A DNA stretch of 64,000 bases from Elusimicrobia bacterium RIFCSPLOWO2_02_FULL_39_32. Lineage in GTDB: Bacteria; Elusimicrobiota; Elusimicrobia; 2-02-FULL-39-32. Positions 1 to 64,000 of the stretch are shown here, piece after piece. How positions within the stretch are numbered: the first letter of the stretch is position 1; each line of letters starts with the position of its first letter. Below the pieces are notes generated by a model. It saw only the letters and a list, made by a program, of their open reading frames with translations. It was not told where the DNA came from and did not search any database. Both the position numbers and the translations under genes were made by a program. Location of the stretch: positions 124,001 through 188,000 of the forward strand of contig MGUU01000016.1 of NCBI GenBank assembly GCA_001800135.1. Reading direction: 5' to 3'.

Positions 1-3000
1 AGAGCCTCTGTCTCACCAAGAGTCATTTGAACATCAAAATCTCCTCTCTCTCTTTCCTCCTCAGCTGCCTCTTTATCCGCTATCGAGGCAGGGCGGATTT
101 CATCTTTTTCCGACCATCCCTCTGTCTTGACACCCATAAGTTGTTGTGTTATAGTTGAATTAATGGAAGATAACAGCTCAGAGACTTTCTTTACATCTAG
201 GAGAAGGGAATTTATCGCTTCCGGTGTGCTTAATCTTGGATTAATACTGCTTACATCAGGACTTGTAAGTGAGGTTTTTACCTCGCTTAATGTTTCCTTG
301 AGAGCAGCTATTATTTTATGGGGAGCAATATTTTTCGTTTCCTCTGCAATTATTTTTCCTTCAGAAGGAGGTAAATAAGATGATAACTCTAACAGTAACA
401 ATGATAATGGTTCTAACCATTCTGGCTCTAATAAAGTGGGAAGAGCATCGGAAGAAAAAAGCTGGACCGCATTAAGTTGTTCGATCACTACATCCGCCTG
501 CCCAATCGCGCGATCCAATTCAATTTCTAAATTTCTAACCTCAATCTCGGATTTTCTTCTCTCACCACCTAATTCCCCTTTTTTCCAACTCCTGATTGCA
601 AATTTAAGTTTATCTCCCAAACTCATCCGCTCTTTAAACTTTTCTTTCACTTGATCTAGGAATTGTTCAGGAGTTAAAGAACGATCTACCAAATGTCTAA
701 AGATAATTCGGAGCCGATCTAAAGCAGTCAAGTGATTCACAAGATACCCAACCTTGGTAAAAAAGACCGAAGTGTAGAGGTACTCCTTGGGAATCTTTTT
801 CCCCGGATTGACGCTTAACCACATCATCGCCTCCAGCAAATTCTTTTGATTCTTAGATGTTTTTTTAACTTGTTCAGCGGAGCCGCAATCAATTAAGATC
901 ACCCGAATCTTATTATCTTCTCTCATAAGATGAAAGTTCCCGCCATGGGGATCTGCCAAATAGTCCCCGTACTCAAACATCTGCCGCATGAGAAAATCAA
1001 AAATCATTTCCTTTACCTGTTTTAGCTCCTGCTCACTTACAATCCCGCTGGATATCAGCTTCTCTTCTTTGTCCAGAGACACGCCTTCTGCAAAATCAGT
1101 TTCCATGCTGATTCCTCGATGAATGCTCCCTTCATAAATGTTGGCTACTCCAAATTCAACGATCGTTTTGCCGTCAGTTAAACGGTAATCCTCTTTTGCA
1201 TTGATTTCCTGAATCTGATCCTTAAACCTTTTGGTAATGCGAACTTCGTTTTCAAAATCAGCGTCATCCGCAATCGCTCCTGAGACCCGGTCCTCTAAGC
1301 CCTCTGGAATCTCAAACTTAATCTTTCTTAAATCACCTAAAACTTTCCGCAAGAACTCAAGGTCGCTCTTCATCTGTTGGTCAACATCCGGTCTTTTAAT
1401 TTTAAGCACATGCTCCTTAGTTTTCCCTTTTCTTTTAACCTTATAAACAATTTTCACTGAAGCGCTGCCAAGCTGTTCCCCAATAGTATCAAAATGCTCT
1501 TTGAACCCGCCAGGATAAACATTTTCTATTGTTTCAAACACCACCATCTTGCTTAAAGGGTCGGCTCGGCTGGACAAATTTTTGAGCGCTTCCCTCAAAC
1601 GGTTGGAAAGAGGAACATCATAGGAATGCGCCAGCATCTGCGCCATTTTAACCCCTACTAAACCTAAAGACTCAAAAAACTTTGCGATCATCTCTTCTTC
1701 ATTCTTCTTTTCACCCTTTAGGACGCTTGCCATGTTTACGGTCATAGCCTGAACCATCTCTAATTTTCTTACAGAATCACTGTTTTTAAGAATAACTTTC
1801 ATAATTTTTTTAAGAGTTTTTTTCGGAATATCTCCCTCAGGCACCATTCTTTCAAATAGATCATCCATAAACCCATTGAAAATATCTTCTGCCTCCAAAA
1901 TTCCCTGCCTGCCAATAAAGAGCTGTCTGATCAGTTCCTTTTTAGTACTTTCTCCTATGCGTTCAAAATCTCCCAGAATTAAACCAGCTTGACTTACCAT
2001 GGGTTCACTAAAAACTTGTTTTAAGCGGTCAAAATCAACCCCTAAAAATAACTCCCACTCCCGCATGAAAAGAGGCTTGTCTTTAATCCCCAATATCCAC
2101 AGCAATAAATCCTTTTTTTGAGCTGGATGAGCCTCTTGAATTAAAAGAACGATGCGGTCCTGGAAAAAAATAGATTTAGCCGCTTGCTCCTCATGAAGCA
2201 CTCCTTCTTTGTACTGATAAAGAAGAGGTTTAATCAGAGCATACTCCTCATAGGTTCGAGCAAACTCTACAAGTTCTAAAAGAAGATCATCCCTGAGGAA
2301 TCCGGGCTCAAAATAATTTTTTACAAGATGGACCTGATTTTTTATAAAATCAAAATGCTCCGCTGGAGTCATGCTGTGAAGACGATCTACTTTAATTGGA
2401 TTTGCATTCCTCTCAAGTTTTAAGCTGATCAAACCAATCTTATCCTCAAAATAACCATTAAAAAATAAATCTCGGACGCTTTTTAAGTTGGCCAGCAGAA
2501 CATTGAGAAGTACATCTCCTTTAGAGAAATCAAGTTCAAAGTTAGCCAACATCTCTAAATAACGATCGCGAGTAGCGGACTCTCTGGGAAACATCCTTAA
2601 AATAGTATCGAGTTTCTGTTCAAAATTAATTTGAGGATCAGAAACAACCTTCTCAATTCTTCTTTCTGCCAAGCCAGGGATCAGAGTATCCAACTGAACA
2701 TGCTTTTCTTGAAAGTCAAAATGAAAAATGTCAGCTAAAGGCTCCTTACGCATTGCTTGCAGATAAAAAAGATAAAAACCTTTTACTAACCTTGTAAACC
2801 ACTGATCATTGAAAAGCGTTTCTAAAAGAAGTTCTCCAATCCTGTTCCTTAAAACCAGCTCTTGGGAGACTGTCCACTGAATGATAGGCGAATTCTCTTG
2901 ATTAAATTTTGGGAAAAGAAGCCCGATAAGACGACTCGCCATTTCATAAAATTTCACCGAAGGTTTGATGACCACTAGATACAGAAAATAAATAAGAATG

Positions 3001-6000
3001 CGCACACAGCATCGAACTAAAATTCCAACATAGCTGTTGAAAAACAGTTCAGTAAACATACGCTCCAATTTAGACATAAATGACAGGTCGCTGATCCAGA
3101 ATAAGTGCGATGGAAAAGACATTTGTTTGATCTTTTCGCCCAAAGGCCGATCATTTCTCCCTTCCTTTTTCAAAATCCAATAGAAAAGAATGCTGGTATT
3201 GATCTGATCCATTCTGCCGTCATAAAGAAGCAGAGGAGCGATCTTTTCCAGCGCATCATAGATTTCTTTATTTTCTTTCCCTTTCCGTTCTCTTTGAGCA
3301 ATGAATCTTCTTAATTCAGAGATGCCGACCCTTCCTCTGATTTTAAAGGCCGGGTCAATCTCCTCTACTTTCTTTGCAAATAGGTAAAGAAGAAGATAGT
3401 TCCTATAAATGGAAGGAGGAATCCAGATTTGAATTTCTTCCAGCTGATCCTCAAAACTTTTTTCAGAGCTCAAGAACTCTTCAAAAATTTTGGATTCCTC
3501 TTCGCCTCCCCCTATCAAATCCCGGCGGTCTAAATATTTTGGAACCCCAAATATCAGTTTTCCAAAAGCTCCTTCAAAAATCCTTTTGAGTTCTGGAAAC
3601 AAACCTGCGGTAGCGGCTCCATTTTTGAAAAGATCTTCAAACATTGACCCGCCATCAATATAGTTTTCTAATGTCTCTATTTCACCTAAAAACATTTGAA
3701 AAATCCCAAGTCTTTTTCCTTTATTGGATACCTGACGAACCAAACTTAATTTTCCTTTATGATTAAGAAAAATCAATAAATTAGAAGTTGCGATATATTC
3801 GCCCCAGGTATGAACCTTGTACAACTGAGCATTGACCATCTGTTCTGAAATATTCAGCTCGCCCAGATAGACCATTCTACCCCTATTGATGAATCCTCTA
3901 CTATACTCATTCAACCACTCTTTGGCTGAAAAAACCAAAGGAACTTTATGCTTCTTTTGTTTTTCAAACATGTAAGGACTATTCAAAAATAATGCTAAGA
4001 TATTAAGCTCTTTTTGCGGAATAATGCGCTCCTCAATAGCCCTGTCAATAAATTTGTGAAAATCTTCTATAGATAAAATTCCGCCTGCGTCAAAAAAGAA
4101 TATCCACTTTAGAATCTCTGGATCAGTCTCCCCAACATCCGCGCTAATCCCAGCCTGTTTTAAACTCTCATGGACAGTTTCTTGCACATATTTAAGCCCT
4201 TCTTGAGTCATTTGCAAGAATAAAAGCTGATGAAGTTTATTTGAAAGTTCATCAGTTCGCAAGGGTTTAGCTCCTTTCCTTGTTTCATCTGCTTCAGCAA
4301 TATATTTTTTTAGACGATTTAATTCCTCTTTAATATCTCTAGCTAATTGCGTTCCTGCAGTTTGAACGTTTAAAAGCGCGTGAATTTTGGCAATCTCTTC
4401 GCTGGTTAAATCCAGAAGAACCTTGATTACCATTAAGCTGTCCTGTAATATGTCCTCTTTAAATAAAATCTCCTTTTCTTTTTTTCGCTCCAAAACACGG
4501 AAGAACTCTTTTTTCACATTTTCTCTTAATTCCCGCGATGAGTAAATTGCGCTTAAAATCTCTGGGTTCGGCGAACTGATCAATTCATCATAGACGAATT
4601 CCCCAATTTCCTTAATGTTATGGAATTCCTTCATCTTTAAGAAATATTTTAAAAGCATGGCTCGATCTTCGTTTCGTCTTCCATCTTTTTCCATTTTTGC
4701 CAATGCCATTCTTACGATCAAACGCGCTAAACGATTGACTCGAGCCATGGGCTGCATGAGCAGCTCTCTTTTTTTATAAGAGACCATATCTAAAATGGCT
4801 AATAAACTTTGGATGGATGGATTGCGGGACAACTCAATTATTCTTCTTAAAACTTGATACAAATAAAGTTCAAATAAAGATTGTTTTGCATAAATCAGAT
4901 TTCTTTGCAATTCTACACCGCCATGATCTCTGGAATTTAAGTCATGATCAAATTCCCATTCTCCTGTGGGATGAAGCGATTGAAAATGAATCATTAATTC
5001 ATCCAAACTTTTATCTTTAACCAGCTGATAAAGATGCCTTTTAATGCCTCCTAGCGCGTCTCCAGCCAACCTTGCCCTCTGTATAACAAACCCCATAGTT
5101 CCGCCATATCGAGATTCTAATGGATTCAGAGAGAGAGAGAGTAGATGAGGAGATGTGATGGAACTCCCTTTTCTTTCAATGGCTTCTTCGCGCGCCTGAA
5201 TTAAACGCAGGATGTCATTTTTCTTTTGCATTGCTTCTCTAACCAAGCCGCTCGCTGAAAAAAGTTCATTCAATTTATTGTAGTCCAGAGGGATAGGAGT
5301 TCCGTCCCGATATCCGTGGACAATCGTATGCCCTGAAAACGTGGAGCTGGTCGGGAAAGAAACAGCACGAGGCATCTCTCCTGTGGCCAAATAGCTGAAT
5401 AAACAATAACTGGATAACTCCTTCAAATCCCATGGATACCCTCCTAGAAAAGGTTCTTTCCAAAGACGAGAATTATAGAAATGCCAACTGTTGCTTTTTT
5501 GCAAGGTTTTCCTAATCCCTTTTGCCGCCTTATTCATTTCCTGCGAGAACTGCATTGAAATGATCTGTTGGGCTGCCAGATCCAAAACATGGTTTAGAGC
5601 CAGGGAAATTAAAAATTCCAATTCCTCAAAGGTTTGGGCGCTCTGAACCGCAATTTCCAATTTTTCAAATGAATTTAGCCCGGCCAATTTTTCTTGAAGC
5701 TGCCTAAACCGAGACTTCCCTAATCTAATTTGCTTTATAGCCTGGAATGAAAAGGAGGAGACATTCTGTGTTTCCCGCCAATTGGATCGTCTTTGAATTC
5801 TTCTTAAAGTGTCAATGCGCTCTTGGGAAGGAGGATGACTGTCGAACATAGCCTGAAAAAGAGAAAAGGAAGGAGAGCTGCGATTTAATAATTCAAAGAA
5901 TTTAGTAATTTCACTGATGCTGTATCCAGCTCCATTGATGATCTCTACAGCCCTTACATCCGCGTCTTGCTCCTTTGCATAAAGATGGACTGCGTCATGC

Positions 6001-9000
6001 GCTTTAAACTTCAAGTAGTCTTCCAGAGAACCAAAGCGACGGCCAATTTCTTGCACCTTGCCTGCATCCACAGCCTCTCGGTATTGAATTAAATGCGTCA
6101 CCTCGTGCGCTAAAATAAATCCGATCAGATCTTTGGTTAAAACCCCGGCTTTGTGCAATTCTCTGAACAGCCCAACATTAATCACTATAAAATTAAAATA
6201 AATGGCAGCTGCTCCATTTGCTGAAGAGTCATCCGCTAAAAAGAGTTGAGCATTCTCCAAACCTTTTGCCTGATCCTGTTTGCCTTGAGCTATCATCATA
6301 TTTTTTGCGCTTTCCAACACCTTTTGATAAACTTCTTGCAATTCAGACTGCAGGTCAGGAAACTCATCCTTTTCAACAAAACCAAATTTTATCCTCATCT
6401 GCTCAATCAGCGCTTTCTTCATCAAAGGATCATAAACATATTTATCTTTTTGACCTAATTCATCTAAACTATCCTCCCCCAATGTCATTGCAAATGAGGG
6501 AACATAAGAAGGCAGCTGTTTCTCTACAAAATTCCATACCGCATGCGCAGTGACGCTCCACAAAATCCCGACACCCACCCCAATAAGCGTGTGAAGACCC
6601 GCCGCAAGTCCAGCGCTGCCAGGCATGACAAGGGAGAGATAGGCAATAGTTCCAAAAATTGCGGCGAGATTAAAAAAGAATGTGAGAGCGATGCGGACTG
6701 GAAGCTGGAGAGGGGAGCGCGTATTGTCGTGGGCTATTGCAAACTGAACCTGATGGTAGCCGATCCATCCCGCCATCACCACCGCCAAGGGAACAAGCTG
6801 ACTCAAATCTAAACCTGCAAAGTTCTGAAACATATAAAACACCATCGCAGAGATCACCGCCGGCAACCGTCCCTGCCAGCGCGATTGCCAATCGCTTCTA
6901 CCCGGAGTTTTAATCCCCAACTCCTCGATCACAGAAATTCCCCACAACTGATTCTTTGCCAAAAATCTTTTCACTTGCGCCAACAGTCCCGTCGCATTCC
7001 GCCACTCTTTCAACAGCGCTTCTGTCCCACCAAGCGTCATCTGAACAGACCCGTTATCTTCCTGATCAACATCCACAACCAAAGTCGTGCCATCCTCCCC
7101 TTTTTCTGATGGTCCCTTTATACCTTCATCCGCTATTGAGGCAGGTCCGGTTTCATCTTTTTCCGATGATCCCTCTGCCTTGACACCCATAGGTTGTTGT
7201 GTTATAGTTGAATCAATGGAAGATAACAGCTCGGAAACTTTCTTTACATCTAGGAGAAGAGAATTTATCGCTTCCGGTGTGCTTAATCTTGGATTAGTCC
7301 TCATTACCTCTGGACTTGTGAGCGAAGTTTTTATATCGTTCAACATGTATTTTAAAGTAGGGATTGTATTGATAGGAGTTATTCTTTTTATGTCTTCCGT
7401 AGCTGTTTTCCCTGCTAAAGGAGAAGAAAGGTAATATGATAACCGCAACAATATCTCTCTTAATGGTTCTAACAATTCTGGCCCTAATAAAGTGGGAGGA
7501 GTATCGGAAGAAAAAAGCTGGACCACATTAAGTTGTTCGATCAACGCATCTATCAGCCCAATCACCTCATCAAATTCATCTTCCTTCCAAATAAGATGCG
7601 CTAGCTCTAGTAAAACCCTACTGGCATACTTATACGATTCGCTCCCGTGATTCTGAGAAAGTTCATTGGAAATTATTAAAAAGATTTCACTCATCTCTGA
7701 AAGCTCATTCGTTATCCGTTGCAAGGCAGGACTGTTGCGATCCGACCATTGAGTTATTTCTCTCAAATAATTCCTTAATTCATCTACTGCTTTCTGTGAG
7801 GCTGCCTTTGTCAGCAATAGGTCCACCCTCATTGCCTCAATTTTATTTCTCAGCTCTCCAATATTTAGTCTTTTTCCATTTCCAAGCTCTCTTCTTTTCT
7901 CTAGTTCTGCTTTTAGATGTTGGTAAACTGCTAACCTCTCGGGAGATAAATCTTCAGCTATTGATCGGCGGTTAAAATATAATTTATTATATTTTTCCAA
8001 CCCCTCCAAATACTCAATTAAGTCTAATACAACATTGTTTATATTATCACGGGACAACAATAGCGCCTCAATTTGCTCTTTAGATTGAATATCCCCTATC
8101 CTTCGGTATCTATCATAATTTTCTTTAAACCAATACCACAGACTAGATTTCAAAGAAAGTCCATAAATTTTGTATTCATCCAAAATATCTAAGAACGATT
8201 TCTTCCCAATTGTGTTGTAATGAATTAATTTCATAAAGGCCTCGTACTCGTGGGAATCAGAAGGATACATAGAAAGAACATGGTTGTCAGAATTTAGCGC
8301 TTCAACAATCATTCTCCTTGTTTCTAGGGTGGCTTCAAATCCATCTCTTGCAATAAGGCCAATCCCGTGCAGCGCCATAGTAACACTCATTCCCTCAACC
8401 CTAGTAACTAATCTTTTATTGATAAGATCATCCATGTAAATAGGAATCTTGCTCGCATCGTATATGATTCCAAAATAACTTTTCAGCCCTTCTAAATTAT
8501 CAAACTCAACCTTTAATTTTCCATCAGCCTCAACTGTAATCTTTAGAAACAACTGCCTTATGGAAAAATTAGAACTCCTGCTATCCCCTGAAACCAAGAG
8601 AATATCTGTATCTTTTATATCGGCCTTAAAATTTGATAAGACAGATTTTATTGTACCCGCATCAATATCCTGATATGGATAAGATCGAACTACAAGATCA
8701 ATATCGGAAGTAAAATCTTTTAATGTTTTGTCTCTTAATAACCCTGCACTTCCCAAAAGAGAATGAATAGCTGTGCGTCCAAACAACGTTACTGCGGTTC
8801 CCTCTGGAAATTTTTTAAGAGCAGAACTTAGTTCTGAATCGAGCCACACTTCATGTCTTTTGTGCGAATATGGGATATTAACTTGATATACCTCTACATG
8901 GGACGGGTGGTCACTCTCAAAAACGATATTAGCAAGTGGCAAGCCTGTGATTAAAGCAATGAGGTTGTAAAGTGAATGGAATAGGAAGTGAAGACCAAAT

Positions 9001-12000
9001 CCAGATATAACAGCTTCTTTCAAATTAGTAATGTCTCCAAATAAAAAATCAGTCACATTGCCCAACAAAGGAACAGAGGAAATCGGAACTCCCATTAAAA
9101 CAAAGATAGCAGGAACTACAAGAGCCCCTGCTAACACTAAACCTACACCAAACAAAACTGTTTTCTCTGCAGACGACCTTCCCTTATGCGCTCCACTGAA
9201 TACATACGCGCTCTTTAACGCCCACTGCACTATGAATGGAATAATCACAGGTAAGAACCATGCAGTTAAAGGCAATGCCATGAATAGAGATATTCCACCA
9301 ATTACCAAACCAGTTACAACACCAATCGCTGCCATCTTCTTAGTCCCTAACTCATATATCTTATTGGCCTTAACCATATCCGTTGAAACTCCTGCCATCC
9401 TCTTAGCTCCCAGCTGATATTCCTTTCCTGCGCCAGCCATTTGAACCACAATTCCTCTTTCCTCTATTGGTTCAACCTCACCTGCAATCCCGCTTTTCAC
9501 TAACCTTTCATGCGCCCATTCTCTCACCCCAGGAATAAAATAGAGCACCTCCCACCACACCCCAATGAGGGTGTAAATCCAGTGAGCAAGCGCATAAATG
9601 GAATGGTAAGCAAACCTGTATATCTTCACACTCTCCCACTCATCCCCAAATAGCTTCTTAAAGATATTCTTAAGCTGAATTTCTAACCACTGCTTTACCT
9701 TCTCATCAGCAATAGAACCAGGACCAATCTCTTTTCTCTTCGATGATTTTTCTTCATCCACTATTGAGGCAGTGCCTGTTTCATCTTTTGCCGATGAACC
9801 AGCTCTGAAGAATTGAGAATCCTTCTGAACTGCCGATGATCCCTCTGTCTTGACATCTGTGGCAGCTTGTGTTATAAACATGTTAGAAACAAACTCCATG
9901 AATATATTCAAAGACTCAAGAAAGCGATTGATTGGATCTTCACTTGTTAATGTCGGGGTGTTGCTATCAACCGCCGGGGTTATCAGCGAATCTTTTATGA
10001 AATTTAGTTTTTCAACTAGAGTTGCAATTTTTTCTCTGGGGATAATGTTGTTTGCATTAGGAGTTGTTATCTTTCCAAACAAAGATGATAAGGAGGATAA
10101 TTGAGATGCCATTAACAATAACATTTGCTGTATTGGCTTTGCTGCTTGTTGCCTATATAAAGTGGGAGGAACATCGGAAGAAGAAATCTGCTGGACCGCA
10201 TTAAGTTGTTCGATCAACGCATCCGCCAACCCAATCGCATTATCAATTTCAGTCACTAAACCTTCTAGTACTTTAGTAGCTTCCTCACGAGGAGCAGCCT
10301 TCCCTAGTCCAAAACGTTGAGATAGTTCAGTAATAATCAAGGTTAAAGTTGTTTTTGAGAAAAGATTCCTGAATGAATAAAACTGCCTTTGAAGAATGAC
10401 CTCTTGAAAAATATCACTTTTTTCAGATGCGCTTATCCCATCAGTAATGTAAGCAATGGTCTCAAAAACTTTAAAAAGAACCTCAAATTCTCCAATAAAA
10501 GCAATTCCACGATCATCCAATAATTTCTTAAGTGCCCTTAACTTATTTTCAACATCTAAATCCTGCTGCAAAATGATTTGTTCCAATTCTGATTCTAAGC
10601 CCTGAACTCCTTTTTCCCCACCCATCATCTTTTGAACTAGATTCAGAGATTGTTTAACATCTAAACGATCCAGCGCGGCTAACAATAAAATAAATGTTTC
10701 TTGATTTTTTCTTGAAAATTTAGCGTTATTGCCAAAATCAAGCAGAGTCACCTTCCCTCCTTTCTTAGCCTTTTTAGACAAGGAAACAAAAATATTGCCA
10801 GAATGGAGATCCGCATGATAAATGCCTTTAATCAGAATCTGGCGCAAGATCCCGCGATAAATCAAATGTTGAACAGCTGAAAACTCTCCATCTGCTTTTA
10901 ACCGCGCAATGATCTGATCTTTAAGAGGAATCCCATCAATAAACTCATCCGCAAAAAATTGCTCTCCTTGCAGTTGAGGATCAATCCGAGTCACTCTTAA
11001 CTCCCACCCATTTCTTTTTTCTCCATTAGAGAATCTTCCCAAAACTTTTTGCGCAAAGACTTCCTGCTTAATATTCAATTCCCGATGGACAGCAAGGTCA
11101 ATTTCATCCATCAAAGAATCAGAAATCTGATCTAAGCCTGATATTTTTCCGCGCAGAGCTTGAATCACTTTCTTTGCAATCTCTAAATTCTCCTTAACCT
11201 CGTATCGAGCCAAAGGACGAACATACTTTACAGCCTTTAAAGAGCCGTCTCTTTTTTTAACTAAATAACCTTGTTTAATTGAAGCGCTGCCTAAAAGTTT
11301 TCCTATGGTTTTTATTCTTCGTTTTAATGAACCAAAGGAATGATCAAATAAAAGAGCGTTGAGCAAATACCTTTTATCTAAAGGATTCACCTGATCAGAT
11401 AATTTTTCCAATGTTTCCCTTAAATGCTCATCTGTAATTAATTTTTGTTTAGCTAATATCTGCCCTAGTTTAACACCCACTACCCCAAAACTTGTAAGCA
11501 GCTGGCTAATCAGTAAATTTTTTAAAACCACCGCTTGACCCCCTGCAACTGGGTTCTTAAGGAAATGCGCAAATAATCCATTTATTAAATCTAACTGTTT
11601 TAGTTCTGGGCTGGCATTAAAAGTCTCTTGAAAAATAAGGTAAAGAACATTTTTCTCATTCGCTCTTTCACCTGTTCCATGCTCAAAAATATTCTCTACC
11701 AGTTGCAAACGATTTGTATCATCGCTTAATAATCCTTTAGGTCCAACAAAAAGAGTGGATAAGAAAAGATAGCGTTCTACATCAGAAACAGTCTCTAAGA
11801 TTAAAGCCAAATCTGAAAAATCAGCTTTTAAAGAATATTCCAATTTTTTAAGCTCATCTGGTTTTTCTGTTCCAATTCCAATCAACCATTCAAAAAGTTC
11901 CCTTTTATCCTTTGGCTCCCATGCTTCCATAGCATCAGCTAAATGCTCTAATATTCTATGAGCAGCTCTCTTTTTTAAATCTCTTGCTAACTGATCCGTA

Positions 12001-15000
12001 ACCTTTAGTTCTCTCTCAGACTTTAGCTCCTCCAATTCTATTTCCACATCCTGCAGGAACTGGTTTAACAATTCTTTTTTAATTTCAGAGTCAACTGGAA
12101 AATAAAAATCCATTATTTCTTTAACTGATTCATAACTATCCAGCTTCAATTGCCCTAGTACTTTTTTCTGAAGCAAGATTCTTTTTGCCAGCATATCTTT
12201 AATCATGCTCTCTTCTAAATAGGAAAAAATAACTTCAAAATTAAGAGTTTCATCTCTAAAAGGGTCTCCTATTAAATCAATTAAAATTTTATTTCTATGC
12301 AGAGATTTATGAGGATAACATTTAAGCGCTAACTCTATTTTTTGAGACAATGGCCAAGAATAACCCGCTAAACTAAGGTGATGCTCTTCTAACCAGAGTT
12401 TGAGCAGTTGATCTCCCCATTCAATGGTAAAGTCAGATTTAGGATCTTCTTTAAGCCTGGCCCAAACCGGTAGGTAATCCGCTTTTTCAGAAAGATATTT
12501 TGCATCATCAAAAGATCTTCTGCTAGAGTATTGAAGATCAGGCAACCCAAGTCCTGTGGAAAAAGGAACAAAGAGAGAGGTTATTCTAAAAAGAATTTCA
12601 AAATCTAGATCCTTTAATCCTTTGAGCTCTGCTGTTTTAAGAGCTCTTTCCAGATAAATCCAATTATATCTGCTGGGACGCAATCGCGGCAATAATTTGT
12701 TCAAAGCAGGAACCAACTTTCTCTCATCATTGGAAAAAAACCAATTCCAAGCTAAAAGCGATACAAGATCATTAAACTCTTTTGCATGAACACGATTGTT
12801 TAAGAATTGCTGTTCATGATTCAACATTAAATCAAAAATCTCTTTTTTCTCCTCTTCATTAACTAAGGATGAGAGGAGTTCTGTGTCTGGAAGATAGCCA
12901 TGAATAATAAAAATTCTTAATTGCTCTTTTAAAGGAATCCCTTCCTGATTCATAAGTTCTTTAAGAAGCTTTAACAAGGTCATGTCTGTATAAAGCTCTA
13001 GGTCGTTCGGTCTTATGATATGTGCGATTTCATGGTTATACTTTTTATAATAAAAAGCGATCAATTTCTTTTGTGCAGCTGAGTCCTTAATTTTTCCAAT
13101 AAGGAATGCATAAGTCTTTGAAAAAATATAGGATTTATTTGACCTGCCGCCGACGTCATATTTCGGGTCAATCCACTCATTTTCTAAACCATACTTTTCA
13201 AGAATAGTATCTAAAAGTCCAATGGCTTTTAGCGGCTCCATGCCAAATTCTTCTATCAGCTTCTTCATTAAAAGCTCTAAACGACTGACAATCTGCTCTC
13301 TAAACTTTTCACTCCTCATCATAAAATCAAGGAGTAAAAATAACTCTTCCTCACTTTTAAGCGCCTTATCCAGCAGTTGTGATATCCCATGATGTTTTAT
13401 CGCTTCAAACTCATCATCTAGATATGGCTCTAACTGTTTTAAAGCAAAGAACAATTCATTAAAATTTGAAATTTTTGAGAATATGAGCTCAAGGTTCCTT
13501 TGATCATATTCAAGAGTTTCTAAATTTCTGATAAATTGAGGCATTACGTGTCTATGCATGGCTAAACTCTTATAGACGTTCACTAACTCTTCCAGACTAA
13601 ACTCATCCTTTTTCTTTTCAATCTCATTTAAAATATGAACTACCATCTTATCCATATAGTCTTCAAATGATGAACCCTCTCCGCTATGCATCATGCTCCG
13701 CTCATCTTGTTGCAGAATTTCAGCCCAAGGCTGATCTACGCCAACCAAGAGATAATCATTTTCAAATTGACGAAAATGGGATAAAATTATTTCCAGAGCT
13801 TTTACGGGATTTTCCCATTGAAGAGAGCCTAAATATCCTAAGATGTTATTGTCCTCCAAATGAAGAGCTCTCTCTAAGTAACGCAACCCGCTTAAATAAA
13901 GATAGGTGATCATCTGTTTTTTATCTTTTTGGCTTAGTTGAGATAATTCAGGAGCAAGTTCTTCTGCTATTTTTTCTAATTTTCCTTTAAATTCTGAAAA
14001 TCTGGAGTGATAGAGATCCATCTCCCTTTGCCAAAAAAGAATAGCAGGTTTATAATAAACCTTTGTTTCTAAAAGTTTTGGACTAAAACTAGAATAGGGC
14101 ACTAAATTTTTTGGACCCATCCCTTGTCTTTGTTTAATCAAATAAAGATTACGTGAGATTTGATCAGCCAATAACTTCTCTGGAAGGGTTTTTAGTAATT
14201 CCGGAGAAAGAGTTATATTCTTTTCAAAAGCAATTTCTCTTGCCCATCTTTCCATATCCTTAATCTGTTCATCTGTAAAATATTCTTTTGGATTAATCTT
14301 TGAATCTAAAATAAATTTTTCTTCTAATTCCCAAGTATATCCAAGCACCATTAATGACTCCAGATGTCCCTTTTCTAAAATGATTTTTATTCCTGTTCCT
14401 GTAGGATTTTTAAACTCCTCTAACACAGTCTGAAAGCGCAATAAAATATTGAACAGATTCATCACTTTTAAAAGATCATGAAATGAGGTGGCATTTTCCG
14501 CGCTTTGTTGGAGGTTCTCAAAGGTTAATGTTCTATAGAGCTCTTGGTCAAAATAAAACCGCTCAGACCTTTTAACATTCAAAAGAGATTCTGGAATGGC
14601 TTCTGGTTCTCCATGCAGATAGCGCCAATAGTTGTGGCGAATATCATTGAATATTTTGACCACCCTGCGGTGGGTGTGAGGATGAGTTGTAGTGATCTCA
14701 ACTGATTTTTCCTCTTTCTTAAGCGCCTGCATAAAACGAAGCGCAGCCATAGGTGTATAGACTCTTTTGCCAAGCCCTTTATCAATAGTGGAAAGCCCAA
14801 CCTCATCTGCCCTATATTCTCCTGAAAGAGAAGAATGTTTATAATTGGGATCAACGCTCTCATCTTTGGCAATTATGCTATGTCCTGTTTCATGGCCTAA
14901 AATAAATTTAATCGTATCTTTATCCAAAATCTCATTCCTTTTTAAAAACTGTAAAAGTCCCCAATTAAATTCAATCACTTTTTCATTTGGATAAAATCCA

Positions 15001-18000
15001 GCATTAATATCATCGCTGTCTGAAACCACGAACAGATATTCTTGCTCAGGCAAACCAAGATCGCGCAAAGCAGCTTTGGCTAATCTCTCTGCTATGCGCA
15101 CAATTTCAAAAGATGGATCAATAATGCCTGAAATCCTTTTAATTTGGTCTAGCCTTGCTCTTGCTTGCGGTGAAAACCGTTCTGATTCTCTGCCATTCAT
15201 TCGCAAAATAAAGGAGGGCAAAAGTTTCATTTGATAAGCATCAATAATTTCCCAACTAAAATGAATTAGAACAGAACCAGTAAGCGTAAGAATAGGATGG
15301 CCGGGGAATAGGATAAAAGGAAGGTTAAAAAGGATTGAAGCAAATGCGCGGGAACGGAAAAAACCGCCTGAGAACTCTTTTGCAAGCTCTTTAGGCCATC
15401 CCTGCCATTTAGCTGAATCTCTATATTTTAACCAGCGTACAATGGTATGAGAAAACAAAAAGCCCGGTAAGCTCCAAACTATGCCAATAGTTAAACCTAT
15501 CAATGAATCCCAGCCAAGAAAAGAAAATGCCATTGGCAAACCCACAAACCCAATCCAGCGATAAATCGCCTCTTCTCCAATAGAGACTCCTACATAATAA
15601 ATAACTCTTTGCTGCCAATTTTTAAATTTTTCCGGCTGAAGGATTGGAGCTAAAATATCAGCGGATTTGCTCTCTTTAGATTTTTTTACTCTTTTACCTA
15701 AATCCCTAAACAAAAATCCAATCTTTTCTCTAGCGCTCATCAGCGACTTAAATTTCTCTTTTACCTGTTCCATAAATGCTTCTGGGGTTAAAGAGCGATC
15801 CACAAAATATTTAAAAATAATATTTAATTTTTGTTCCTCGCTTAAATGTTGAAAAAGATATCCAGCTTTTGTAAAGAAAACTGAAGTGTAGAGATATTCC
15901 TTAGGGATTGATTGCCCAGGATTTACACTCAGCCAAATCATTGCTTCTAGCAAATCTCTTTGATTTTTCGGAGTTCTGGCAACTTCCTCTGCGGAACCAG
16001 AATCTATTAAGATCACCTTAATCTTATCCCCTTCCCTCAAGATATGGAAATTCCCTCCGTGCGGGTCTGCTAAATAAAACCCATATTCAAACATCTGCTT
16101 CATCAGGAAATCAAAAATAGCCTGTTTAACCTCTTCCAACTCTTTTTTATTCAAAATGCCTGCTGCTATTAATTTTTCTTCTTTGTCCAGAGAGATCCCT
16201 CCCGCCAAATCAGTTTCCATAGTCACATCTTGATGGATCGTGCCTTCATGAATGCGGGCGATACCCATCTCTACAACTGTTTTTCCATCTGAAAGTTTGT
16301 AAGGGCTCTTTTCGTTTGTCTCCATGATCTGCTGTTCAAATCTTTTTGTGATGCGAAGCTCATTCTGAAAATCCACATCTTCAGCAATAGCGCCAGAAAT
16401 TCTATCTCCTAAACCCTCTGGGATTTTAAATCCCTTTCTTGTTAATTCTTCTAAAACACTTTTAAGAAATTTAAGATCCTCCCCCATCATCTGCGCAACC
16501 TCAGGCCGTTTAATTTTTATCACATGCTCACTTAAAGCTCCCTTTCTTTTTACTGTATAAACAATCTTTACAGAAGCGCTTCCCAAAGGAGCCCCAACAG
16601 TTTCAAAATTTTCCTCAAAGCCTCCCGGATAAACATTTTCTATGGTTTCAAACACCACCATCTTGCTTAAAGGATCAGCCCGGCTAGAAAGATTGTTTAA
16701 AGATTCTCTTAACTCCTGAGGAAGAGAAATATCATAAGAATGCGCCAGCACCTGAGCCATTTTTACCCCAACAAGACCCAAAGACTCAAAAAATTTAGCG
16801 ATCACCTCTGATTCATTCGCATTTTCTCCCTCTAAAACAGAGCCCAAATTAATAGAAAGCGCTTGCACAATTTTTAGTTTGCGTTCAACATTGCTCTGAT
16901 TTAGAACAGTTTGAAGGATCGTCTTCAGTTTCCTCTTTGGAAGCTCACCCTCTTTAGGCATCACTTTTTCAAAGACCGCTTCCATAAAATTTTCATATTC
17001 GCCTTCAGTCTCTAATATCCCATTTTCTCCAACAAATATCCTACGAATAAATTCCTCTTTTGCGCTCTTGCCTAAACGATTGAGATGAATTCCATCGTTC
17101 TTCATTCTAAATCGAGATTCACTTGCTCCCACAAATGTCTCTTTTAAACGGTCTAACTGAACCCCAAAAAACTCTTCTAGTTCAATGATTAAAAGAGGTT
17201 TTTTCTTAACTCCCAATATCCACAAAAGAATCTCTTTTTTATCCTTTGCGCTCGCGTCCTGAATAAAACTCTTTAATTGGTCTTCATAAAAAACAGTTTC
17301 AGTGGTTTTCTTATCTTTAATTACATCCCCTTTATATTGATAAAGCAGACCTTTTATCAAGCTATATTCATGGTTGGTTCTTGCAACTTCCAAAATGGAA
17401 AATAAAATATCGTCCCTAAGATATCCAGACTCAAAATATTTTTGAGTAACACGAACATTTCTTTCAATGCAGTTATAATGCTCATCCCTGCTCATTTCTT
17501 TGCTTGGAACATAGAGCTCAGGCTTCAATGACCTTTCTAACTCCCAAGAAAGAACACTATATTTATCTTTAAAGTACGGATTGAAGAATTCAGCTAAAAG
17601 AGAGCTTAAATTTTTAAGCAGCTCCTCTCTTTTTTTTGGATCAGCGCTTAAACGAACAATTTCATTTTCAGACAAGATCTCTAAATATTTATCCCGAACA
17701 GGAGAGGCTCTTTGAAACATCTTTTTAATATACTCTCTTTTTTCATTGAATGGTTTTAAAGGGTCTAGCATTACATTTTCTATGTGGCTTCCAAACAACT
17801 CTGGAATGGAACTGTCCAGATGAGTCTCTTTCTCCTGAAAATCAAAGTGAAGGAGTTCTACTTTGGTTCTTGAGCGGAACTTTTGGTTATAAAAAAGGAT
17901 GAGCCGTCTGACTAAAATCATGCTCCAACGATCTTCATAAAGCCTTCTTAAAAGCTCCTCTCTAAAATAGTTTTCTACCTGCCTGTCTGCAAAATCCACA

Positions 18001-21000
18001 TCCAGTTCTGTTATCTCACTGTTATATCGAGCCCCTAAAAACTCTTTTACAGCTTGGATATATCTCTCTTTATCAGAGTCTGCCCCCTCTATAAGCTCTA
18101 AATGAAAATTTTTAAGATACCGGTATTTCTGATAAAGATCTAAGAAATCCCAGATCACTCCTACCTCTCCAATGGTCTTAAAGGGAGCTGACAGGAATTG
18201 TCCTGTGGCAGCTAAAAATCTACGAATGTGGTTAAATAAATCTGTTATGAATTGACCTATTGCTCCTACTAACTCCTTTAAAAAAAGAACTATTTTTTCC
18301 CAAAAGCCTTTAACTGCTGCCAGAATTTTTTCTAGGAGAGAAAGTTTAATAAAAATTTCCCCTAATGCATTAATTTTGTATATATCGTTATCTGCTATTT
18401 TAATCTTTTCTTCTAATCCTTCAACTTCAGAGATCGAATCATAATATTTATTTTCTTTATAATCTCTTCCTCCCAAACCAGACTTTTTCTCTCCACTTTT
18501 CTTTAATCCCCAATAAGACAAAAGAGTTGAATTGATCACTTCCATCCTTTTATCATAAGAAAGAAGAGGAGCAATCTCTTCTAAAGCATCCAATATCTCT
18601 CTATTCTCTTGCATATTTCCCAGAGTTTTTTTTAATTTCTTAAGATCAATCCTCCCTTCTAATTTAAAAGATGGGTATACTTTATGCACCATCTTTGCAA
18701 GCAAATAGAGAAGCATGTAATCTCTTAAAATAGATTTGGGCAGAAAACTTTTTATCTCTTGCAAAAGTTCAGAAAAACTTTTTTCTGAATTTAAAAGATA
18801 GTGGAATAGAGTAGAGCCCTCTTCTTCATCAGCGAGGAAATCTCTTCTATCCAGATATTTTGGAACACCAAAAATCAGTCTTTTGAAAATACGCTCAAAA
18901 GCTCTTGTTATATTGATTCGCATTCGCTTTAAAAATTCTGATTCACCTATTTTTTCAAAAAAACCTATCATTTTTTGTTTATCTGGTCCATCCTTATCCT
19001 CAAGTGGTAAATCTTCAAACTCTCCATACACCAACTCTCCTTGAAACATGGAATATTCTCCAGGAGTTTCATCCACTTTTGCCACGCGTTCAACCTCTTT
19101 CTCTTGTCCCGTCATCTTTAAATAAACCAGGTAGTTAAAATAAACTATGAACTCTGACCAGGTCTGCGCTTGGTAAAATGCTTTGTTCAAGATCACCTCT
19201 TCCGGAGATGGGGTTCCATAGTAATAGGACATATCAATTCCAGCCCGACCTTTGTCTATTCTCTCCATTGAAAAAAGTGTTGGGACTCCCCGCTCCTCCT
19301 GCTTTTTTCTCAAAGTATCACTATTTAAAAATAAAGCAAGAATTTCTAAATCTTCCTTTTTGATTAAAGGGTCTTGAATCATCTCCAACACCTTTTCATT
19401 GAAATCACTTGCGCTTAAAACCCCGCCGCTATCAAAAAAATATATTAACTGAAAAATCCGTTCTGACTCTGGCAGTTGATCCATTGAAAAGCCTGCTTCT
19501 TTTAGGATCCGGACACACTCCTGTTTAAGAAATTCTTTTTCTTCTGGACCATAAAGAGCCCTTACTGTAAACCACAAAAGTTCAGAAATATCTCCCATTT
19601 TTAAAGGTTTATAACCAGACTCATTCCTTCTTACCTTATCGTGTGAGTCAATGAAAGCTTTTAGTATTTTTAATTTCTGGATATCATTTAAACCAAATGA
19701 ACGATTAATAAACGCTCTATAGATAGAGCCAAGATCACTCTCAATACCCAACACCATAGCGCTGAGGGTTGCTCCACGACCTATTAAAAATAGTTCAATG
19801 ATCTCTTCAATTTCACCATTTCTTAAATTGTCATAAAAAAGGACTTTATTAGGATTTTGAGATTGGATTGCAGAGATATAGCTCCTTAAAACCTGTTCGC
19901 GTAGATGCGCTGAGCTATAGATCGCTTCCCTTATAACTTTTGAGTTTTGATCTTTTAAAAGCTCCTGATAAACAAAATCTCCTACAGCTTTTATGGAATG
20001 CAGGGAGTCGTTCTTCAAAAAATAGTCTAATAATATTTTATGGTCACTTTTAAGTTTACGGCCTTGGTTCCCAACCTCTTGAATAATTGAATTGACCAAC
20101 TTCTCACTATTCCAATAACCTTTTCCCAGAAACTCCTTTTCCTTATGAAGAATCAAATCTAAAATTCCAAGGAGTTCCCCTAAAGACATGGTTGAAAAAT
20201 GAGAAGAAATTTTATCAATAACCGCGCCCATATATTTCGAAAAAAATTCTCTCTTAAGGGAATAAAATTCTCCTAAAAAATTTCCAAAACTTTTATTTTC
20301 ATCCTCAAGATCAAAACCCATTTCTTGAGGATAAACAGCTGATTTAAGAACACGGATCAAATCTTCCAACTTTAAATCCTTAACTATTCCTTGCATGCGT
20401 TCTCGAATTTCAATTGCGTCTCTAAAATCACCATAACCGCCAAGCACATCTTTGTCAGGGCGATCCTTAAGCGACATCATCATTAAAAATGCCAAAGGAT
20501 CCTCTCTATAACTTACAAGAGATTCAGCGCGTTTTCTAATTGCATCTATGGCTCTATCCTTTTCTTTGGAAACAGATTGAATTCTTTCATTCTCAAGCAG
20601 CAAAGGAAAATAAATTTTCTCAAGCAATTTTGAAACAAGCAAGTAGAGTCTTTGCTCTTCATTTGAAGCATGTTCCCAATCCAAACTGCCTCTCTTAGGC
20701 AATTCTCCTGTGGCAAAAACACTTAAAATGCAATAAGCCACAATCTCTTCTACACTACTATCCCTACGAAGATTAAAGTAAGGCGCTCCCCACAAATGTT
20801 CGCTATTAAGAATGGTATAAGAGCGAAATGTATAATTTTTTTCGTTGAATTCATGCAGTTCCCTTATCGCATCCTCTATTTCCTGGATAAGATCACTGGA
20901 AACAATATTCCTGATCTCATCCTTAGCAACGCCATTGGAAATTTTTTCCAAAGTACTGGTCATTCCCCAACTAATTAAAAATTCTAATTCTTCCATATTC

Positions 21001-24000
21001 TTTGCATTTTTTGCAGTCTCTTCTACTTCTTCCAAACTCTTAATTGCCAATAATCTCTCTTGGGAAACACGATTCTTGCTTCTTTCTCCATTTAATTCAT
21101 CTATGGTTTTCTGACTAAATTTTTCTGTTTCTTCAGCCTTTACTTTACGCCAGTTGCTTCTTTTCCTAATCTTTTTCAAATACTCAATCCGGGTTTCAGG
21201 GGGAGCATGCTTATCAATCATTGTTTGAAATTTATTCCTAAATTTCTTCTCCTTTGCCATTTTCTCAAAAAATAGAGTGATCTCACTTACACTGTAACCT
21301 GCATTGTTTACCAGCTCAACTGCCCGCACATCCGCATCTTGCTCCCTTCCATACTTATCTATATGTTGTTCTAATTTTCCCGCAATCAAATCATCTATAG
21401 ATTTAAACCCAGCATTCAGTTGAATTCGCCCTGCATCAAAATCCTCTCTAAACTGAATGAGGTGAACGACTTCATGAGCTAATATAAATGCGATCAAATC
21501 TTTTGTAAGTGTTCCTTCCTTCAAAAGCTCCTTAAAGAGTCCCATGTTAATCACAACAAAATTAAGATATAGATAGGCTCCTGCATTAGCAGAATTTAGA
21601 TCAGCAAGGAAGATGTCCGCATCTAGAAGTCCTTCTGCTCTATCTCTTTCCCCGGCTGAAATCAGATAGTCCCTGGCTGCGCCAAGAACATCTTTAAAAA
21701 TTTTCTCTGTCTCCTCATACAAAGCCCGAAATTCATCATCTTCTCTGCTAATCAGGCTCTTTTCAGATTTTAGTTTTCTAATCACCTCTCTTTTTATTAC
21801 TGGATCATAAATATACTTATCTCCCTTTTGAGCTCCTCCCTGCGCTCCTTCTTTACCTCCAGCTTCCCCCAGATAATTAACTATTTCTAAAATTCCGGTT
21901 TCTGAATCAGGTTTGTTTTCTTTGGCTTTCTCACTAAGTTTAGAGCTCAATTCCTGATTTTGCTCTTCTCCAAACGCTCTATCTTGTAAACCAAACAGAA
22001 GCTCTTTGCCTTTTAATCCTGTTTTTAAATTAAGCAAGAGGAGATGCCTTTCCCTTAAAGGTATCTCATACGAATATTCTTCCTTTGCATACTCAATAAA
22101 TTCAACTAAAGAGTCATCAGTCAGCGCCCTACCCAGAGCTTCCCATTGAGCGTATATTTCCCTCAAGGTTCTACCTGATCCCCTTAAAAAAGTGTGGGGA
22201 AAAAGTTCTTTTTCGCTCGTATCCCAATCCCGATAATAAAAATAATAGGAGATAATCTCTTTGTATTGAGAAGCAAGCGTTAGCTCCTCATCTTGAGGCT
22301 GAAGCGCCAGCTCCTCATCCTTACCCTTAGTAAGATATTTTTGAGCATGAAATGGATTTTTCCTCAAATGTGACTCTAATTCATGGATAAATCCATCCAA
22401 TGCTACAATTCCAGGAATATTCCCTTTCTCTTTCCAGTCGTCAAGGAACATTGAAATTTCCCAAGGCATGAGCTTCTTATAAATATTTTCCATCCCATTC
22501 TTAGCAAAATAACTTTCCGCAGCCTCATGGAACAATCCAATGGGATCATCCAATAGAAAATCAGCAATCGCAATGGTCTCTCCCCCATCCACTTTTACTT
22601 TGCTGATTCCAAAGATCGAATCGCTATTTTCTTCCAAAACCAAAAAAGTTTGAGGTAGTTTTAGCAAAGCATAATCAATGATCTCTTTTGCTAAGCTATC
22701 CTCTGTTTTCTTTTTTAAACTATTTAGAGATCCTTTTACTCCATAGGATTGCCACATTTGAGCTTTGATCTCTATTTCTTTCTCCTCACCGGTTTCTAGA
22801 TTCTTAACTTTTGCAGAAACTTTCCCCTGATTCTGCCCTGTCTCGGTGTAAGATGGAAGAGAAAGAAGCTGATATTTCCCCATCAACCCTGCTTCCATAA
22901 AGGGCAGGTGTTTTGAAAAAAATAAAGAATAGAATTTATCCCATATTGCAGCTAGATTGAAAAAATGAGAACCAATCTTCACTCTTACATTGCTTATTAA
23001 GGCTGGTATAAACTGTCCTGTAGCATTGGTTATAAAATGAATGATGGTAGAACCAAAAACAATTGTAAGAATAAGATAGAACGGAGAAAGTGGAAGGAAG
23101 CCAAGAGCGATGTTCACAGATGCGATGAATCCAGCAAAGGCAAGGTTGACAGGAGGCGCTCTTTCTGCCCCATATATTTTTAAATCAGCTAAATGCCCAG
23201 CAAAAAATAAACTCCAGCTGAACAAATTCGCCAATCGAATGGCCATGGTTAAATCACCGCCAGTTGCCCAATAAACAGAAATGCCAATCAGAACAGTTCC
23301 AACTGTTAGAACCAGAAAATTTTCTAAAATCGGCGCGATCCATTGGTCATAGATCGGCTCTAAATTTGGAAAGAGTTTTACAATCGGCCGCTTTAACCAC
23401 AACATGATTCCGCCCACATTTTTATCCCTCCCTGATTTTAAATCCATGATTCTGATAAAATTCTCCAGACGCTTTTCAGCTGGCAATTCGGCGGGAATAC
23501 TGTCCCACACTGCGGATAAATTAGGGTTATATCCATCTCTTAAATAATCATTGACTCGAACTAGTTTTACAATAACGCTTTTTGGTATTTCTTCATGATC
23601 CCGCACAAGTTCGTTAAAAAGCTTTTCCATACGTGTGGACATTTCGCCGTATTGTTCTTTTATAATTTCATTCGCCCTTTCCTTCCAAGGAAAAGAATCA
23701 TCCTTTGTCAGCTTTATTAATGCAAAAAGCGGCAGAGAGTAATTATTCCTCCTGCTGCTTCTGAACACGGCTTGTCTCACTCTAGGGTTTTTATGAAACG
23801 ACATTTCAATTAATTCTTCGTCTGTTGTATGCCAATTTTTCGTTACCTCTATTGCCAATAATGGATCTAACCTCAAAAATTCCCTCAACTTCCTAGATTT
23901 TGTGGCCCACGAAAAACTTCTTTTCAATCCTTGAGGCGCGTGCTGCATAAAATCTTGAATGCTCAATGATCCATTTTCAAACAGAATCTCCAAATCCTTA

Positions 24001-27000
24001 TCATTTAGTCTAGGAAGATTAGAAGCAAATACAAAGTCCGAGTCTGATTTAGCTAAGATTGTATTGGAAATTTGATACAGCGCCGCAGCAATCATCCAAA
24101 ATTTCTCTGGATCACTCTTTACCAATGAAACGAGTTCATCCATTGATCTCATCGTTCTCCAATTAGAATCAGGCACAATCCTGTTCAAATAACCCATCAG
24201 CCCGTTATTACGGCCAAGGGTAGTCTCCAAAGATGGATGATTCACAAGTTTTAATGTCGTATCTTCAAATTTAATGAGTCCACGCGCAGTTAATTCGTTC
24301 GCTATAAAAACGCCAGACTCAGAAAAAATAGATTTATTCTCCGATTTACTGGATACCCCAAATGAATCAGTAGAAGAATCAGAATCAAAATGAATTATTT
24401 TCATTGCGAACTTTTCTAGACCCAATAATCTTAAAAATTTATAAATCATAACTAATCGCATCGTATCCGTAGTTAAAGGTGTGGATAAATCATCAATCTC
24501 GCTTATCTTATATGCGTTTGAACCAGATAATGAAAGATGTTCTATAAAGTACTCATCAAATCCCTCAGGTGAATATTTATTTTGATCGGAAACAATTTCA
24601 TTGAACGATTTCATTTCAGCATAAATACTAAAAGGCAAAAATCCCCATTCATGGTACAAGTCATCTTCAGTTGCAAACCATTTAATTCCAACCCTTTGTC
24701 CTTTAGGAATCCAGCTGTTTCCGTTCTCATCAACCGGTCTCCAGTGATATACGGGATTGCCGGCATCGTCTACCGTATAACGCATTGCGGGGTCCAGAGA
24801 CCATGCCATAGACAATAGATTCCCGTCATGATTTCTAAAATAGTCGGATCCATCCTCCTCCTCTCTTGCATCCTCCCCGCCAAGGATCAAACCCGGCTCT
24901 CGAGCCATCGCTTTATAATAATGGCCGATAGACGCAATCGCTTTTAATAGATTAACCGTTTTCTTTTCATGATCTACGCTTAAACTCATCGCCTTTGTAA
25001 GAAGTTCTTTGTAGGAAGGGCGATAACCGTTGGGATTCCTAGAATTTGATTGTCCTGTTACCCAATCGAGAAGACTCCCAGCCACATTGATCTCTAAGAA
25101 CGTTACATTGGGATGATACAGGGCATGGCCTATCAATGCAGCCAGTCCGTAAACATTCATATTTTTTGGTAAAGGCAATGTGACGGTATATCCTTGATTC
25201 GTAAATTCTTGAATGGCTTCTTCAAAAACACGCTCAATATTTTTTGCCATACGTTTTCTTGTAAGCCCCATAATAGGTTTTGGAGCTGCGGAAGTCTCAG
25301 ACACAACACCCATAGCCAAGGGTTGAGTTCTATTGAGCATCTGCGCCATAGAAGCATAGAGATTTTCCATCCCATCCAAAATTTCTTGTGATTGTTTAAA
25401 GGCCAAAGCTTTCAAATTCCCAATATCATTTACACTTTCCAATACTGCCAGGTCTTGACGCAAATTTTTATAAAAGAGTGCGAACACCTGCTGTCTTGTG
25501 CCAGGTTTAAGTGAAGCGAAATACCTGCTAAACTCCAATTGGTCTTTATTCGGCCATTGGGCAACTTCGGAGAGATACCGGTAAAGCAATTCGGGCTCTG
25601 TCCGCAAACCATTAAAGAGATCATCCAATTGCCTCTGATCCCATAGATTTTGAATTCGGTTGATTGAAATAAGCGCAGAAACAGGGAGATCATTAGAATA
25701 TTCTTTGAATATTTTCTGCCACAACAGCCGGTCAGCTTTCTTTTGTTCGATTGAATTATCAATATCGCTGACACCGGCTTTTGTCAGAATTTTTTGAAGA
25801 AGGGAAGCAGAATCGTTTACTGATATAGGAGAATATTTTTTAAAAAAGTGCGGGGATTTAAGAACATGCTGAATGGATATTCCATCCCCAATCAATCTGG
25901 CTCCATCGTATGCTAAAGACATCGCTCCAGATAAAGTACCGGTAGTCAGCATGAGTGCCATCAAACCCCATCTAAAAATAGTTCTAGAAATTGTCAACGC
26001 TCTAAACCTTAAACGTCCTGCAAACGTGGAAGGAGGTTCAGAGGTTTTCTTCTGCTGTTTGATTTGTGCGCCTACTGCGCGCATGTTGATTGACCTGTGC
26101 CAAACCACTAAAGCAGCGGCGCTAAAAACTGCCGTAACCCAGAGACCCGCAAGGGGAAGAGCAGCAACTAGAGTTGTGGCTAAAGTAAGAATCAAAACGC
26201 TTTTACTCCAAAAAGCGTTTCGATTAAAGATGAAATGAGGCAGCCAAAAAGTTAGACCAAAAATTAAAGGCGCTAACACCGCAAAACTTGCGGGCAGAAA
26301 CATGTACGCAACGGCGCCGACTCCAAAAGCGATCAGCTGCTCAAACCACCAGGCAACATATTTTGTGTACCATACAGGTTTAAACCAGTTTCCAGCTCCT
26401 CTACCAATAAAAACCTTCTCGAAATATACCACAAACCTCAAGACTCCTTCTCTAAAAGAGCTCCACTGGATTTTCTGAGAATCTTTCCCAATCTTTTTTT
26501 TCCAATTTTTCCAAGAGGTGACATTCACGGTATGGTTCTTCCCTTTCACTTCAAAGACAACTTCATATCCGCTTCCAACTTTTCTGCTTCTTTTATAAAT
26601 AAACCATTCAGGATCTGTCTTTAATTTATCTTTTAACATTGTCATTGCTATAAAGTAGGGGACCATCACCAAATCTTGAGTAAACTCATCTTCATTTTGG
26701 AATTCACGGTCATAGGGAATATTGCTGTCAGCCATCCTATGGGCAAACCAAAGCTGCTGATTGATCGCATCCTGAGAATAGTGGCCTACTCCAGTTTTAT
26801 TTACAAATTCTTCCCCTTCTGCTGTACCAACCAAAGCTAGAGATTCACCTTCCCTTCTTGTCATGCTCCCTTGCTCAACCTCATCAGAATTTTCAATATG
26901 GACTTTCTCATGTGAAATAGTCAAGATGCGTTGTGCAAGTCCTCCTCTCCTTCCCAAAATATATCCTGGTCGTCCATCTTTAAAAGTTGCCGCCATAGCT

Positions 27001-30000
27001 CCAAAAGGCAATTTGTCTGAAATAATAATCCCTTTTACATTCTTTAAATCTTTTCCAGCGCCAATGAATAAAGAGATCGCCTGCTTTGTGATCACTATGT
27101 CTTCAGGATTATTAGCATCTCTTAAAATTTCATCCAGATTGGCAAGGTTAATCCCGGTTTTTCGTATATCCTCTTTATCAAAATGAGATAATTGAATGCC
27201 AGATTCAATTAAAGGAGCAGAGATTGGAGTAGCAAATGAAGAAGGCAAAATTGACGCTAACGCCGCATATCCCGGTGAAACCAAAGAGGTCAGAGAAAGT
27301 GAGATGATCAAGGTAATTTGCACAATTCCTTGTCCCCAAGATTTTGGCGGTTTTAACTGATCTTTTAAGAAATCGAGAAAGTTTTTAAAATTCAAAAATT
27401 TAGTAAAAGCGCGCAGACTGACTCCAGCGATAATCTGTTTCCAAAGAGTTATTTCTCCAGGATAAAGATTAAAATTGTAATCCCCTATTTGCAGAGATTT
27501 AAAAACAACCCGTCCTTCTTTTCCAGTTTTATATGGAAGATCCTTGTGAGTAGCTTCTAACTCAATAGAGCTTGAGTTGTGTCCATTCAACCCCTGAAAG
27601 CTAAAAGAGATGGAAACTTTCTGCAATACCAATTTTTTCTGATCCATATCTAATTCCTTCCAAAATTCTCTAGCTTCATCCTTGATATTGAGCTCAAGGT
27701 TCTGAATAGTTTTGAATTTTCCTTTCTCTTTTTCTTGATTAAAGTAAGCCATGGCAGCTTCCATGATTTTCTCTTTAACAACATCATTCAACGCGGGATA
27801 TTGCTGCAACTCTTTTTTAATAAAGCTCCCCAATGCTAAAACCAAGAACATCCTTTCCAAGAGTGAGAAAATCGGAATCTTTTCATTCCCCATCTCCAAG
27901 AGCGCAGTACCCAGATACGATTTAAGGTTAATGCGCTCTCCTGTAAAAAGTTTTTCCAAAGGAGTTTTATCCCTGCGAAAGATTTCAAGATAATCAGTTC
28001 CAGAACCTTCTATGGCCCCAAGTTTAGGGGCAAGCACTGCATAAGCAACCTCTTTATTTTTTAAAATCTGTGTCATGCCATGAGTGTGAAAACCTCCTGC
28101 CACAAGAACAGCAAGTTGGTTTTGATGATTTGAATCTCCCATCCCAACTTTCTTTAAAAGATTACGGATCAGAGCTTGATCGCGCGCAATGGCAGCTCGA
28201 TTAAAATTCTCAAATGGCTCTAGGGTTGAGGAATTAGATGGACTTAAGGTTCGTGGACTTGTCGCATTAGAGGGAGTTAGGGGATTTAAGGTTTCTGAAA
28301 TCTTATCATCTAATGTTTGTTCCTTGCTAAGCTCTCTTCTTCTTAGCTCCCTAAAACCAAATTTCTCAATCCTACTTTCTATCTTCTTAATCTCTTCTTT
28401 TCTTGCCACATATAATTCCCATTCCTCTGGGCTCAGTTGAAAGCTAACTAATTTTTCTACTAGCCTTAAATCTCCTGAAAGCTGAACAATTTCTTTTTCC
28501 TTTGGAGCCTGAATTAAAGACTCAATCCGCTTTTTTTCCAACGCATCCATCTCAGAAAATAATTCATCGCTGCGAATATTGTCTGAGATCAAAACATAGC
28601 GGATATATTGATCCATTGCGGGAAAATCTTTAAGGGTTATTTTATAAGCAGCGCACAAATCTCTTAAGTACTGATAAAACGCCCCATAACTAATGTTCCC
28701 TAACCTGTAAGCTAAACTTGCAGAGGCTAAATCTTTTAGCTCCTCTTTTGAAATTTTTTCCACTAAGGCTTGAGATAAGGCACGTCTCTCTTTTTCAATC
28801 TTTTCATAATTTAAAGACTCTTCCAAACTCAAAGCATTAATATATTTTTGTATCATCCCAGAACCAGCTGGAATTCCCTGCTTAGTTAATAATTTTAAAT
28901 ATTCACTCAATTTTATTTGGTCATGGTGATATTGAATCATCCTACGATCCAAATTTTGAAGATCCTGATTAAAATTCTTTTCTTTAAGTTGGCTAATAGA
29001 GAACTCCCACCCCTGAACAACCTCTTTTATTTTTTTCTCTAATGGCAAACTCTCTTTTAACGCGTTTACATGTTTAAGATAAAAGGATTCATCCTCAATA
29101 CCCCAAAATAAAATCGGCTGAAAAAACTGTTTGCTAGATGGCTGGAAACCAGAGGATATAATACCTTCAAAGTTTTGAGATTCTGCTGTGCCTTGAGATA
29201 CTTCAATGGGTTGCATACCCAAACTGCTTTGAATCTCTCCATTGCCATGAGAACCCAAAGAAGTAAACCCCTCCCTATCTCTTAGTCCATAGGTCATCCC
29301 CACATATTCTGCTCCAGAAATAAATGATTCTTTCAAGAAATAGTTGGAAACCTCTTTGCTAATCTCTTTATCTGGAAATGAACGATAGGGAGAAAAATTA
29401 AATGCCCCTTCTGCTCCCTCAAGACCAACAATCAAAGGCGCAATTGCCTTAGAGTCCGCTTGAGCGTTACTCGCCAAAGATTCAATAATTTTTGCAATAT
29501 TTCTTTGAGCTTCCAGATTTTCGTGCGCGTCCTGAACATGAACAACCATAAAATCCCCTGGTTTCCAATTAGGCGGGAGATAAAGTTCTCTTAAATTTGC
29601 ATAACTAATGGATAAGGATTTAAACCAGGATGGGAGAATTCGAAGCCTTGATTTTAAATCATTTGGCAGTTTAGGAATTGCGGAACCAGATAAACCAACA
29701 GTTTTAGGAAGCGCATTAGGAAGTAAATTTAAATTAATAGATGGGATTTGAGAAAGCAGCCCTTCCCCTAATTCAGGCGCAGGAACCTTTGCAAGTAAAG
29801 TTCCTTTTTCCTTACCCTCAGTCTCACCCCCTTTCTCAATATCTTCCTGCCCTTTATTAACTCTATCAGCAGCGGCTTTTCTCTCCTGCCAGAGTTTTGC
29901 AACTTGGGTTTCTCTGCGCGATTTTAGAGCAGGTTCAATGATCCCGTAGGCTACCTGCACATAAAAGAAAATAAGCGCCATGCCTAAAGCGGTGGGCTGA

Positions 30001-30041
30001 GTCCATTGGGAATAATGTGTCTTAGAGTCTGGGTTGCGCAT
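1..30041 (-). CDS. Giant multidomain protein, C-terminus beyond window (at least 10,013 aa)
   Basis: One minus-strand frame is open from ATG at 30041 to the left edge, with no stop in the window. An in-frame TAA sits two codons upstream of the ATG, so the start is well bounded; the Shine-Dalgarno is weak. Landmarks in order: hydrophobic anchor (residues about 18-36), TIKI/ChaN/EreA-like segment (about 160-670), HEKVH (1044-1048), membrane clusters, M48-like HEVVH (2856-2860), UbiB-like kinase with DPHGGN (4659-4664), membrane segment and HETGH (5050-5054), second kinase with HADLHSGN (Asp 6411), membrane segment, nucleotidyltransferase-like DID (7113-7115), membrane segment, HEVTH (7979-7983), third kinase with DPHGGN (9697-9702). 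These all lie in the same frame. Long leucine- and charge-rich helical stretches join them. Such proteins in Omnitrophota have been linked to the cell surface or to predation; here the function is unknown. The leader carries a riboswitch and terminator. Sequencing error seems unlikely because any error would break the frame. Confidence 0.93.
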   Translation of the reverse strand, partial: MRNPDSKTHYSQWTQPTALGMALIFFYVQVAYGIIEPALKSRRETQVAKLWQERKAAADRVNKGQEDIEKGGETEGKEKGTLLAKVPAPELGEGLLSQIPSINLNLLPNALPKTVGLSGSAIPKLPNDLKSRLRILPSWFKSLSISYANLRELYLPPNWKPGDFMVVHVQDAHENLEAQRNIAKIIESLASNAQADSKAIAPLIVGLEGAEGAFNFSPYRSFPDKEISKEVSNYFLKESFISGAEYVGMTYGLRDREGFTSLGSHGNGEIQSSLGMQPIEVSQGTAESQNFEGIISSGFQPSSKQFFQPILFWGIEDESFYLKHVNALKESLPLEKKIKEVVQGWEFSISQLKEKNFNQDLQNLDRRMIQYHHDQIKLSEYLKLLTKQGIPAGSGMIQKYINALSLEESLNYEKIEKERRALSQALVEKISKEELKDLASASLAYRLGNISYGAFYQYLRDLCAAYKITLKDFPAMDQYIRYVLISDNIRSDELFSEMDALEKKRIESLIQAPKEKEIVQLSGDLRLVEKLVSFQLSPEEWELYVARKEEIKKIESRIEKFGFRELRRRELSKEQTLDDKISETLNPLTPSNATSPRTLSPSNSSTLEPFENFNRAAIARDQALIRNLLKKVGMGDSNHQNQLAVLVAGGFHTHGMTQILKNKEVAYAVLAPKLGAIEGSGTDYLEIFRRDKTPLEKLFTGERINLKSYLGTALLEMGNEKIPIFSLLERMFLVLALGSFIKKELQQYPALNDVVKEKIMEAAMAYFNQEKEKGKFKTIQNLELNIKDEAREFWKELDMDQKKLVLQKVSISFSFQGLNGHNSSSIELEATHKDLPYKTGKEGRVVFKSLQIGDYNFNLYPGEITLWKQIIAGVSLRAFTKFLNFKNFLDFLKDQLKPPKSWGQGIVQITLIISLSLTSLVSPGYAALASILPSSFATPISAPLIESGIQLSHFDKEDIRKTGINLANLDEILRDANNPEDIVITKQAISLFIGAGKDLKNVKGIIISDKLPFGAMAATFKDGRPGYILGRRGGLAQRILTISHEKVHIENSDEVEQGSMTRREGESLALVGTAEGEEFVNKTGVGHYSQDAINQQLWFAHRMADSNIPYDREFQNEDEFTQDLVMVPYFIAMTMLKDKLKTDPEWFIYKRSRKVGSGYEVVFEVKGKNHTVNVTSWKNWKKKIGKDSQKIQWSSFREGVLRFVVYFEKVFIGRGAGNWFKPVWYTKYVAWWFEQLIAFGVGAVAYMFLPASFAVLAPLIFGLTFWLPHFIFNRNAFWSKSVLILTLATTLVAALPLAGLWVTAVFSAAALVVWHRSINMRAVGAQIKQQKKTSEPPSTFAGRLRFRALTISRTIFRWGLMALMLTTGTLSGAMSLAYDGARLIGDGISIQHVLKSPHFFKKYSPISVNDSASLLQKILTKAGVSDIDNSIEQKKADRLLWQKIFKEYSNDLPVSALISINRIQNLWDQRQLDDLFNGLRTEPELLYRYLSEVAQWPNKDQLEFSRYFASLKPGTRQQVFALFYKNLRQDLAVLESVNDIGNLKALAFKQSQEILDGMENLYASMAQMLNRTQPLAMGVVSETSAAPKPIMGLTRKRMAKNIERVFEEAIQEFTNQGYTVTLPLPKNMNVYGLAALIGHALYHPNVTFLEINVAGSLLDWVTGQSNSRNPNGYRPSYKELLTKAMSLSVDHEKKTVNLLKAIASIGHYYKAMAREPGLILGGEDAREEEDGSDYFRNHDGNLLSMAWSLDPAMRYTVDDAGNPVYHWRPVDENGNSWIPKGQRVGIKWFATEDDLYHEWGFLPFSIYAEMKSFNEIVSDQNKYSPEGFDEYFIEHLSLSGSNAYKISEIDDLSTPLTTDTMRLVMIYKFLRLLGLEKFAMKIIHFDSDSSTDSFGVSSKSENKSIFSESGVFIANELTARGLIKFEDTTLKLVNHPSLETTLGRNNGLMGYLNRIVPDSNWRTMRSMDELVSLVKSDPEKFWMIAAALYQISNTILAKSDSDFVFASNLPRLNDKDLEILFENGSLSIQDFMQHAPQGLKRSFSWATKSRKLREFLRLDPLLAIEVTKNWHTTDEELIEMSFHKNPRVRQAVFRSSRRNNYSLPLFALIKLTKDDSFPWKERANEIIKEQYGEMSTRMEKLFNELVRDHEEIPKSVIVKLVRVNDYLRDGYNPNLSAVWDSIPAELPAEKRLENFIRIMDLKSGRDKNVGGIMLWLKRPIVKLFPNLEPIYDQWIAPILENFLVLTVGTVLIGISVYWATGGDLTMAIRLANLFSWSLFFAGHLADLKIYGAERAPPVNLAFAGFIASVNIALGFLPLSPFYLILTIVFGSTIIHFITNATGQFIPALISNVRVKIGSHFFNLAAIWDKFYSLFFSKHLPFMEAGLMGKYQLLSLPSYTETGQNQGKVSAKVKNLETGEEKEIEIKAQMWQSYGVKGSLNSLKKKTEDSLAKEIIDYALLKLPQTFLVLEENSDSIFGISKVKVDGGETIAIADFLLDDPIGLFHEAAESYFAKNGMENIYKKLMPWEISMFLDDWKEKGNIPGIVALDGFIHELESHLRKNPFHAQKYLTKGKDEELALQPQDEELTLASQYKEIISYYFYYRDWDTSEKELFPHTFLRGSGRTLREIYAQWEALGRALTDDSLVEFIEYAKEEYSYEIPLRERHLLLLNLKTGLKGKELLFGLQDRAFGEEQNQELSSKLSEKAKENKPDSETGILEIVNYLGEAGGKEGAQGGAQKGDKYIYDPVIKREVIRKLKSEKSLISREDDEFRALYEETEKIFKDVLGAARDYLISAGERDRAEGLLDADIFLADLNSANAGAYLYLNFVVINMGLFKELLKEGTLTKDLIAFILAHEVVHLIQFREDFDAGRIQLNAGFKSIDDLIAGKLEQHIDKYGREQDADVRAVELVNNAGYSVSEITLFFEKMAKEKKFRNKFQTMIDKHAPPETRIEYLKKIRKRSNWRKVKAEETEKFSQKTIDELNGERSKNRVSQERLLAIKSLEEVEETAKNAKNMEELEFLISWGMTSTLEKISNGVAKDEIRNIVSSDLIQEIEDAIRELHEFNEKNYTFRSYTILNSEHLWGAPYFNLRRDSSVEEIVAYCILSVFATGELPKRGSLDWEHASNEEQRLYLLVSKLLEKIYFPLLLENERIQSVSKEKDRAIDAIRKRAESLVSYREDPLAFLMMMSLKDRPDKDVLGGYGDFRDAIEIRERMQGIVKDLKLEDLIRVLKSAVYPQEMGFDLEDENKSFGNFLGEFYSLKREFFSKYMGAVIDKISSHFSTMSLGELLGILDLILHKEKEFLGKGYWNSEKLVNSIIQEVGNQGRKLKSDHKILLDYFLKNDSLHSIKAVGDFVYQELLKDQNSKVIREAIYSSAHLREQVLRSYISAIQSQNPNKVLFYDNLRNGEIEEIIELFLIGRGATLSAMVLGIESDLGSIYRAFINRSFGLNDIQKLKILKAFIDSHDKVRRNESGYKPLKMGDISELLWFTVRALYGPEEKEFLKQECVRILKEAGFSMDQLPESERIFQLIYFFDSGGVLSASDFNEKVLEMIQDPLIKKEDLEILALFLNSDTLRKKQEERGVPTLFSMERIDKGRAGIDMSYYYGTPSPEEVILNKAFYQAQTWSEFIVYFNYLVYLKMTGQEKEVERVAKVDETPGEYSMFQGELVYGEFEDLPLEDKDGPDKQKMIGFFEKIGESEFLKRMRINITRAFERIFKRLIFGVPKYLDRRDFLADEEEGSTLFHYLLNSEKSFSELLQEIKSFLPKSILRDYMLLYLLAKMVHKVYPSFKLEGRIDLKKLKKTLGNMQENREILDALEEIAPLLSYDKRMEVINSTLLSYWGLKKSGEKKSGLGGRDYKENKYYDSISEVEGLEEKIKIADNDIYKINALGEIFIKLSLLEKILAAVKGFWEKIVLFLKELVGAIGQFITDLFNHIRRFLAATGQFLSAPFKTIGEVGVIWDFLDLYQKYRYLKNFHLELIEGADSDKERYIQAVKEFLGARYNSEITELDVDFADRQVENYFREELLRRLYEDRWSMILVRRLILFYNQKFRSRTKVELLHFDFQEKETHLDSSIPELFGSHIENVMLDPLKPFNEKREYIKKMFQRASPVRDKYLEILSENEIVRLSADPKKREELLKNLSSLLAEFFNPYFKDKYSVLSWELERSLKPELYVPSKEMSRDEHYNCIERNVRVTQKYFESGYLRDDILFSILEVARTNHEYSLIKGLLYQYKGDVIKDKKTTETVFYEDQLKSFIQDASAKDKKEILLWILGVKKKPLLIIELEEFFGVQLDRLKETFVGASESRFRMKNDGIHLNRLGKSAKEEFIRRIFVGENGILETEGEYENFMEAVFEKVMPKEGELPKRKLKTILQTVLNQSNVERKLKIVQALSINLGSVLEGENANESEVIAKFFESLGLVGVKMAQVLAHSYDISLPQELRESLNNLSSRADPLSKMVVFETIENVYPGGFEENFETVGAPLGSASVKIVYTVKRKGALSEHVIKIKRPEVAQMMGEDLKFLKSVLEELTRKGFKIPEGLGDRISGAIAEDVDFQNELRITKRFEQQIMETNEKSPYKLSDGKTVVEMGIARIHEGTIHQDVTMETDLAGGISLDKEEKLIAAGILNKKELEEVKQAIFDFLMKQMFEYGFYLADPHGGNFHILREGDKIKVILIDSGSAEEVARTPKNQRDLLEAMIWLSVNPGQSIPKEYLYTSVFFTKAGYLFQHLSEEQKLNIIFKYFVDRSLTPEAFMEQVKEKFKSLMSAREKIGFLFRDLGKRVKKSKESKSADILAPILQPEKFKNWQQRVIYYVGVSIGEEAIYRWIGFVGLPMAFSFLGWDSLIGLTIGIVWSLPGFLFSHTIVRWLKYRDSAKWQGWPKELAKEFSGGFFRSRAFASILFNLPFILFPGHPILTLTGSVLIHFSWEIIDAYQMKLLPSFILRMNGRESERFSPQARARLDQIKRISGIIDPSFEIVRIAERLAKAALRDLGLPEQEYLFVVSDSDDINAGFYPNEKVIEFNWGLLQFLKRNEILDKDTIKFILGHETGHSIIAKDESVDPNYKHSSLSGEYRADEVGLSTIDKGLGKRVYTPMAALRFMQALKKEEKSVEITTTHPHTHRRVVKIFNDIRHNYWRYLHGEPEAIPESLLNVKRSERFYFDQELYRTLTFENLQQSAENATSFHDLLKVMNLFNILLRFQTVLEEFKNPTGTGIKIILEKGHLESLMVLGYTWELEEKFILDSKINPKEYFTDEQIKDMERWAREIAFEKNITLSPELLKTLPEKLLADQISRNLYLIKQRQGMGPKNLVPYSSFSPKLLETKVYYKPAILFWQREMDLYHSRFSEFKGKLEKIAEELAPELSQLSQKDKKQMITYLYLSGLRYLERALHLEDNNILGYLGSLQWENPVKALEIILSHFRQFENDYLLVGVDQPWAEILQQDERSMMHSGEGSSFEDYMDKMVVHILNEIEKKKDEFSLEELVNVYKSLAMHRHVMPQFIRNLETLEYDQRNLELIFSKISNFNELFFALKQLEPYLDDEFEAIKHHGISQLLDKALKSEEELFLLLDFMMRSEKFREQIVSRLELLMKKLIEEFGMEPLKAIGLLDTILEKYGLENEWIDPKYDVGGRSNKSYIFSKTYAFLIGKIKDSAAQKKLIAFYYKKYNHEIAHIIRPNDLELYTDMTLLKLLKELMNQEGIPLKEQLRIFIIHGYLPDTELLSSLVNEEEKKEIFDLMLNHEQQFLNNRVHAKEFNDLVSLLAWNWFFSNDERKLVPALNKLLPRLRPSRYNWIYLERALKTAELKGLKDLDFEILFRITSLFVPFSTGLGLPDLQYSSRRSFDDAKYLSEKADYLPVWARLKEDPKSDFTIEWGDQLLKLWLEEHHLSLAGYSWPLSQKIELALKCYPHKSLHRNKILIDLIGDPFRDETLNFEVIFSYLEESMIKDMLAKRILLQKKVLGQLKLDSYESVKEIMDFYFPVDSEIKKELLNQFLQDVEIELEELKSERELKVTDQLARDLKKRAAHRILEHLADAMEAWEPKDKRELFEWLIGIGTEKPDELKKLEYSLKADFSDLALILETVSDVERYLFLSTLFVGPKGLLSDDTNRLQLVENIFEHGTGERANEKNVLYLIFQETFNASPELKQLDLINGLFAHFLKNPVAGGQAVVLKNLLISQLLTSFGVVGVKLGQILAKQKLITDEHLRETLEKLSDQVNPLDKRYLLNALLFDHSFGSLKRRIKTIGKLLGSASIKQGYLVKKRDGSLKAVKYVRPLARYEVKENLEIAKKVIQALRGKISGLDQISDSLMDEIDLAVHRELNIKQEVFAQKVLGRFSNGEKRNGWELRVTRIDPQLQGEQFFADEFIDGIPLKDQIIARLKADGEFSAVQHLIYRGILRQILIKGIYHADLHSGNIFVSLSKKAKKGGKVTLLDFGNNAKFSRKNQETFILLLAALDRLDVKQSLNLVQKMMGGEKGVQGLESELEQIILQQDLDVENKLRALKKLLDDRGIAFIGEFEVLFKVFETIAYITDGISASEKSDIFQEVILQRQFYSFRNLFSKTTLTLIITELSQRFGLGKAAPREEATKVLEGLVTEIDNAIGLADALIEQLNAVQQISSSDVPPTLYRQQAAKPIQQMLLLMASQLSSLSSLFGKITTPNANNIIPREKIATLVEKLNFIKDSLITPAVDSNTPTLTSEDPINRFLESLNIFMEFVSNMFITQAATDVKTEGSSAVQKDSQFFRAGSSAKDETGTASIVDEEKSSKRKEIGPGSIADEKVKQWLEIQLKNIFKKLFGDEWESVKIYRFAYHSIYALAHWIYTLIGVWWEVLYFIPGVREWAHERLVKSGIAGEVEPIEERGIVVQMAGAGKEYQLGAKRMAGVSTDMVKANKIYELGTKKMAAIGVVTGLVIGGISLFMALPLTAWFLPVIIPFIVQWALKSAYVFSGAHKGRSSAEKTVLFGVGLVLAGALVVPAIFVLMGVPISSVPLLGNVTDFLFGDITNLKEAVISGFGLHFLFHSLYNLIALITGLPLANIVFESDHPSHVEVYQVNIPYSHKRHEVWLDSELSSALKKFPEGTAVTLFGRTAIHSLLGSAGLLRDKTLKDFTSDIDLVVRSYPYQDIDAGTIKSVLSNFKADIKDTDILLVSGDSRSSNFSIRQLFLKITVEADGKLKVEFDNLEGLKSYFGIIYDASKIPIYMDDLINKRLVTRVEGMSVTMALHGIGLIARDGFEATLETRRMIVEALNSDNHVLSMYPSDSHEYEAFMKLIHYNTIGKKSFLDILDEYKIYGLSLKSSLWYWFKENYDRYRRIGDIQSKEQIEALLLSRDNINNVVLDLIEYLEGLEKYNKLYFNRRSIAEDLSPERLAVYQHLKAELEKRRELGNGKRLNIGELRNKIEAMRVDLLLTKAASQKAVDELRNYLREITQWSDRNSPALQRITNELSEMSEIFLIISNELSQNHGSESYKYASRVLLELAHLIWKEDEFDEVIGLIDALIEQLNVVQLFSSDTPPTLLGPELLEPLREILLRLSYYLSSPLAGKTATEDIKRITPINTIPTLKYMLNDIKTSLTSPEVMRTNPRLSTPEAINSLLLDVKKVSELLSSIDSTITQQPMGVKAEGSSEKDETGPASIADEGIKGPSEKGEDGTTLVVDVDQEDNGSVQMTLGGTEALLKEWRNATGLLAQVKRFLAKNQLWGISVIEELGIKTPGRSDWQSRWQGRLPAVISAMVFYMFQNFAGLDLSQLVPLAVVMAGWIGYHQVQFAIAHDNTRSPLQLPVRIALTFFFNLAAIFGTIAYLSLVMPGSAGLAAGLHTLIGVGVGILWSVTAHAVWNFVEKQLPSYVPSFAMTLGEDSLDELGQKDKYVYDPLMKKALIEQMRIKFGFVEKDEFPDLQSELQEVYQKVLESAKNMMIAQGKQDQAKGLENAQLFLADDSSANGAAAIYFNFIVINVGLFRELHKAGVLTKDLIGFILAHEVTHLIQYREAVDAGKVQEIGRRFGSLEDYLKFKAHDAVHLYAKEQDADVRAVEIINGAGYSISEITKFFELLNRSSPSFSLFQAMFDSHPPSQERIDTLRRIQRRSNWRETQNVSSFSFQAIKQIRLGKSRFRQLQEKLAGLNSFEKLEIAVQSAQTFEELEFLISLALNHVLDLAAQQIISMQFSQEMNKAAKGIRKTLQKSNSWHFYNSRLWKEPFLGGYPWDLKELSSYCLFSYLATGEMPRAVSFPTSSTFSGHTIVHGYRDGTPIPLDYNKLNELFSASGLVREAMQKKNDILRLIQAREEAIERKGSSITSPHLLSLSLNPLESRYGGTMGFVIQRARLAGDALGGIKRHLYQLVKDKSLDELMIHFQSLHPTGEWEFDHDLNSRDHGGVELQRNLIYAKQSLFELYLYQVLRRIIELSRNPSIQSLLAILDMVSYKKRELLMQPMARVNRLARLIVRMALAKMEKDGRRNEDRAMLLKYFLKMKEFHNIKEIGEFVYDELISSPNPEILSAIYSSRELRENVKKEFFRVLERKKEKEILFKEDILQDSLMVIKVLLDLTSEEIAKIHALLNVQTAGTQLARDIKEELNRLKKYIAEADETRKGAKPLRTDELSNKLHQLLFLQMTQEGLKYVQETVHESLKQAGISADVGETDPEILKWIFFFDAGGILSIEDFHKFIDRAIEERIIPQKELNILALFLNSPYMFEKQKKHKVPLVFSAKEWLNEYSRGFINRGRMVYLGELNISEQMVNAQLYKVHTWGEYIATSNLLIFLNHKGKLSLVRQVSNKGKRLGIFQMFLGEIETLENYIDGGSMFEDLFKNGAATAGLFPELKRIFEGAFGKLIFGVPKYLDRRDLIGGGEEESKIFEEFLSSEKSFEDQLEEIQIWIPPSIYRNYLLLYLFAKKVEEIDPAFKIRGRVGISELRRFIAQRERKGKENKEIYDALEKIAPLLLYDGRMDQINTSILFYWILKKEGRNDRPLGEKIKQMSFPSHLFWISDLSFMSKLERMFTELFFNSYVGILVRCCVRILIYFLYLVVIKPSVKFYEMASRLIGLLFPKFNQENSPIIQWTVSQELVLRNRIGELLLETLFNDQWFTRLVKGFYLFYLQAMRKEPLADIFHFDFQEKHVQLDTLIPGLAERRIEKVVSDPQINFEQKLDTILRMFPRESATRDRYLEMLANFELDFSKGDVLLNVLLANLKSVRDLFFNGYFEDKIGLISLKLERNANPIKVDRLHSMTPAEHFDFIKNQVHLVKNYFEPGFLRDDLLLELVEFARTYEEYALIKPLLYQYKEGVLHEEQAAKSIFFQDRIVLLIQEAHPAQKKDLLLWILGIKDKPLFMREWELFLGVDFDRLKQVFSEPMVSQAGLILGDFERIGESTKKELIRQLFIGRQGILEAEDIFNGFMDDLFERMVPEGDIPKKTLKKIMKVILKNSDSVRKLEMVQAMTVNMASVLKGEKKNEEEMIAKFFESLGLVGVKMAQMLAHSYDVPLSNRLREALKNLSSRADPLSKMVVFETIENVYPGGFKEHFDTIGEQLGSASVKIVYKVKRKGKTKEHVLKIKRPDVDQQMKSDLEFLRKVLGDLRKIKFEIPEGLEDRVSGAIADDADFENEVRITKRFKDQIQEINAKEDYRLTDGKTIVEFGVANIYEGSIHRGISMETDFAEGVSLDKEEKLISSGIVSEQELKQVKEMIFDFLMRQMFEYGDYLADPHGGNFHLMREDNKIRVILIDCGSAEQVKKTSKNQKNLLEAMMWLSVNPGKKIPKEYLYTSVFFTKVGYLVNHLTALDRLRIIFRHLVDRSLTPEQFLDQVKEKFKERMSLGDKLKFAIRSWKKGELGGERRKSEIEVRNLEIELDRAIGQADVVIEQLNAVQLFSSDALPTLLEPEWLEPLSLLLLELSSYLPPSEGKIIAEETKNIAPHKIIAALKETLSEVKTSLTSPDVSSINPRLSTPEAINSLLLDVKKVSELLSSINSTITQQLMGVKTEGWSEKDEIRPASIADKEAAEEERERGDFDVQMTLGETEA
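127..155 (+). promoter_or_regulatory. Antisense promoter of cassette A
   Basis: TTGACA (127-132), a 17-base spacer and TATAGT (150-155) preceded by TGT form a near-consensus sigma-70 promoter on the strand opposite the giant gene. The expected start of transcription is about 162-163, at the ATG of the membrane ORF, so the mRNA would be leaderless. The same two hexamers with the same spacing recur in cassettes B and C. Confidence 0.6.
163..378 (+). CDS. Cassette A ORF1: small two-helix membrane protein, nested antisense
   Basis: A 71-residue protein: a charged N-terminus with an SRRRE patch, a first hydrophobic segment (about 18-38), a short turn, a second hydrophobic segment (about 46-65) ending in Phe-Pro, and a charged tail. 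It lies wholly inside the giant ORF on the opposite strand. Homologous ORFs occur in cassettes B and C. The differences between copies keep hydrophobicity (Ile/Val, Leu/Phe, Val/Met, Ala/Val, Arg/Lys), whereas the minus-strand protein there shows radical changes. The start is placed at the ATG about 7 bases after the -10 box; TTG at 127 would lie in the -35 box. It resembles small two-helix hypothetical proteins found in many bacteria. Function is unknown, and it could still be an antisense shadow. Confidence 0.5.
   Translation: MEDNSSETFFTSRRREFIASGVLNLGLILLTSGLVSEVFTSLNVSLRAAIILWGAIFFVSSAIIFPSEGGK
380..475 (+). CDS. Cassette A ORF2: 31-aa membrane microprotein
   Basis: Starts one base after the stop of ORF1, behind AAGGAGG (365-371), a perfect Shine-Dalgarno with 8-base spacing. 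The product is one hydrophobic helix followed by a basic tail ending IKWEEHRKKKAGPH. The tail is conserved in all three cassettes. The shape resembles type I toxin peptides or small membrane regulators, but no family is recognised. Spacing suggests translational coupling to ORF1. Confidence 0.5.
   Translation: MITLTVTMIMVLTILALIKWEEHRKKKAGPH
690..1700 (-). other. Segment of giant protein: UbiB/ABC1-like kinase domain, copy 3
   Basis: GLVGVKMAQ, GSASVKIVY, VLKIKRP, DPHGGN (Asp 9697) and LIDCG match kinase copy 1 motif for motif. Cys replaces the Phe of the usual DFG-like motif. The domain ends shortly before antisense cassette A. Confidence 0.8.
5840..6490 (-). other. Segment of giant protein: M48-like metallopeptidase domain, copy 3
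   Basis: HEVTHLIQ (from residue 7979) followed by KEQDADVRAVE and AGYS is nearly the same as copy 1. The preceding region (KAGVLTKDLIGFILA against KEGTLTKDLIAFILA in copy 1) also aligns. A cluster of membrane segments lies just before it (about 7000-6560). Confidence 0.65.
7180..7208 (+). promoter_or_regulatory. Antisense promoter of cassette B
   Basis: TTGACA (7180-7185), 17 bases, TATAGT (7203-7208). The region from the -35 box through the first half of ORF1 is almost identical to cassette A. The ATG of ORF1 at 7216 is seven bases after the -10 box. Confidence 0.6.
7216..7434 (+). CDS. Cassette B ORF1: small two-helix membrane protein, nested antisense
   Basis: A 72-residue homologue of cassette A ORF1. 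The first 35 or so residues are nearly identical. The second helix is diverged but stays hydrophobic, keeps the central Gly and ends in Phe-Pro followed by a charged tail (AKGEER). It lies antisense to the linker of the giant gene between the nucleotidyltransferase-like segment and the third M48 block. Function unknown; see cassette A for the case for and against. Confidence 0.5.
   Translation: MEDNSSETFFTSRRREFIASGVLNLGLVLITSGLVSEVFISFNMYFKVGIVLIGVILFMSSVAVFPAKGEER
7436..7531 (+). CDS. Cassette B ORF2: 31-aa membrane microprotein
   Basis: Begins one base after ORF1. AAAGGAG (7417-7423) and GAAAGG (7426-7431) are possible ribosome sites, less ideal than in A and C. One hydrophobic helix is followed by IKWEEYRKKKAGPH, differing from cassette A by His to Tyr in the tail. 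Confidence 0.48.
   Translation: MITATISLLMVLTILALIKWEEYRKKKAGPH
8570..8830 (-). other. Segment of giant protein: nucleotidyltransferase-like motif
   Basis: A glycine-serine turn (LLGSAG) is followed about 14 residues later by SDIDLVV (DID at residues 7113-7115). This is the pol-beta-type nucleotidyltransferase signature: GS, then DxD binding metal and nucleotide. It sits between a membrane cluster and cassette B. A third carboxylate was not located, so activity is uncertain. Confidence 0.45.
9850..9878 (+). promoter_or_regulatory. Antisense promoter of cassette C
   Basis: TTGACA (9850-9855), 17 bases, TATAAA (9873-9878) preceded by TGT. The copy has diverged from A and B around the hexamers, yet the hexamers, spacer length and even the third codon positions of the minus frame inside them are the same. 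That suggests selection on the DNA, not only on the giant protein. Confidence 0.6.
9898..10104 (+). CDS. Cassette C ORF1: small two-helix membrane protein, nested antisense
   Basis: A 68-residue diverged homologue of the A and B proteins: SRKR patch, first helix with TAGVISESF (A and B: TSGLVSEVF), second helix with a central Gly and final Phe-Pro, and an acidic-basic tail. ATG at 9898 lies 19 bases after the -10 box, so the leader would be about 12 bases. An earlier ATG at 9880 is too close to the -10 box to be transcribed. Function unknown. Confidence 0.5.
   Translation: MNIFKDSRKRLIGSSLVNVGVLLSTAGVISESFMKFSFSTRVAIFSLGIMLFALGVVIFPNKDDKEDN
10106..10204 (+). CDS. Cassette C ORF2: 32-aa membrane microprotein
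   Basis: ATG follows the ORF1 stop by one base and sits 9 bases after AAGGAGG (10090-10096), a perfect Shine-Dalgarno. The helix differs from A and B in nearly every residue but stays hydrophobic, and the tail IKWEEHRKKKSAGPH is kept with one extra Ser. A conserved tail with an interchangeable hydrophobic helix is what selection on a small membrane peptide would leave. Confidence 0.5.
   Translation: MPLTITFAVLALLLVAYIKWEEHRKKKSAGPH
10590..11500 (-). other. Segment of giant protein: UbiB/ABC1-like kinase domain, copy 2
   Basis: FGVVGVKLGQ (a closer match to the family KxGQ), GSASIKQGY, an AVKYVRP lysine strand, HADLHSGN (Asp 6411) and LLDFG are all present. This copy keeps the canonical DFG-like motif, so of the three it is the best candidate for an active kinase. 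It ends about 400 bp right of antisense cassette C. Confidence 0.8.
14690..15140 (-). other. Segment of giant protein: M48-like metallopeptidase domain, divergent copy
   Basis: HETGHSIIAKDE (from residue 5050) is followed by GEYRADEVG, giving two His and a downstream Glu as expected for an M48-type zinc site. A membrane cluster lies directly before it (about 15560-15260). It heads a second, more diverged peptidase-helical-kinase block. Confidence 0.65.
15860..16850 (-). other. Segment of giant protein: UbiB/ABC1-like kinase domain, copy 1
   Basis: In order it shows a KxGQ-like helix (GLVGVKMAQ), an Ala/Ser-rich loop (GSASVKIVY), an invariant-Lys strand (VIKIKRP), a catalytic loop DPHGGN (residues 4659-4664, family form DPHPGN) and a metal-binding loop LIDSG in place of DFG. 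This is the UbiB/ABC1/ADCK atypical kinase fold, whose members act as ATPases or kinases tied to isoprenoid lipids. Ser in place of Phe in the DFG-like motif is a departure. It ends the first M48-kinase block. Confidence 0.8.
21240..21850 (-). other. Segment of giant protein: M48-like metallopeptidase domain, copy 1
   Basis: HEVVHLIQ (residues 2856-2863) is followed about 45 residues on by REQDADVRAVE and then AGYS. That is the M48 layout: HExxH, then a downstream Glu/Asp helix as third zinc ligand, then a glycine-tyrosine turn. Preceding strands resemble the substrate edge of M48 enzymes. The domain starts the first M48-helical-kinase block of the giant protein and is closely matched by the copy at about 6490-5850. 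Confidence 0.65.
26780..27030 (-). other. Segment of giant protein: HExxH zincin-like motif
   Basis: Residues 1044-1048 read HEKVH after a hydrophobic stretch, followed by an acidic segment with further Glu residues. This is the zinc-binding arrangement of zincin metallopeptidases. It does not closely match the three M48-like segments further along. The third ligand is not certain, so catalytic activity is inferred weakly. A membrane cluster follows at about 26340-25900. Confidence 0.4.
28030..29570 (-). other. Segment of giant protein: TIKI/ChaN/EreA-like putative hydrolase
   Basis: Residues about 160-670 of the giant protein. An early motif HVQDAHE (His 173) follows a hydrophobic strand, and a late motif VAGGFHTHG (His 652 and 654) also follows a strand. 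This paired layout, an early Asp/His-Glu motif and a late GxxH motif, resembles the EreA/ChaN/TraB/TIKI superfamily, whose members are metal-dependent hydrolases or haem-binding proteins. A helical insert of about 450 residues separates the two motifs, longer than in typical members. It follows the N-terminal anchor, which suggests an extracytoplasmic position. The assignment rests on motif shape only. Confidence 0.4.
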
Positions 30042-30080
30042 AGGGAATTATGGGTCTTAAACCTTAAACTTTTCTCAAAC

Positions 30081-30095
30081 TTTTTGTAACAAAAA
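30081..30095. promoter_or_regulatory. Perfect palindrome in giant gene leader
   Basis: TTTTTGTAACAAAAA has 7-base arms around one central base, about 40 bases upstream of the giant gene ATG. It could be a regulator binding site or a weak hairpin in the mRNA. No regulator is known. Confidence 0.3.
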
Positions 30096-30110
30096 TGTAA
30101 CTTTTTAAGA

Positions 30111-30134
30111 ACGCGTTACGCGCCCGCGCGCGCG
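30111..30134. other. CG-alternating tract in giant gene leader
   Basis: A 24-base run of almost pure alternating C and G, including five CG steps in a row at its right end, in otherwise AT-rich DNA. It lies between the terminator hairpin and the giant gene start. Alternating CG can adopt left-handed DNA or a stable RNA hairpin. The role is unknown. Confidence 0.5.
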
Positions 30135-30140
30135 AAAAAA

Positions 30141-30178
30141 AAACCAACCAGCTTTAAAAGCAAAGCTAGTTGGTTTTT
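30141..30178 (-). terminator. Intrinsic terminator hairpin after the riboswitch
   Basis: 15-base arms (30141-30155 and 30162-30176) with a 6-base loop pair fully in minus-strand RNA if one G-U pair is allowed; in plus-strand RNA that pair is a C-A mismatch. In the minus direction the stem runs straight into about nine U residues. It is placed between the GEMM-like aptamer and the giant ORF, so it is the likely expression platform. Confidence 0.8.
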
Positions 30179-30197
30179 AAATAAAGTTCTTCTTAAA

Positions 30198-30305
30198 AAC
30201 TTCGGCAACCCAACTGACATGGTCCCTTCTTTTTTGGAATTCAGGAACTTTAGTCTTGTAGCTTTGCGCCCTTTAACTTTCGTTAAAGGTAGCCTTTATC
30301 GGTTC
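30198..30305 (-). ncRNA. GEMM-type cyclic dinucleotide riboswitch (c-di-GMP-I or cGAMP class)
   Basis: Read on the minus strand the segment shows the hallmarks of the GEMM aptamer in order: GATAAAGGC (30300-30292), a stem capped by a GAAA tetraloop (CTTTAACGAAAGTTAAAG), the CGCAAAGC tetraloop-receptor strand (30268-30261), an ACTAAAG joint, a second variable stem, then GGGTTGCCGAAG (30211-30200) closing the first stem. It follows a promoter and precedes a terminator, and the next gene is the giant ORF. Geobacter-like GEMM variants can bind cyclic AMP-GMP, so the ligand is not fixed by eye. Confidence 0.8.
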
Positions 30306-30319
30306 AAACTTCTAACTTA

Positions 30320-30348
30320 TGTATAACAGGAAAACCCTAATTTTACAA
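30320..30348 (-). promoter_or_regulatory. Promoter of riboswitch and giant gene
   Basis: On the minus strand TTGTAA (30348-30343), a 17-base spacer and TATACA (30325-30320) preceded by TGT. Transcription would begin near 30313, a few bases before the aptamer, giving the giant gene a leader of about 270 bases. Confidence 0.55.
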
Positions 30349-30432
30349 GGCAGGCATTATAAAAAATTATACAGTGGACATTGCGCTTTTGGTTACCAAT
30401 TTGCGGTGGCCTAGATGGCAAAAAAAGCTTCT

Positions 30433-30714
30433 CTAAAATGGAATTCTGGAAAGGACAAGTTTATAGATATAGCTCCGATGTGCTATCGCTAAAATATGAA
30501 TTTCTTCTCTCCGAATTGAATAAACAATGCGGTAGTCTCCAACTCTTAACTTCCAATAACCTTTTAAAGTTTTTCTTAAAGGAAGTCCATACTGTTCAGG
30601 GGAAAGTTGCAATCTTTCCTCAATCGCTTTTTTAATTCTATTTAAGAGATCGCGATTTAGCTCAGGGACATCCTCTTTGAGAATAAGAGGATGATAAAGA
30701 AGTTTATAAGGCAC
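30433..30714 (-). CDS. RelE/ParE-type toxin
   Basis: 93 residues, the usual length for the RelE/ParE superfamily. An N-terminal helix pair is followed by LRKTLKGYWKLRVGDYRIVY, the central strands and the conserved basic-Tyr region of the fold, and by an IAIAHRSYIY strand typical of RelE proteins, which cleave mRNA at the ribosome. ParE relatives act on gyrase instead; the sequence does not settle this. The stop of the antitoxin gene abuts its start, so the pair is one operon. It is the last minus-strand gene before the giant gene's promoter. Confidence 0.85.
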   Translation of the reverse strand: MPYKLLYHPLILKEDVPELNRDLLNRIKKAIEERLQLSPEQYGLPLRKTLKGYWKLRVGDYRIVYSIRREEIHILAIAHRSYIYKLVLSRIPF

Positions 30715-30966
30715 TTAGTGGATAGAGTCTTTGCTAACTGCCTTCCAAAATCTTTCATGAGAAAGTGCTGTCTTGCGATCAAAACTATGGTTTCTAAGAT
30801 CCGCTATTTTAGAAAGTCCCACATCTTCTAAAGTTTCCAACGCTTCTGTAAGCAATACTTCTACCTGGGAAGATAAGGACACTTTATTTCTATTAGCAAG
30901 GGATTTAATAGTAGTAAACAACGGTTTTTTTAGGACAACGTTAATTCTAGGATTTTTAGTTGGCAT
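30715..30966 (-). CDS. Ribbon-helix-helix-type antitoxin
   Basis: 83 residues. The N-terminal strand RINVVLKKP followed by two helices is the layout of a ribbon-helix-helix DNA-binding antitoxin. The C-terminal half is charged and would wrap the toxin. It stands first in the pair, behind GGAGG 7 bases upstream of the ATG. The promoter overlaps a palindrome, the expected site of autoregulation by the antitoxin or the complex. Confidence 0.75.
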   Translation of the reverse strand: MPTKNPRINVVLKKPLFTTIKSLANRNKVSLSSQVEVLLTEALETLEDVGLSKIADLRNHSFDRKTALSHERFWKAVSKDSIH

Positions 30967-30985
30967 GAATGAACCTCCGAATAAA

Positions 30986-31014
30986 AGTGTAACACTAATG
31001 TTTCACCTTGTCAA
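30986..31014 (-). promoter_or_regulatory. Promoter and operator of toxin-antitoxin pair
   Basis: On the minus strand TTGACA (31014-31009), 17 bases, TACACT (30991-30986). The palindrome AGTGTAACACT (30986-30996) overlaps the -10 box and is a good candidate operator. Confidence 0.7.
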
Positions 31015-31053
31015 GGTGCAGGCGCTAAATTTTCCTCTATGCCCCACGCGCTC

Positions 31054-33234
31054 TTATATTCCACCTTGATGACGACGCATGGACCATTCTATAAGTAAAA
31101 GCAGAACAATAGAGACTAAAAGCCAAGGGCTGGTCCAGAGATTTTTTTGAATGGGTTGAACCTTGCTGGATTCGATTCTTTTAATTTTATTTTTAAGGAT
31201 TTGAGGAGAAAAATTCTCTGGAGTAAAAAACTCGCCCCCGCTTACTTTAGATAATTCTTTAAGCAGAGCATGATTGGGAAAAGGGTTTTCTAATTCTAAA
31301 TCTGTCTCCAATACCTTAAACGCTTTAAACTCTTTAATTTCATTTCCCTCAGATTGAAGCGAGACCCGGATAGAAAACAGTCCCCCTTTTTTAGGCAGCC
31401 ATTCCGTGCGATACTCAAAATTACCTAAAGAAGTTAAAGGCAAAGCCTCTAAAATTTTTTCATTCTCAAAAACATTCACGTTTAAATTAAATTCCCTTGA
31501 AAGTTTTAAAGTTTCTGTATTTAATAGTATCTTTATGACGATCGCTCTTGCAACTGAAGCCTCGCTTTCACTTAAAATAATCTGAATGGGCTTTAAATCA
31601 GTAGAAGAAGTGATCCAACGCGCCAGTCTTCTCCAAAACTGAGTGTACCCAGATTGCAAACTCCCTTGCTCGCTTAATTTCAAAGCCCACTGCCAGGTAG
31701 AAAGTAGCGCCATGGCGATCACCCTTCCCTTTCCCTTTTCCCAGGCCACAATCGCTGGAGAACCATCAAGAGAAATTGCCGCTAAAGTTTGAGCCCCTTC
31801 TTTTACTTCTCCAAATTTATGGTATCCCTTTAAAATAGGCATGTTTTTCCATAAAGTTTTAGTTTCCAAAGCAGCCTCTCCTAAGTTCATAAGCGGATGC
31901 TGACTTTGAAGAACATTAAGACTAAAAGAACCATCCTCTATTTTTTCCCTAGATTTGTCTAAAACTACTGGCAAAATTTTCTCAATCGCTGTTTGAGAAT
32001 AATTGCTTAATCCAAAAGAGTTAACGCCGCCAATCATTAAAAAACCTCCTCCCCCTTCTTCCACAAAACGCCTTACATTCTCTAAATCTTGGCTGCTAAT
32101 GCCAAAACGTTCATACGCAAAATTCTCGAATATTAGAAGATCAAACTCGCTCAAATTTCTATTAAAAATTTCATGAGCCGGGAATGGTATTAATGAAAGT
32201 TGATCTTCAGCCACTGGCACAACATTTTCTGGATTTCTTAAAATCACAAAAGAAACTAAATCAATTGAAGGATCGCTCTTAAACAGTTGTCGCAAAAAAG
32301 CATATTCTGGGCTGGGTTGGCCGCAAAGATAAAGGATCCTTAATTTTTCCCTTTTTACATTTAAGCTAAAATTTATGAGGTTATTAGATTTTACAATCTC
32401 TCCTTTCTGCAAAGGAATTTCAATCTGATATTCATGAAATCCTATCTCAGCCGGCGTGAACTTAAATTCAAATTTTTCTTGGGGGTTCTCTGAATCTAAA
32501 AAAAGCTCTTTTGTAAAAATCTCTTCAAACTGACTCCCTTTTTTTTCTTTTAAAATAACTGGCGCCTTTTTTTTAAGAAACCCGACATTTTTAATTTCAA
32601 CAACGCATTCAACAGCTTTTCCCTTAAACGCAAAATCCGGAGCCCTTAAATCTCGCAAGGCAAGATCAGTAAATCCTTTTTCATTTCCCATTCCTATTGT
32701 AAAGATGGGAGCTAGACTCCCCTCTCTATCAGGCTCTAAATTTTCAAAATTTTCTGAGCCATCAGAAATAACTAGAATAGGAAAGTTCTCGCCCCTTTGT
32801 TCCCTAGAAATTTGCTCTAGGGCTTTAAGAAGTTGGGTTTCCCGTCCTTTTGCTTCCAGTTTTTCAATTTCTTTTAAAGAAGAACGAATGCAGGTTTGTG
32901 AAAATTGAAAGAAATTTAAGTCAAAATTTTCCTCTAGTTCTCCAACCGCATTTTTTAATAGACTTTTAGCTTTTGTGATCCTATTTTGAGGATCTTCAAT
33001 TCCCATAGATTTAGAAACATCCATCAAAATTGCAAGCTTTAATTTATTAGAATTTTTAGGGACAGTTTCAAACGACGGCTCAACAGCTAAAAATAAAAGT
33101 AAAATAAAAACAGAGATCCTTAAAAATTTAAACCATTTTAAAGATTGCCTTAAAACAAAAATCATCCCAGCCCCAAGGACTAAAACCAATAGCGCTACAA
33201 GCCAGTTAAAATGAGTTTGAAAAGAAGAGAGCAT
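31054..33234 (-). CDS. VWA-domain membrane protein with glutamine-amidotransferase-like region
   Basis: 726 residues. Two N-terminal membrane helices (about 10-30 and 38-52) precede a von Willebrand factor A domain whose metal-site motif DVSKSMG starts at residue 72. A CARDB-like beta segment follows. Then comes a region with FDLLIFENF and a GGGGFLMIGG turn, as in the class I glutamine-amidotransferase-like domains found in this protein type, and a last membrane helix near the C-terminus. It is the terminal gene of a MoxR-DUF58-BatA-VWA operon and abuts the upstream gene. Such operons are associated with MoxR-dependent maturation or cell-envelope stress; the substrate here is unknown. Confidence 0.8.
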   Translation of the reverse strand: MLSSFQTHFNWLVALLVLVLGAGMIFVLRQSLKWFKFLRISVFILLLFLAVEPSFETVPKNSNKLKLAILMDVSKSMGIEDPQNRITKAKSLLKNAVGELEENFDLNFFQFSQTCIRSSLKEIEKLEAKGRETQLLKALEQISREQRGENFPILVISDGSENFENLEPDREGSLAPIFTIGMGNEKGFTDLALRDLRAPDFAFKGKAVECVVEIKNVGFLKKKAPVILKEKKGSQFEEIFTKELFLDSENPQEKFEFKFTPAEIGFHEYQIEIPLQKGEIVKSNNLINFSLNVKREKLRILYLCGQPSPEYAFLRQLFKSDPSIDLVSFVILRNPENVVPVAEDQLSLIPFPAHEIFNRNLSEFDLLIFENFAYERFGISSQDLENVRRFVEEGGGGFLMIGGVNSFGLSNYSQTAIEKILPVVLDKSREKIEDGSFSLNVLQSQHPLMNLGEAALETKTLWKNMPILKGYHKFGEVKEGAQTLAAISLDGSPAIVAWEKGKGRVIAMALLSTWQWALKLSEQGSLQSGYTQFWRRLARWITSSTDLKPIQIILSESEASVARAIVIKILLNTETLKLSREFNLNVNVFENEKILEALPLTSLGNFEYRTEWLPKKGGLFSIRVSLQSEGNEIKEFKAFKVLETDLELENPFPNHALLKELSKVSGGEFFTPENFSPQILKNKIKRIESSKVQPIQKNLWTSPWLLVSIVLLLLIEWSMRRHQGGI

Positions 33235-36063
33235 TTATCTCCTTAATTTTTCTTCAATAAACGGAATATGGATTTTATCTGTCTTATAAGATCCTGTAAG
33301 CGAATAAAGAATAATATTAATCATGCACTTTTCTGATTCCCATCTTTGGGCTTGTTTCCCCGGCTCACATTCATAAAGGTAGTTTCCAAAAATATCTTTT
33401 GCCCAAGCTCCAAGGAGATCATTTTGAGAATAAACCAAAGCGATGCGCCCATCAATTTCCAAGCCCTCAAAATAGTTGTTCACTATTTTTCTTCCTCCAA
33501 TGGATCTTAAAAGGTAAAAGGAACGGTAAATGGCATGGTCTCTAGGGATAATTTTAAAACTCTTCTCAGGAAATATTTTTTTCATCTCCTGACGAAAAGA
33601 ATAGTCAAAACTTCCATTTTTCTGTCCTGACCTATCTTCTACCAAAAGAAATCCTCCGCCGGAAAGATAGCGCTTTAGAATTTCCCTTTCTTGATCAGAC
33701 CACTCTATTTTAGTTTGAGTTGTGAAGACTAGAAACGGACTTTCAAACAAATCCGGATCGCCTAGAGTTAAAATGCGTTTTTCAGCTCCCACTTTAACGC
33801 TGGTGGTTTGGGTTAGGAATGAGAGGATGTCAAAAGCCGCTTGCGGGTAAGGATCCCAATCTTGAGTCTGCTCCTTATTTTTTAGCTGCCCAAAAATAAA
33901 ACGATTCCCAGAAGACTCTACCGCTCCTAAAATCTGAATGTAAAAACACGAAATAAAAAAGATGAAAATTGCAAAAAAATTCCTATGAATGTTCCGCTTT
34001 AAAATTAAAAGTATTTCCATTAAAAGAAATAAAGCAGAAAGTAAAATAAGAACTTGATTTAGCTCTTTGCCTTTTAGGTAAGAAAAAAAATCACTTATAA
34101 ATTGCTCGTTCGTCTCTAGGAACTTCCACTGCGCTTTAGGAAAAATTCTTTTTAAATCATCTTCTTTTATTGTTTTAAGATCGCTTTCCTTATCTTTCGC
34201 AAGATTAACAGCGAACTTTTTTTCAAACTGCCCTTTTTTTATGTCTAAACCGCTTAAAGTATAAATTCCAGGCTCTAAAATTGGATCAGAAACAATCTCC
34301 TCACTAGAAAAATGAAGGTCAATTTTTTCTTGAGAGGGTGAGAGTAGAGTCATTGAATTATTTTGCCAAGCGGGGATCGCTTTTATCCTAAAAGGTTCAC
34401 CAACTTTTAGATTAAAAGGTTCCTTAAAAGAGTTGGTTTGAGAGCTCCAAAGCGCAAGTTTTCGCAAGAGCGGCGCAAAAAGCGGTTTTCCAGCTAAATT
34501 ATTCCAGCTTCTATCCATGCTGCTTGCCCAAACTGCCACTTTTTTATCTTTAGAAAATATCAGGTAAGGTGTGCCATCGGAAAGTGAAATCAGAGGCTCT
34601 GCATTTAATTTTAACACTGTGCTAACCATTTTGTAGATCTGAATCTTATCCCAATCATATTCAGATTTAAGAGCATTAAAGTCTGGATCATCCTGTGATG
34701 ATTTTAAGACAAGAGAAAGAGCTTTTGGCTCTATGGTTTGATTAAAAGAGCAGGGCAAAAGATCATCAAAAGCAGTTAAATTATGCGGGGTTGTGCGCTC
34801 TCCTAAACTAATCCAAAGAGAACCTCCGCCTTTAACAAATTCCTTAAGCTCTTGCGCTGTCTCTTCTGATATTAGAGATGGGGCGATCAAAAAAATCATA
34901 TTAAATGATTTTAGATTTTCATTTTTAATTTCACCTAAAGTAATGGTCTTTAATTCAAATGGTGTTGGGGGAGTGAGGTAAGCCTGCCTTAAGAAATAAG
35001 ATTCGCCGGTTAGGGCTGTCATTTGAGCATGTTCTTCTACCATAAGGATTTTAATTTTTTCTGGAAACTCTTGCGCAAAATAATAGTTATTATCTGTTTC
35101 CAAAATGTCAGATCCAAGGACAATTCTTCCTGTAATATTCGGCTCATTTTCACTGGCTGTGATAGAAACCTTTTGAGATTCAAATGGAGATAAATTTAAA
35201 AGTTGTTCTGCCTTTCTTTTTAAAAATTCATTGGTTTTAGAAAAATATTCTACGGATATGGGAAGCGTAAGAGCTTTTGAACCCCAGTTGCGAACATCCA
35301 CCTCTGTTTTAAGAAAATTTGAGCTTAAATCATGGAAAATTTGAGCCTTCTGTATCGAAGCATTCTCAAGGTTCTCAACTATTTTAAGAAATACCAACCG
35401 CACGTTTGGATCAAAATCTTTGAGGTTCTCAACCTGGGTCTCTTCCCATCCATGTTTAGCTAAATCACTTAAAACAAGTATAGCCTTATTAGCTGAAGGT
35501 GATTCCGAAAGAATTTGATACGCCTGATTTAAAGGAGATAAAATTTCTGTTTCCATGTAAGTGCATTTTAGATTTTGAAGGGTCTGGATTAATTCCTGAT
35601 GTTCATTATTTAAAATCCCGGAAAAATAAACGATTTTATCTGAATAAACGATCAAGCAGGAACGATCTTCCACTTTTAGTTGAGTTAATATTTTTTCAGC
35701 CAAATTTTTAGCTTGATCAAAAATTTTAATCCCTTTTTCCTCTTTTTGCATGGAGTAAGAACTATCTAAAAGAAGGATCAGACTTATAGAATCCCCCTCT
35801 TGTCCAGCTAAAGCTCCAAAATGAAAAACCGGTCTTGAAAAAAATAAAACAAGCGTTAAAAGCGTTAAAACTCTTAAAAATAAAATAAGCCATTCCTCAA
35901 ATTTTCTTCTGGGGCTGCTTTTAAGGACTATTTTTCTTAATAACCTTAAATCGCCAAAGGGGAGAACTTTAACTGGTTTTTTTAAAAGAAAATGGAGTAA
36001 GATCGGCAGAAAAGAAAGAGGGAGAGCCCATAAAAAATGGGGGTTTAAAAAATGAAGGTTCAC
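33235..36063 (-). CDS. BatA-like protein with VWA and DUF4159 domains
   Basis: 942 residues. The N-terminus (NPHFLWALPLSFLPILLHFL, then a basic loop and a second helix) is the aerotolerance-regulator BatA domain. A VWA domain with LLDSSYSMQ follows at about residue 100. The middle holds a glutamine-amidotransferase-like region with GGGSLWIS. After a pair of membrane helices at about 650-700, the C-terminal DUF4159 domain has GGGFLLVED and a late RDHAIYRSFYLL segment. It overlaps the DUF58 gene by 4 bases, which suggests translational coupling. The fusion of BatA, VWA and DUF4159 is typical of Planctomycetes/Omnitrophota-type operons. Confidence 0.85.
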   Translation of the reverse strand: MNLHFLNPHFLWALPLSFLPILLHFLLKKPVKVLPFGDLRLLRKIVLKSSPRRKFEEWLILFLRVLTLLTLVLFFSRPVFHFGALAGQEGDSISLILLLDSSYSMQKEEKGIKIFDQAKNLAEKILTQLKVEDRSCLIVYSDKIVYFSGILNNEHQELIQTLQNLKCTYMETEILSPLNQAYQILSESPSANKAILVLSDLAKHGWEETQVENLKDFDPNVRLVFLKIVENLENASIQKAQIFHDLSSNFLKTEVDVRNWGSKALTLPISVEYFSKTNEFLKRKAEQLLNLSPFESQKVSITASENEPNITGRIVLGSDILETDNNYYFAQEFPEKIKILMVEEHAQMTALTGESYFLRQAYLTPPTPFELKTITLGEIKNENLKSFNMIFLIAPSLISEETAQELKEFVKGGGSLWISLGERTTPHNLTAFDDLLPCSFNQTIEPKALSLVLKSSQDDPDFNALKSEYDWDKIQIYKMVSTVLKLNAEPLISLSDGTPYLIFSKDKKVAVWASSMDRSWNNLAGKPLFAPLLRKLALWSSQTNSFKEPFNLKVGEPFRIKAIPAWQNNSMTLLSPSQEKIDLHFSSEEIVSDPILEPGIYTLSGLDIKKGQFEKKFAVNLAKDKESDLKTIKEDDLKRIFPKAQWKFLETNEQFISDFFSYLKGKELNQVLILLSALFLLMEILLILKRNIHRNFFAIFIFFISCFYIQILGAVESSGNRFIFGQLKNKEQTQDWDPYPQAAFDILSFLTQTTSVKVGAEKRILTLGDPDLFESPFLVFTTQTKIEWSDQEREILKRYLSGGGFLLVEDRSGQKNGSFDYSFRQEMKKIFPEKSFKIIPRDHAIYRSFYLLRSIGGRKIVNNYFEGLEIDGRIALVYSQNDLLGAWAKDIFGNYLYECEPGKQAQRWESEKCMINIILYSLTGSYKTDKIHIPFIEEKLRR

Positions 36064-36938
36064 GCGGCTCTTACGATTGCGCTTAAGGTAAGTTCTAAAG
36101 GTTGGGATGTTAAGACAAAATGGTGTTCAACTCCAATGTCGCGGAAAGCTTTTTGATAAAACAATATAAAATTTTCAATCGCTTTTTGATAATCTGCCCT
36201 AAAAAGTTCAGAATTCAAATTTAAATTTTCATTTTTTTCTAAGGACTCTAAACGAATGTTCCCTTGAAAAGGAAACTCCTTTTCCTCTGGATCCAGCAGT
36301 TGAACTACTGACACCTCATGTTTTTTAAAACGCAAGAGTTTAATGGCAGCTAAGAGCGCATTTTCATCCTCTATTAAATCAGAAATTAAAATAAATAAAC
36401 TCCGTTTTTTAGAAGATTGGGCAATCTCTTCTAACGCTTCACTCAAACTTGTTTCTCCCTGAACAGATACTCCTTCTAATTCCTTTACTAGAATATTTAA
36501 ATGGCTTAAGCTATTTCTTGGAGGGATTAATCTTAAAGTCCCCTTATTAAACGCAGCTAACCCCACAGAATCCCCCTGTTTTAAGGCAAGATACCCCAAA
36601 CTGGCTGCTAAGGTAGCTGCAGTTTCATATTTAGAAAGAGCGCTTTTTTCCCCTTTAAAATTCATGGAGCCTGAAGCATCTAAAAGCAGATAAAGCCTAA
36701 GGTTTGTTTCTGCTTCAAACTGTTTAATGAAAAAACGATCTGTTTTTCCATAAACTTTCCAATCTAAATATTTTAGTTCATCGCCAAAGGTATATTCTCT
36801 GTGTTGTACAAATTCCAGGGAATGGCCATGGGTAGGACTTTTATGCAAGCCAGCAATAAAACCCTCTACTACTGTTTTTGCGCGTAGTTGAAGAGCGCTT
36901 ATTTTTGCTAAAAGAAGGGGATCAAGATAAGAACCCAA
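36060..36938 (-). CDS. DUF58 domain protein
   Basis: 292 residues. The motif YTFGDELKYLDWKVYGKTD near residue 50 is the DUF58 signature. It leads into a VWA-like fold with DASGSM, where the metal-site residues are kept. DUF58 proteins are regular partners of MoxR ATPases, the gene just upstream (12 bases away). No membrane segment is seen. Confidence 0.92.
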   Translation of the reverse strand: MGSYLDPLLLAKISALQLRAKTVVEGFIAGLHKSPTHGHSLEFVQHREYTFGDELKYLDWKVYGKTDRFFIKQFEAETNLRLYLLLDASGSMNFKGEKSALSKYETAATLAASLGYLALKQGDSVGLAAFNKGTLRLIPPRNSLSHLNILVKELEGVSVQGETSLSEALEEIAQSSKKRSLFILISDLIEDENALLAAIKLLRFKKHEVSVVQLLDPEEKEFPFQGNIRLESLEKNENLNLNSELFRADYQKAIENFILFYQKAFRDIGVEHHFVLTSQPLELTLSAIVRAA

Positions 36939-36950
36939 TTTATTGGGAAA

Positions 36951-37970
36951 CTAAAATTTTGAATCTAAAAGTTTTTGAACTATCTCTTCTACAGCCACTC
37001 CTTCAGCTTCAGCGTGAAAAGAAAGAATTAGCCGATGGCGCAAAACTGGAAGCGCTAAACTGCGGATATCTTCAATTGAAACTGTTAGCCTTCCTTCTAA
37101 AATCGCTTTTGCCTTGCTGCCCATAATTAAACTTTGAGACGCCCTAGGGCCAGCTCCCCAAGAGATCCAGTTTTTAATAAAAGAGGGAGCGCTCTCGTCT
37201 TTTGGCCGGGTAGCGCGAGCCAAGCGCACGGCATAATCCACCACATTTTCTGCCACAGGCACTTTTCTCACAATCTCCTGCAATTCTAAAACATCTTTTG
37301 CGCTTAAAATTTTCTTTAAGCCAATGGTCTGGCCGCTGGTGGTCTGATGCACAATTTTTTTTTCGTCATCTAAATTCGGATAATCAATGTTCACCTGAAA
37401 GAAAAAACGATCCAGCTGTGCTTCTGGTAAAGGGTAAGTTCCTTCCTGCTCAATAGGGTTTTGCGTAGCTAATACAAAAAATGGCAGGGAAATAGGAACT
37501 GTTTTTCCCCCTGAAGTCACTTTATATTCCTGCATGGCTTGTAAAAGCGCGCTTTGGGTTTTAGGAGGGGTTCGGTTAATTTCATCTGCAAGCAAAATGT
37601 TAGTGAAGATGGGACCTGGAAGAAACCGATAGCTTCTTTTTCGAGTGAGCGGATCCTCCTCAATCACTTCTGTTCCAGTAATATCTGAAGGCATTAAGTC
37701 CGGAGTGAACTGAATGCGCTTAAAATCCAGGTCAAGAATTTCAGCCAGGCTTGAAATAAGCAAAGTTTTCGCAAGTCCTGGAACTCCCACAATCAGGCAA
37801 TGGCCTCTAGCGAATAAAGAGATTAAGAGTTCCTGAATCACCTGACTTTGTCCCACAATAATCTTTGAAAGCTGTTCTAAAATAGAACGATACCCAGCCC
37901 CTAACTTTTCAACCAGTTCCAGGTCTTTATTAGACTCTACTAAAGTAGTTACTGATTTATCTATAGTCAT
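36951..37970 (-). CDS. MoxR-family AAA+ ATPase
   Basis: 339 residues. Walker A GVPGLAKT (62-69), Walker B ILLADE (125-130), followed by INRTPPKTQSALLQAMQE, a MoxR hallmark, and FVLATQNPIEQEGTYPLPEA with the sensor residues and LDRFFF. MoxR ATPases act as chaperones that insert cofactors or assemble VWA-containing partners, here the three genes downstream. It is the first gene of the operon. Confidence 0.95.
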   Translation of the reverse strand: MTIDKSVTTLVESNKDLELVEKLGAGYRSILEQLSKIIVGQSQVIQELLISLFARGHCLIVGVPGLAKTLLISSLAEILDLDFKRIQFTPDLMPSDITGTEVIEEDPLTRKRSYRFLPGPIFTNILLADEINRTPPKTQSALLQAMQEYKVTSGGKTVPISLPFFVLATQNPIEQEGTYPLPEAQLDRFFFQVNIDYPNLDDEKKIVHQTTSGQTIGLKKILSAKDVLELQEIVRKVPVAENVVDYAVRLARATRPKDESAPSFIKNWISWGAGPRASQSLIMGSKAKAILEGRLTVSIEDIRSLALPVLRHRLILSFHAEAEGVAVEEIVQKLLDSKF

Positions 37971-38059
37971 TGTATTTGCCTGATTTACCTTCTGGTGAGC
38001 TTTGCTTTAAAGAATCAAAAAATTAAGCAATCTCAAGATTAATTAATTTTTAAAGAATT

Positions 38060-38065
38060 ATTATA
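38060..38065 (-). promoter_or_regulatory. Candidate -10 box of the moxR operon
   Basis: TATAAT on the minus strand about 90 bases upstream of the moxR start. No good -35 hexamer is seen at 16-18 bases, so the call is tentative. It would overlap the divergent thiolase promoter region. Confidence 0.35.
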
Positions 38066-38076
38066 ACCTTTAACTA

Positions 38077-38104
38077 TTGAAAAATAAAGGTTTTATGTTA
38101 TACT
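38077..38104 (+). promoter_or_regulatory. Promoter of the thiolase gene, near-leaderless
   Basis: TTGAAA (38077-38082), 16 bases, TATACT (38099-38104) preceded by TGT. The ATG at 38114 follows after only 9 bases, so the mRNA would have at most a few leader bases, and no Shine-Dalgarno is present. Confidence 0.6.
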
Positions 38105-38113
38105 TTATTTCAA

Positions 38114-39469
38114 ATGGAGATTAAAGCAAAAAAAATTGTTCTTTGCGATGGTGTAAGAACCCCGATCGGCCATATCTCTAAAGCGCTTTCAAAAATCACG
38201 CCGGAAGAACTCCTTAAATTAACGATTGAAGGGCTGCTGCAAAAAACTTCCCTTTATCCGCACGCGGTGGATGGGGTCATGGCTGGCTGGGTAGGCCAAG
38301 GATCCAGCGCTCCTAATATAGCGCGCATCGCGCTCTTGCAATCTGGGCTGCCAGAAAAAGCCCATGCCCTGACAGTGCAAGCTAATTGCGTTTCTGGGAT
38401 GGAGGCTGTGTGCAGCGCGGCAAGACATATTCTAATGGGAGAAGGAGAACTCTACATTGCTGGCGGCACTGAATCCATGTCAACTTTCCCGTACCTCATC
38501 CGAGGTCCAAGATCCCTTAAAGAACTCCGTTCCTTAGACTCTGTAAAGGAAAATTGGCTGAAGCTCTGGGAAAATTCTGAGGTTGAAATTAAAGACTGCA
38601 TAGAAGAGGGCTTAACAGATCCTGTAAAATTTATTGGAATGGCTCAAACCGCAGAGGTTTGCGCCCAAATGTATTCAATCCCTAAAGAAGCGCAAGATAG
38701 TTACGCTTATGAAAGTTTTAAAAGAGCTCTAGCTGCTGAAAAAAATGGTTTTTATCCGAACCACATGGTGCCGGTTAAAAAAAATGGAACTGTTCTATTA
38801 GAAAAAGATGAATATCCTTTTTTAAGGGAAGCTCTTGTAGAAAAACCAAACATGATCTCTCGCGCTCCCCTCATGTTTGACTCCCCCTCATTTTCCATGA
38901 AAGATCTTTATAAAAAATATGGCGAACATATCTTAGGGAAAAAATATGTTGAAGGAAAAACCAATGCAACGCTCACTCTTTTTAATTCCTGCGCCCGTTC
39001 TGATGGAGCCGCAGCAGTGATCGTGACCTCAGAACAAAGAGCAAAAGATTTAAATCTTAAAATTCATGCGGAACTAGTTTCTTGGGCTTTTTGGGGCAAC
39101 AATCCTGCGCACATGGGGATCGCTCCTGTTTTTTCTACGGATTTGGCATTAAAACGGGCTGGGATTTCTTTTGAACAGCTGGAAGATATTGAACTGCATG
39201 AAGCCTTTGCCGCTACCTGCCTTTCTATCTTTAAAGTGGGCAAAGAAAAGTTTAAACATAACTGGGAAGAAAAATTTTTAAAAGGCAAGGTCAATCCTCA
39301 TGGTGGATCTATTGCTCTTGGCCACCCTCTAGCTGCCACAGGAACTCGGATTATTTTAAACGCGATCTATGAAATGGAAAAAAATAAAACAGTTCAGTGG
39401 GCGCTGGCCACTGCCTGCGCCGCAGGCGGGTTAGGCGGAGCAGTGGTCCTAAAACGTTATGAAAAATAG
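38114..39469 (+). CDS. Thiolase (acetyl-CoA acyltransferase, FadI/HADHB-like)
   Basis: 451 residues. The nucleophilic Cys92 lies in QANCVSGMEAV. HEAFAA supplies a conserved His and NPHGGSIALGHP the catalytic-base His. The second catalytic Cys is in ACAAGGLGG. Length and the long middle loop resemble FadI and the mitochondrial trifunctional beta subunit rather than short biosynthetic thiolases. It would cleave or form 3-ketoacyl-CoA; no neighbouring beta-oxidation gene shows its direction. It is transcribed away from moxR and its stop lies 12 bases from that of the converging recombinase gene. Confidence 0.93.
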   Translation: MEIKAKKIVLCDGVRTPIGHISKALSKITPEELLKLTIEGLLQKTSLYPHAVDGVMAGWVGQGSSAPNIARIALLQSGLPEKAHALTVQANCVSGMEAVCSAARHILMGEGELYIAGGTESMSTFPYLIRGPRSLKELRSLDSVKENWLKLWENSEVEIKDCIEEGLTDPVKFIGMAQTAEVCAQMYSIPKEAQDSYAYESFKRALAAEKNGFYPNHMVPVKKNGTVLLEKDEYPFLREALVEKPNMISRAPLMFDSPSFSMKDLYKKYGEHILGKKYVEGKTNATLTLFNSCARSDGAAAVIVTSEQRAKDLNLKIHAELVSWAFWGNNPAHMGIAPVFSTDLALKRAGISFEQLEDIELHEAFAATCLSIFKVGKEKFKHNWEEKFLKGKVNPHGGSIALGHPLAATGTRIILNAIYEMEKNKTVQWALATACAAGGLGGAVVLKRYEK

Positions 39470-39481
39470 CTTAACCTCGAT

Positions 39482-40372
39482 TTAAGAACGGGGATGAAAT
39501 TTTTTATGAGATTCTTTAAGCAGTCTGGTTTCCAGATGAGTATAGATTTGAGTGGTTGCCAAAGAAGAGTGTCCTAAGAGCTCCTGCACTGAACGTAAAT
39601 CTGCGCCTCCTTCTAAAAGGTGCGTGGCAAAAGAGTGACGGATTGTGTGAGGCGAAATTTGAGAAAGCCCGGTTTTTTTAGAAAAATTCTTTAGCTGTCT
39701 CCAAAATTCATTCCGACTCATTCTCTTGCCATATTTAGTGACAAAAAGCGCGTCTTTTTCTATTTCTTGGCCTTTAAATTTTTTTTCTCTTATTTCTAAA
39801 TAGCGCCTCACAGCGCTCTTTGCGGCATTGCCCAATGGAACAATTCTTTCTTTTTTTCCTTTGCCAATCACTCGCACAAAACCAGAATCTAAAGCAACTT
39901 GATTCAACTTTAACCCTACGAGCTCGCTTACCCTTAAACCCGCTGCATAGAGCAGCTCAAGCATGGCTTTAAAACGTATCTCCACCTCTTTTTTTTGAGG
40001 AATGGAACTTAATAACCGTTCCAAATTTCGTCTGGTTAAAATGACTGGCAGCTTGCTTATTAGTTTGGGAGAATTTACTTTTGCGCCGGGATCTTTATGG
40101 GAAAGCTCCTCTAAAAATAAAAATTTATGAAAAGCTTTAATGCTTTCCAATTCCCGAACAAGTGTAGTTGAGGTAAGATTGAGTTTTTTTCTTTGCCAAA
40201 GATAGTCGGAAATTTGAAGATGTTCAACTTTTGCAACAACTATCTTTTTTTCTTTTAAGTAGCTAAGGTAAGAAATAATATCAGATTTATAAGCAGCTAA
40301 AGTATTTGGAGAGAGGTTCCTCTCAAAAACCAAATATCTTAAAAAACGTTCTACTAAAAGATCTTCTTCCAA
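39482..40372 (-). CDS. xerD: Tyrosine recombinase XerC/XerD
   Basis: 296 residues. An N-terminal SAM-like core-binding domain (about 1-90) precedes the catalytic domain with Arg147 (AGLRVSEL), His242 and Arg245 ([11 protein letters not shown]), His268 (LLGHSS) and the nucleophile Tyr277 (IYTHL). Xer proteins resolve chromosome dimers at dif with FtsK, whose gene lies 5 kb away on the same strand. It starts 3 bases after the recA stop. The C/D assignment is not certain. Confidence 0.9.
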
Positions 40373-40375
40373 ACC

Positions 40376-41452
40376 TCACTTTTCCTTCAGGTGTTTAACT
40401 GAACCGCTCTTTGCAGTAACTTCTTCTTTTTTCAAGGCTTCCGGCTCATCCCCATTCAGTTGGATCATTTTTTTTCGGATCGCTTTTTCCAGATCATCAG
40501 CAATATTCTTTGAATTTTTTAAATAAGATTTGGCATTGTCTTTGCCTTGCCCCATTCTTTCATTATTATAAATATACCAGGTTCCAGATTTTTCAATAAT
40601 GCCAGACTGTTCTCCTAAGTCTATTAAGTAAGCTTCTCTGGATGCGCCTTCCCCATGAATCATTTCAAATTCCGCCTGTTGAAAAGGAGGGGCTACCTTA
40701 TTTTTTACTACCTTGACTACGGTTCTTGAGCCCACGATCTGGTCCCCCACTTTAATTTTTTCTTTCTGACGAATATCTAAACGCACGCTCGCGTAAAACT
40801 TTAAAGCAAGTCCGCCTGGGGTTGTTTCCGGGTTCCCATAAAAAACCCCTATCTTTTGTCTTAATTGATTAATAAAAATTAAACAGGTGTTGGACTTGGA
40901 AATTGTGGAGGTTAGTTTGCGCAAGGCTTGAGACATTAGCCTTGCTTGCAAGCCCACATGAGAATCCCCCATGTCTCCTGCAATTTCTGCTTGCGGAACT
41001 AAGGCGGCAACAGAATCTATCACAATCACATCCACGCCACCGGAACGAATCAATTTTTCCGCAATTTCTAAAGCCTGCTCTCCTGAATCTGGTTGTGAAA
41101 TCAATAAGTTATCAATGTCCACTCCAATTTTTTTAGCATAGGTGGGATCCATTGCGTGTTCCGCGTCAATATAAGCTGCAATCCCCCCAGTTTTTTGCGC
41201 TTGAGCCACAATGGAGAGACAAAGGGTTGTTTTGCCTGAAGCCTCTGGACCATAAATTTCCACGACCCTTCCTCGCGGAACCCCGCCTACTCCAATGGCG
41301 ATATCTAAAGGGAGTATCCCTGTAGGAATAATTTTAAGACCTGTGACTTTTGCGCTTTTTTCCCCTAATTTCATCAGAGCTTCCTGTCCAAAATCTTTTT
41401 TAATTTGCGCAAGCGCTAGTTCCAAAGCTTTGGCACGATCATCCTTATTCAT
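40376..41452 (-). CDS. recA: Recombinase RecA
   Basis: 358 residues, the usual length. Walker A GPEASGKT (68-75), [10 protein letters not shown], and the L2-loop region around NQLRQKIGV and ETTPGG are all typical. A strong Shine-Dalgarno (AGGAGG) precedes the ATG by 5 bases. It binds single-stranded DNA for strand exchange and SOS induction. No LexA-type operator was recognised upstream. Confidence 0.98.
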
Positions 41453-41485
41453 TTTCTCCTCCTAAAATTTTCTTTTTATTCTAAC

Positions 41486-42931
41486 TTAATTTTTTTGTTT
41501 TATCCAGTTAAAGCCCTTCATGATTTTCTCAAAATCAACCAGATAGTCAATATAAGATTCTTCCAAAGCAGCGCAAGAAAGCATAAAGGCCTGCCAGCTC
41601 CCTTGACCTTCCTCTTTCAATACATAAAGAATCCTATAAAAAGCAGGCCTGCCCAGACGATCCCTGCCTCGATAAGTTCCTACATAAGCATTTCCTATTG
41701 GATAGACCGCTTCTCTCCCGCTTCTTTTCTCCATCCTTAATTTTTCTTCAATGGAAAACGCCCAATCCCTGCTGGTGAGGCTTTGAGTGGACTGCGTCAC
41801 TCCAGCAAAAGATTCAGCGCCCGTTTTCATTAGAATAGGATCTCTGGAAAAATGAAGGGCTTGCAGTTCTCCCTGAGCTTTTCCCTCAAAATGCATAAAA
41901 TGAACTAAGCTCCTATCGCTAAAACCAAGCTCAGATTTCCATCCTTTAGGAATTTCAAGCCGAATGTCTAAAGATGGATTTAAATAGACCCTATCTTTAA
42001 TGGTTCCAGGATTTTCTAAAGGCGCCTTAGGGATACTTTTTATGATCTCCTGATACTTTTCAAAATGATCATAAAACTGAGTGGACGGAACTTCAAGTTT
42101 TTTTAACGCTTCTCTAAATCCTTTGGTTTTTAGATCTTTCTTTAATTTTTTCTTAGCTCCTTCTTCGGAAAGAGCAAATATTTTTTTTATCTGTTTGATC
42201 CTTATATCTGTAGGAGGGTGGGTTCTTAAAAAAAGCCCAATGCCGGAAACTTCTTCCTCTCCCAAAGATTTCATTCTTTTAAAAAAAGAGATCATGGCAT
42301 CCGGTTCATATCCAGCAAGGATCGAATAGCGCAAGCCAGACCTGTCTGCCTCTAATTCAAATTCCCTTCCATAGCCGCTTAAAAATCCACTGGCTACAAA
42401 ATTAGTAGCTTGATTTAAAACCGCATAAGCGCGCGGATCATCCGCAGTAGGACCATATACCGCCACTGCCACAGTTGAAAGCAGTGACAAAAATTGATAA
42501 CCAAAAGCTTTTTGAATCATTTTCACAGCATGAAATCCCGTAATATGACCAATTTCATGCCCAATCACTGTGGCTAATTCTGCCTCATCATCCATGAGCT
42601 CTAAAATGCCGCGAGTTAAAAAAACAGTTCCCGGAACAGCAAAGGCATTGACTAGGGGAGTATCCAAAATCACAAACTCATAAGAGATGTTTTTTCTCTC
42701 GCAAACCTCCACAATTTTTTGTCCGACTTCATTAATATAGGATTGAACCAAAGGATTATCATAAAGGCCATACTCTTGCACAATTTGGTTGCGGGACTGT
42801 TTTCCCAACTCGATCTCAGCTTTTTCAGAAATCATGTGAAACTCCCGTTTGCCTGTCACAGGGTTCCGCACGCAGCCATTCATGGTTAAAATCGTCAAGA
42901 TCATGAGCTGAAAACTAAAATTCATAACCAT
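41486..42931 (-). CDS. M48 family metalloprotease, probable lipoprotein
   Basis: 481 residues. A short hydrophobic signal ends in TMNGC, a lipobox-like site with Cys20. HEIGH (125-129) is the zinc motif, and GREFELEADRSG further on supplies the third ligand. The layout matches periplasmic M48 proteases such as BepA and LoiP, which act in outer-membrane protein quality control. The C-terminal third (about 300-480) is not a recognised TPR region and may be a separate beta-rich domain. This free-standing protease is an interesting comparison with the M48-like segments in the giant protein. Confidence 0.9.
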   Translation of the reverse strand: MVMNFSFQLMILTILTMNGCVRNPVTGKREFHMISEKAEIELGKQSRNQIVQEYGLYDNPLVQSYINEVGQKIVEVCERKNISYEFVILDTPLVNAFAVPGTVFLTRGILELMDDEAELATVIGHEIGHITGFHAVKMIQKAFGYQFLSLLSTVAVAVYGPTADDPRAYAVLNQATNFVASGFLSGYGREFELEADRSGLRYSILAGYEPDAMISFFKRMKSLGEEEVSGIGLFLRTHPPTDIRIKQIKKIFALSEEGAKKKLKKDLKTKGFREALKKLEVPSTQFYDHFEKYQEIIKSIPKAPLENPGTIKDRVYLNPSLDIRLEIPKGWKSELGFSDRSLVHFMHFEGKAQGELQALHFSRDPILMKTGAESFAGVTQSTQSLTSRDWAFSIEEKLRMEKRSGREAVYPIGNAYVGTYRGRDRLGRPAFYRILYVLKEEGQGSWQAFMLSCAALEESYIDYLVDFEKIMKGFNWIKQKN

Positions 42932-42955
42932 GGAAAAAAAGGCAGCTAGGATTTC

Positions 42956-43492
42956 TCATCTCACTGCTAAAACTATTCTTAATAATAAGTTGACAGAAAA
43001 ACCAGCTAAAAGATCATCCGCCATAACCCCTAAACCGCCTTTCCAGTTCTGAACGCTTTTAAAAGGAATTTTAAAAACATCAAAAATTCTAAAAAGAATA
43101 AACGCGCTTGCAATAAAAATAAAAAGATTAAAACCTCTAAACTGATCCAATGGAAAAAACGCAACAGACCAGAAAGCTCCTATGATTTCATCAATCACGA
43201 TTTTTGAATCATCTTTTTTTTCAAAAATCTTCTCTGCTCGGTCTGCTATAAAAGTACTAAGGCAGGTAACTAAAAAAAGAGTTAAAAATCCAAAGAGTCC
43301 TGTAAGAGGAAAGCCTAAAAAAACAAAGCCAAAACCTAAAAGAGTTCCTAAAAATCCTCCTCCAGACCATTTTTGAGGTAAAGCTGGGAACTTCTTTAAC
43401 ACACCTCCGGAACAACTAAATGCAAGGTTCCCCAAACCAAACCCTGTGGCGCAACTTAAAATGATCTTATTCAGTTTAAAAAAGCGATTCAC
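42956..43492 (-). CDS. pgpA: Phosphatidylglycerophosphatase A
   Basis: 178 residues with several membrane helices. SKIVIDEIIGAFW carries the conserved acidic metal-binding residues of PgpA, and VMADDLLAGF near the C-terminus is the second conserved acidic pair. It removes the phosphate from phosphatidylglycerol phosphate at the inner membrane, the step after PgsA, which is encoded just upstream. Confidence 0.92.
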   Translation of the reverse strand: MNRFFKLNKIILSCATGFGLGNLAFSCSGGVLKKFPALPQKWSGGGFLGTLLGFGFVFLGFPLTGLFGFLTLFLVTCLSTFIADRAEKIFEKKDDSKIVIDEIIGAFWSVAFFPLDQFRGFNLFIFIASAFILFRIFDVFKIPFKSVQNWKGGLGVMADDLLAGFSVNLLLRIVLAVR

Positions 43493-43516
43493 GCTACCAT
43501 CTAAAATAATTCAGGT

Positions 43517-44149
43517 TCAAAGTTTTACGCCAAGGTCCCCTAAAAAAATAGCGCGGTTTTTGTAAAGATAGGATAAGCCGGAAATTAAGGTAAGGAGTGT
43601 TGCTATAAAAACAATCCAATAACTAGCCCAAACAAGAAAATTTCCAAATCCAATTTGCCAATTAGAGCCTTCTAAAAGTTCAAGCGGGTGGATTCTATAA
43701 AAATGAGTTAAAATAGAATTAACACAGAGAATGATTAAGATTAAAATGATCGCTGTTATTTGAGAGGAAGTTTTAAATTTTCCAGCCCGGTCAGCGGCAA
43801 TTATGACCCCTTTGGAGGCAGCTAAAGTCCGAAGACCCGTAATCAAGAATTCTCTGCCAATAATAAAAACAACCATCCATGCTGGAACGTTTAACTCTCT
43901 TAACCCTACAAAAGATATGAAAGCCGCGGAGATTAAAAATTTGTCGGCTAAAGGGTCAAAAAATTTTCCAAAATCCGTGATCACCCCATATTTTCTAGCA
44001 AAGTAACCGTCGTAGAGATCAGTCAAAGCAGCTGCAATGAAAATAACTAAAGCAAAAATACGAGTCCAAACATTATCTATGACTGTGAAAATCATAAATA
44101 TGGGTACAAGCCCAAGCCTTAAAACAGTTAATTTATTGGCTAAATTCAA
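43517..44149 (-). CDS. pgsA: CDP-diacylglycerol--glycerol-3-phosphate 3-phosphatidyltransferase
   Basis: 210 residues with membrane helices. The CDP-alcohol phosphotransferase motif runs from Asp44 to Asp69: D-x2-DG-x2-AR, then G61, D65 and D69. It makes phosphatidylglycerol phosphate, and the product's phosphatase gene pgpA follows directly. It overlaps the rodZ-like gene by 4 bases. Confidence 0.95.
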   Translation of the reverse strand: MNLANKLTVLRLGLVPIFMIFTVIDNVWTRIFALVIFIAAALTDLYDGYFARKYGVITDFGKFFDPLADKFLISAAFISFVGLRELNVPAWMVVFIIGREFLITGLRTLAASKGVIIAADRAGKFKTSSQITAIILILIILCVNSILTHFYRIHPLELLEGSNWQIGFGNFLVWASYWIVFIATLLTLISGLSYLYKNRAIFLGDLGVKL

Positions 44150-44916
44150 TTTTGTTTTACGGACTTTACTTCTTTGGATTGAAATGAAGAATTAGTTAGA
44201 GATAAATTCTGATGCGTTAAATGAAGTTCGTTCACAGCTTGCAGCGCGCCTGATTTTATATTGATTGGCTTCTCATTCAAGAAAAGTTCTACCCCATTTA
44301 CATTTCCAATACGAATTGTGATCTCTTTTTTAGCTTCCCATGTTTGTTCAGCTTGAGGAGAGATAAAACCTTCAAAAAGCAATTTCCCTTGATCTCCAGA
44401 GACTCTCACCCAGACATTATGAATAGCCTTTAAACGAAGAGAGAGGGACCTTTCTTGAAGCAATGGGGAGTCGCTGCTATTTTTTTTAAAACTTTCCCCT
44501 GTTGCAACTGTTTTTTCCTCAAAGGGTTCATGCTGAAAAAAGAGATAAGCAAAATAGCCTAAAACAAATAGAAGGATAGGGAAAAGAACAACTACCCATG
44601 GGGAGAGGTCAATCACTTTTTTATTTTTTGTGTTTAAAATTAGTTCATGCTCCCCGGCTTTATCTGTTGTTAACTCTCTAGGCTCTGACAACTCTTTTTT
44701 AAAAAGCAGAAAAATTTCTTCTTGATTTAATCCGAGATAGGAAGCGTATTTGCGCATAAAGCCATGCAGGTAAATCTCAGCGGGAAAAATATTCCATTCT
44801 CCAGACTCTAAAGCCTCCAAATAACGCACAGAGATCCTAGTCTCTTGATGCACGGTGCGCAAAGAGACCTTTCTCTCCTCTCTTTTTGATTTTAAAATTT
44901 CATTAACTTTTGCCAT
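44146..44916 (-). CDS. rodZ: RodZ-like helix-turn-helix membrane protein
   Basis: 256 residues from the ATG at 44916; a longer frame reaches 45039 but would run into lolA, and the helix-turn-helix starts right after this Met (MAKVNEILKSKREE). The N-terminal Xre-type domain (about 5-75) is followed by a linker, one membrane helix (about 115-135) and a C-terminal DUF4115-like beta domain with KAIHNVWVRVSGD. This is the RodZ/YfgA layout. RodZ links MreB filaments to the cell wall machinery, but no mre genes are in the window. Confidence 0.8.
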   Translation of the reverse strand: MAKVNEILKSKREERKVSLRTVHQETRISVRYLEALESGEWNIFPAEIYLHGFMRKYASYLGLNQEEIFLLFKKELSEPRELTTDKAGEHELILNTKNKKVIDLSPWVVVLFPILLFVLGYFAYLFFQHEPFEEKTVATGESFKKNSSDSPLLQERSLSLRLKAIHNVWVRVSGDQGKLLFEGFISPQAEQTWEAKKEITIRIGNVNGVELFLNEKPINIKSGALQAVNELHLTHQNLSLTNSSFQSKEVKSVKQN

Positions 44917-44992
44917 ATGATTTAATTTAAACCCAAAGCTCTCTTCCCCATTTAACTTCAACAGCGCCAACTCTGACCAATTATTATTCCAG

Positions 44993-45664
44993 CTAATCCA
45001 TTTGGAATACAGCCGCATCTTTAGGCGGCTTAAATTCAAAATCTTTCTCTTTTAGGTTAGGATTTTTCTCGAATTCTTGCAAAGTAGTTGTGACTTTAAA
45101 AGTATTAAGGAAAAACTCCATTTTCTTTAGAATAGTTTCCTTTTCATCCAAAGTCAATAACATCTCAGTCCCCTCTTTACTCTCCTTATTTTTTAAACGC
45201 ACCCTAACCTCTTTCTTAAAAAGCGCATTTGAATGGTTTTCCAGACTCCAATCATAATCCTTTTTTAATTTTTCCAAAGATCCAGAAATTTGCGTAATGC
45301 CCGGAAAAAAAAAGTTTGCCTCCATCCATTCATTCCAATCTTTTTTAATGACCTGATTAAACCTGGGGGTATAAATAAAAACTGTTTTTCCAGACGTTAC
45401 AATGATTTGATGTTCCGGACTCCTCTGCTCAATTTTTAAAAATTTAGGCTTTTTAAAAATTACAGTTCCAGAAGATTCCTTTATTTCATCGCTCAAGGAA
45501 GATTTCATTTCCTGAATAAATTTAAATTGAGCGGATTCAATGGAACGGGAAGACTCTTCCATTTTATCCTGTAATTCTTTAACAGTTAAGACCGCGCAAG
45601 CGCAATTTTGAGGGATCGCACAAAAAGAAAAAAGGAAGAAAAAGGGTATAGTTAGAGCCTTCAT
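44993..45664 (-). CDS. lolA: Outer-membrane lipoprotein carrier LolA
   Basis: About 223 residues from the ATG at 45664, which begins a clean signal peptide (MKALTIPFFFLFSFCAI). A start at 45703 would overlap ftsK and add 13 basic residues. The mature part has the LolA pattern: Gln-rich early helix (FKFIQEMKS), GTVIFKKPKFLKIE, a TSGKTVFIYTP strand and a late EFEKNPNL segment. LolA shuttles lipoproteins across the periplasm, so the organism has a Gram-negative envelope. Confidence 0.85.
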   Translation of the reverse strand: MKALTIPFFFLFSFCAIPQNCACAVLTVKELQDKMEESSRSIESAQFKFIQEMKSSLSDEIKESSGTVIFKKPKFLKIEQRSPEHQIIVTSGKTVFIYTPRFNQVIKKDWNEWMEANFFFPGITQISGSLEKLKKDYDWSLENHSNALFKKEVRVRLKNKESKEGTEMLLTLDEKETILKKMEFFLNTFKVTTTLQEFEKNPNLKEKDFEFKPPKDAAVFQMD

Positions 45665-45674
45665 AAAAGAAAGT

Positions 45675-47879
45675 CTAACCCTGATTTTCTTTTTTGTCCA
45701 CACTGATCAGAAATTCTTCTAATCTCTCAAGATGAATTTTCCATCGGTTAGTGTCTTTAGGTTTTTCAATCAGCCCCTTTTTTTTAAGCAGAGTCAATGC
45801 CCAGTCATAACGAGATCCAATTTCTTTATCCGCGCGCAAGAGGTCTCCGGAAACTTTTTCCGTATCCCTCACCACCCTGGCTGCCCGGATTAAAAGTTGA
45901 ATATTTTCTTCACTCTCTGTAATGGAATCAGAAGTAGAATCTTCTCCTTTAAAAACATATTGAGGCTTAAAATTCTGATCCACAATAAATTTAACAACGC
46001 TGGAAACATCTTTTTCAGAGACAAAACAGCCTTGCAAACGCGCAGGTTTAGGAGAGCTGGTCGCTAAAAAAAGCATGTCTCCCCTGCCCAAAAGATTCTC
46101 AGCGCCTTGTGTATCTAAAATCACTCTGGAATCTATTTTAGATAAAACCTGAAACGCGATCCTAGAAGGCAAATTCGCCTTAATCACGCCTGTGATCACA
46201 TCCACAGATGGCCTTTGGGTTGCAAGCACCAAATGGATCCCCACGGCACGAGCCATCTGAGCTAAACGCTGAATCAGATCTTCAATCTCCTTGCCTACAG
46301 TAATCATCAAATCCGCGAGTTCATCAATAATCACTATAATATAAGGGGTTTCCTCCTGGTTGCTTTTTCTCATCTTTTCATTAAAACTATCAATATTTCT
46401 TACCCCATATTGAGCAAAACTTCTATAACGATCTTCCATTTCTTCCACTAATTTTTTTAAAGATTGAACCGTCTCTTTTGGAGAAGTAATCACCTTCACT
46501 TTTTCGCTTGCGGCTGCTGGGTCAAAAAGGTGCGGAATTCCGTCGTAAAGAGGCAATTCAAGCCTCTTTGGATCTATCAATAACAATTTAACCTCATCTG
46601 GTTTAAAACGAAATAGAATGGAAAGTATCAATGTATGAATGCAGACTGATTTCCCAGAACCTGTGGCTCCTGCAATTAAAAGATGAGGCATGGCGGTTAA
46701 ATCCGTAACAAAAGTGTCTCCTTCAGTTCCTTTTCCAATTCCTAAAGGCAAAAGATGCGGCGATTTTTGGAAAACACTGGACTCCATTAGTTCTCTTAAA
46801 TAAACCGTTGCTGGACGTGAATTAGAAATTTCAACGCCAACCGCTGCTTTGCCTGGAACAGGGGCAAGCACCCTTAAACTTTGAGCTTTCATGACTAAGG
46901 CTATGTCATTGGATAAAGTCTCAATTGCCTGTACCCTCACCCCAGGAGCAGGGGTTAAGTCATAGCGGGTAATCACTGGACCTGGATGAATATCTATTAC
47001 TTTAGCTTTAACATTAAATTGCTCTAAAGTATTTTCCAATAAATTCCCATTAGCATAAAGTTCGTCTTGATCAATCGAGAAAGATTTAACCGGCTCTTCC
47101 AGAAGGTCAGGGGTTGGAAGCAGATACCCCTGATAAGCGCTTTTTCCATTTAAAGTTTCTGCCTCTTTTGATAGAAGCGGGAGATCCTTGGAACCTGTAG
47201 TCCCCTCACTCTTAAAATTTTTTTGAATGATCATGGGCTTGGTTTCTATCTTAGAAGATGAAACTGCAAGTTTTGGCAGTTGGCCGAAAGGCTCGAACTC
47301 TTTTTGATTTAATTTATTTTGCAGCTCTTTTTTTTCTTTTAATTTTTCCCTTTCTTCTTTCCAATCTTGAAGGTCGTCTTTGACCTTATCTTTTAACATA
47401 TTTAAAACATAAAGAGGAGAAATTCTAGCAAGAAGTAAACTCGAAGCCATTAAAATTCCAAAAGAAATTAAAAAGGTTAATAGTTTGCCGAATTGTTTTA
47501 TCATAAAAAGATAAATCCAATACCCTAGGGAGCCTCCCAGCCTAACAGCTTCCTCGTTTTCTAACGGCAAAAATGTAAATAGACATGCAAAAAACAGATA
47601 AAGCACGGAAAGAAGAAGACCATCCTGAACGAGCCTCAGTTTTTTCTGACCGTAAATTTTTTCAACCCCAAGCCAAAACAAAGTAATGGGAAAAAATAAA
47701 GAGGCATAGCCTGAAAAACGAAACAAAATAGAGTGTAAAGACCTGCCAAAATTCCCCGTCCAATCTGGAACGATCAGAGATAAAATTAAAATAAATGAAA
47801 AAAGAATGGAAAGAAATCCTGCAGTCCCAAAACCTTTGCCTTTTTTCGCTTTGTGGTTTTTGTAAAAAAAATCGCTCAT
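45675..47879 (-). CDS. ftsK: DNA translocase FtsK/SpoIIIE
   Basis: 734 residues. Four or five membrane helices fill residues 20-155, followed by a charged linker. The motor domain has Walker A GATGSGKSV (404-412), Walker B VIIDELADLM (516-525) and ATQRPSVDVITG. A winged-helix gamma domain occupies about 655-715 and reads KOPS sites in known members. It pumps DNA at the division septum and activates XerCD. Its start overlaps the upstream small gene by 4 bases. Confidence 0.97.
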   Translation of the reverse strand: MSDFFYKNHKAKKGKGFGTAGFLSILFSFILILSLIVPDWTGNFGRSLHSILFRFSGYASLFFPITLFWLGVEKIYGQKKLRLVQDGLLLSVLYLFFACLFTFLPLENEEAVRLGGSLGYWIYLFMIKQFGKLLTFLISFGILMASSLLLARISPLYVLNMLKDKVKDDLQDWKEEREKLKEKKELQNKLNQKEFEPFGQLPKLAVSSSKIETKPMIIQKNFKSEGTTGSKDLPLLSKEAETLNGKSAYQGYLLPTPDLLEEPVKSFSIDQDELYANGNLLENTLEQFNVKAKVIDIHPGPVITRYDLTPAPGVRVQAIETLSNDIALVMKAQSLRVLAPVPGKAAVGVEISNSRPATVYLRELMESSVFQKSPHLLPLGIGKGTEGDTFVTDLTAMPHLLIAGATGSGKSVCIHTLILSILFRFKPDEVKLLLIDPKRLELPLYDGIPHLFDPAAASEKVKVITSPKETVQSLKKLVEEMEDRYRSFAQYGVRNIDSFNEKMRKSNQEETPYIIVIIDELADLMITVGKEIEDLIQRLAQMARAVGIHLVLATQRPSVDVITGVIKANLPSRIAFQVLSKIDSRVILDTQGAENLLGRGDMLFLATSSPKPARLQGCFVSEKDVSSVVKFIVDQNFKPQYVFKGEDSTSDSITESEENIQLLIRAARVVRDTEKVSGDLLRADKEIGSRYDWALTLLKKKGLIEKPKDTNRWKIHLERLEEFLISVDKKENQG

Positions 47880-48091
47880 TTTAATTGAACAAAAAGCTGA
47901 CCATCCGCCTTTATAAAAATAATTTTATCTTCTCTTAAAAGCCAACCTAAAGCAAAATAAAGAAAACTAGCGCGGCAGGGAATTCCGGTTTTAAGTTTGG
48001 TGATGGAACTCTTTCCATTTTTATGAAGGGAAGACCAAATTTTACCTGATATAAGTCCAACAATTTCAGCGCTGGGGATATCCTGTTTCAT
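47876..48091 (-). CDS. Small winged helix-turn-helix protein (DUF2582-like)
   Basis: 71 residues. IVGLISGKIWSSLHKNG, SITKL and ALGWLLREDKIIF match the winged helix-turn-helix family formerly called DUF2582, seen in many bacteria and archaea and of unknown function. It is coupled to ftsK by a 4-base overlap. Confidence 0.75.
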   Translation of the reverse strand: MKQDIPSAEIVGLISGKIWSSLHKNGKSSITKLKTGIPCRASFLYFALGWLLREDKIIFIKADGQLFVQLK

Positions 48092-48170
48092 CTAAAAAAA
48101 ACCTAAAATTAAAATTTTAAAATTGAAAATAAAAACTTAAGGCTTAACCCGTATTTTGAAAAAGTTGGGG

Positions 48171-48626
48171 TCAAGCTGGCTCTACATGGAAAAGAGCCTG
48201 ACCCTTAGAGACAGGCTTCCCATTTTCTGCAAGAATTTTAACTATTTTTACTCGGGTTTCCGCCTTAATTTCATTCATCACTTTCATCGCCTCCACAATG
48301 CACAAGGTCGCTCCGGAGTTAACCACCTCCCCCTCTTTTGCAAAAGGAGTGGCTTGCGGCGAAGAAGCTTGATAAAAAATCCCTGTAATGGGAGAAGAAA
48401 TTACTTTTATGTTTAAGGGCAAAGATTGAAGAGGAGCGGGTTCATGAGAGGAAAGGGTTTCCGGCAAAAAGTCAGTTCTTCTTCTTTTTAAATGAACTGC
48501 ATTTTGTTCAGGGGAAATTCTTTTTAAAAAAATTTTTCCTTGAGGAAGCTCTAATTCTAATTCATAAATATTAGAACCGCACATCTCATTATAATAAAAG
48601 ACGAGTTCCTCCAGTTCTAGTTCCAT
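48171..48626 (-). CDS. accB: Biotin carboxyl carrier protein of acetyl-CoA carboxylase
   Basis: 151 residues. The C-terminal biotinyl domain has the VEAMKVMNEI motif, whose Lys is biotinylated. The N-terminal part and an acidic-proline linker match AccB. It carries CO2 for fatty acid synthesis. No accC follows in the window, where it is often adjacent. Confidence 0.92.
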   Translation of the reverse strand: MELELEELVFYYNEMCGSNIYELELELPQGKIFLKRISPEQNAVHLKRRRTDFLPETLSSHEPAPLQSLPLNIKVISSPITGIFYQASSPQATPFAKEGEVVNSGATLCIVEAMKVMNEIKAETRVKIVKILAENGKPVSKGQALFHVEPA

Positions 48627-48655
48627 TTTCAGGTTAAACCATTCGTGTTTAGTTT

Positions 48656-50824
48656 TTAATTTTTAAATTTATGAGAGGATCTGGGTTTAAATGGTTTTGA
48701 AGAGCGCTGGGTTAAAGTTCCAGAATCTTCGCCCCCTTCCAACAAAACTTTTCTAGAAAGGTTTACTCTTCCTTGAGTATCAATCTCAATACATTTTACA
48801 GTCACTTCATCCCCTTCTTTTAAAATATCCTCCACCTGTTCCACTCTGGAAGTATCTAACTGAGAAATATGAACCAAACCTTCTTTGCCGGGCAGCACTT
48901 CCACAAAAGCGCCAAAATTCATAATGCGCGTTACTTTCCCCTTATAAATTTTTCCAACTTCAACTTCCGACACAGATCCTTCCACCCAGCTGCGAGCCAG
49001 CTCAACTTTCTGAGCGTCGTCGCCGGAAATAAAAACCCGGCCATCATCTTCCACGCTTACCTCTGCCCCGGTTTTTTCTATGATGCCCCGGATATTTTTT
49101 CCTCCAGGACCAATTAATGCGCCGATTTTTTCCACAGGAATTTTAACCACTGTCATTTTAGGGGCATGCCTAGAGAGATCTAGGCGGGGGGTTTGGATCG
49201 CAAGGTTCATTTTTTCTAAAATAAAAAGACGTCCCGCATGCGCTTTATTCACAGCTTTTTTTAATACTTCAATGCTGACCCCTTCAATTTTAAGATCCAT
49301 CTGTAAAGCGGTTATCCCATCTTTAGTTCCTGCAACTTTAAAATCCATATCTCCTAAATGATCTTCCAAACCCATAATATCCGATAAGACCGCAATCTCA
49401 TTATCTTTACTTACAATTAAACCCATGGCAATTCCTGCGCAAGGAGATTTAAATGGAACACCCGCGTCAAAAAGCGCTAAAGAGCCTCCGCAAACACTGG
49501 CCATGGAAGAAGAACCATTAGATTCTAAAATATCAGAGACAATCCGAATCGTGTAAGGAAAATCTTCTTCATTAGGCAAAAGAGGCAAAAGCGCTCTGCG
49601 AGCTAACGCCCCATGTCCTATTTCCCTTCTTCCCGGAGAACGCTCTGGTTTAGTTTCACCAGTGGCAAAACCAGGGAAATTGTAGTGCAGAAGAAAACGC
49701 TCTTTGTATTCCCCATCTAACTCATCCATAATTTGCATGTCATCAGCTGTGCCTAAAGTAACCGTGGCTAAGGCTTGAGTTTGTCCTCGGGTAAAAAGAG
49801 CAGAACCATGAGTTCTTGGCAAAACCCCCACCTCACAAGAAATCGGGCGAATCTCATCCAATTTTCTTCCGTCTGTGCGCACTTGCTCCTTTAAAATAAG
49901 CTCGCGCGCTTCTTCATAAAGAATATTTTCTATAATGGCTCCTATCACTTTTTCTTGTTCGGGAAATTGTTCCGCTAAAGAGGCTGCCATCTCATTTTTT
50001 ATCTCTGCTAAAGCATTCTCCCTTTGAGATTTATCTGAAATTTTTACATTAGCTTTTATCTTTTGCCTTGCAGCGCTATTGACCGCCTTAACCAGCTCAG
50101 GCTCATGTTGTGGAGGAACAAATTCTAGTTTAGCTTCTCCATGCTGCGCAATAAACTTGCTTTGAGCTTCGCACATCGCAATAATTTCATTTTGCGCTAA
50201 TTCCAAAGCCTCCAACATCTTCTCTTCACTCAATTCTTGTGAGCCGCTCTCTACCATTAAAAGCCCTTTTTTACTGCCGGCAACCACAAGATCTAAAACG
50301 CTTTCTTCCTGTTCTTGAACGGTTGGATTTACCACCCACTGCTCTTTGAGCCTGCCAATTCTAACTGCGGCAACTGGTCCGTTAAAAGGTATGTTTGAAA
50401 GAGATAGAGCTAAAGAAGTTCCCACAATAGAGGGGATGTCTGTATCATTGACATGGTCGCTGGATAAAAGAATTGCGTTGACTTGCACCGCGTTCATAAA
50501 ACCTTCTGGAAAAAGAGGACGGATGGAACGGTCTATTAAACGAGAATTGAGGATTTCTTTTTCACGCGGTCTAGTTTCTCTTTTAAAAAAACCGCCTGGA
50601 ATTTTGCCCGCGGCATAAGTTCTTTCCCGATAATCCACAGTCAATGGGAAAAAATCCTGCTGATCTTTTACCTTAAGGTCCATGGTTGCGGTAACAAGAA
50701 GCGCGGTTTCTCCAACTCTTACCAAAACAGAACCGTTGGCTTGTCTAGCCATGCGGCCGGTTTCAATTAAAATTTCTTGGGATCCAAATTTAAATTTTGT
50801 TTGAAAAAATGTTTGATCGCTCAT
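48656..50824 (-). CDS. pnp: Polyribonucleotide nucleotidyltransferase (PNPase)
   Basis: 722 residues, full length. Two RNase PH-like domains (the second with DILESNGSSSMASVCG) flank a helical segment. A KH domain (GALIGPGGKNIRGI) and an S1 domain (GKVTRIMNFGAFVEV) follow, then a basic tail. It degrades RNA from the 3' end using phosphate. It lies directly after rpsO, the order seen in many bacteria. A GGGAG ribosome site precedes the start. Confidence 0.98.
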   Translation of the reverse strand: MSDQTFFQTKFKFGSQEILIETGRMARQANGSVLVRVGETALLVTATMDLKVKDQQDFFPLTVDYRERTYAAGKIPGGFFKRETRPREKEILNSRLIDRSIRPLFPEGFMNAVQVNAILLSSDHVNDTDIPSIVGTSLALSLSNIPFNGPVAAVRIGRLKEQWVVNPTVQEQEESVLDLVVAGSKKGLLMVESGSQELSEEKMLEALELAQNEIIAMCEAQSKFIAQHGEAKLEFVPPQHEPELVKAVNSAARQKIKANVKISDKSQRENALAEIKNEMAASLAEQFPEQEKVIGAIIENILYEEARELILKEQVRTDGRKLDEIRPISCEVGVLPRTHGSALFTRGQTQALATVTLGTADDMQIMDELDGEYKERFLLHYNFPGFATGETKPERSPGRREIGHGALARRALLPLLPNEEDFPYTIRIVSDILESNGSSSMASVCGGSLALFDAGVPFKSPCAGIAMGLIVSKDNEIAVLSDIMGLEDHLGDMDFKVAGTKDGITALQMDLKIEGVSIEVLKKAVNKAHAGRLFILEKMNLAIQTPRLDLSRHAPKMTVVKIPVEKIGALIGPGGKNIRGIIEKTGAEVSVEDDGRVFISGDDAQKVELARSWVEGSVSEVEVGKIYKGKVTRIMNFGAFVEVLPGKEGLVHISQLDTSRVEQVEDILKEGDEVTVKCIEIDTQGRVNLSRKVLLEGGEDSGTLTQRSSKPFKPRSSHKFKN

Positions 50825-50890
50825 AAGATTGTTATTCTCCCATTACGAAGATGACTTTTAAAAAATAAGAAAGGAAAAGGTTTAAGTTGG

Positions 50891-51160
50891 TTATTTTCTA
50901 AGATCAAATCGTTGAATAACCTTTTGATACTTTTCCGGGTCAGTTCTTTTTAAATAGGTTAAAAACTGTTTTCTTTCTCCCACAAGTTTAAAAAGACCCT
51001 GCCTGGAAGCATAGTCTTTAGGGGATTCTTTTAAATGGTCTGTTAACTGAGCAATGCGCTCAGTTATAAGAGCGACCTGAATTGCGGGGTTTCCAGTATC
51101 TTTTTCATGAGCTTTAAACTCATCTACCAACGATTTTTTCTTTTCTTTTGTTAATGCCAT
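50891..51160 (-). CDS. rpsO: Ribosomal protein S15
   Basis: 89 residues, the exact family length. TGNPAIQVALITERIAQLT and the YLKRTDPEKY region are S15 hallmarks. It binds 16S rRNA early in small-subunit assembly. It sits between ribF and pnp. Confidence 0.98.
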   Translation of the reverse strand: MALTKEKKKSLVDEFKAHEKDTGNPAIQVALITERIAQLTDHLKESPKDYASRQGLFKLVGERKQFLTYLKRTDPEKYQKVIQRFDLRK

Positions 51161-51168
51161 AAGAAATG

Positions 51169-52107
51169 TTAGATTAGCAATTTTCTTAATAAAAGTAAAG
51201 CTGTTTTTTTATCCTTTTCCAATTGTTTTCTTAAATCATCCAGATTTTGGAATTTTTTCTCATCCCTGATTTTTTTTAAGAATTCTAGTTTTAGAATTTT
51301 TCCGTAAAGCTTTCCGGAAAAATTAAAGAGATGCGCTTCTAAAGATCGGGCTGGTTTCCCAGCTTCTTTTAAAGTGGGCTTAAATCCTACATTGCAGATG
51401 CCGTAAAAAAAAGAATCAGCCCCGGATAATTTTCCATCCTTAAAACCCACACCTACCCTGCAAAGAAAAACTCCCAAGGGTAAAATTTTTAAATCAGAGA
51501 TTTTAAGGTTTGCCGTAGGAAAACCTAATTTTGTTCCTATTTTTCTTCCTCCATTGACCCTTCCCAGACAAAAATAAGGATGTCCTAAAAAGCGATGCGC
51601 TGTTTCTAAATCCCCTTTTCTTAAAGCAGCCCGAATCCTGCCAGAAGAAACAGGAGCAGATTGATCCTCTAAGGCCTTAATCACAGTGATGGGGATAGAA
51701 TTTTCCTTGCCCATCTTTTTTAAAAAAGGAATGTCCCCTAAACGGTCTCTGCCAAAACAAAAATTATATCCAACCACGATATTTTTTGCCTGATATTTTC
51801 TTTTTAAAAACCTTAAAAAAAATTCTTTGGCGGAAATTAAAGAACATCTTTTATTAAATTTAAGAACAACGACTTTTTTTATTCCGGCTTCTTTTAAAAG
51901 CCAGCTCTTTTCCTCTGGAGTTGAAAGAAGATAAGGTTCCTTTAAAGGAGTAAAAAAAAGCCTGGGAGGGAATTCAAAAGTTATTGCTAAAGAAGGAAGA
52001 TGAAATTGAAGAGAATTTTTCAGGACTCTTTTAATGATTTTTAAATGCCCGCGATGCAAACCATCAAAAGTGCCAATCGTTAAAACAGCGCCCAAATGCT
52101 TACTCAC
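51169..52107 (-). CDS. ribF: Bifunctional riboflavin kinase/FAD synthetase
   Basis: 312 residues. The N-terminal nucleotidyltransferase domain begins with GTFDGLHRGH. The C-terminal kinase domain has GRVNGGRKIGTKLGFPTANL, the conserved flavin-kinase loop. It makes FMN and FAD from riboflavin. Its stop is 8 bases from the rpsO start. Confidence 0.97.
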   Translation of the reverse strand: MSKHLGAVLTIGTFDGLHRGHLKIIKRVLKNSLQFHLPSLAITFEFPPRLFFTPLKEPYLLSTPEEKSWLLKEAGIKKVVVLKFNKRCSLISAKEFFLRFLKRKYQAKNIVVGYNFCFGRDRLGDIPFLKKMGKENSIPITVIKALEDQSAPVSSGRIRAALRKGDLETAHRFLGHPYFCLGRVNGGRKIGTKLGFPTANLKISDLKILPLGVFLCRVGVGFKDGKLSGADSFFYGICNVGFKPTLKEAGKPARSLEAHLFNFSGKLYGKILKLEFLKKIRDEKKFQNLDDLRKQLEKDKKTALLLLRKLLI

Positions 52108-52164
52108 TCTTTAAAACTCTTCAAAAATAATTGTCCAAAATCACTCACTTGTGAAATTTTTAGA

Positions 52165-53163
52165 CTAAAGCGATTTCCGCGCCAGGCTCAATATTTGATT
52201 TGAGACTTCCTCCATTGAACCTTTGATCTCACAGCCGCTTGCGTACTTGTGGCCGCCGCCGCCAAATTTTTCCGCAAGTTTACATACATTCACATGCAGC
52301 CTGGACCTTAAGCTAACTTTAATGACCCCATCCAAACTTGATTCTCTTAAAAATAGTGAGATCAGCGAGTTAGGGATAAGCAAGCCATAGTTCACAAATT
52401 CATCCGTATCTTCTTCCGAAGCCTGAACAGCCTCAAAATCCTTTTTTGTAACTTTAAGAACCGCTATTCCACCATCAATGAACTCAAGTCCGATTAAAGC
52501 GCGGCTCAATAGCTTTAAAGAGGGTAGTCTTCTAGTTCCATACATTTTTTCACAAAGGAAACTGACATTCACATTCTGTTTAAGAAGTTCAGCCGCTATT
52601 TTTAAGGTTTGAGAATTGGTATTAGAATATTGGAACCTGCCGGTATCTGCCATAATCCCAACATAAAGAGCTGTGGCTTCCTCCTCTCTTAAAGGGAGTT
52701 TTAACTGTTGAAAGAGATAAAAGAGTTGTTCGGAATTTGAAGAGGCTCCTACATCTATTAAATTGATATCTCCAAAAAAAGAATGTTTTAAATGGTGGTC
52801 TATGTTGATCACCAGTTTCGCCTGTTTCTTTAAATCAATAATATTTCCCATTCTCTCTGGTTCAGAACACTCAAACACAATCGCCACATCATAACTTTTA
52901 TCAATTTTCTGAGCATGTTTTATTTTATCTACCCCTTTAAGAAAAGAAAGTTGTTCAGGCACTGGTTCACGATTCACCAGTTCCACCTGTTTACCGCATC
53001 TCCTTAAAAGGCTGGCCATGGCCAGCTCTGAAGCCACAGTATCTCCATCTGGTTTTTTGTGTCCTGTCAGGAAAAAAGTTTTATGCTTTTTAATAGCAGC
53101 TACGATTTGTTTATAAATTTTTGTTTTATCTTTTCTCATTTTCATAAAAGGGAGACTTTTCAA
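52165..53163 (-). CDS. nrnA: DHH-family oligoribonuclease/pAp phosphatase (NrnA-like)
   Basis: 332 residues; a shorter start at Met7 or Met9 is possible. GHKKPDGDTVASELA, VFECSEPERMG, INIDHHLKHS and MADTGRFQYSNT give the DHH motifs I-IV, and the DHHA1 domain ends with FGGGGHKYASG. NrnA degrades RNA dinucleotides and 3'-phosphoadenosine 5'-phosphate. It is a usual neighbour of rbfA. Confidence 0.93.
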   Translation of the reverse strand: MKSLPFMKMRKDKTKIYKQIVAAIKKHKTFFLTGHKKPDGDTVASELAMASLLRRCGKQVELVNREPVPEQLSFLKGVDKIKHAQKIDKSYDVAIVFECSEPERMGNIIDLKKQAKLVINIDHHLKHSFFGDINLIDVGASSNSEQLFYLFQQLKLPLREEEATALYVGIMADTGRFQYSNTNSQTLKIAAELLKQNVNVSFLCEKMYGTRRLPSLKLLSRALIGLEFIDGGIAVLKVTKKDFEAVQASEEDTDEFVNYGLLIPNSLISLFLRESSLDGVIKVSLRSRLHVNVCKLAEKFGGGGHKYASGCEIKGSMEEVSNQILSLARKSL

Positions 53164-53224
53164 TTAGCCCGAAATTTTAGTCAGCTATAAAGAGCGAGAC
53201 TTTTAAGAAGTTAAAAATAAAAAA

Positions 53225-53701
53225 TTATTCTTCTGTTTTAAGGTAGGTGACTGAATGTTCCCAACCATTGTAAGTATATTCAAAAAGGATTTGATTGCCC
53301 TCTAATAAAGTTCCTGGCCCGCGAATTTTAGATTGAGAAAGCACAATCTTTACCTTCCCTTTTTCCTTCAACATCTTAACCGTGCCTTTTTCAACTGACA
53401 TCTGGTAAGTACCATCCGCATAAATTTTAAGCGGAGGGCTAGTGCATCTTTTTCCAGCTCCCCCCACATTATATTTCCAGCATCTATAAGTCCCTACAAT
53501 AGAAGAAAAATCCTCTTTCGCAAACCCTAGATGTTGAACAAAAAATAAAAAAAGAATTACCAATATAAAACTGATGGGCTTAAAATTGTTATTTGAGGGA
53601 ACTTGTTCGTTTGAAACTTTCTTTCTTTTCCCGAACAAATAGCTAAGCGAGCCACTCGGCTCACTGCCCAATAAAAATAATTTCAAGCTCATCAGATCCA
53701 T
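53225..53701 (-). CDS. Small secreted or membrane-anchored protein, unknown function
   Basis: 158 residues. A charged start of about 40 residues precedes a strong hydrophobic segment (ISFILVILFLFFVQHLGFA); the mature part is a small beta-rich domain with GTYRCWKYN, a Cys pair and DGTYQM. A shorter start nearer the signal is possible. No family recognised. It stands where truB is often found between rbfA and ribF. Confidence 0.6.
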   Translation of the reverse strand: MDLMSLKLFLLGSEPSGSLSYLFGKRKKVSNEQVPSNNNFKPISFILVILFLFFVQHLGFAKEDFSSIVGTYRCWKYNVGGAGKRCTSPPLKIYADGTYQMSVEKGTVKMLKEKGKVKIVLSQSKIRGPGTLLEGNQILFEYTYNGWEHSVTYLKTEE

Positions 53702-53747
53702 ATTATTAAATTTTCCTTATTTTCAATTCTTGCTCTCTTAAAAGGGT

Positions 53748-54116
53748 TTAATTTTCTTCCTTTTCTTTGGCGAGTTGGGTTAAAATAGCTGTTACTCTTT
53801 CGGCTTTTTCAGGAGTCTGGTCATACACAAAACTGATTACCGGGACTTTTCGTAAACTTTCCAATTTTCTTCCCAAAGTTTTACGCATCTTAGGAATCGA
53901 AAAATCTAAAATTTCAGAACTTATTTTTTTTTCTTCTTCGCTGCCAAACACGGAATAAAAAACTTTAGCGTCGGTTAAATCATCGCTTAAACGCACAGCC
54001 GTCACTGTAACAAACCCTAAGCGCGAATCTTTTATCTCCTGAATCAATAGAGATATCTCATGCCGCAGCAATTCACTCACTCTTTCACTGCGTTTAAACT
54101 GCATTTCAAGCCTCAA
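53748..54116 (-). CDS. rbfA: Ribosome-binding factor A
   Basis: 122 residues, normal length. RVSELLRHEISLLIQE, DSRLGFVTVTAVRLSDD and AKVFYSVFG are family hallmarks. It binds the 30S subunit during maturation of the 16S rRNA 5' end. It overlaps infB by 11 bases. Confidence 0.96.
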   Translation of the reverse strand: MRLEMQFKRSERVSELLRHEISLLIQEIKDSRLGFVTVTAVRLSDDLTDAKVFYSVFGSEEEKKISSEILDFSIPKMRKTLGRKLESLRKVPVISFVYDQTPEKAERVTAILTQLAKEKEEN

Positions 54117-56280
54117 GTTTCCTAGTTTGCTTTTCCATGATAAAAGCTTCTAAAATATCGTTTTTATTAAAATCTTGAAAATTCTCTAGTGAAATCCCGC
54201 ATTCATAACCCTGCTCCACTTCCCGCGCATCATCTTTAAACCTGCGCAAAGCTTGAATTTTACCTTCATATATAATTTTAGAATCTCTTAAAACCCTAAT
54301 TTTAGCGGCCCGGCTAACTTTACCTTGCGACACAATACAACCAGCTACTTTTCCTTGAGGGGTCTTAAAAACTTCCCTTACATCAACACGTCCTAAAAAC
54401 ATCTCTTTTTCTTCAGGCTCTAGCATCCCGCTCATGGCTGCTCTAATATCTGAAATCACCTCATAAATAATCCGATAGGTTTTAATTTCTACTCCTTCTC
54501 TGCGGGCAATTTCTTCTGCCTGCGCTTCCGGCCTAACAGTAAAACCAATCACAATCGCGTCAGAAGCCGCAGCTAAAGAGACATCCGACTCGGTAATAGC
54601 GCCTACTCCAGAATGAATGACTTTTAGCCTAATCTGAGAAGTTTCTATCTTTTCTATGGAATCCTTTAACGCTTCAAGCGAGCCTTGAACATCAGCTTTA
54701 AGAATCAATTTAAGCTCTTTAAGTTTACCTTCTTTAGCGGCTGCGGAGAGAATCTCTAAAGAGATGTGTCTCTTTTTTTCTATTGTGGCTTCTCTGGAAA
54801 GATTGCTTCTTTTTTCTAAAATGTCCCTTGATTCCCGATCAGAATTAACCACAATCACTCTATCTCCCAATTGCGGAGTTTCAGAAAAACCCAAAACCTC
54901 TACAGGCGTAGCTGGAGGAACTTCTAAAACACGCTGTCCACGGTCATTGGTTAATGCCTTTACCTTACCGCTAGTCAGCCCGCAAACAAAAGTATTGCCG
55001 ACTCTTAAAGTTCCTTTTTGAACTAAAACCGTAGCTAACGGCCCTTTTCTAGGATCCAACTTCGCTTCAATAATAACTCCTTGAGCATTGCGGTTAGGGT
55101 TAGCCTTAAGCTCTAAAAGTTCCGCCTCCAACAAAATCATTTCTAAAAGTTTATCAATATTCATCCTTTTTTTGGCTGATACTTCCACAAAAATGGTTTT
55201 TCCTCCCCACTCTTCTGGAGACAGCTGATATTGGCTCAGCTCCTGTTTTACCCGATCCGGATTGCTTTGAGGCAAATCAATTTTATTCACCGCTACAATG
55301 ATCGTTACGCCCGCGGCTTTAGCATGGTCAATCGCTTCTACTGTTTGAGGCATGACCCCGTCATCCGCGGCAACCACTAAAACAACAAGATCCGTCACCT
55401 GAGCGCCTCTGGCGCGCATCGCGGTAAAAGCTTCGTGGCCTGGGGTGTCTAAAAATACGATCTGACCCCTGAGAGTTAGAACTTTATAAGCTCCAATATG
55501 CTGAGTAATGCCGCCTGCTTCTTTTTCAGCAACCTGCGTCTCCCGAATAGCATCGAGGAGTGAAGTTTTTCCATGATCCACATGGCCCATCACTGTAACA
55601 ATGGGAGAACGAGGAACCAAACAATTTATATCATCTTCTTCCTTGGTCATGGCATCGTCGCTATAAATCGGAACAAATTCAGCGTCAAAATTAAATTCAT
55701 TGGCTAATAAAATAGCGGTGTCAATTTCCAAACGTTGATTAATTGTAGCCCGAATGCCCATTTTTAGGAGACGCATTAAAAGTTCTCCAATTTTTACGCT
55801 CATTTTATCCGCAAGATCTTTGACTGAAATAGTTTCATTGATTGTGATTTTAGATTTAAGTGGAACAGGCATGCTTACAGCTGGAGTTTGGGTTTGAACA
55901 GTTTGTTCTTCAGGAGCAATCTCTTTTTTAAGCTCTAAAACAGGCGCCAAAGAATCGGCTTTGGCTCCGGCTAAAACGTCTTTTTCTTGAAGTGGCGCTT
56001 TCTCCAAAATTTCTTTTTTTGTATCGGGCAAGTCCGTGTGGGAAACTGGCTTTTCTAACATTTCCGCATCTTGAGAAACGCTTTCCTTCAACCCTTTTTT
56101 AATTTTCTTGCGCGCCGTGGTTTTTCCCGGCTCTTTAACTTTTTTTACCGTTTTTGAAACAACAGATTTTTTTTCTTTATGAACAGCGCTTTTAGATTTT
56201 ATTTTTTTCGCGCTTGGATGAGATTCCTCTTTTTCAAGTTTTGCTGGATTCTCCTGGGGTTCCTTCTTTTTCACTTTCAC
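54106..56280 (-). CDS. infB: Translation initiation factor IF-2
   Basis: 724 residues, on the short side because the N-terminal region is brief. Residues 1-140 are Lys/Glu-rich and low in complexity. An IF2N-like segment (about 145-195) is followed by the GTPase domain with GHVDHGKT (232-239), DTPGHEAF and NKID, and then the beta-barrel and fMet-tRNA-binding C-terminal domains. It places initiator tRNA on the ribosome. The first codons overlap the end of nusA by 47 bases in another frame, so a later start cannot be ruled out. Confidence 0.96.
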   Translation of the reverse strand: MKVKKKEPQENPAKLEKEESHPSAKKIKSKSAVHKEKKSVVSKTVKKVKEPGKTTARKKIKKGLKESVSQDAEMLEKPVSHTDLPDTKKEILEKAPLQEKDVLAGAKADSLAPVLELKKEIAPEEQTVQTQTPAVSMPVPLKSKITINETISVKDLADKMSVKIGELLMRLLKMGIRATINQRLEIDTAILLANEFNFDAEFVPIYSDDAMTKEEDDINCLVPRSPIVTVMGHVDHGKTSLLDAIRETQVAEKEAGGITQHIGAYKVLTLRGQIVFLDTPGHEAFTAMRARGAQVTDLVVLVVAADDGVMPQTVEAIDHAKAAGVTIIVAVNKIDLPQSNPDRVKQELSQYQLSPEEWGGKTIFVEVSAKKRMNIDKLLEMILLEAELLELKANPNRNAQGVIIEAKLDPRKGPLATVLVQKGTLRVGNTFVCGLTSGKVKALTNDRGQRVLEVPPATPVEVLGFSETPQLGDRVIVVNSDRESRDILEKRSNLSREATIEKKRHISLEILSAAAKEGKLKELKLILKADVQGSLEALKDSIEKIETSQIRLKVIHSGVGAITESDVSLAAASDAIVIGFTVRPEAQAEEIARREGVEIKTYRIIYEVISDIRAAMSGMLEPEEKEMFLGRVDVREVFKTPQGKVAGCIVSQGKVSRAAKIRVLRDSKIIYEGKIQALRRFKDDAREVEQGYECGISLENFQDFNKNDILEAFIMEKQTRKLEA

Positions 56281-57571
56281 TCACCTCCTCTCTTTCTTTA
56301 TTATTAGAATTTTTTTTCTCCACCACTTCTCTGGCAGATTCAATAATTTTTTCCGCTGTTTTCTCTCCTATGCCCTGCAAAGCTGTTAATTGGTCCACTT
56401 GAGCAAGCGCTATTTTTTCTGCTGTGCTCCAGCCTCCTTTAATCAAAACCTCAGCTGTTTTAGGCCCCACTCCTTCAATATCAGCTAAATTCTTTTGTAA
56501 ATTCTCCACATTTTTAGCTGTTTCTTCTTTCTTTTGCGCCTCTGATTGCACTTCAATATTCCAGCCTGTTAGTTTTGAGGCTAAACGAACATTTTGCCCG
56601 TTTCTTCCCAAAGTTAAAGCAACCATGTCGTTAGAGACAGTCACTTGCGCGGTCTTATTCGCATCTTTTTGCAAAACAATGGAAAGAACCTTTCCGGGAG
56701 AAAGAGCTGCAGCTATAAATTTTTCCGGCTCTGAACTCCAAGGGATAAGATCAATTCTTTCCCCTCTTAATTCATCTATCACAGGACGAATGCGCGAGCC
56801 TCTGACGCCCACGCAGGTTCCCACAGGGTCAACCTTAAGATTATTTGATTTCACGGAAATTTTTGAACGAAATCCAGGATCGCGCGCAATGTTTATAATT
56901 TCCACAATCTTTTCATGAACCTCAGGAACTTCCAGCTCTAAGAGCCTTTTAACCAGATCTGGATGGGACCGTGAAACTAAAATTTCCGGACCCCGATTGC
57001 CCCTCTCCACCTTTAATACCAATACTTTAATTCGGTCTCCTAAATTAAACCGTTCCCTTCGCACTTGTTCCCTTACTGGTAAAAGCCCCTCTGCCTTTCC
57101 TAAATCTACAACTATATTTCTTTCCACAAAACGAAAAACAGAGCCGCTAGCTAAGGTGCTTTCCTTGCCGCTAAATTCTTCAAATATGGTTACTCTTTCT
57201 ACCTCACGGATCTTCTGCACAATCACCTGTTTTGCGATTTGAGCAGCGATTCTGGAAAAATCCACGGTATCCACAGGAAGTTGAACCTCAGATCCCACTT
57301 CTGCTTTTAATTTTAAACTTTTGGTTTCTTCTAAAGAAATTTCCTCGTTTGAATTTTTTACAGAATCCACAACTTTCTTAATTACAAAAGCTTTAATTTC
57401 CGCGGTTTCAGGATCAATGGTTGCGGCTAAATTAACATTTCTGCCATAATGTTTGCGATAAGCGGATACTAAGGAAGACTCTATCATTTTTATGAGCTCT
57501 TCCTTTTTTACCCCTTTATCTTTTTCAATCTGGTCTAAAATATGAATAAGAGGACTTTTTAATTCTGCCAT
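56234..57571 (-). CDS. nusA: Transcription termination/antitermination factor NusA
   Basis: 445 residues. An N-terminal RNA-polymerase-binding domain is followed by an S1 domain (about 135-200) and two KH domains (DPVGTCVGVRGSRI and a second with LGRNGQNVRLAS). The C-terminus has paired helix-hairpin-helix motifs (IEGVGPKTAE and LQGIGEKTAE) instead of the acidic repeats of E. coli. It controls pausing and termination. It stands in the common order rimP-nusA-infB-rbfA. Confidence 0.97.
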   Translation of the reverse strand: MAELKSPLIHILDQIEKDKGVKKEELIKMIESSLVSAYRKHYGRNVNLAATIDPETAEIKAFVIKKVVDSVKNSNEEISLEETKSLKLKAEVGSEVQLPVDTVDFSRIAAQIAKQVIVQKIREVERVTIFEEFSGKESTLASGSVFRFVERNIVVDLGKAEGLLPVREQVRRERFNLGDRIKVLVLKVERGNRGPEILVSRSHPDLVKRLLELEVPEVHEKIVEIINIARDPGFRSKISVKSNNLKVDPVGTCVGVRGSRIRPVIDELRGERIDLIPWSSEPEKFIAAALSPGKVLSIVLQKDANKTAQVTVSNDMVALTLGRNGQNVRLASKLTGWNIEVQSEAQKKEETAKNVENLQKNLADIEGVGPKTAEVLIKGGWSTAEKIALAQVDQLTALQGIGEKTAEKIIESAREVVEKKNSNNKEREEVSESEKEGTPGESSKT

Positions 57572-57641
57572 AAATGTACCTTCCGATTAAAGTTTATAGT
57601 GTTTATTGCTTTCCTAACAAAAATGACTTTCTAAGCATAAA

Positions 57642-58136
57642 CTATATGATATCTAGATTCGCTTTTGCTATTTGCTCAAGGGGGATGGTCACCCTTCCGC
57701 TTGTTTTATCGTCAATTTCAATTGTTTTTTCCTTACAATTCAACAAAGTTCCGGAAAAATTTCTTTGGTTTGAACTGCTTGAAATTGGAGAAAAAATAGA
57801 TACTTTTACGTTTTCTCCCAAAAATCTTAAATAATGAGCTTCATTTTTCAACGGACGATTAATCCCGGGAGAAGATACTTCTAAAGTATATGAACCAATC
57901 AAAATTTCTGATGTGTCTAACAACATTCCAACTAGTTCGCTTATTTTTTCACAGTCATCCAAACTCACATGACTTTTCTTATCAAGAGGATCCTGCTTGT
58001 CAATAAAAAGGCGCAAAATCCAGCTTCCAGATTCTCTGCGATATACAGTTTCTACAAGCTCAAAACCTTTTTTAAAAAGTTCAGGTTCAATTAAACACTT
58101 AATTTGCTCTACTAAGCCAATGGGTTCGCTAATCAT
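57642..58136 (-). CDS. rimP: Ribosome maturation factor RimP
   Basis: 164 residues from the ATG at 58136, which has GGAAAGAG 4-5 bases upstream. A start at 58184 would add 16 residues read from the leader hairpin and is rejected. FELVETVYRRESGSWILRLFID, the CEKISELVG helix and LEVSSPGINRPL are RimP hallmarks. It aids 30S assembly and heads the nusA-infB operon. NusA starts about 70 bases downstream. Confidence 0.93.
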   Translation of the reverse strand: MISEPIGLVEQIKCLIEPELFKKGFELVETVYRRESGSWILRLFIDKQDPLDKKSHVSLDDCEKISELVGMLLDTSEILIGSYTLEVSSPGINRPLKNEAHYLRFLGENVKVSIFSPISSSSNQRNFSGTLLNCKEKTIEIDDKTSGRVTIPLEQIAKANLDII

Positions 58137-58160
58137 AATACTCTTTCCAATCCAAAAATA

Positions 58161-58188
58161 AAAAGTGGCAATAACTTCTGCCACTTTT
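58161..58188 (-). terminator. Hairpin with U-rich tail in the rimP leader
   Basis: Perfect 10-base arms (58161-58170 and 58179-58188) with an 8-base loop, followed on the minus strand by a U-rich stretch. The predicted transcription start lies at the hairpin itself, so it may be a 5' stabilising stem or an early attenuator of the rimP operon. It could also stop readthrough from the antisense side of the neighbouring gene. Confidence 0.6.
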
Positions 58189-58193
58189 GAACT

Positions 58194-58222
58194 ATTTTAC
58201 TTTGTTTTCAATCACCTGTCAA
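58194..58222 (-). promoter_or_regulatory. Promoter of the rimP-nusA-infB operon
   Basis: On the minus strand TTGACA (58222-58217), 17 bases, TAAAAT (58199-58194). The predicted start of transcription is about 58187, some 50 bases before the rimP ATG. Confidence 0.75.
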
Positions 58223-58278
58223 ACTAAGAAACTTTTCGATGGCTGAATTCAAGCTCTGAGATTTTTATGCTTATTTGT

Positions 58279-58284
58279 TATAAT
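58279..58284 (+). promoter_or_regulatory. -10 box of the GT-C-like gene
   Basis: A perfect TATAAT preceded by TGT. A poor -35 (CTGAGA, 4 of 6) is 17 bases upstream. Transcription would start near 58291, which argues for the ATG at 58303 as start of translation. Confidence 0.55.
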
Positions 58285-58302
58285 AAAAAATTCATTAAAA
58301 AT

Positions 58303-59925
58303 ATGGAAATTAAAATGGTTGAAAAAATAGTTGCGAAGATAGAAAATTCCTCCCTAGACCGCCTTAAAAAAATAATTTGTACTGCTGTTTTCCTTTTTGT
58401 CTTCGGAATGATGACCCATGAAAAATATTCCGGTTCAGGAGATGAGCCTCATTACATGATGATCTCCTACTCTTTAGTTTTTGACCAGGATTTAGATCTC
58501 TCCAATAACTATGGGGATAAAAACAATATTATTTTTGACGGGAATTTAAGCAAAGAGGAAGCCCATGCAAGAATTGGAGGAAATGGCAAACTCTTTCCAT
58601 CGCACGATATTGGGATGAGCCTGCTTTTTGCTCCCTATTTTTCTCTCTCCTACATTTTAGCGCGGGAGATTCCTAAAAGGCTTCCAATTTTTATTTTAGA
58701 CAAGATTAAGATGAAAGCATGGGAATTCTTAAAACTTTTTTTAGGTTTTGGCATGATTTTTTTTACATGCTTTATGGCAACCCAAATTTTTGATCTCTGT
58801 TTTTATTTTTCTCAAGATAAAACTAAATCTTTTTTTTGGACTTTTTTTTGCGCGATCTCTCCCCCAATTCTTTCTCACTCCTTTCTTTTCTTTACTGAAA
58901 TCCCCACTGCTTGCGGCGCTATTTTTATCTATAAAAAAATAAAAATGGAGGAGGAACTCTCAGCTCAAAAATCTCTATTTCTGGGAATTCTGTCAGCCAG
59001 CCTTATTTTAATTCATATAAGAAATATTGTCCTTGCGGGAATTTTATTGTTTTTAATTTTTTTAAAAAGCGCAAGGTCTTGCCTGTCCAAAGCCTGCCCC
59101 GAGCGGAATCCAGGAGGGGCGGAGTCATGGGGCGGAGTTGAGGAGCAAAGTCGGCAGATGAATTCAAGGGGGTTCTTACGAGCAATAAAGATTCTGGCGA
59201 TTCAAAAAAAATTCGTTCTTTTGAATTTGGCGCTTGGGGTTTCCCTTATCCTCTTTTTAAGGACTTGGCTCAATCTCTATCTTTGGGGAAGCTCACTCAC
59301 CACCAAACATCTTTTGCTGCACAACTTCAAGAGCTTAAATGTTGAAATGTTTTTAGAAATTATCTTAAGAGCATTTGCGATTTTTTTTGACCAAGAAGGG
59401 GGTCTTTTTATATATGCCCCTATTTATATTTTATGCTTTGCTGGTTTCACAATTCTCTTCAAGAAATCCAAGAGCACTTTTTTCGAGCTTCTTTTGCCTT
59501 GTTTAATAAATGTTTTAACAATAGTTTCTTTCCCTTTTTGGAACCATCATGGCTGGTCTGGTTTTTGGTCCCCAGCTGCCCGCTATTTAGTTCCGATTAT
59601 CCCCTTTTGCGCTCTTGCGACTTTTTTTGTTTTCATTCAATTAAAGTCTCTCACCTGGATTGTGAAAGGATTCATAGGTCTGCAAATTTTCATTAATCTA
59701 TTTTTTTGGCAGTTCCCAAAACTTTTATGGAACGATGGGGATGGCATAAGCGCTCTTAGTCTCTTTTTAAAAGAATATTCCTCCTTCAATTTTCTTGCGT
59801 TTATCCCTACATGGAACCAATTCTCCTGGAATTCCTTTATAAAATCCATGACACTTTCAGGTTTGTGTCTATGGATAACCCTAAACCTTTTGCGCAAATT
59901 AAAACCAAGTGCTTCCAATAGGTAA
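58303..59925 (+). CDS. Polytopic membrane protein, probable GT-C-type glycosyltransferase
   Basis: About 540 residues from the ATG at 58303; an upstream ATG at 58267 lies before the predicted transcription start. An N-terminal helix is followed by a periplasmic-type loop with SGSGDEPHYMM, an Asp-Glu-His motif in the first loop as in GT-C dolichol- or polyprenyl-dependent transferases, and about ten more helices. A late FWNHHGWSGFWSPAARYL segment is typical of such proteins in Omnitrophota-like genomes. The acceptor is unknown. A hydrophilic GC-rich stretch (from about residue 255) interrupts the pattern of helices. It converges with the next gene and overlaps its end by 27 bases. Confidence 0.7.
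   Translation: MEIKMVEKIVAKIENSSLDRLKKIICTAVFLFVFGMMTHEKYSGSGDEPHYMMISYSLVFDQDLDLSNNYGDKNNIIFDGNLSKEEAHARIGGNGKLFPSHDIGMSLLFAPYFSLSYILAREIPKRLPIFILDKIKMKAWEFLKLFLGFGMIFFTCFMATQIFDLCFYFSQDKTKSFFWTFFCAISPPILSHSFLFFTEIPTACGAIFIYKKIKMEEELSAQKSLFLGILSASLILIHIRNIVLAGILLFLIFLKSARSCLSKACPERNPGGAESWGGVEEQSRQMNSRGFLRAIKILAIQKKFVLLNLALGVSLILFLRTWLNLYLWGSSLTTKHLLLHNFKSLNVEMFLEIILRAFAIFFDQEGGLFIYAPIYILCFAGFTILFKKSKSTFFELLLPCLINVLTIVSFPFWNHHGWSGFWSPAARYLVPIIPFCALATFFVFIQLKSLTWIVKGFIGLQIFINLFFWQFPKLLWNDGDGISALSLFLKEYSSFNFLAFIPTWNQFSWNSFIKSMTLSGLCLWITLNLLRKLKPSASNR
59068..59172 (+). repeat. GC-rich in-frame insertion inside the GT-C-like gene
   Basis: About 100 bases far richer in G and C than the flanks, encoding SKACPERNPGGAESWGGVEEQ between two membrane helices. 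It holds GGGGCGGAGT twice (59116 and 59129) and GCCCC/GGGGC arms. The peptide resembles translated dispersed palindromic repeats (ACPERSRR-type) seen in many bacterial genomes. Its length keeps the frame open. Only one copy was seen in the window. Confidence 0.5.
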
Positions 59926-62900
59926 CCTTACGATTAATTCTCTCATCCATCTGAAACGAACCAATAAAACTGCGCTTAAAAAAGCATGGGATTTTGACCA
60001 GTTCACAATCCGAACTCTTTGAGAGAATTGGATAAAAATCTTATTTCTTGTTTTTTCCGGAAGCCGAGATAACATCTTCTGGATTCTTTTAAACTTAGCT
60101 TCAGGATCTAGATCAGGTTGAGAGCTAAGCATCAACTGAAAAATAAAAGGGTTTGAGAAAAATAGTTCGGGTTCGGTTTTTAAAGAAGGAGGGAGGAGGA
60201 GTTGTTCTGGAGCAATTCTTTCTTTAGAATAGGGTCCCCACTCATGGCTAGCCATAAAAATCATTAAAGTTTGAGCAAAGGAACTAAAATCAAGGTAAGT
60301 TAAAAGCCAGCCTAAAGGGCTGCTCAAAGCGATCAAGTTCATAAGACGATTAGATGCGTAAGAAAATAGATCAGCCAGAGAACGTCCGGTAGAACGCAGC
60401 TTGAGCACAAAAACATTTTTAATTCCTGGATTTAGAAAAAAGGCTATTTTTTCTTTAAATTTAAGATGAGACACGCTCTCAACCCCTTTCCAGAGCTCTT
60501 CTTGCGGCTCAATCTTTTTATATAAGGGAGAGACTTTTTCGATCAGTCCCTCTATTGCTCTAAAATAGACTTTTTTTAATTCATCTAAATTCTTTGCCGC
60601 GCCTATCTTCTCAATTAGAACTTTTGGAATAGTTTCCTGAATAGGAATATTTTTTTCAGATAAAATCCTGCTTAAAGATTCATCTAAAATTTCCCCTCCC
60701 TTTGGAACATGTTCCTTAAAATTTAGAAGATTCCTTTCAGACAATAATCTTGTTATAAATTCATCCAAAACCATTAACCTCTTTTGAAGATTTTGAATTG
60801 TTAAAGAAAAATCCCCTTCCCATGAAAAAGAATTAAATGCTTTCTCTAAATCAGGATCAAGAGTTTTAAACTGATTGAGCTCTTTTAAAAAAAATTGAAA
60901 AAGAGTTTTGCTCCCTAAAATAAACGCGGGCAATTGGTTCGGCTCTGAAAAAGCATCTGCTAAAACTTTTGAAAACAGTGTACGATCCATTTCTAAAGAT
61001 GCCTGCAATTCCCTCCGTAATTCCAATATAAAATATTTTAACTCCCCCCTAAATTGAGAAGGGGTATGAGCAAATGGGAATCTTTCTTTAACAAAAGTTA
61101 GCAAGGTGTCCTGATCTAATCTTCCCCCAGCGGCATGCACAGCCTTATCCAGAATTGGCAAAATACTTAAAAAGAACTGGGTTATTGACTGCAAATTCTC
61201 TGCTGATCCTTCTTTAAAAAGTTCTGCTTTTAACTCTAAAACCTGATCTTTTAATTTTTGCTCTTGGGATAGAGAAAAAACCATTTCTGAAATCTCTTTA
61301 GAAAAGGATTCTAGTGATCGAAATAAAATTTGAGCGCTGTCTCCTGTAGGATAGGACAGTTCTCCGCCTAAACGCATGAACTTCTCTTTGAAAAATTCTT
61401 CTAATCCCTTTTCTGCTTCTAAACGCAAAGAAAGATAAATTCTCTTAAATTCTTCCAAGTCTAACTTCTCGCTTCTAATCAAATGATCTCTTACCTTTTT
61501 CACTAATGTTTGTTCTTGAAAAAATCCTAAAACTTTCTCCAAATTTTTTGCAAATGATTCCAAGCTAAAAAACAGGTCTGAAAGCTCTTTTGAATCTCCT
61601 AATGACCCTCTAATTGGTTGTAAAAACTGAGAGGAATTCCAAAATCCAATATCAGTTCTGGGTTTAGAATCTTCTAATGATCTTTTAAGGGAAACATGCA
61701 GACTGCCAGGAGGTTCTCCCTTAATACGTTCGACCTTTTTTAAAAATTCATTCAGCTCATTTTCTTGGAACTTAAAGAAATCTTCCAGGGTTCTGGCAGA
61801 ACTAAGGGTCTGTAACTTTTGAGGCAACTCTGGATCAAGAAAGGTTCCTAAACTCCTTTCACTTTCTTTAAATAAAATGAACTTTTCTTTTACGTTTCTA
61901 GCTAAGATTTCAAATCCTTTATGAATTCCTTCTTGCGGATAAAGATGCTCCTCACTTTGAAAATGTTGAATCTCTTTTTGTCTAATCCCTTTGCCAAAAG
62001 TTGGAAATCCTTTTTCTCTAAAAATAGTTCTTAAAATATGGTCAATTTCACTCTCTAGACTATGCAGGGTTTTAAAAGTCTCATGGCTTGTGCGAAAATG
62101 GTTTTGAGGATCTTCCAGAAAACTCTTGAGCGAGGATGCAGGGTTTGGATTTTTGGAATCCATGAGATTCAAGGTCATTAAAATTTTTCTCAAAAGCTCT
62201 TTTGCTTCTAAATTTAATTCTCTGGAAGCGCTCCATGTTTCAAGGCTAGGGAAGTCTCCTTTTATTTGGACCCCAGTGGACAATGATTCTGAGGCATATG
62301 AAGATGGTTCTATTTTCGAACCAGAGGCAAAAGCAGATTGGACTTCTCTAAAAGCTGTATCAGCCACTGCTCTGAGTGATCGCGCTATATCCTGAGAGGA
62401 TAACTCTTTATTTAAAGATTTGTTCCACAAGGTTTGCCAAAAAACTTCTGCAAAAGATTGAGGTTCTTCTTTAATTTTTGCAGCTAAAACTGTTTCTCTC
62501 CACCCATGGTCTAACCCTTGCAAAAATTTTAAGATTTGCTGCGCAGAAATTTTTGGATTATTTTCCAGCTTAATTTCTTTTAAGGCAGGCTCTATGCCCT
62601 CTAACAGATTTAATTTTGTTTCTTGAACCTCATCCTTAGATCTCAGAATTATGAGATGAATGATTCTTAAAAAATGGCTCTTTAAACCATTTATGCTCGC
62701 CTCCAAACCTTCCTTTGTATCCGCTAAAGAACCAGTCCCAATAGTTCTAATCGCTTGAACATCTCCCATCAGAAAAAATTGCAGGCTGTTTTCAATGGTT
62801 TTTATATCACTCTGGATTTGTCTAGCCAAACCTAAATTAAGATCAAACTTTATAGAATTTTTTAAAAGCACCCTTTCCCAAATTCTCTTGATCACAGGCT

Positions 62901-63999
62901 CTGCCAAATCCCTATTTTCCCCAAAGAGCGCAGATAAAGCAGGATGAATTGCCTCTCTTTTTAAAGCAGCCTCTCTATTTTCTAAAACGTTCAGAAGCTG
63001 CTCCAACTTCTTCTCAGAATTTATGAAAACTTTTAAATTGATTGGAATCCCTAATTTTTGGGAAATGGCAGAGAGAAGCTCTCTAGTTTCCTGAATATAG
63101 GCTGGATACCTTTGCGCAACTTCCAAATAGGTTTTTGCTCCTTCAAAATGATGGTTTAAACGCTCCTCTAATATCCCAAACTTCTTTTCTTGGGTTAAAA
63201 GAACTATCATCTCATCTAACTTTTGATTAGTGTTCCTAAATTCTTTTAAAAATGGTTCTGGGGAGCTGCTATTTTCTAAAATAATTTGAGAAAAATTTGG
63301 AGTTTTAAAATCAAGCAGTTTAGATTCCTTAAAACCTGTAAGCAAAGATTCAATAATTTCATTTTGCATATTCAAAAAAGTTCTTTCAAATTGTTTAAGA
63401 TCATATTGGTTTTTAAAGTTCCCTAAAATTTTTGTTTGTAAAAATTCCCATAAAGAGCCAACCCCATTTTTTATCGCTAAAGATGGATTCCAAAAACTAT
63501 TTAAAATAGATGCGCCTCCTTTGGATAGAATCTCTTTCCATTCTCTGTTATTTTCTTCTTTTAAAGCTTGGTCCATCATCTTAACAAGAAGGGTTAGATT
63601 CGCTTTTTCTCTCAAACCAGGAACGCTTTCCAGAGTTTTTTCCATTTCTTCCGCATACTGAAACATCCGTTTTTTAAGTTCTTCCAGATTCTTTACATCT
63701 TTAAAACAGATGTCAAAAATCGAATCAACCTTTTCTAAAATCCTCTCTTCACCTGAGACCAAATAAAATGTCTGTCCTAAAAATCCTTTATGCGCTAAGA
63801 AAACGCGGAAAAGAAACTCTTCCAACTCATTGTTTTGAAGGTTCCAAACCCAAGACTCTAAGAAAGATCTCTCTAAATGAACCGGTATAGAATTCCTGCT
63901 TAAACTACGATTTAATAAATCGTGAGAAAGTTCTTGCAAGAATTCATGAAAACCCTCTTTTTTTAAAGGCTTTTCAAATATCGCCTGAACCACTGCCAT
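59899..63999 (-). CDS. Long helical protein, N-terminus uncertain at window edge
   Basis: 1366 codons are seen; the first Met lies at the very edge, so the gene may begin further right. The protein is almost wholly helical, rich in Leu, Glu, Lys and Phe, without signal peptide or known motif. A hydrophobic patch near the C-terminus (SSPLGWLLTYLDFSSFAQTL) may touch the membrane. Composition resembles the helical connectors of the giant protein, but no kinase or HExxH motif was found. It could be the end of a second very large protein. Confidence 0.7.
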   Translation of the reverse strand: MAVVQAIFEKPLKKEGFHEFLQELSHDLLNRSLSRNSIPVHLERSFLESWVWNLQNNELEEFLFRVFLAHKGFLGQTFYLVSGEERILEKVDSIFDICFKDVKNLEELKKRMFQYAEEMEKTLESVPGLREKANLTLLVKMMDQALKEENNREWKEILSKGGASILNSFWNPSLAIKNGVGSLWEFLQTKILGNFKNQYDLKQFERTFLNMQNEIIESLLTGFKESKLLDFKTPNFSQIILENSSSPEPFLKEFRNTNQKLDEMIVLLTQEKKFGILEERLNHHFEGAKTYLEVAQRYPAYIQETRELLSAISQKLGIPINLKVFINSEKKLEQLLNVLENREAALKREAIHPALSALFGENRDLAEPVIKRIWERVLLKNSIKFDLNLGLARQIQSDIKTIENSLQFFLMGDVQAIRTIGTGSLADTKEGLEASINGLKSHFLRIIHLIILRSKDEVQETKLNLLEGIEPALKEIKLENNPKISAQQILKFLQGLDHGWRETVLAAKIKEEPQSFAEVFWQTLWNKSLNKELSSQDIARSLRAVADTAFREVQSAFASGSKIEPSSYASESLSTGVQIKGDFPSLETWSASRELNLEAKELLRKILMTLNLMDSKNPNPASSLKSFLEDPQNHFRTSHETFKTLHSLESEIDHILRTIFREKGFPTFGKGIRQKEIQHFQSEEHLYPQEGIHKGFEILARNVKEKFILFKESERSLGTFLDPELPQKLQTLSSARTLEDFFKFQENELNEFLKKVERIKGEPPGSLHVSLKRSLEDSKPRTDIGFWNSSQFLQPIRGSLGDSKELSDLFFSLESFAKNLEKVLGFFQEQTLVKKVRDHLIRSEKLDLEEFKRIYLSLRLEAEKGLEEFFKEKFMRLGGELSYPTGDSAQILFRSLESFSKEISEMVFSLSQEQKLKDQVLELKAELFKEGSAENLQSITQFFLSILPILDKAVHAAGGRLDQDTLLTFVKERFPFAHTPSQFRGELKYFILELRRELQASLEMDRTLFSKVLADAFSEPNQLPAFILGSKTLFQFFLKELNQFKTLDPDLEKAFNSFSWEGDFSLTIQNLQKRLMVLDEFITRLLSERNLLNFKEHVPKGGEILDESLSRILSEKNIPIQETIPKVLIEKIGAAKNLDELKKVYFRAIEGLIEKVSPLYKKIEPQEELWKGVESVSHLKFKEKIAFFLNPGIKNVFVLKLRSTGRSLADLFSYASNRLMNLIALSSPLGWLLTYLDFSSFAQTLMIFMASHEWGPYSKERIAPEQLLLPPSLKTEPELFFSNPFIFQLMLSSQPDLDPEAKFKRIQKMLSRLPEKTRNKIFIQFSQRVRIVNWSKSHAFLSAVLLVRFRWMRELIVRLPIGSTWF

Positions 64000-64000
64000 G

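Follow-up and report, generated by a model that had tools for sequence, protein, structure and literature searches.

Whether antisense open reading frames (ORFs) in bacteria are functional has long been disputed, since the candidates mostly occur once and show little conservation. The described bacterial antisense overlapping protein genes include cosA (PMC2396522), pop, which lies opposite ompA (PMC7103648), and laoB (PMC5810103), and the subject has been reviewed (PMC7457138). According to their abstracts, each is a single gene at a single locus, and laoB is described as having arisen by overprinting. A different kind of nested sequence is represented by the Rickettsia palindromic elements (RPEs) (Ogata et al. 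2000, reviewed in PMC10969869), which are about 150 bp long and contribute an ORF that is fused to the host gene in the same reading frame. Genes for huge proteins have been documented in Elusimicrobiota and Omnitrophota (PMC11573180). In the literature searched, no report was found of conserved antisense operons inside huge-protein genes.

The window analyzed here is a stretch of 64,000 nucleotides from an Elusimicrobia genome. The original prediction held that a TTGACA-17-TATAGT promoter nested in antisense within a giant gene leads, after seven bases, to the ATG of a 71-residue two-helix protein, followed by a 31-residue membrane peptide that is preceded by AAGGAGG and begins a single base past the stop. 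All of these elements were found in place, as was the giant frame on the opposite strand:

127..155, plus strand: promoter of cassette A, consisting of TTGACA (127-132), a 17-nt spacer ending in TGTGT, and TATAGT (150-155)
163..378, plus strand: ORF1 of cassette A, 71 aa, a helical hairpin with two predicted hydrophobic membrane helices
365..371, plus strand: Shine-Dalgarno sequence AAGGAGG, inside the 3' end of ORF1
380..475, plus strand: ORF2 of cassette A, 31 aa, one predicted hydrophobic/membrane helix and a basic tail KWEEHRKKKAGPH
3..30041, minus strand: host giant ORF, 10,013 aa in the window, open across cassettes A, B, and C

The ORF1 start codon at 163 lies 7 nt downstream of the -10 box, and ORF1 may be leaderless or nearly so. 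The ORF2 ATG stands one base past the ORF1 stop, behind the AAGGAGG. The entire cassette (127-475, plus strand) lies antisense within one uninterrupted frame of 13,472 aa (G000:C16:113632-154047, where G000 is the window's genome), which bears out the proposed nesting. This frame contains ABC1/UbiB-like kinase and M48 peptidase domains and is therefore regarded as a real gene, and related frames were found in 8/9 genomes of the family. As far as sequence can show, the earlier reading of the genes was right. It had missed a multi-copy cassette family and the apparent selection for an open giant frame.

The window's genome has about 20 related giant ORFs of 2,000 to 13,500 aa that share the ABC1/UbiB kinase and M48 peptidase modules, and the two compared in detail were mosaics, rearranged between sister species. 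Summed over the listed frames, such ORFs account for ∼14% of this genome. They were also present in genomes without the cassette, so that giant genes do not depend on it.

Two further cassettes were located in the same giant gene of the window:

7180..7208, plus strand: promoter of cassette B, TTGACA-17-TATAGT
7216..7434, plus strand: ORF1 of cassette B, 72 aa, 69% identical to that of A
7436..7531, plus strand: ORF2 of cassette B, 31 aa, 81% identical to that of A
9850..9878, plus strand: promoter of cassette C, TTGACA-17-TATAAA
9880..10104, plus strand: ORF1 of cassette C, 74 aa from the ATG at 9880 or 68 aa from the ATG at 9898
10106..10204, plus strand: ORF2 of cassette C, 32 aa, behind AAGGAGG

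Cassettes A (127-475), B (7180-7531), and C (9850-10204) are mutually homologous, and the second ATG of C (9898) agrees with its counterpart, F2, in the sister species (G001). Chance expectation was gauged with 300 synonymous-codon shuffles of the giant gene as far as it lies in the window. Promoter-like sites by themselves were not unusual on the antisense strand of the giant gene, where 7 of such quality were present compared with 5.7 ± 2.4 in the shuffles. A promoter followed by an ORF of at least 60 codons and a coupled ORF of at least 25, in contrast, was present three times in the window, whereas all 300 shuffles together yielded it just twice. The full arrangement is thus unusual, and the promoter alone is not.

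Copies were gathered by an ORF1 search followed by an ORF2 search, and 15 were recovered, spread over four genomes that belong to a single family of Elusimicrobiota:

G000, five copies: A, B, and C in giant gene 1; D and a truncated E in giant gene 2
G001 (sister species), six copies: F1, F2, G, H, M, and D'
G004, three copies: J, K, and L
G007, one copy: I
G001:C18:618560-618970 and 626848-627238: cassettes G and D', with two tandem ORF2 genes each

All 15 copies are antisense within large open frames, three of them in giant gene 1 of the window, although the host-frame lengths of some are lower bounds because the contigs are short. The same small proteins had been suggested as worth seeking outside giant genes; no copy outside large open frames was found in the four genomes. 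Presence of the cassette was patchy (4/9 family genomes). Neither the family's remaining genomes nor the other members of the phylum (341 genomes) yielded a convincing copy, and the phages, plasmids, and viral contigs searched contained no cassette relatives. The relatives recovered by the genome scan were Elusimicrobia MAGs, and an Omnitrophota origin, which the giant genes had first suggested, was rejected. As the working scan reaches close relatives only, distant homologues outside Elusimicrobiota would have been missed. The ORF1 of D' was too diverged to be detected by the family profile, and more cassettes may therefore be hidden. Some copies look decayed, since H has no recognizable promoter, E lacks both the promoter and the N terminus of ORF1, and M carries an internal deletion in ORF1. 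In copy E (G000:C5, ∼25.9k), a perfect 14-bp hairpin with a T-rich tail, resembling a terminator, directly follows ORF2; an obvious hairpin of this kind was not noticed downstream of the other copies.

The putative expression signals were conserved across the family. A promoter with a 17-nt spacing scoring at least 8/12 was present in 13 of the 14 upstream regions scored. Compared with control ATGs on the same strand, 5% of which reached 9/12, the promoters of the copies scored higher (Mann-Whitney P = 1.4e-8), a value that overstates independence because the copies are related. The -10 box is usually preceded by TSTGT and often followed by the ATG after seven bases, while the spacer sequence itself is not conserved among copies. 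The junction of ORF1 stop, 1 nt, and ATG was found in 11 of the 12 copies with both ORFs, and a purine-rich Shine-Dalgarno sequence inside the end of ORF1 was found in all copies that have ORF2. Both the promoter spacing and the junction were kept where the surrounding giant peptide is unrelated. The original prediction would have been refuted by homologues that keep the giant peptide and lose the promoter, start, or Shine-Dalgarno sequence. The opposite was seen: most copies keep the promoter, ORF1, the Shine-Dalgarno sequence, and ORF2, the giant residues there are not conserved, and diverged copies lose the giant peptide. That the promoter and two-gene set is real is supported by this pattern, in the absence of expression data.

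A pattern typical of the lineage (G000-G008), TTGAnn-N12-TSTGT-TAWA, was also observed before many ordinary genes, with starts 6 to 24 nt from the -10 box. Very short leaders thus look normal in this lineage, which suggests that leaderless or very short-leader transcripts may be common there. When the promoter pattern was used to seek extra cassettes, the examined matches other than the known cassettes preceded ordinary genes or nothing recognizable.

The register of the ORFs allowed the strand under selection to be distinguished. In ORF2, the antisense wobble base corresponds to codon position 2 of the giant frame, and the differences between copies were concentrated at this base. N/S-type ratios were 0.12 to 0.78 for ORF2 and 1.03 to 11 for the giant frame, and the ORF2 substitution test gave 43/85 against 35.5% expected (P = 3e-3). 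The ORF1 test had to be conditioned because ORF1 and the giant frame share their wobble position; it was based on four non-overlapping pairs (A-B, C-F2, E-H, and I-J), with an assumed transition weight of 2 and rounded counts. Changes nonsynonymous in the giant frame were silent in ORF1 in 38/150 cases against 10% expected (P = 6e-8), whereas changes altering ORF1 were silent in the giant frame at chance level (13/125 against 10%, P = 0.48). The excess of silent ORF1 changes was absent from the distant pair A-C (7.5/59 against 10%), which may or may not be expected at saturation. In cassettes D and D', ORF2 is 92 to 100% identical, compared with 67 to 86% for the giant-gene DNA directly beside it, and copies I and J resemble A only within the cassette, the neighboring giant protein being unrelated. 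The detectably selected residues are therefore those of the antisense proteins: purifying selection was observed on both of the predicted products, and none was detectable on the residues of the giant. The cassette thereby meets two expectations for an antisense overlap, namely a complete embedded antisense ORF and antisense purifying selection beyond what the host frame forces.

Selection of another kind appeared to act on the opposite strand. The giant frame NEVERTHELESS was kept open in each of the 13 copies tested, and the register was the same in every one. When synonymous codons of ORF1 and ORF2 were resampled, the chance of an open giant frame per copy was 0.0003 to 0.16 with ordinary-gene codon usage and 0.002 to 0.36 with the usage of the ORFs themselves. 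The product over 11 copies was 6e-23 or 1e-16, respectively, values that are only indications and not exact, because copies related by descent are not strictly independent. Consistent with this, Tyr, His, and Gln, the residues that create giant-frame stops in the register of ORF1, were scarce in ORF1 (8/865) compared with ORF2 (36/383; P = 1e-12). ORF2 lies in a different register without such a restriction, and its tail motif itself has His or Tyr; one shared form of the ORF2 tail is KWEEHRKKK. Hence, selection appears to keep the giant frame open along the cassette. The host as a whole is not open without exception, given that giant 1 of G001 (G001:C21:8400-9700) has frameshifts at the edges of the tandem F1/F2 pair that divide it into frames of 5,125 and at least 3,014 aa, with the antisense ORFs intact. 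This may be a real split, a programmed frameshift, or an assembly error. A sense-linker artefact was rejected on the substitution patterns and the open-frame resampling.

Comparison of sister genomes gave one clear presence/absence case. At the M site, the flanks align at 87 to 90% on either side of a gap of exactly 228 bp (76 codons) in the window's species, whose antisense strand still encodes a remnant ending in HKKSAGPH and a stop, the tail of M ORF2. The exact 76-codon gap and this scar indicate that a copy was lost by in-frame deletion with the host frame preserved. The G site differs between the two species and is not a clean empty site. At none of the sites compared between species, which include M and G, was an insertion event seen. 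The cassette has no inverted ends and does not qualify as a palindromic or inverted-repeat element. Clean transposon-like insertion was considered and is not shown, as the best case (M) is a loss and inverted ends are lacking. Several cassettes sit where the colinearity of the window's species and its sister breaks, so that recombination among giant genes may move them, or the cassettes may be recombination points. Together with the patchy presence, the loss at one site indicates that the cassette is dispensable at individual loci.

The AlphaFold model of ORF1 was a helical hairpin (pLDDT 77). For the products, no credible match was obtained in Pfam, NCBIfam, or PADLOC, nor one to a toxin-antitoxin or holin family; PHROG gave only weak matches without annotation, and the structure search gave no PDB match below E = 1. 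The coupled translation suggests a stoichiometric membrane pair, and we infer that the two products work jointly as a small complex in the membrane; their function, expression, and membrane insertion are likewise inferences.

The selection on the antisense proteins, together with a giant frame open in all 13 copies tested, leads us to interpret the cassette as dual-coding, with a bicistronic operon on the plus strand and a fixed-register segment of the giant protein on the minus strand. In the absence of transcript or protein data, we consider this very probable. Were the region instead a linker that the giant protein conserves, its codons would account for antisense ORFs, promoter, and Shine-Dalgarno sequence alike as mere shadows. 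Antisense ORFs can indeed arise by chance, ORF1 and the giant frame have their wobble position in common, and giant-protein sequence too is shared among A, B, and C, but an explanation of this kind is hardly credible in view of changes that are synonymous for ORF1 or ORF2 and not for the giant, the excess identity of the D/D' ORF2 (92 to 100%) over the adjoining giant-gene DNA (67 to 86%), and the survival of promoter spacing and stop+1+ATG junction amid unrelated giant peptide. The conserved residues also tell against a regulator whose promoter tunes the giant gene by antisense transcription, with the peptides secondary. A well-conserved promoter directed against the giant gene would suit such a role, which we nevertheless think unlikely, since residues of both ORFs are selected and the Shine-Dalgarno sequence and coupling are conserved, and a pure RNA regulator needs neither.

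It could also be that a small intergenic operon was trapped by gene fusion, with the giants reading its back strand and dual coding a recent accident. The position of cassettes at the edges of colinearity breaks and the split of G001 giant 1 at the F1/F2 pair would fit this history. It is judged improbable, however, as all copies in four genomes lie inside large open frames with none found outside, the open frame requires codon choices that are rare by chance even in highly diverged copies, and M was lost by an exact 76-codon in-frame deletion. Lastly, the cassette may be a selfish or addiction-type element, with toxin- or holin-like membrane peptides, hiding in giant genes; this proposal concerns function, not anatomy. 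The products are small, hydrophobic, and helical, and the element is multi-copy, patchy (4/9 family genomes), and lost at the M site. Yet the Pfam, NCBIfam, and PADLOC searches gave no credible match and PHROG only weak, unannotated ones, phage or plasmid relatives and inverted ends were not found, and no antitoxin candidate was identified, leaving the idea doubtful but possible.

Under the dual-coding interpretation, a lineage-typical sigma-70 promoter would start plus-strand transcription at the ORF1 ATG or right beside it, yielding a self-contained bicistronic operon for the two-helix membrane protein ORF1 and then ORF2. The latter, a one-helix, basic-tailed membrane microprotein, would be translated from the Shine-Dalgarno sequence in the end of ORF1, coupled across the stop+1-nt+ATG junction. 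The minus strand of the same DNA would add a stretch under little constraint to the giant protein, always read in the same register. We infer that duplication or recombination carried copies from one giant gene to another, and that they persist where the host frame stays open. We see even chances that, beyond this, a promoter-bearing membrane-protein operon has had its reverse strand evolve as a stop-free in-frame insert, with one strand selected for its residues and the other for openness. If true, a stop-free reverse strand lets the operon multiply inside giant genes without destroying them.

The larger finding is a conserved, multi-copy, putatively dual-coding cassette family whose expression is inferred. 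With 15 copies, an ORF2 wobble at giant codon position 2, and diverged hosts, the family acts as an internal replicate experiment and makes antisense coding testable by sequence alone. It also suggests that conserved nested operons go unannotated in lineages with giant genes. The hosts are giant ORFs in a phylum noted for huge proteins, in line with the described huge-protein genes (PMC11573180). The cassette shares with the RPEs (PMC10969869) that it is multi-copy and lies inside protein genes with the host frame left open; unlike them, it has no inverted ends, and its conserved proteins and promoter are opposite the host strand. Like cosA, pop, and laoB, it places protein-coding sequence opposite an annotated gene and brings its own expression signals. 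For those genes there is evidence of expression, whereas the cassette has none yet. The cassette differs from them, as described in their abstracts, in being a two-gene operon with promoter, Shine-Dalgarno sequence, and coupling, in occurring as 15 copies across genera, and in that selection is detected on the antisense proteins rather than on host residues.
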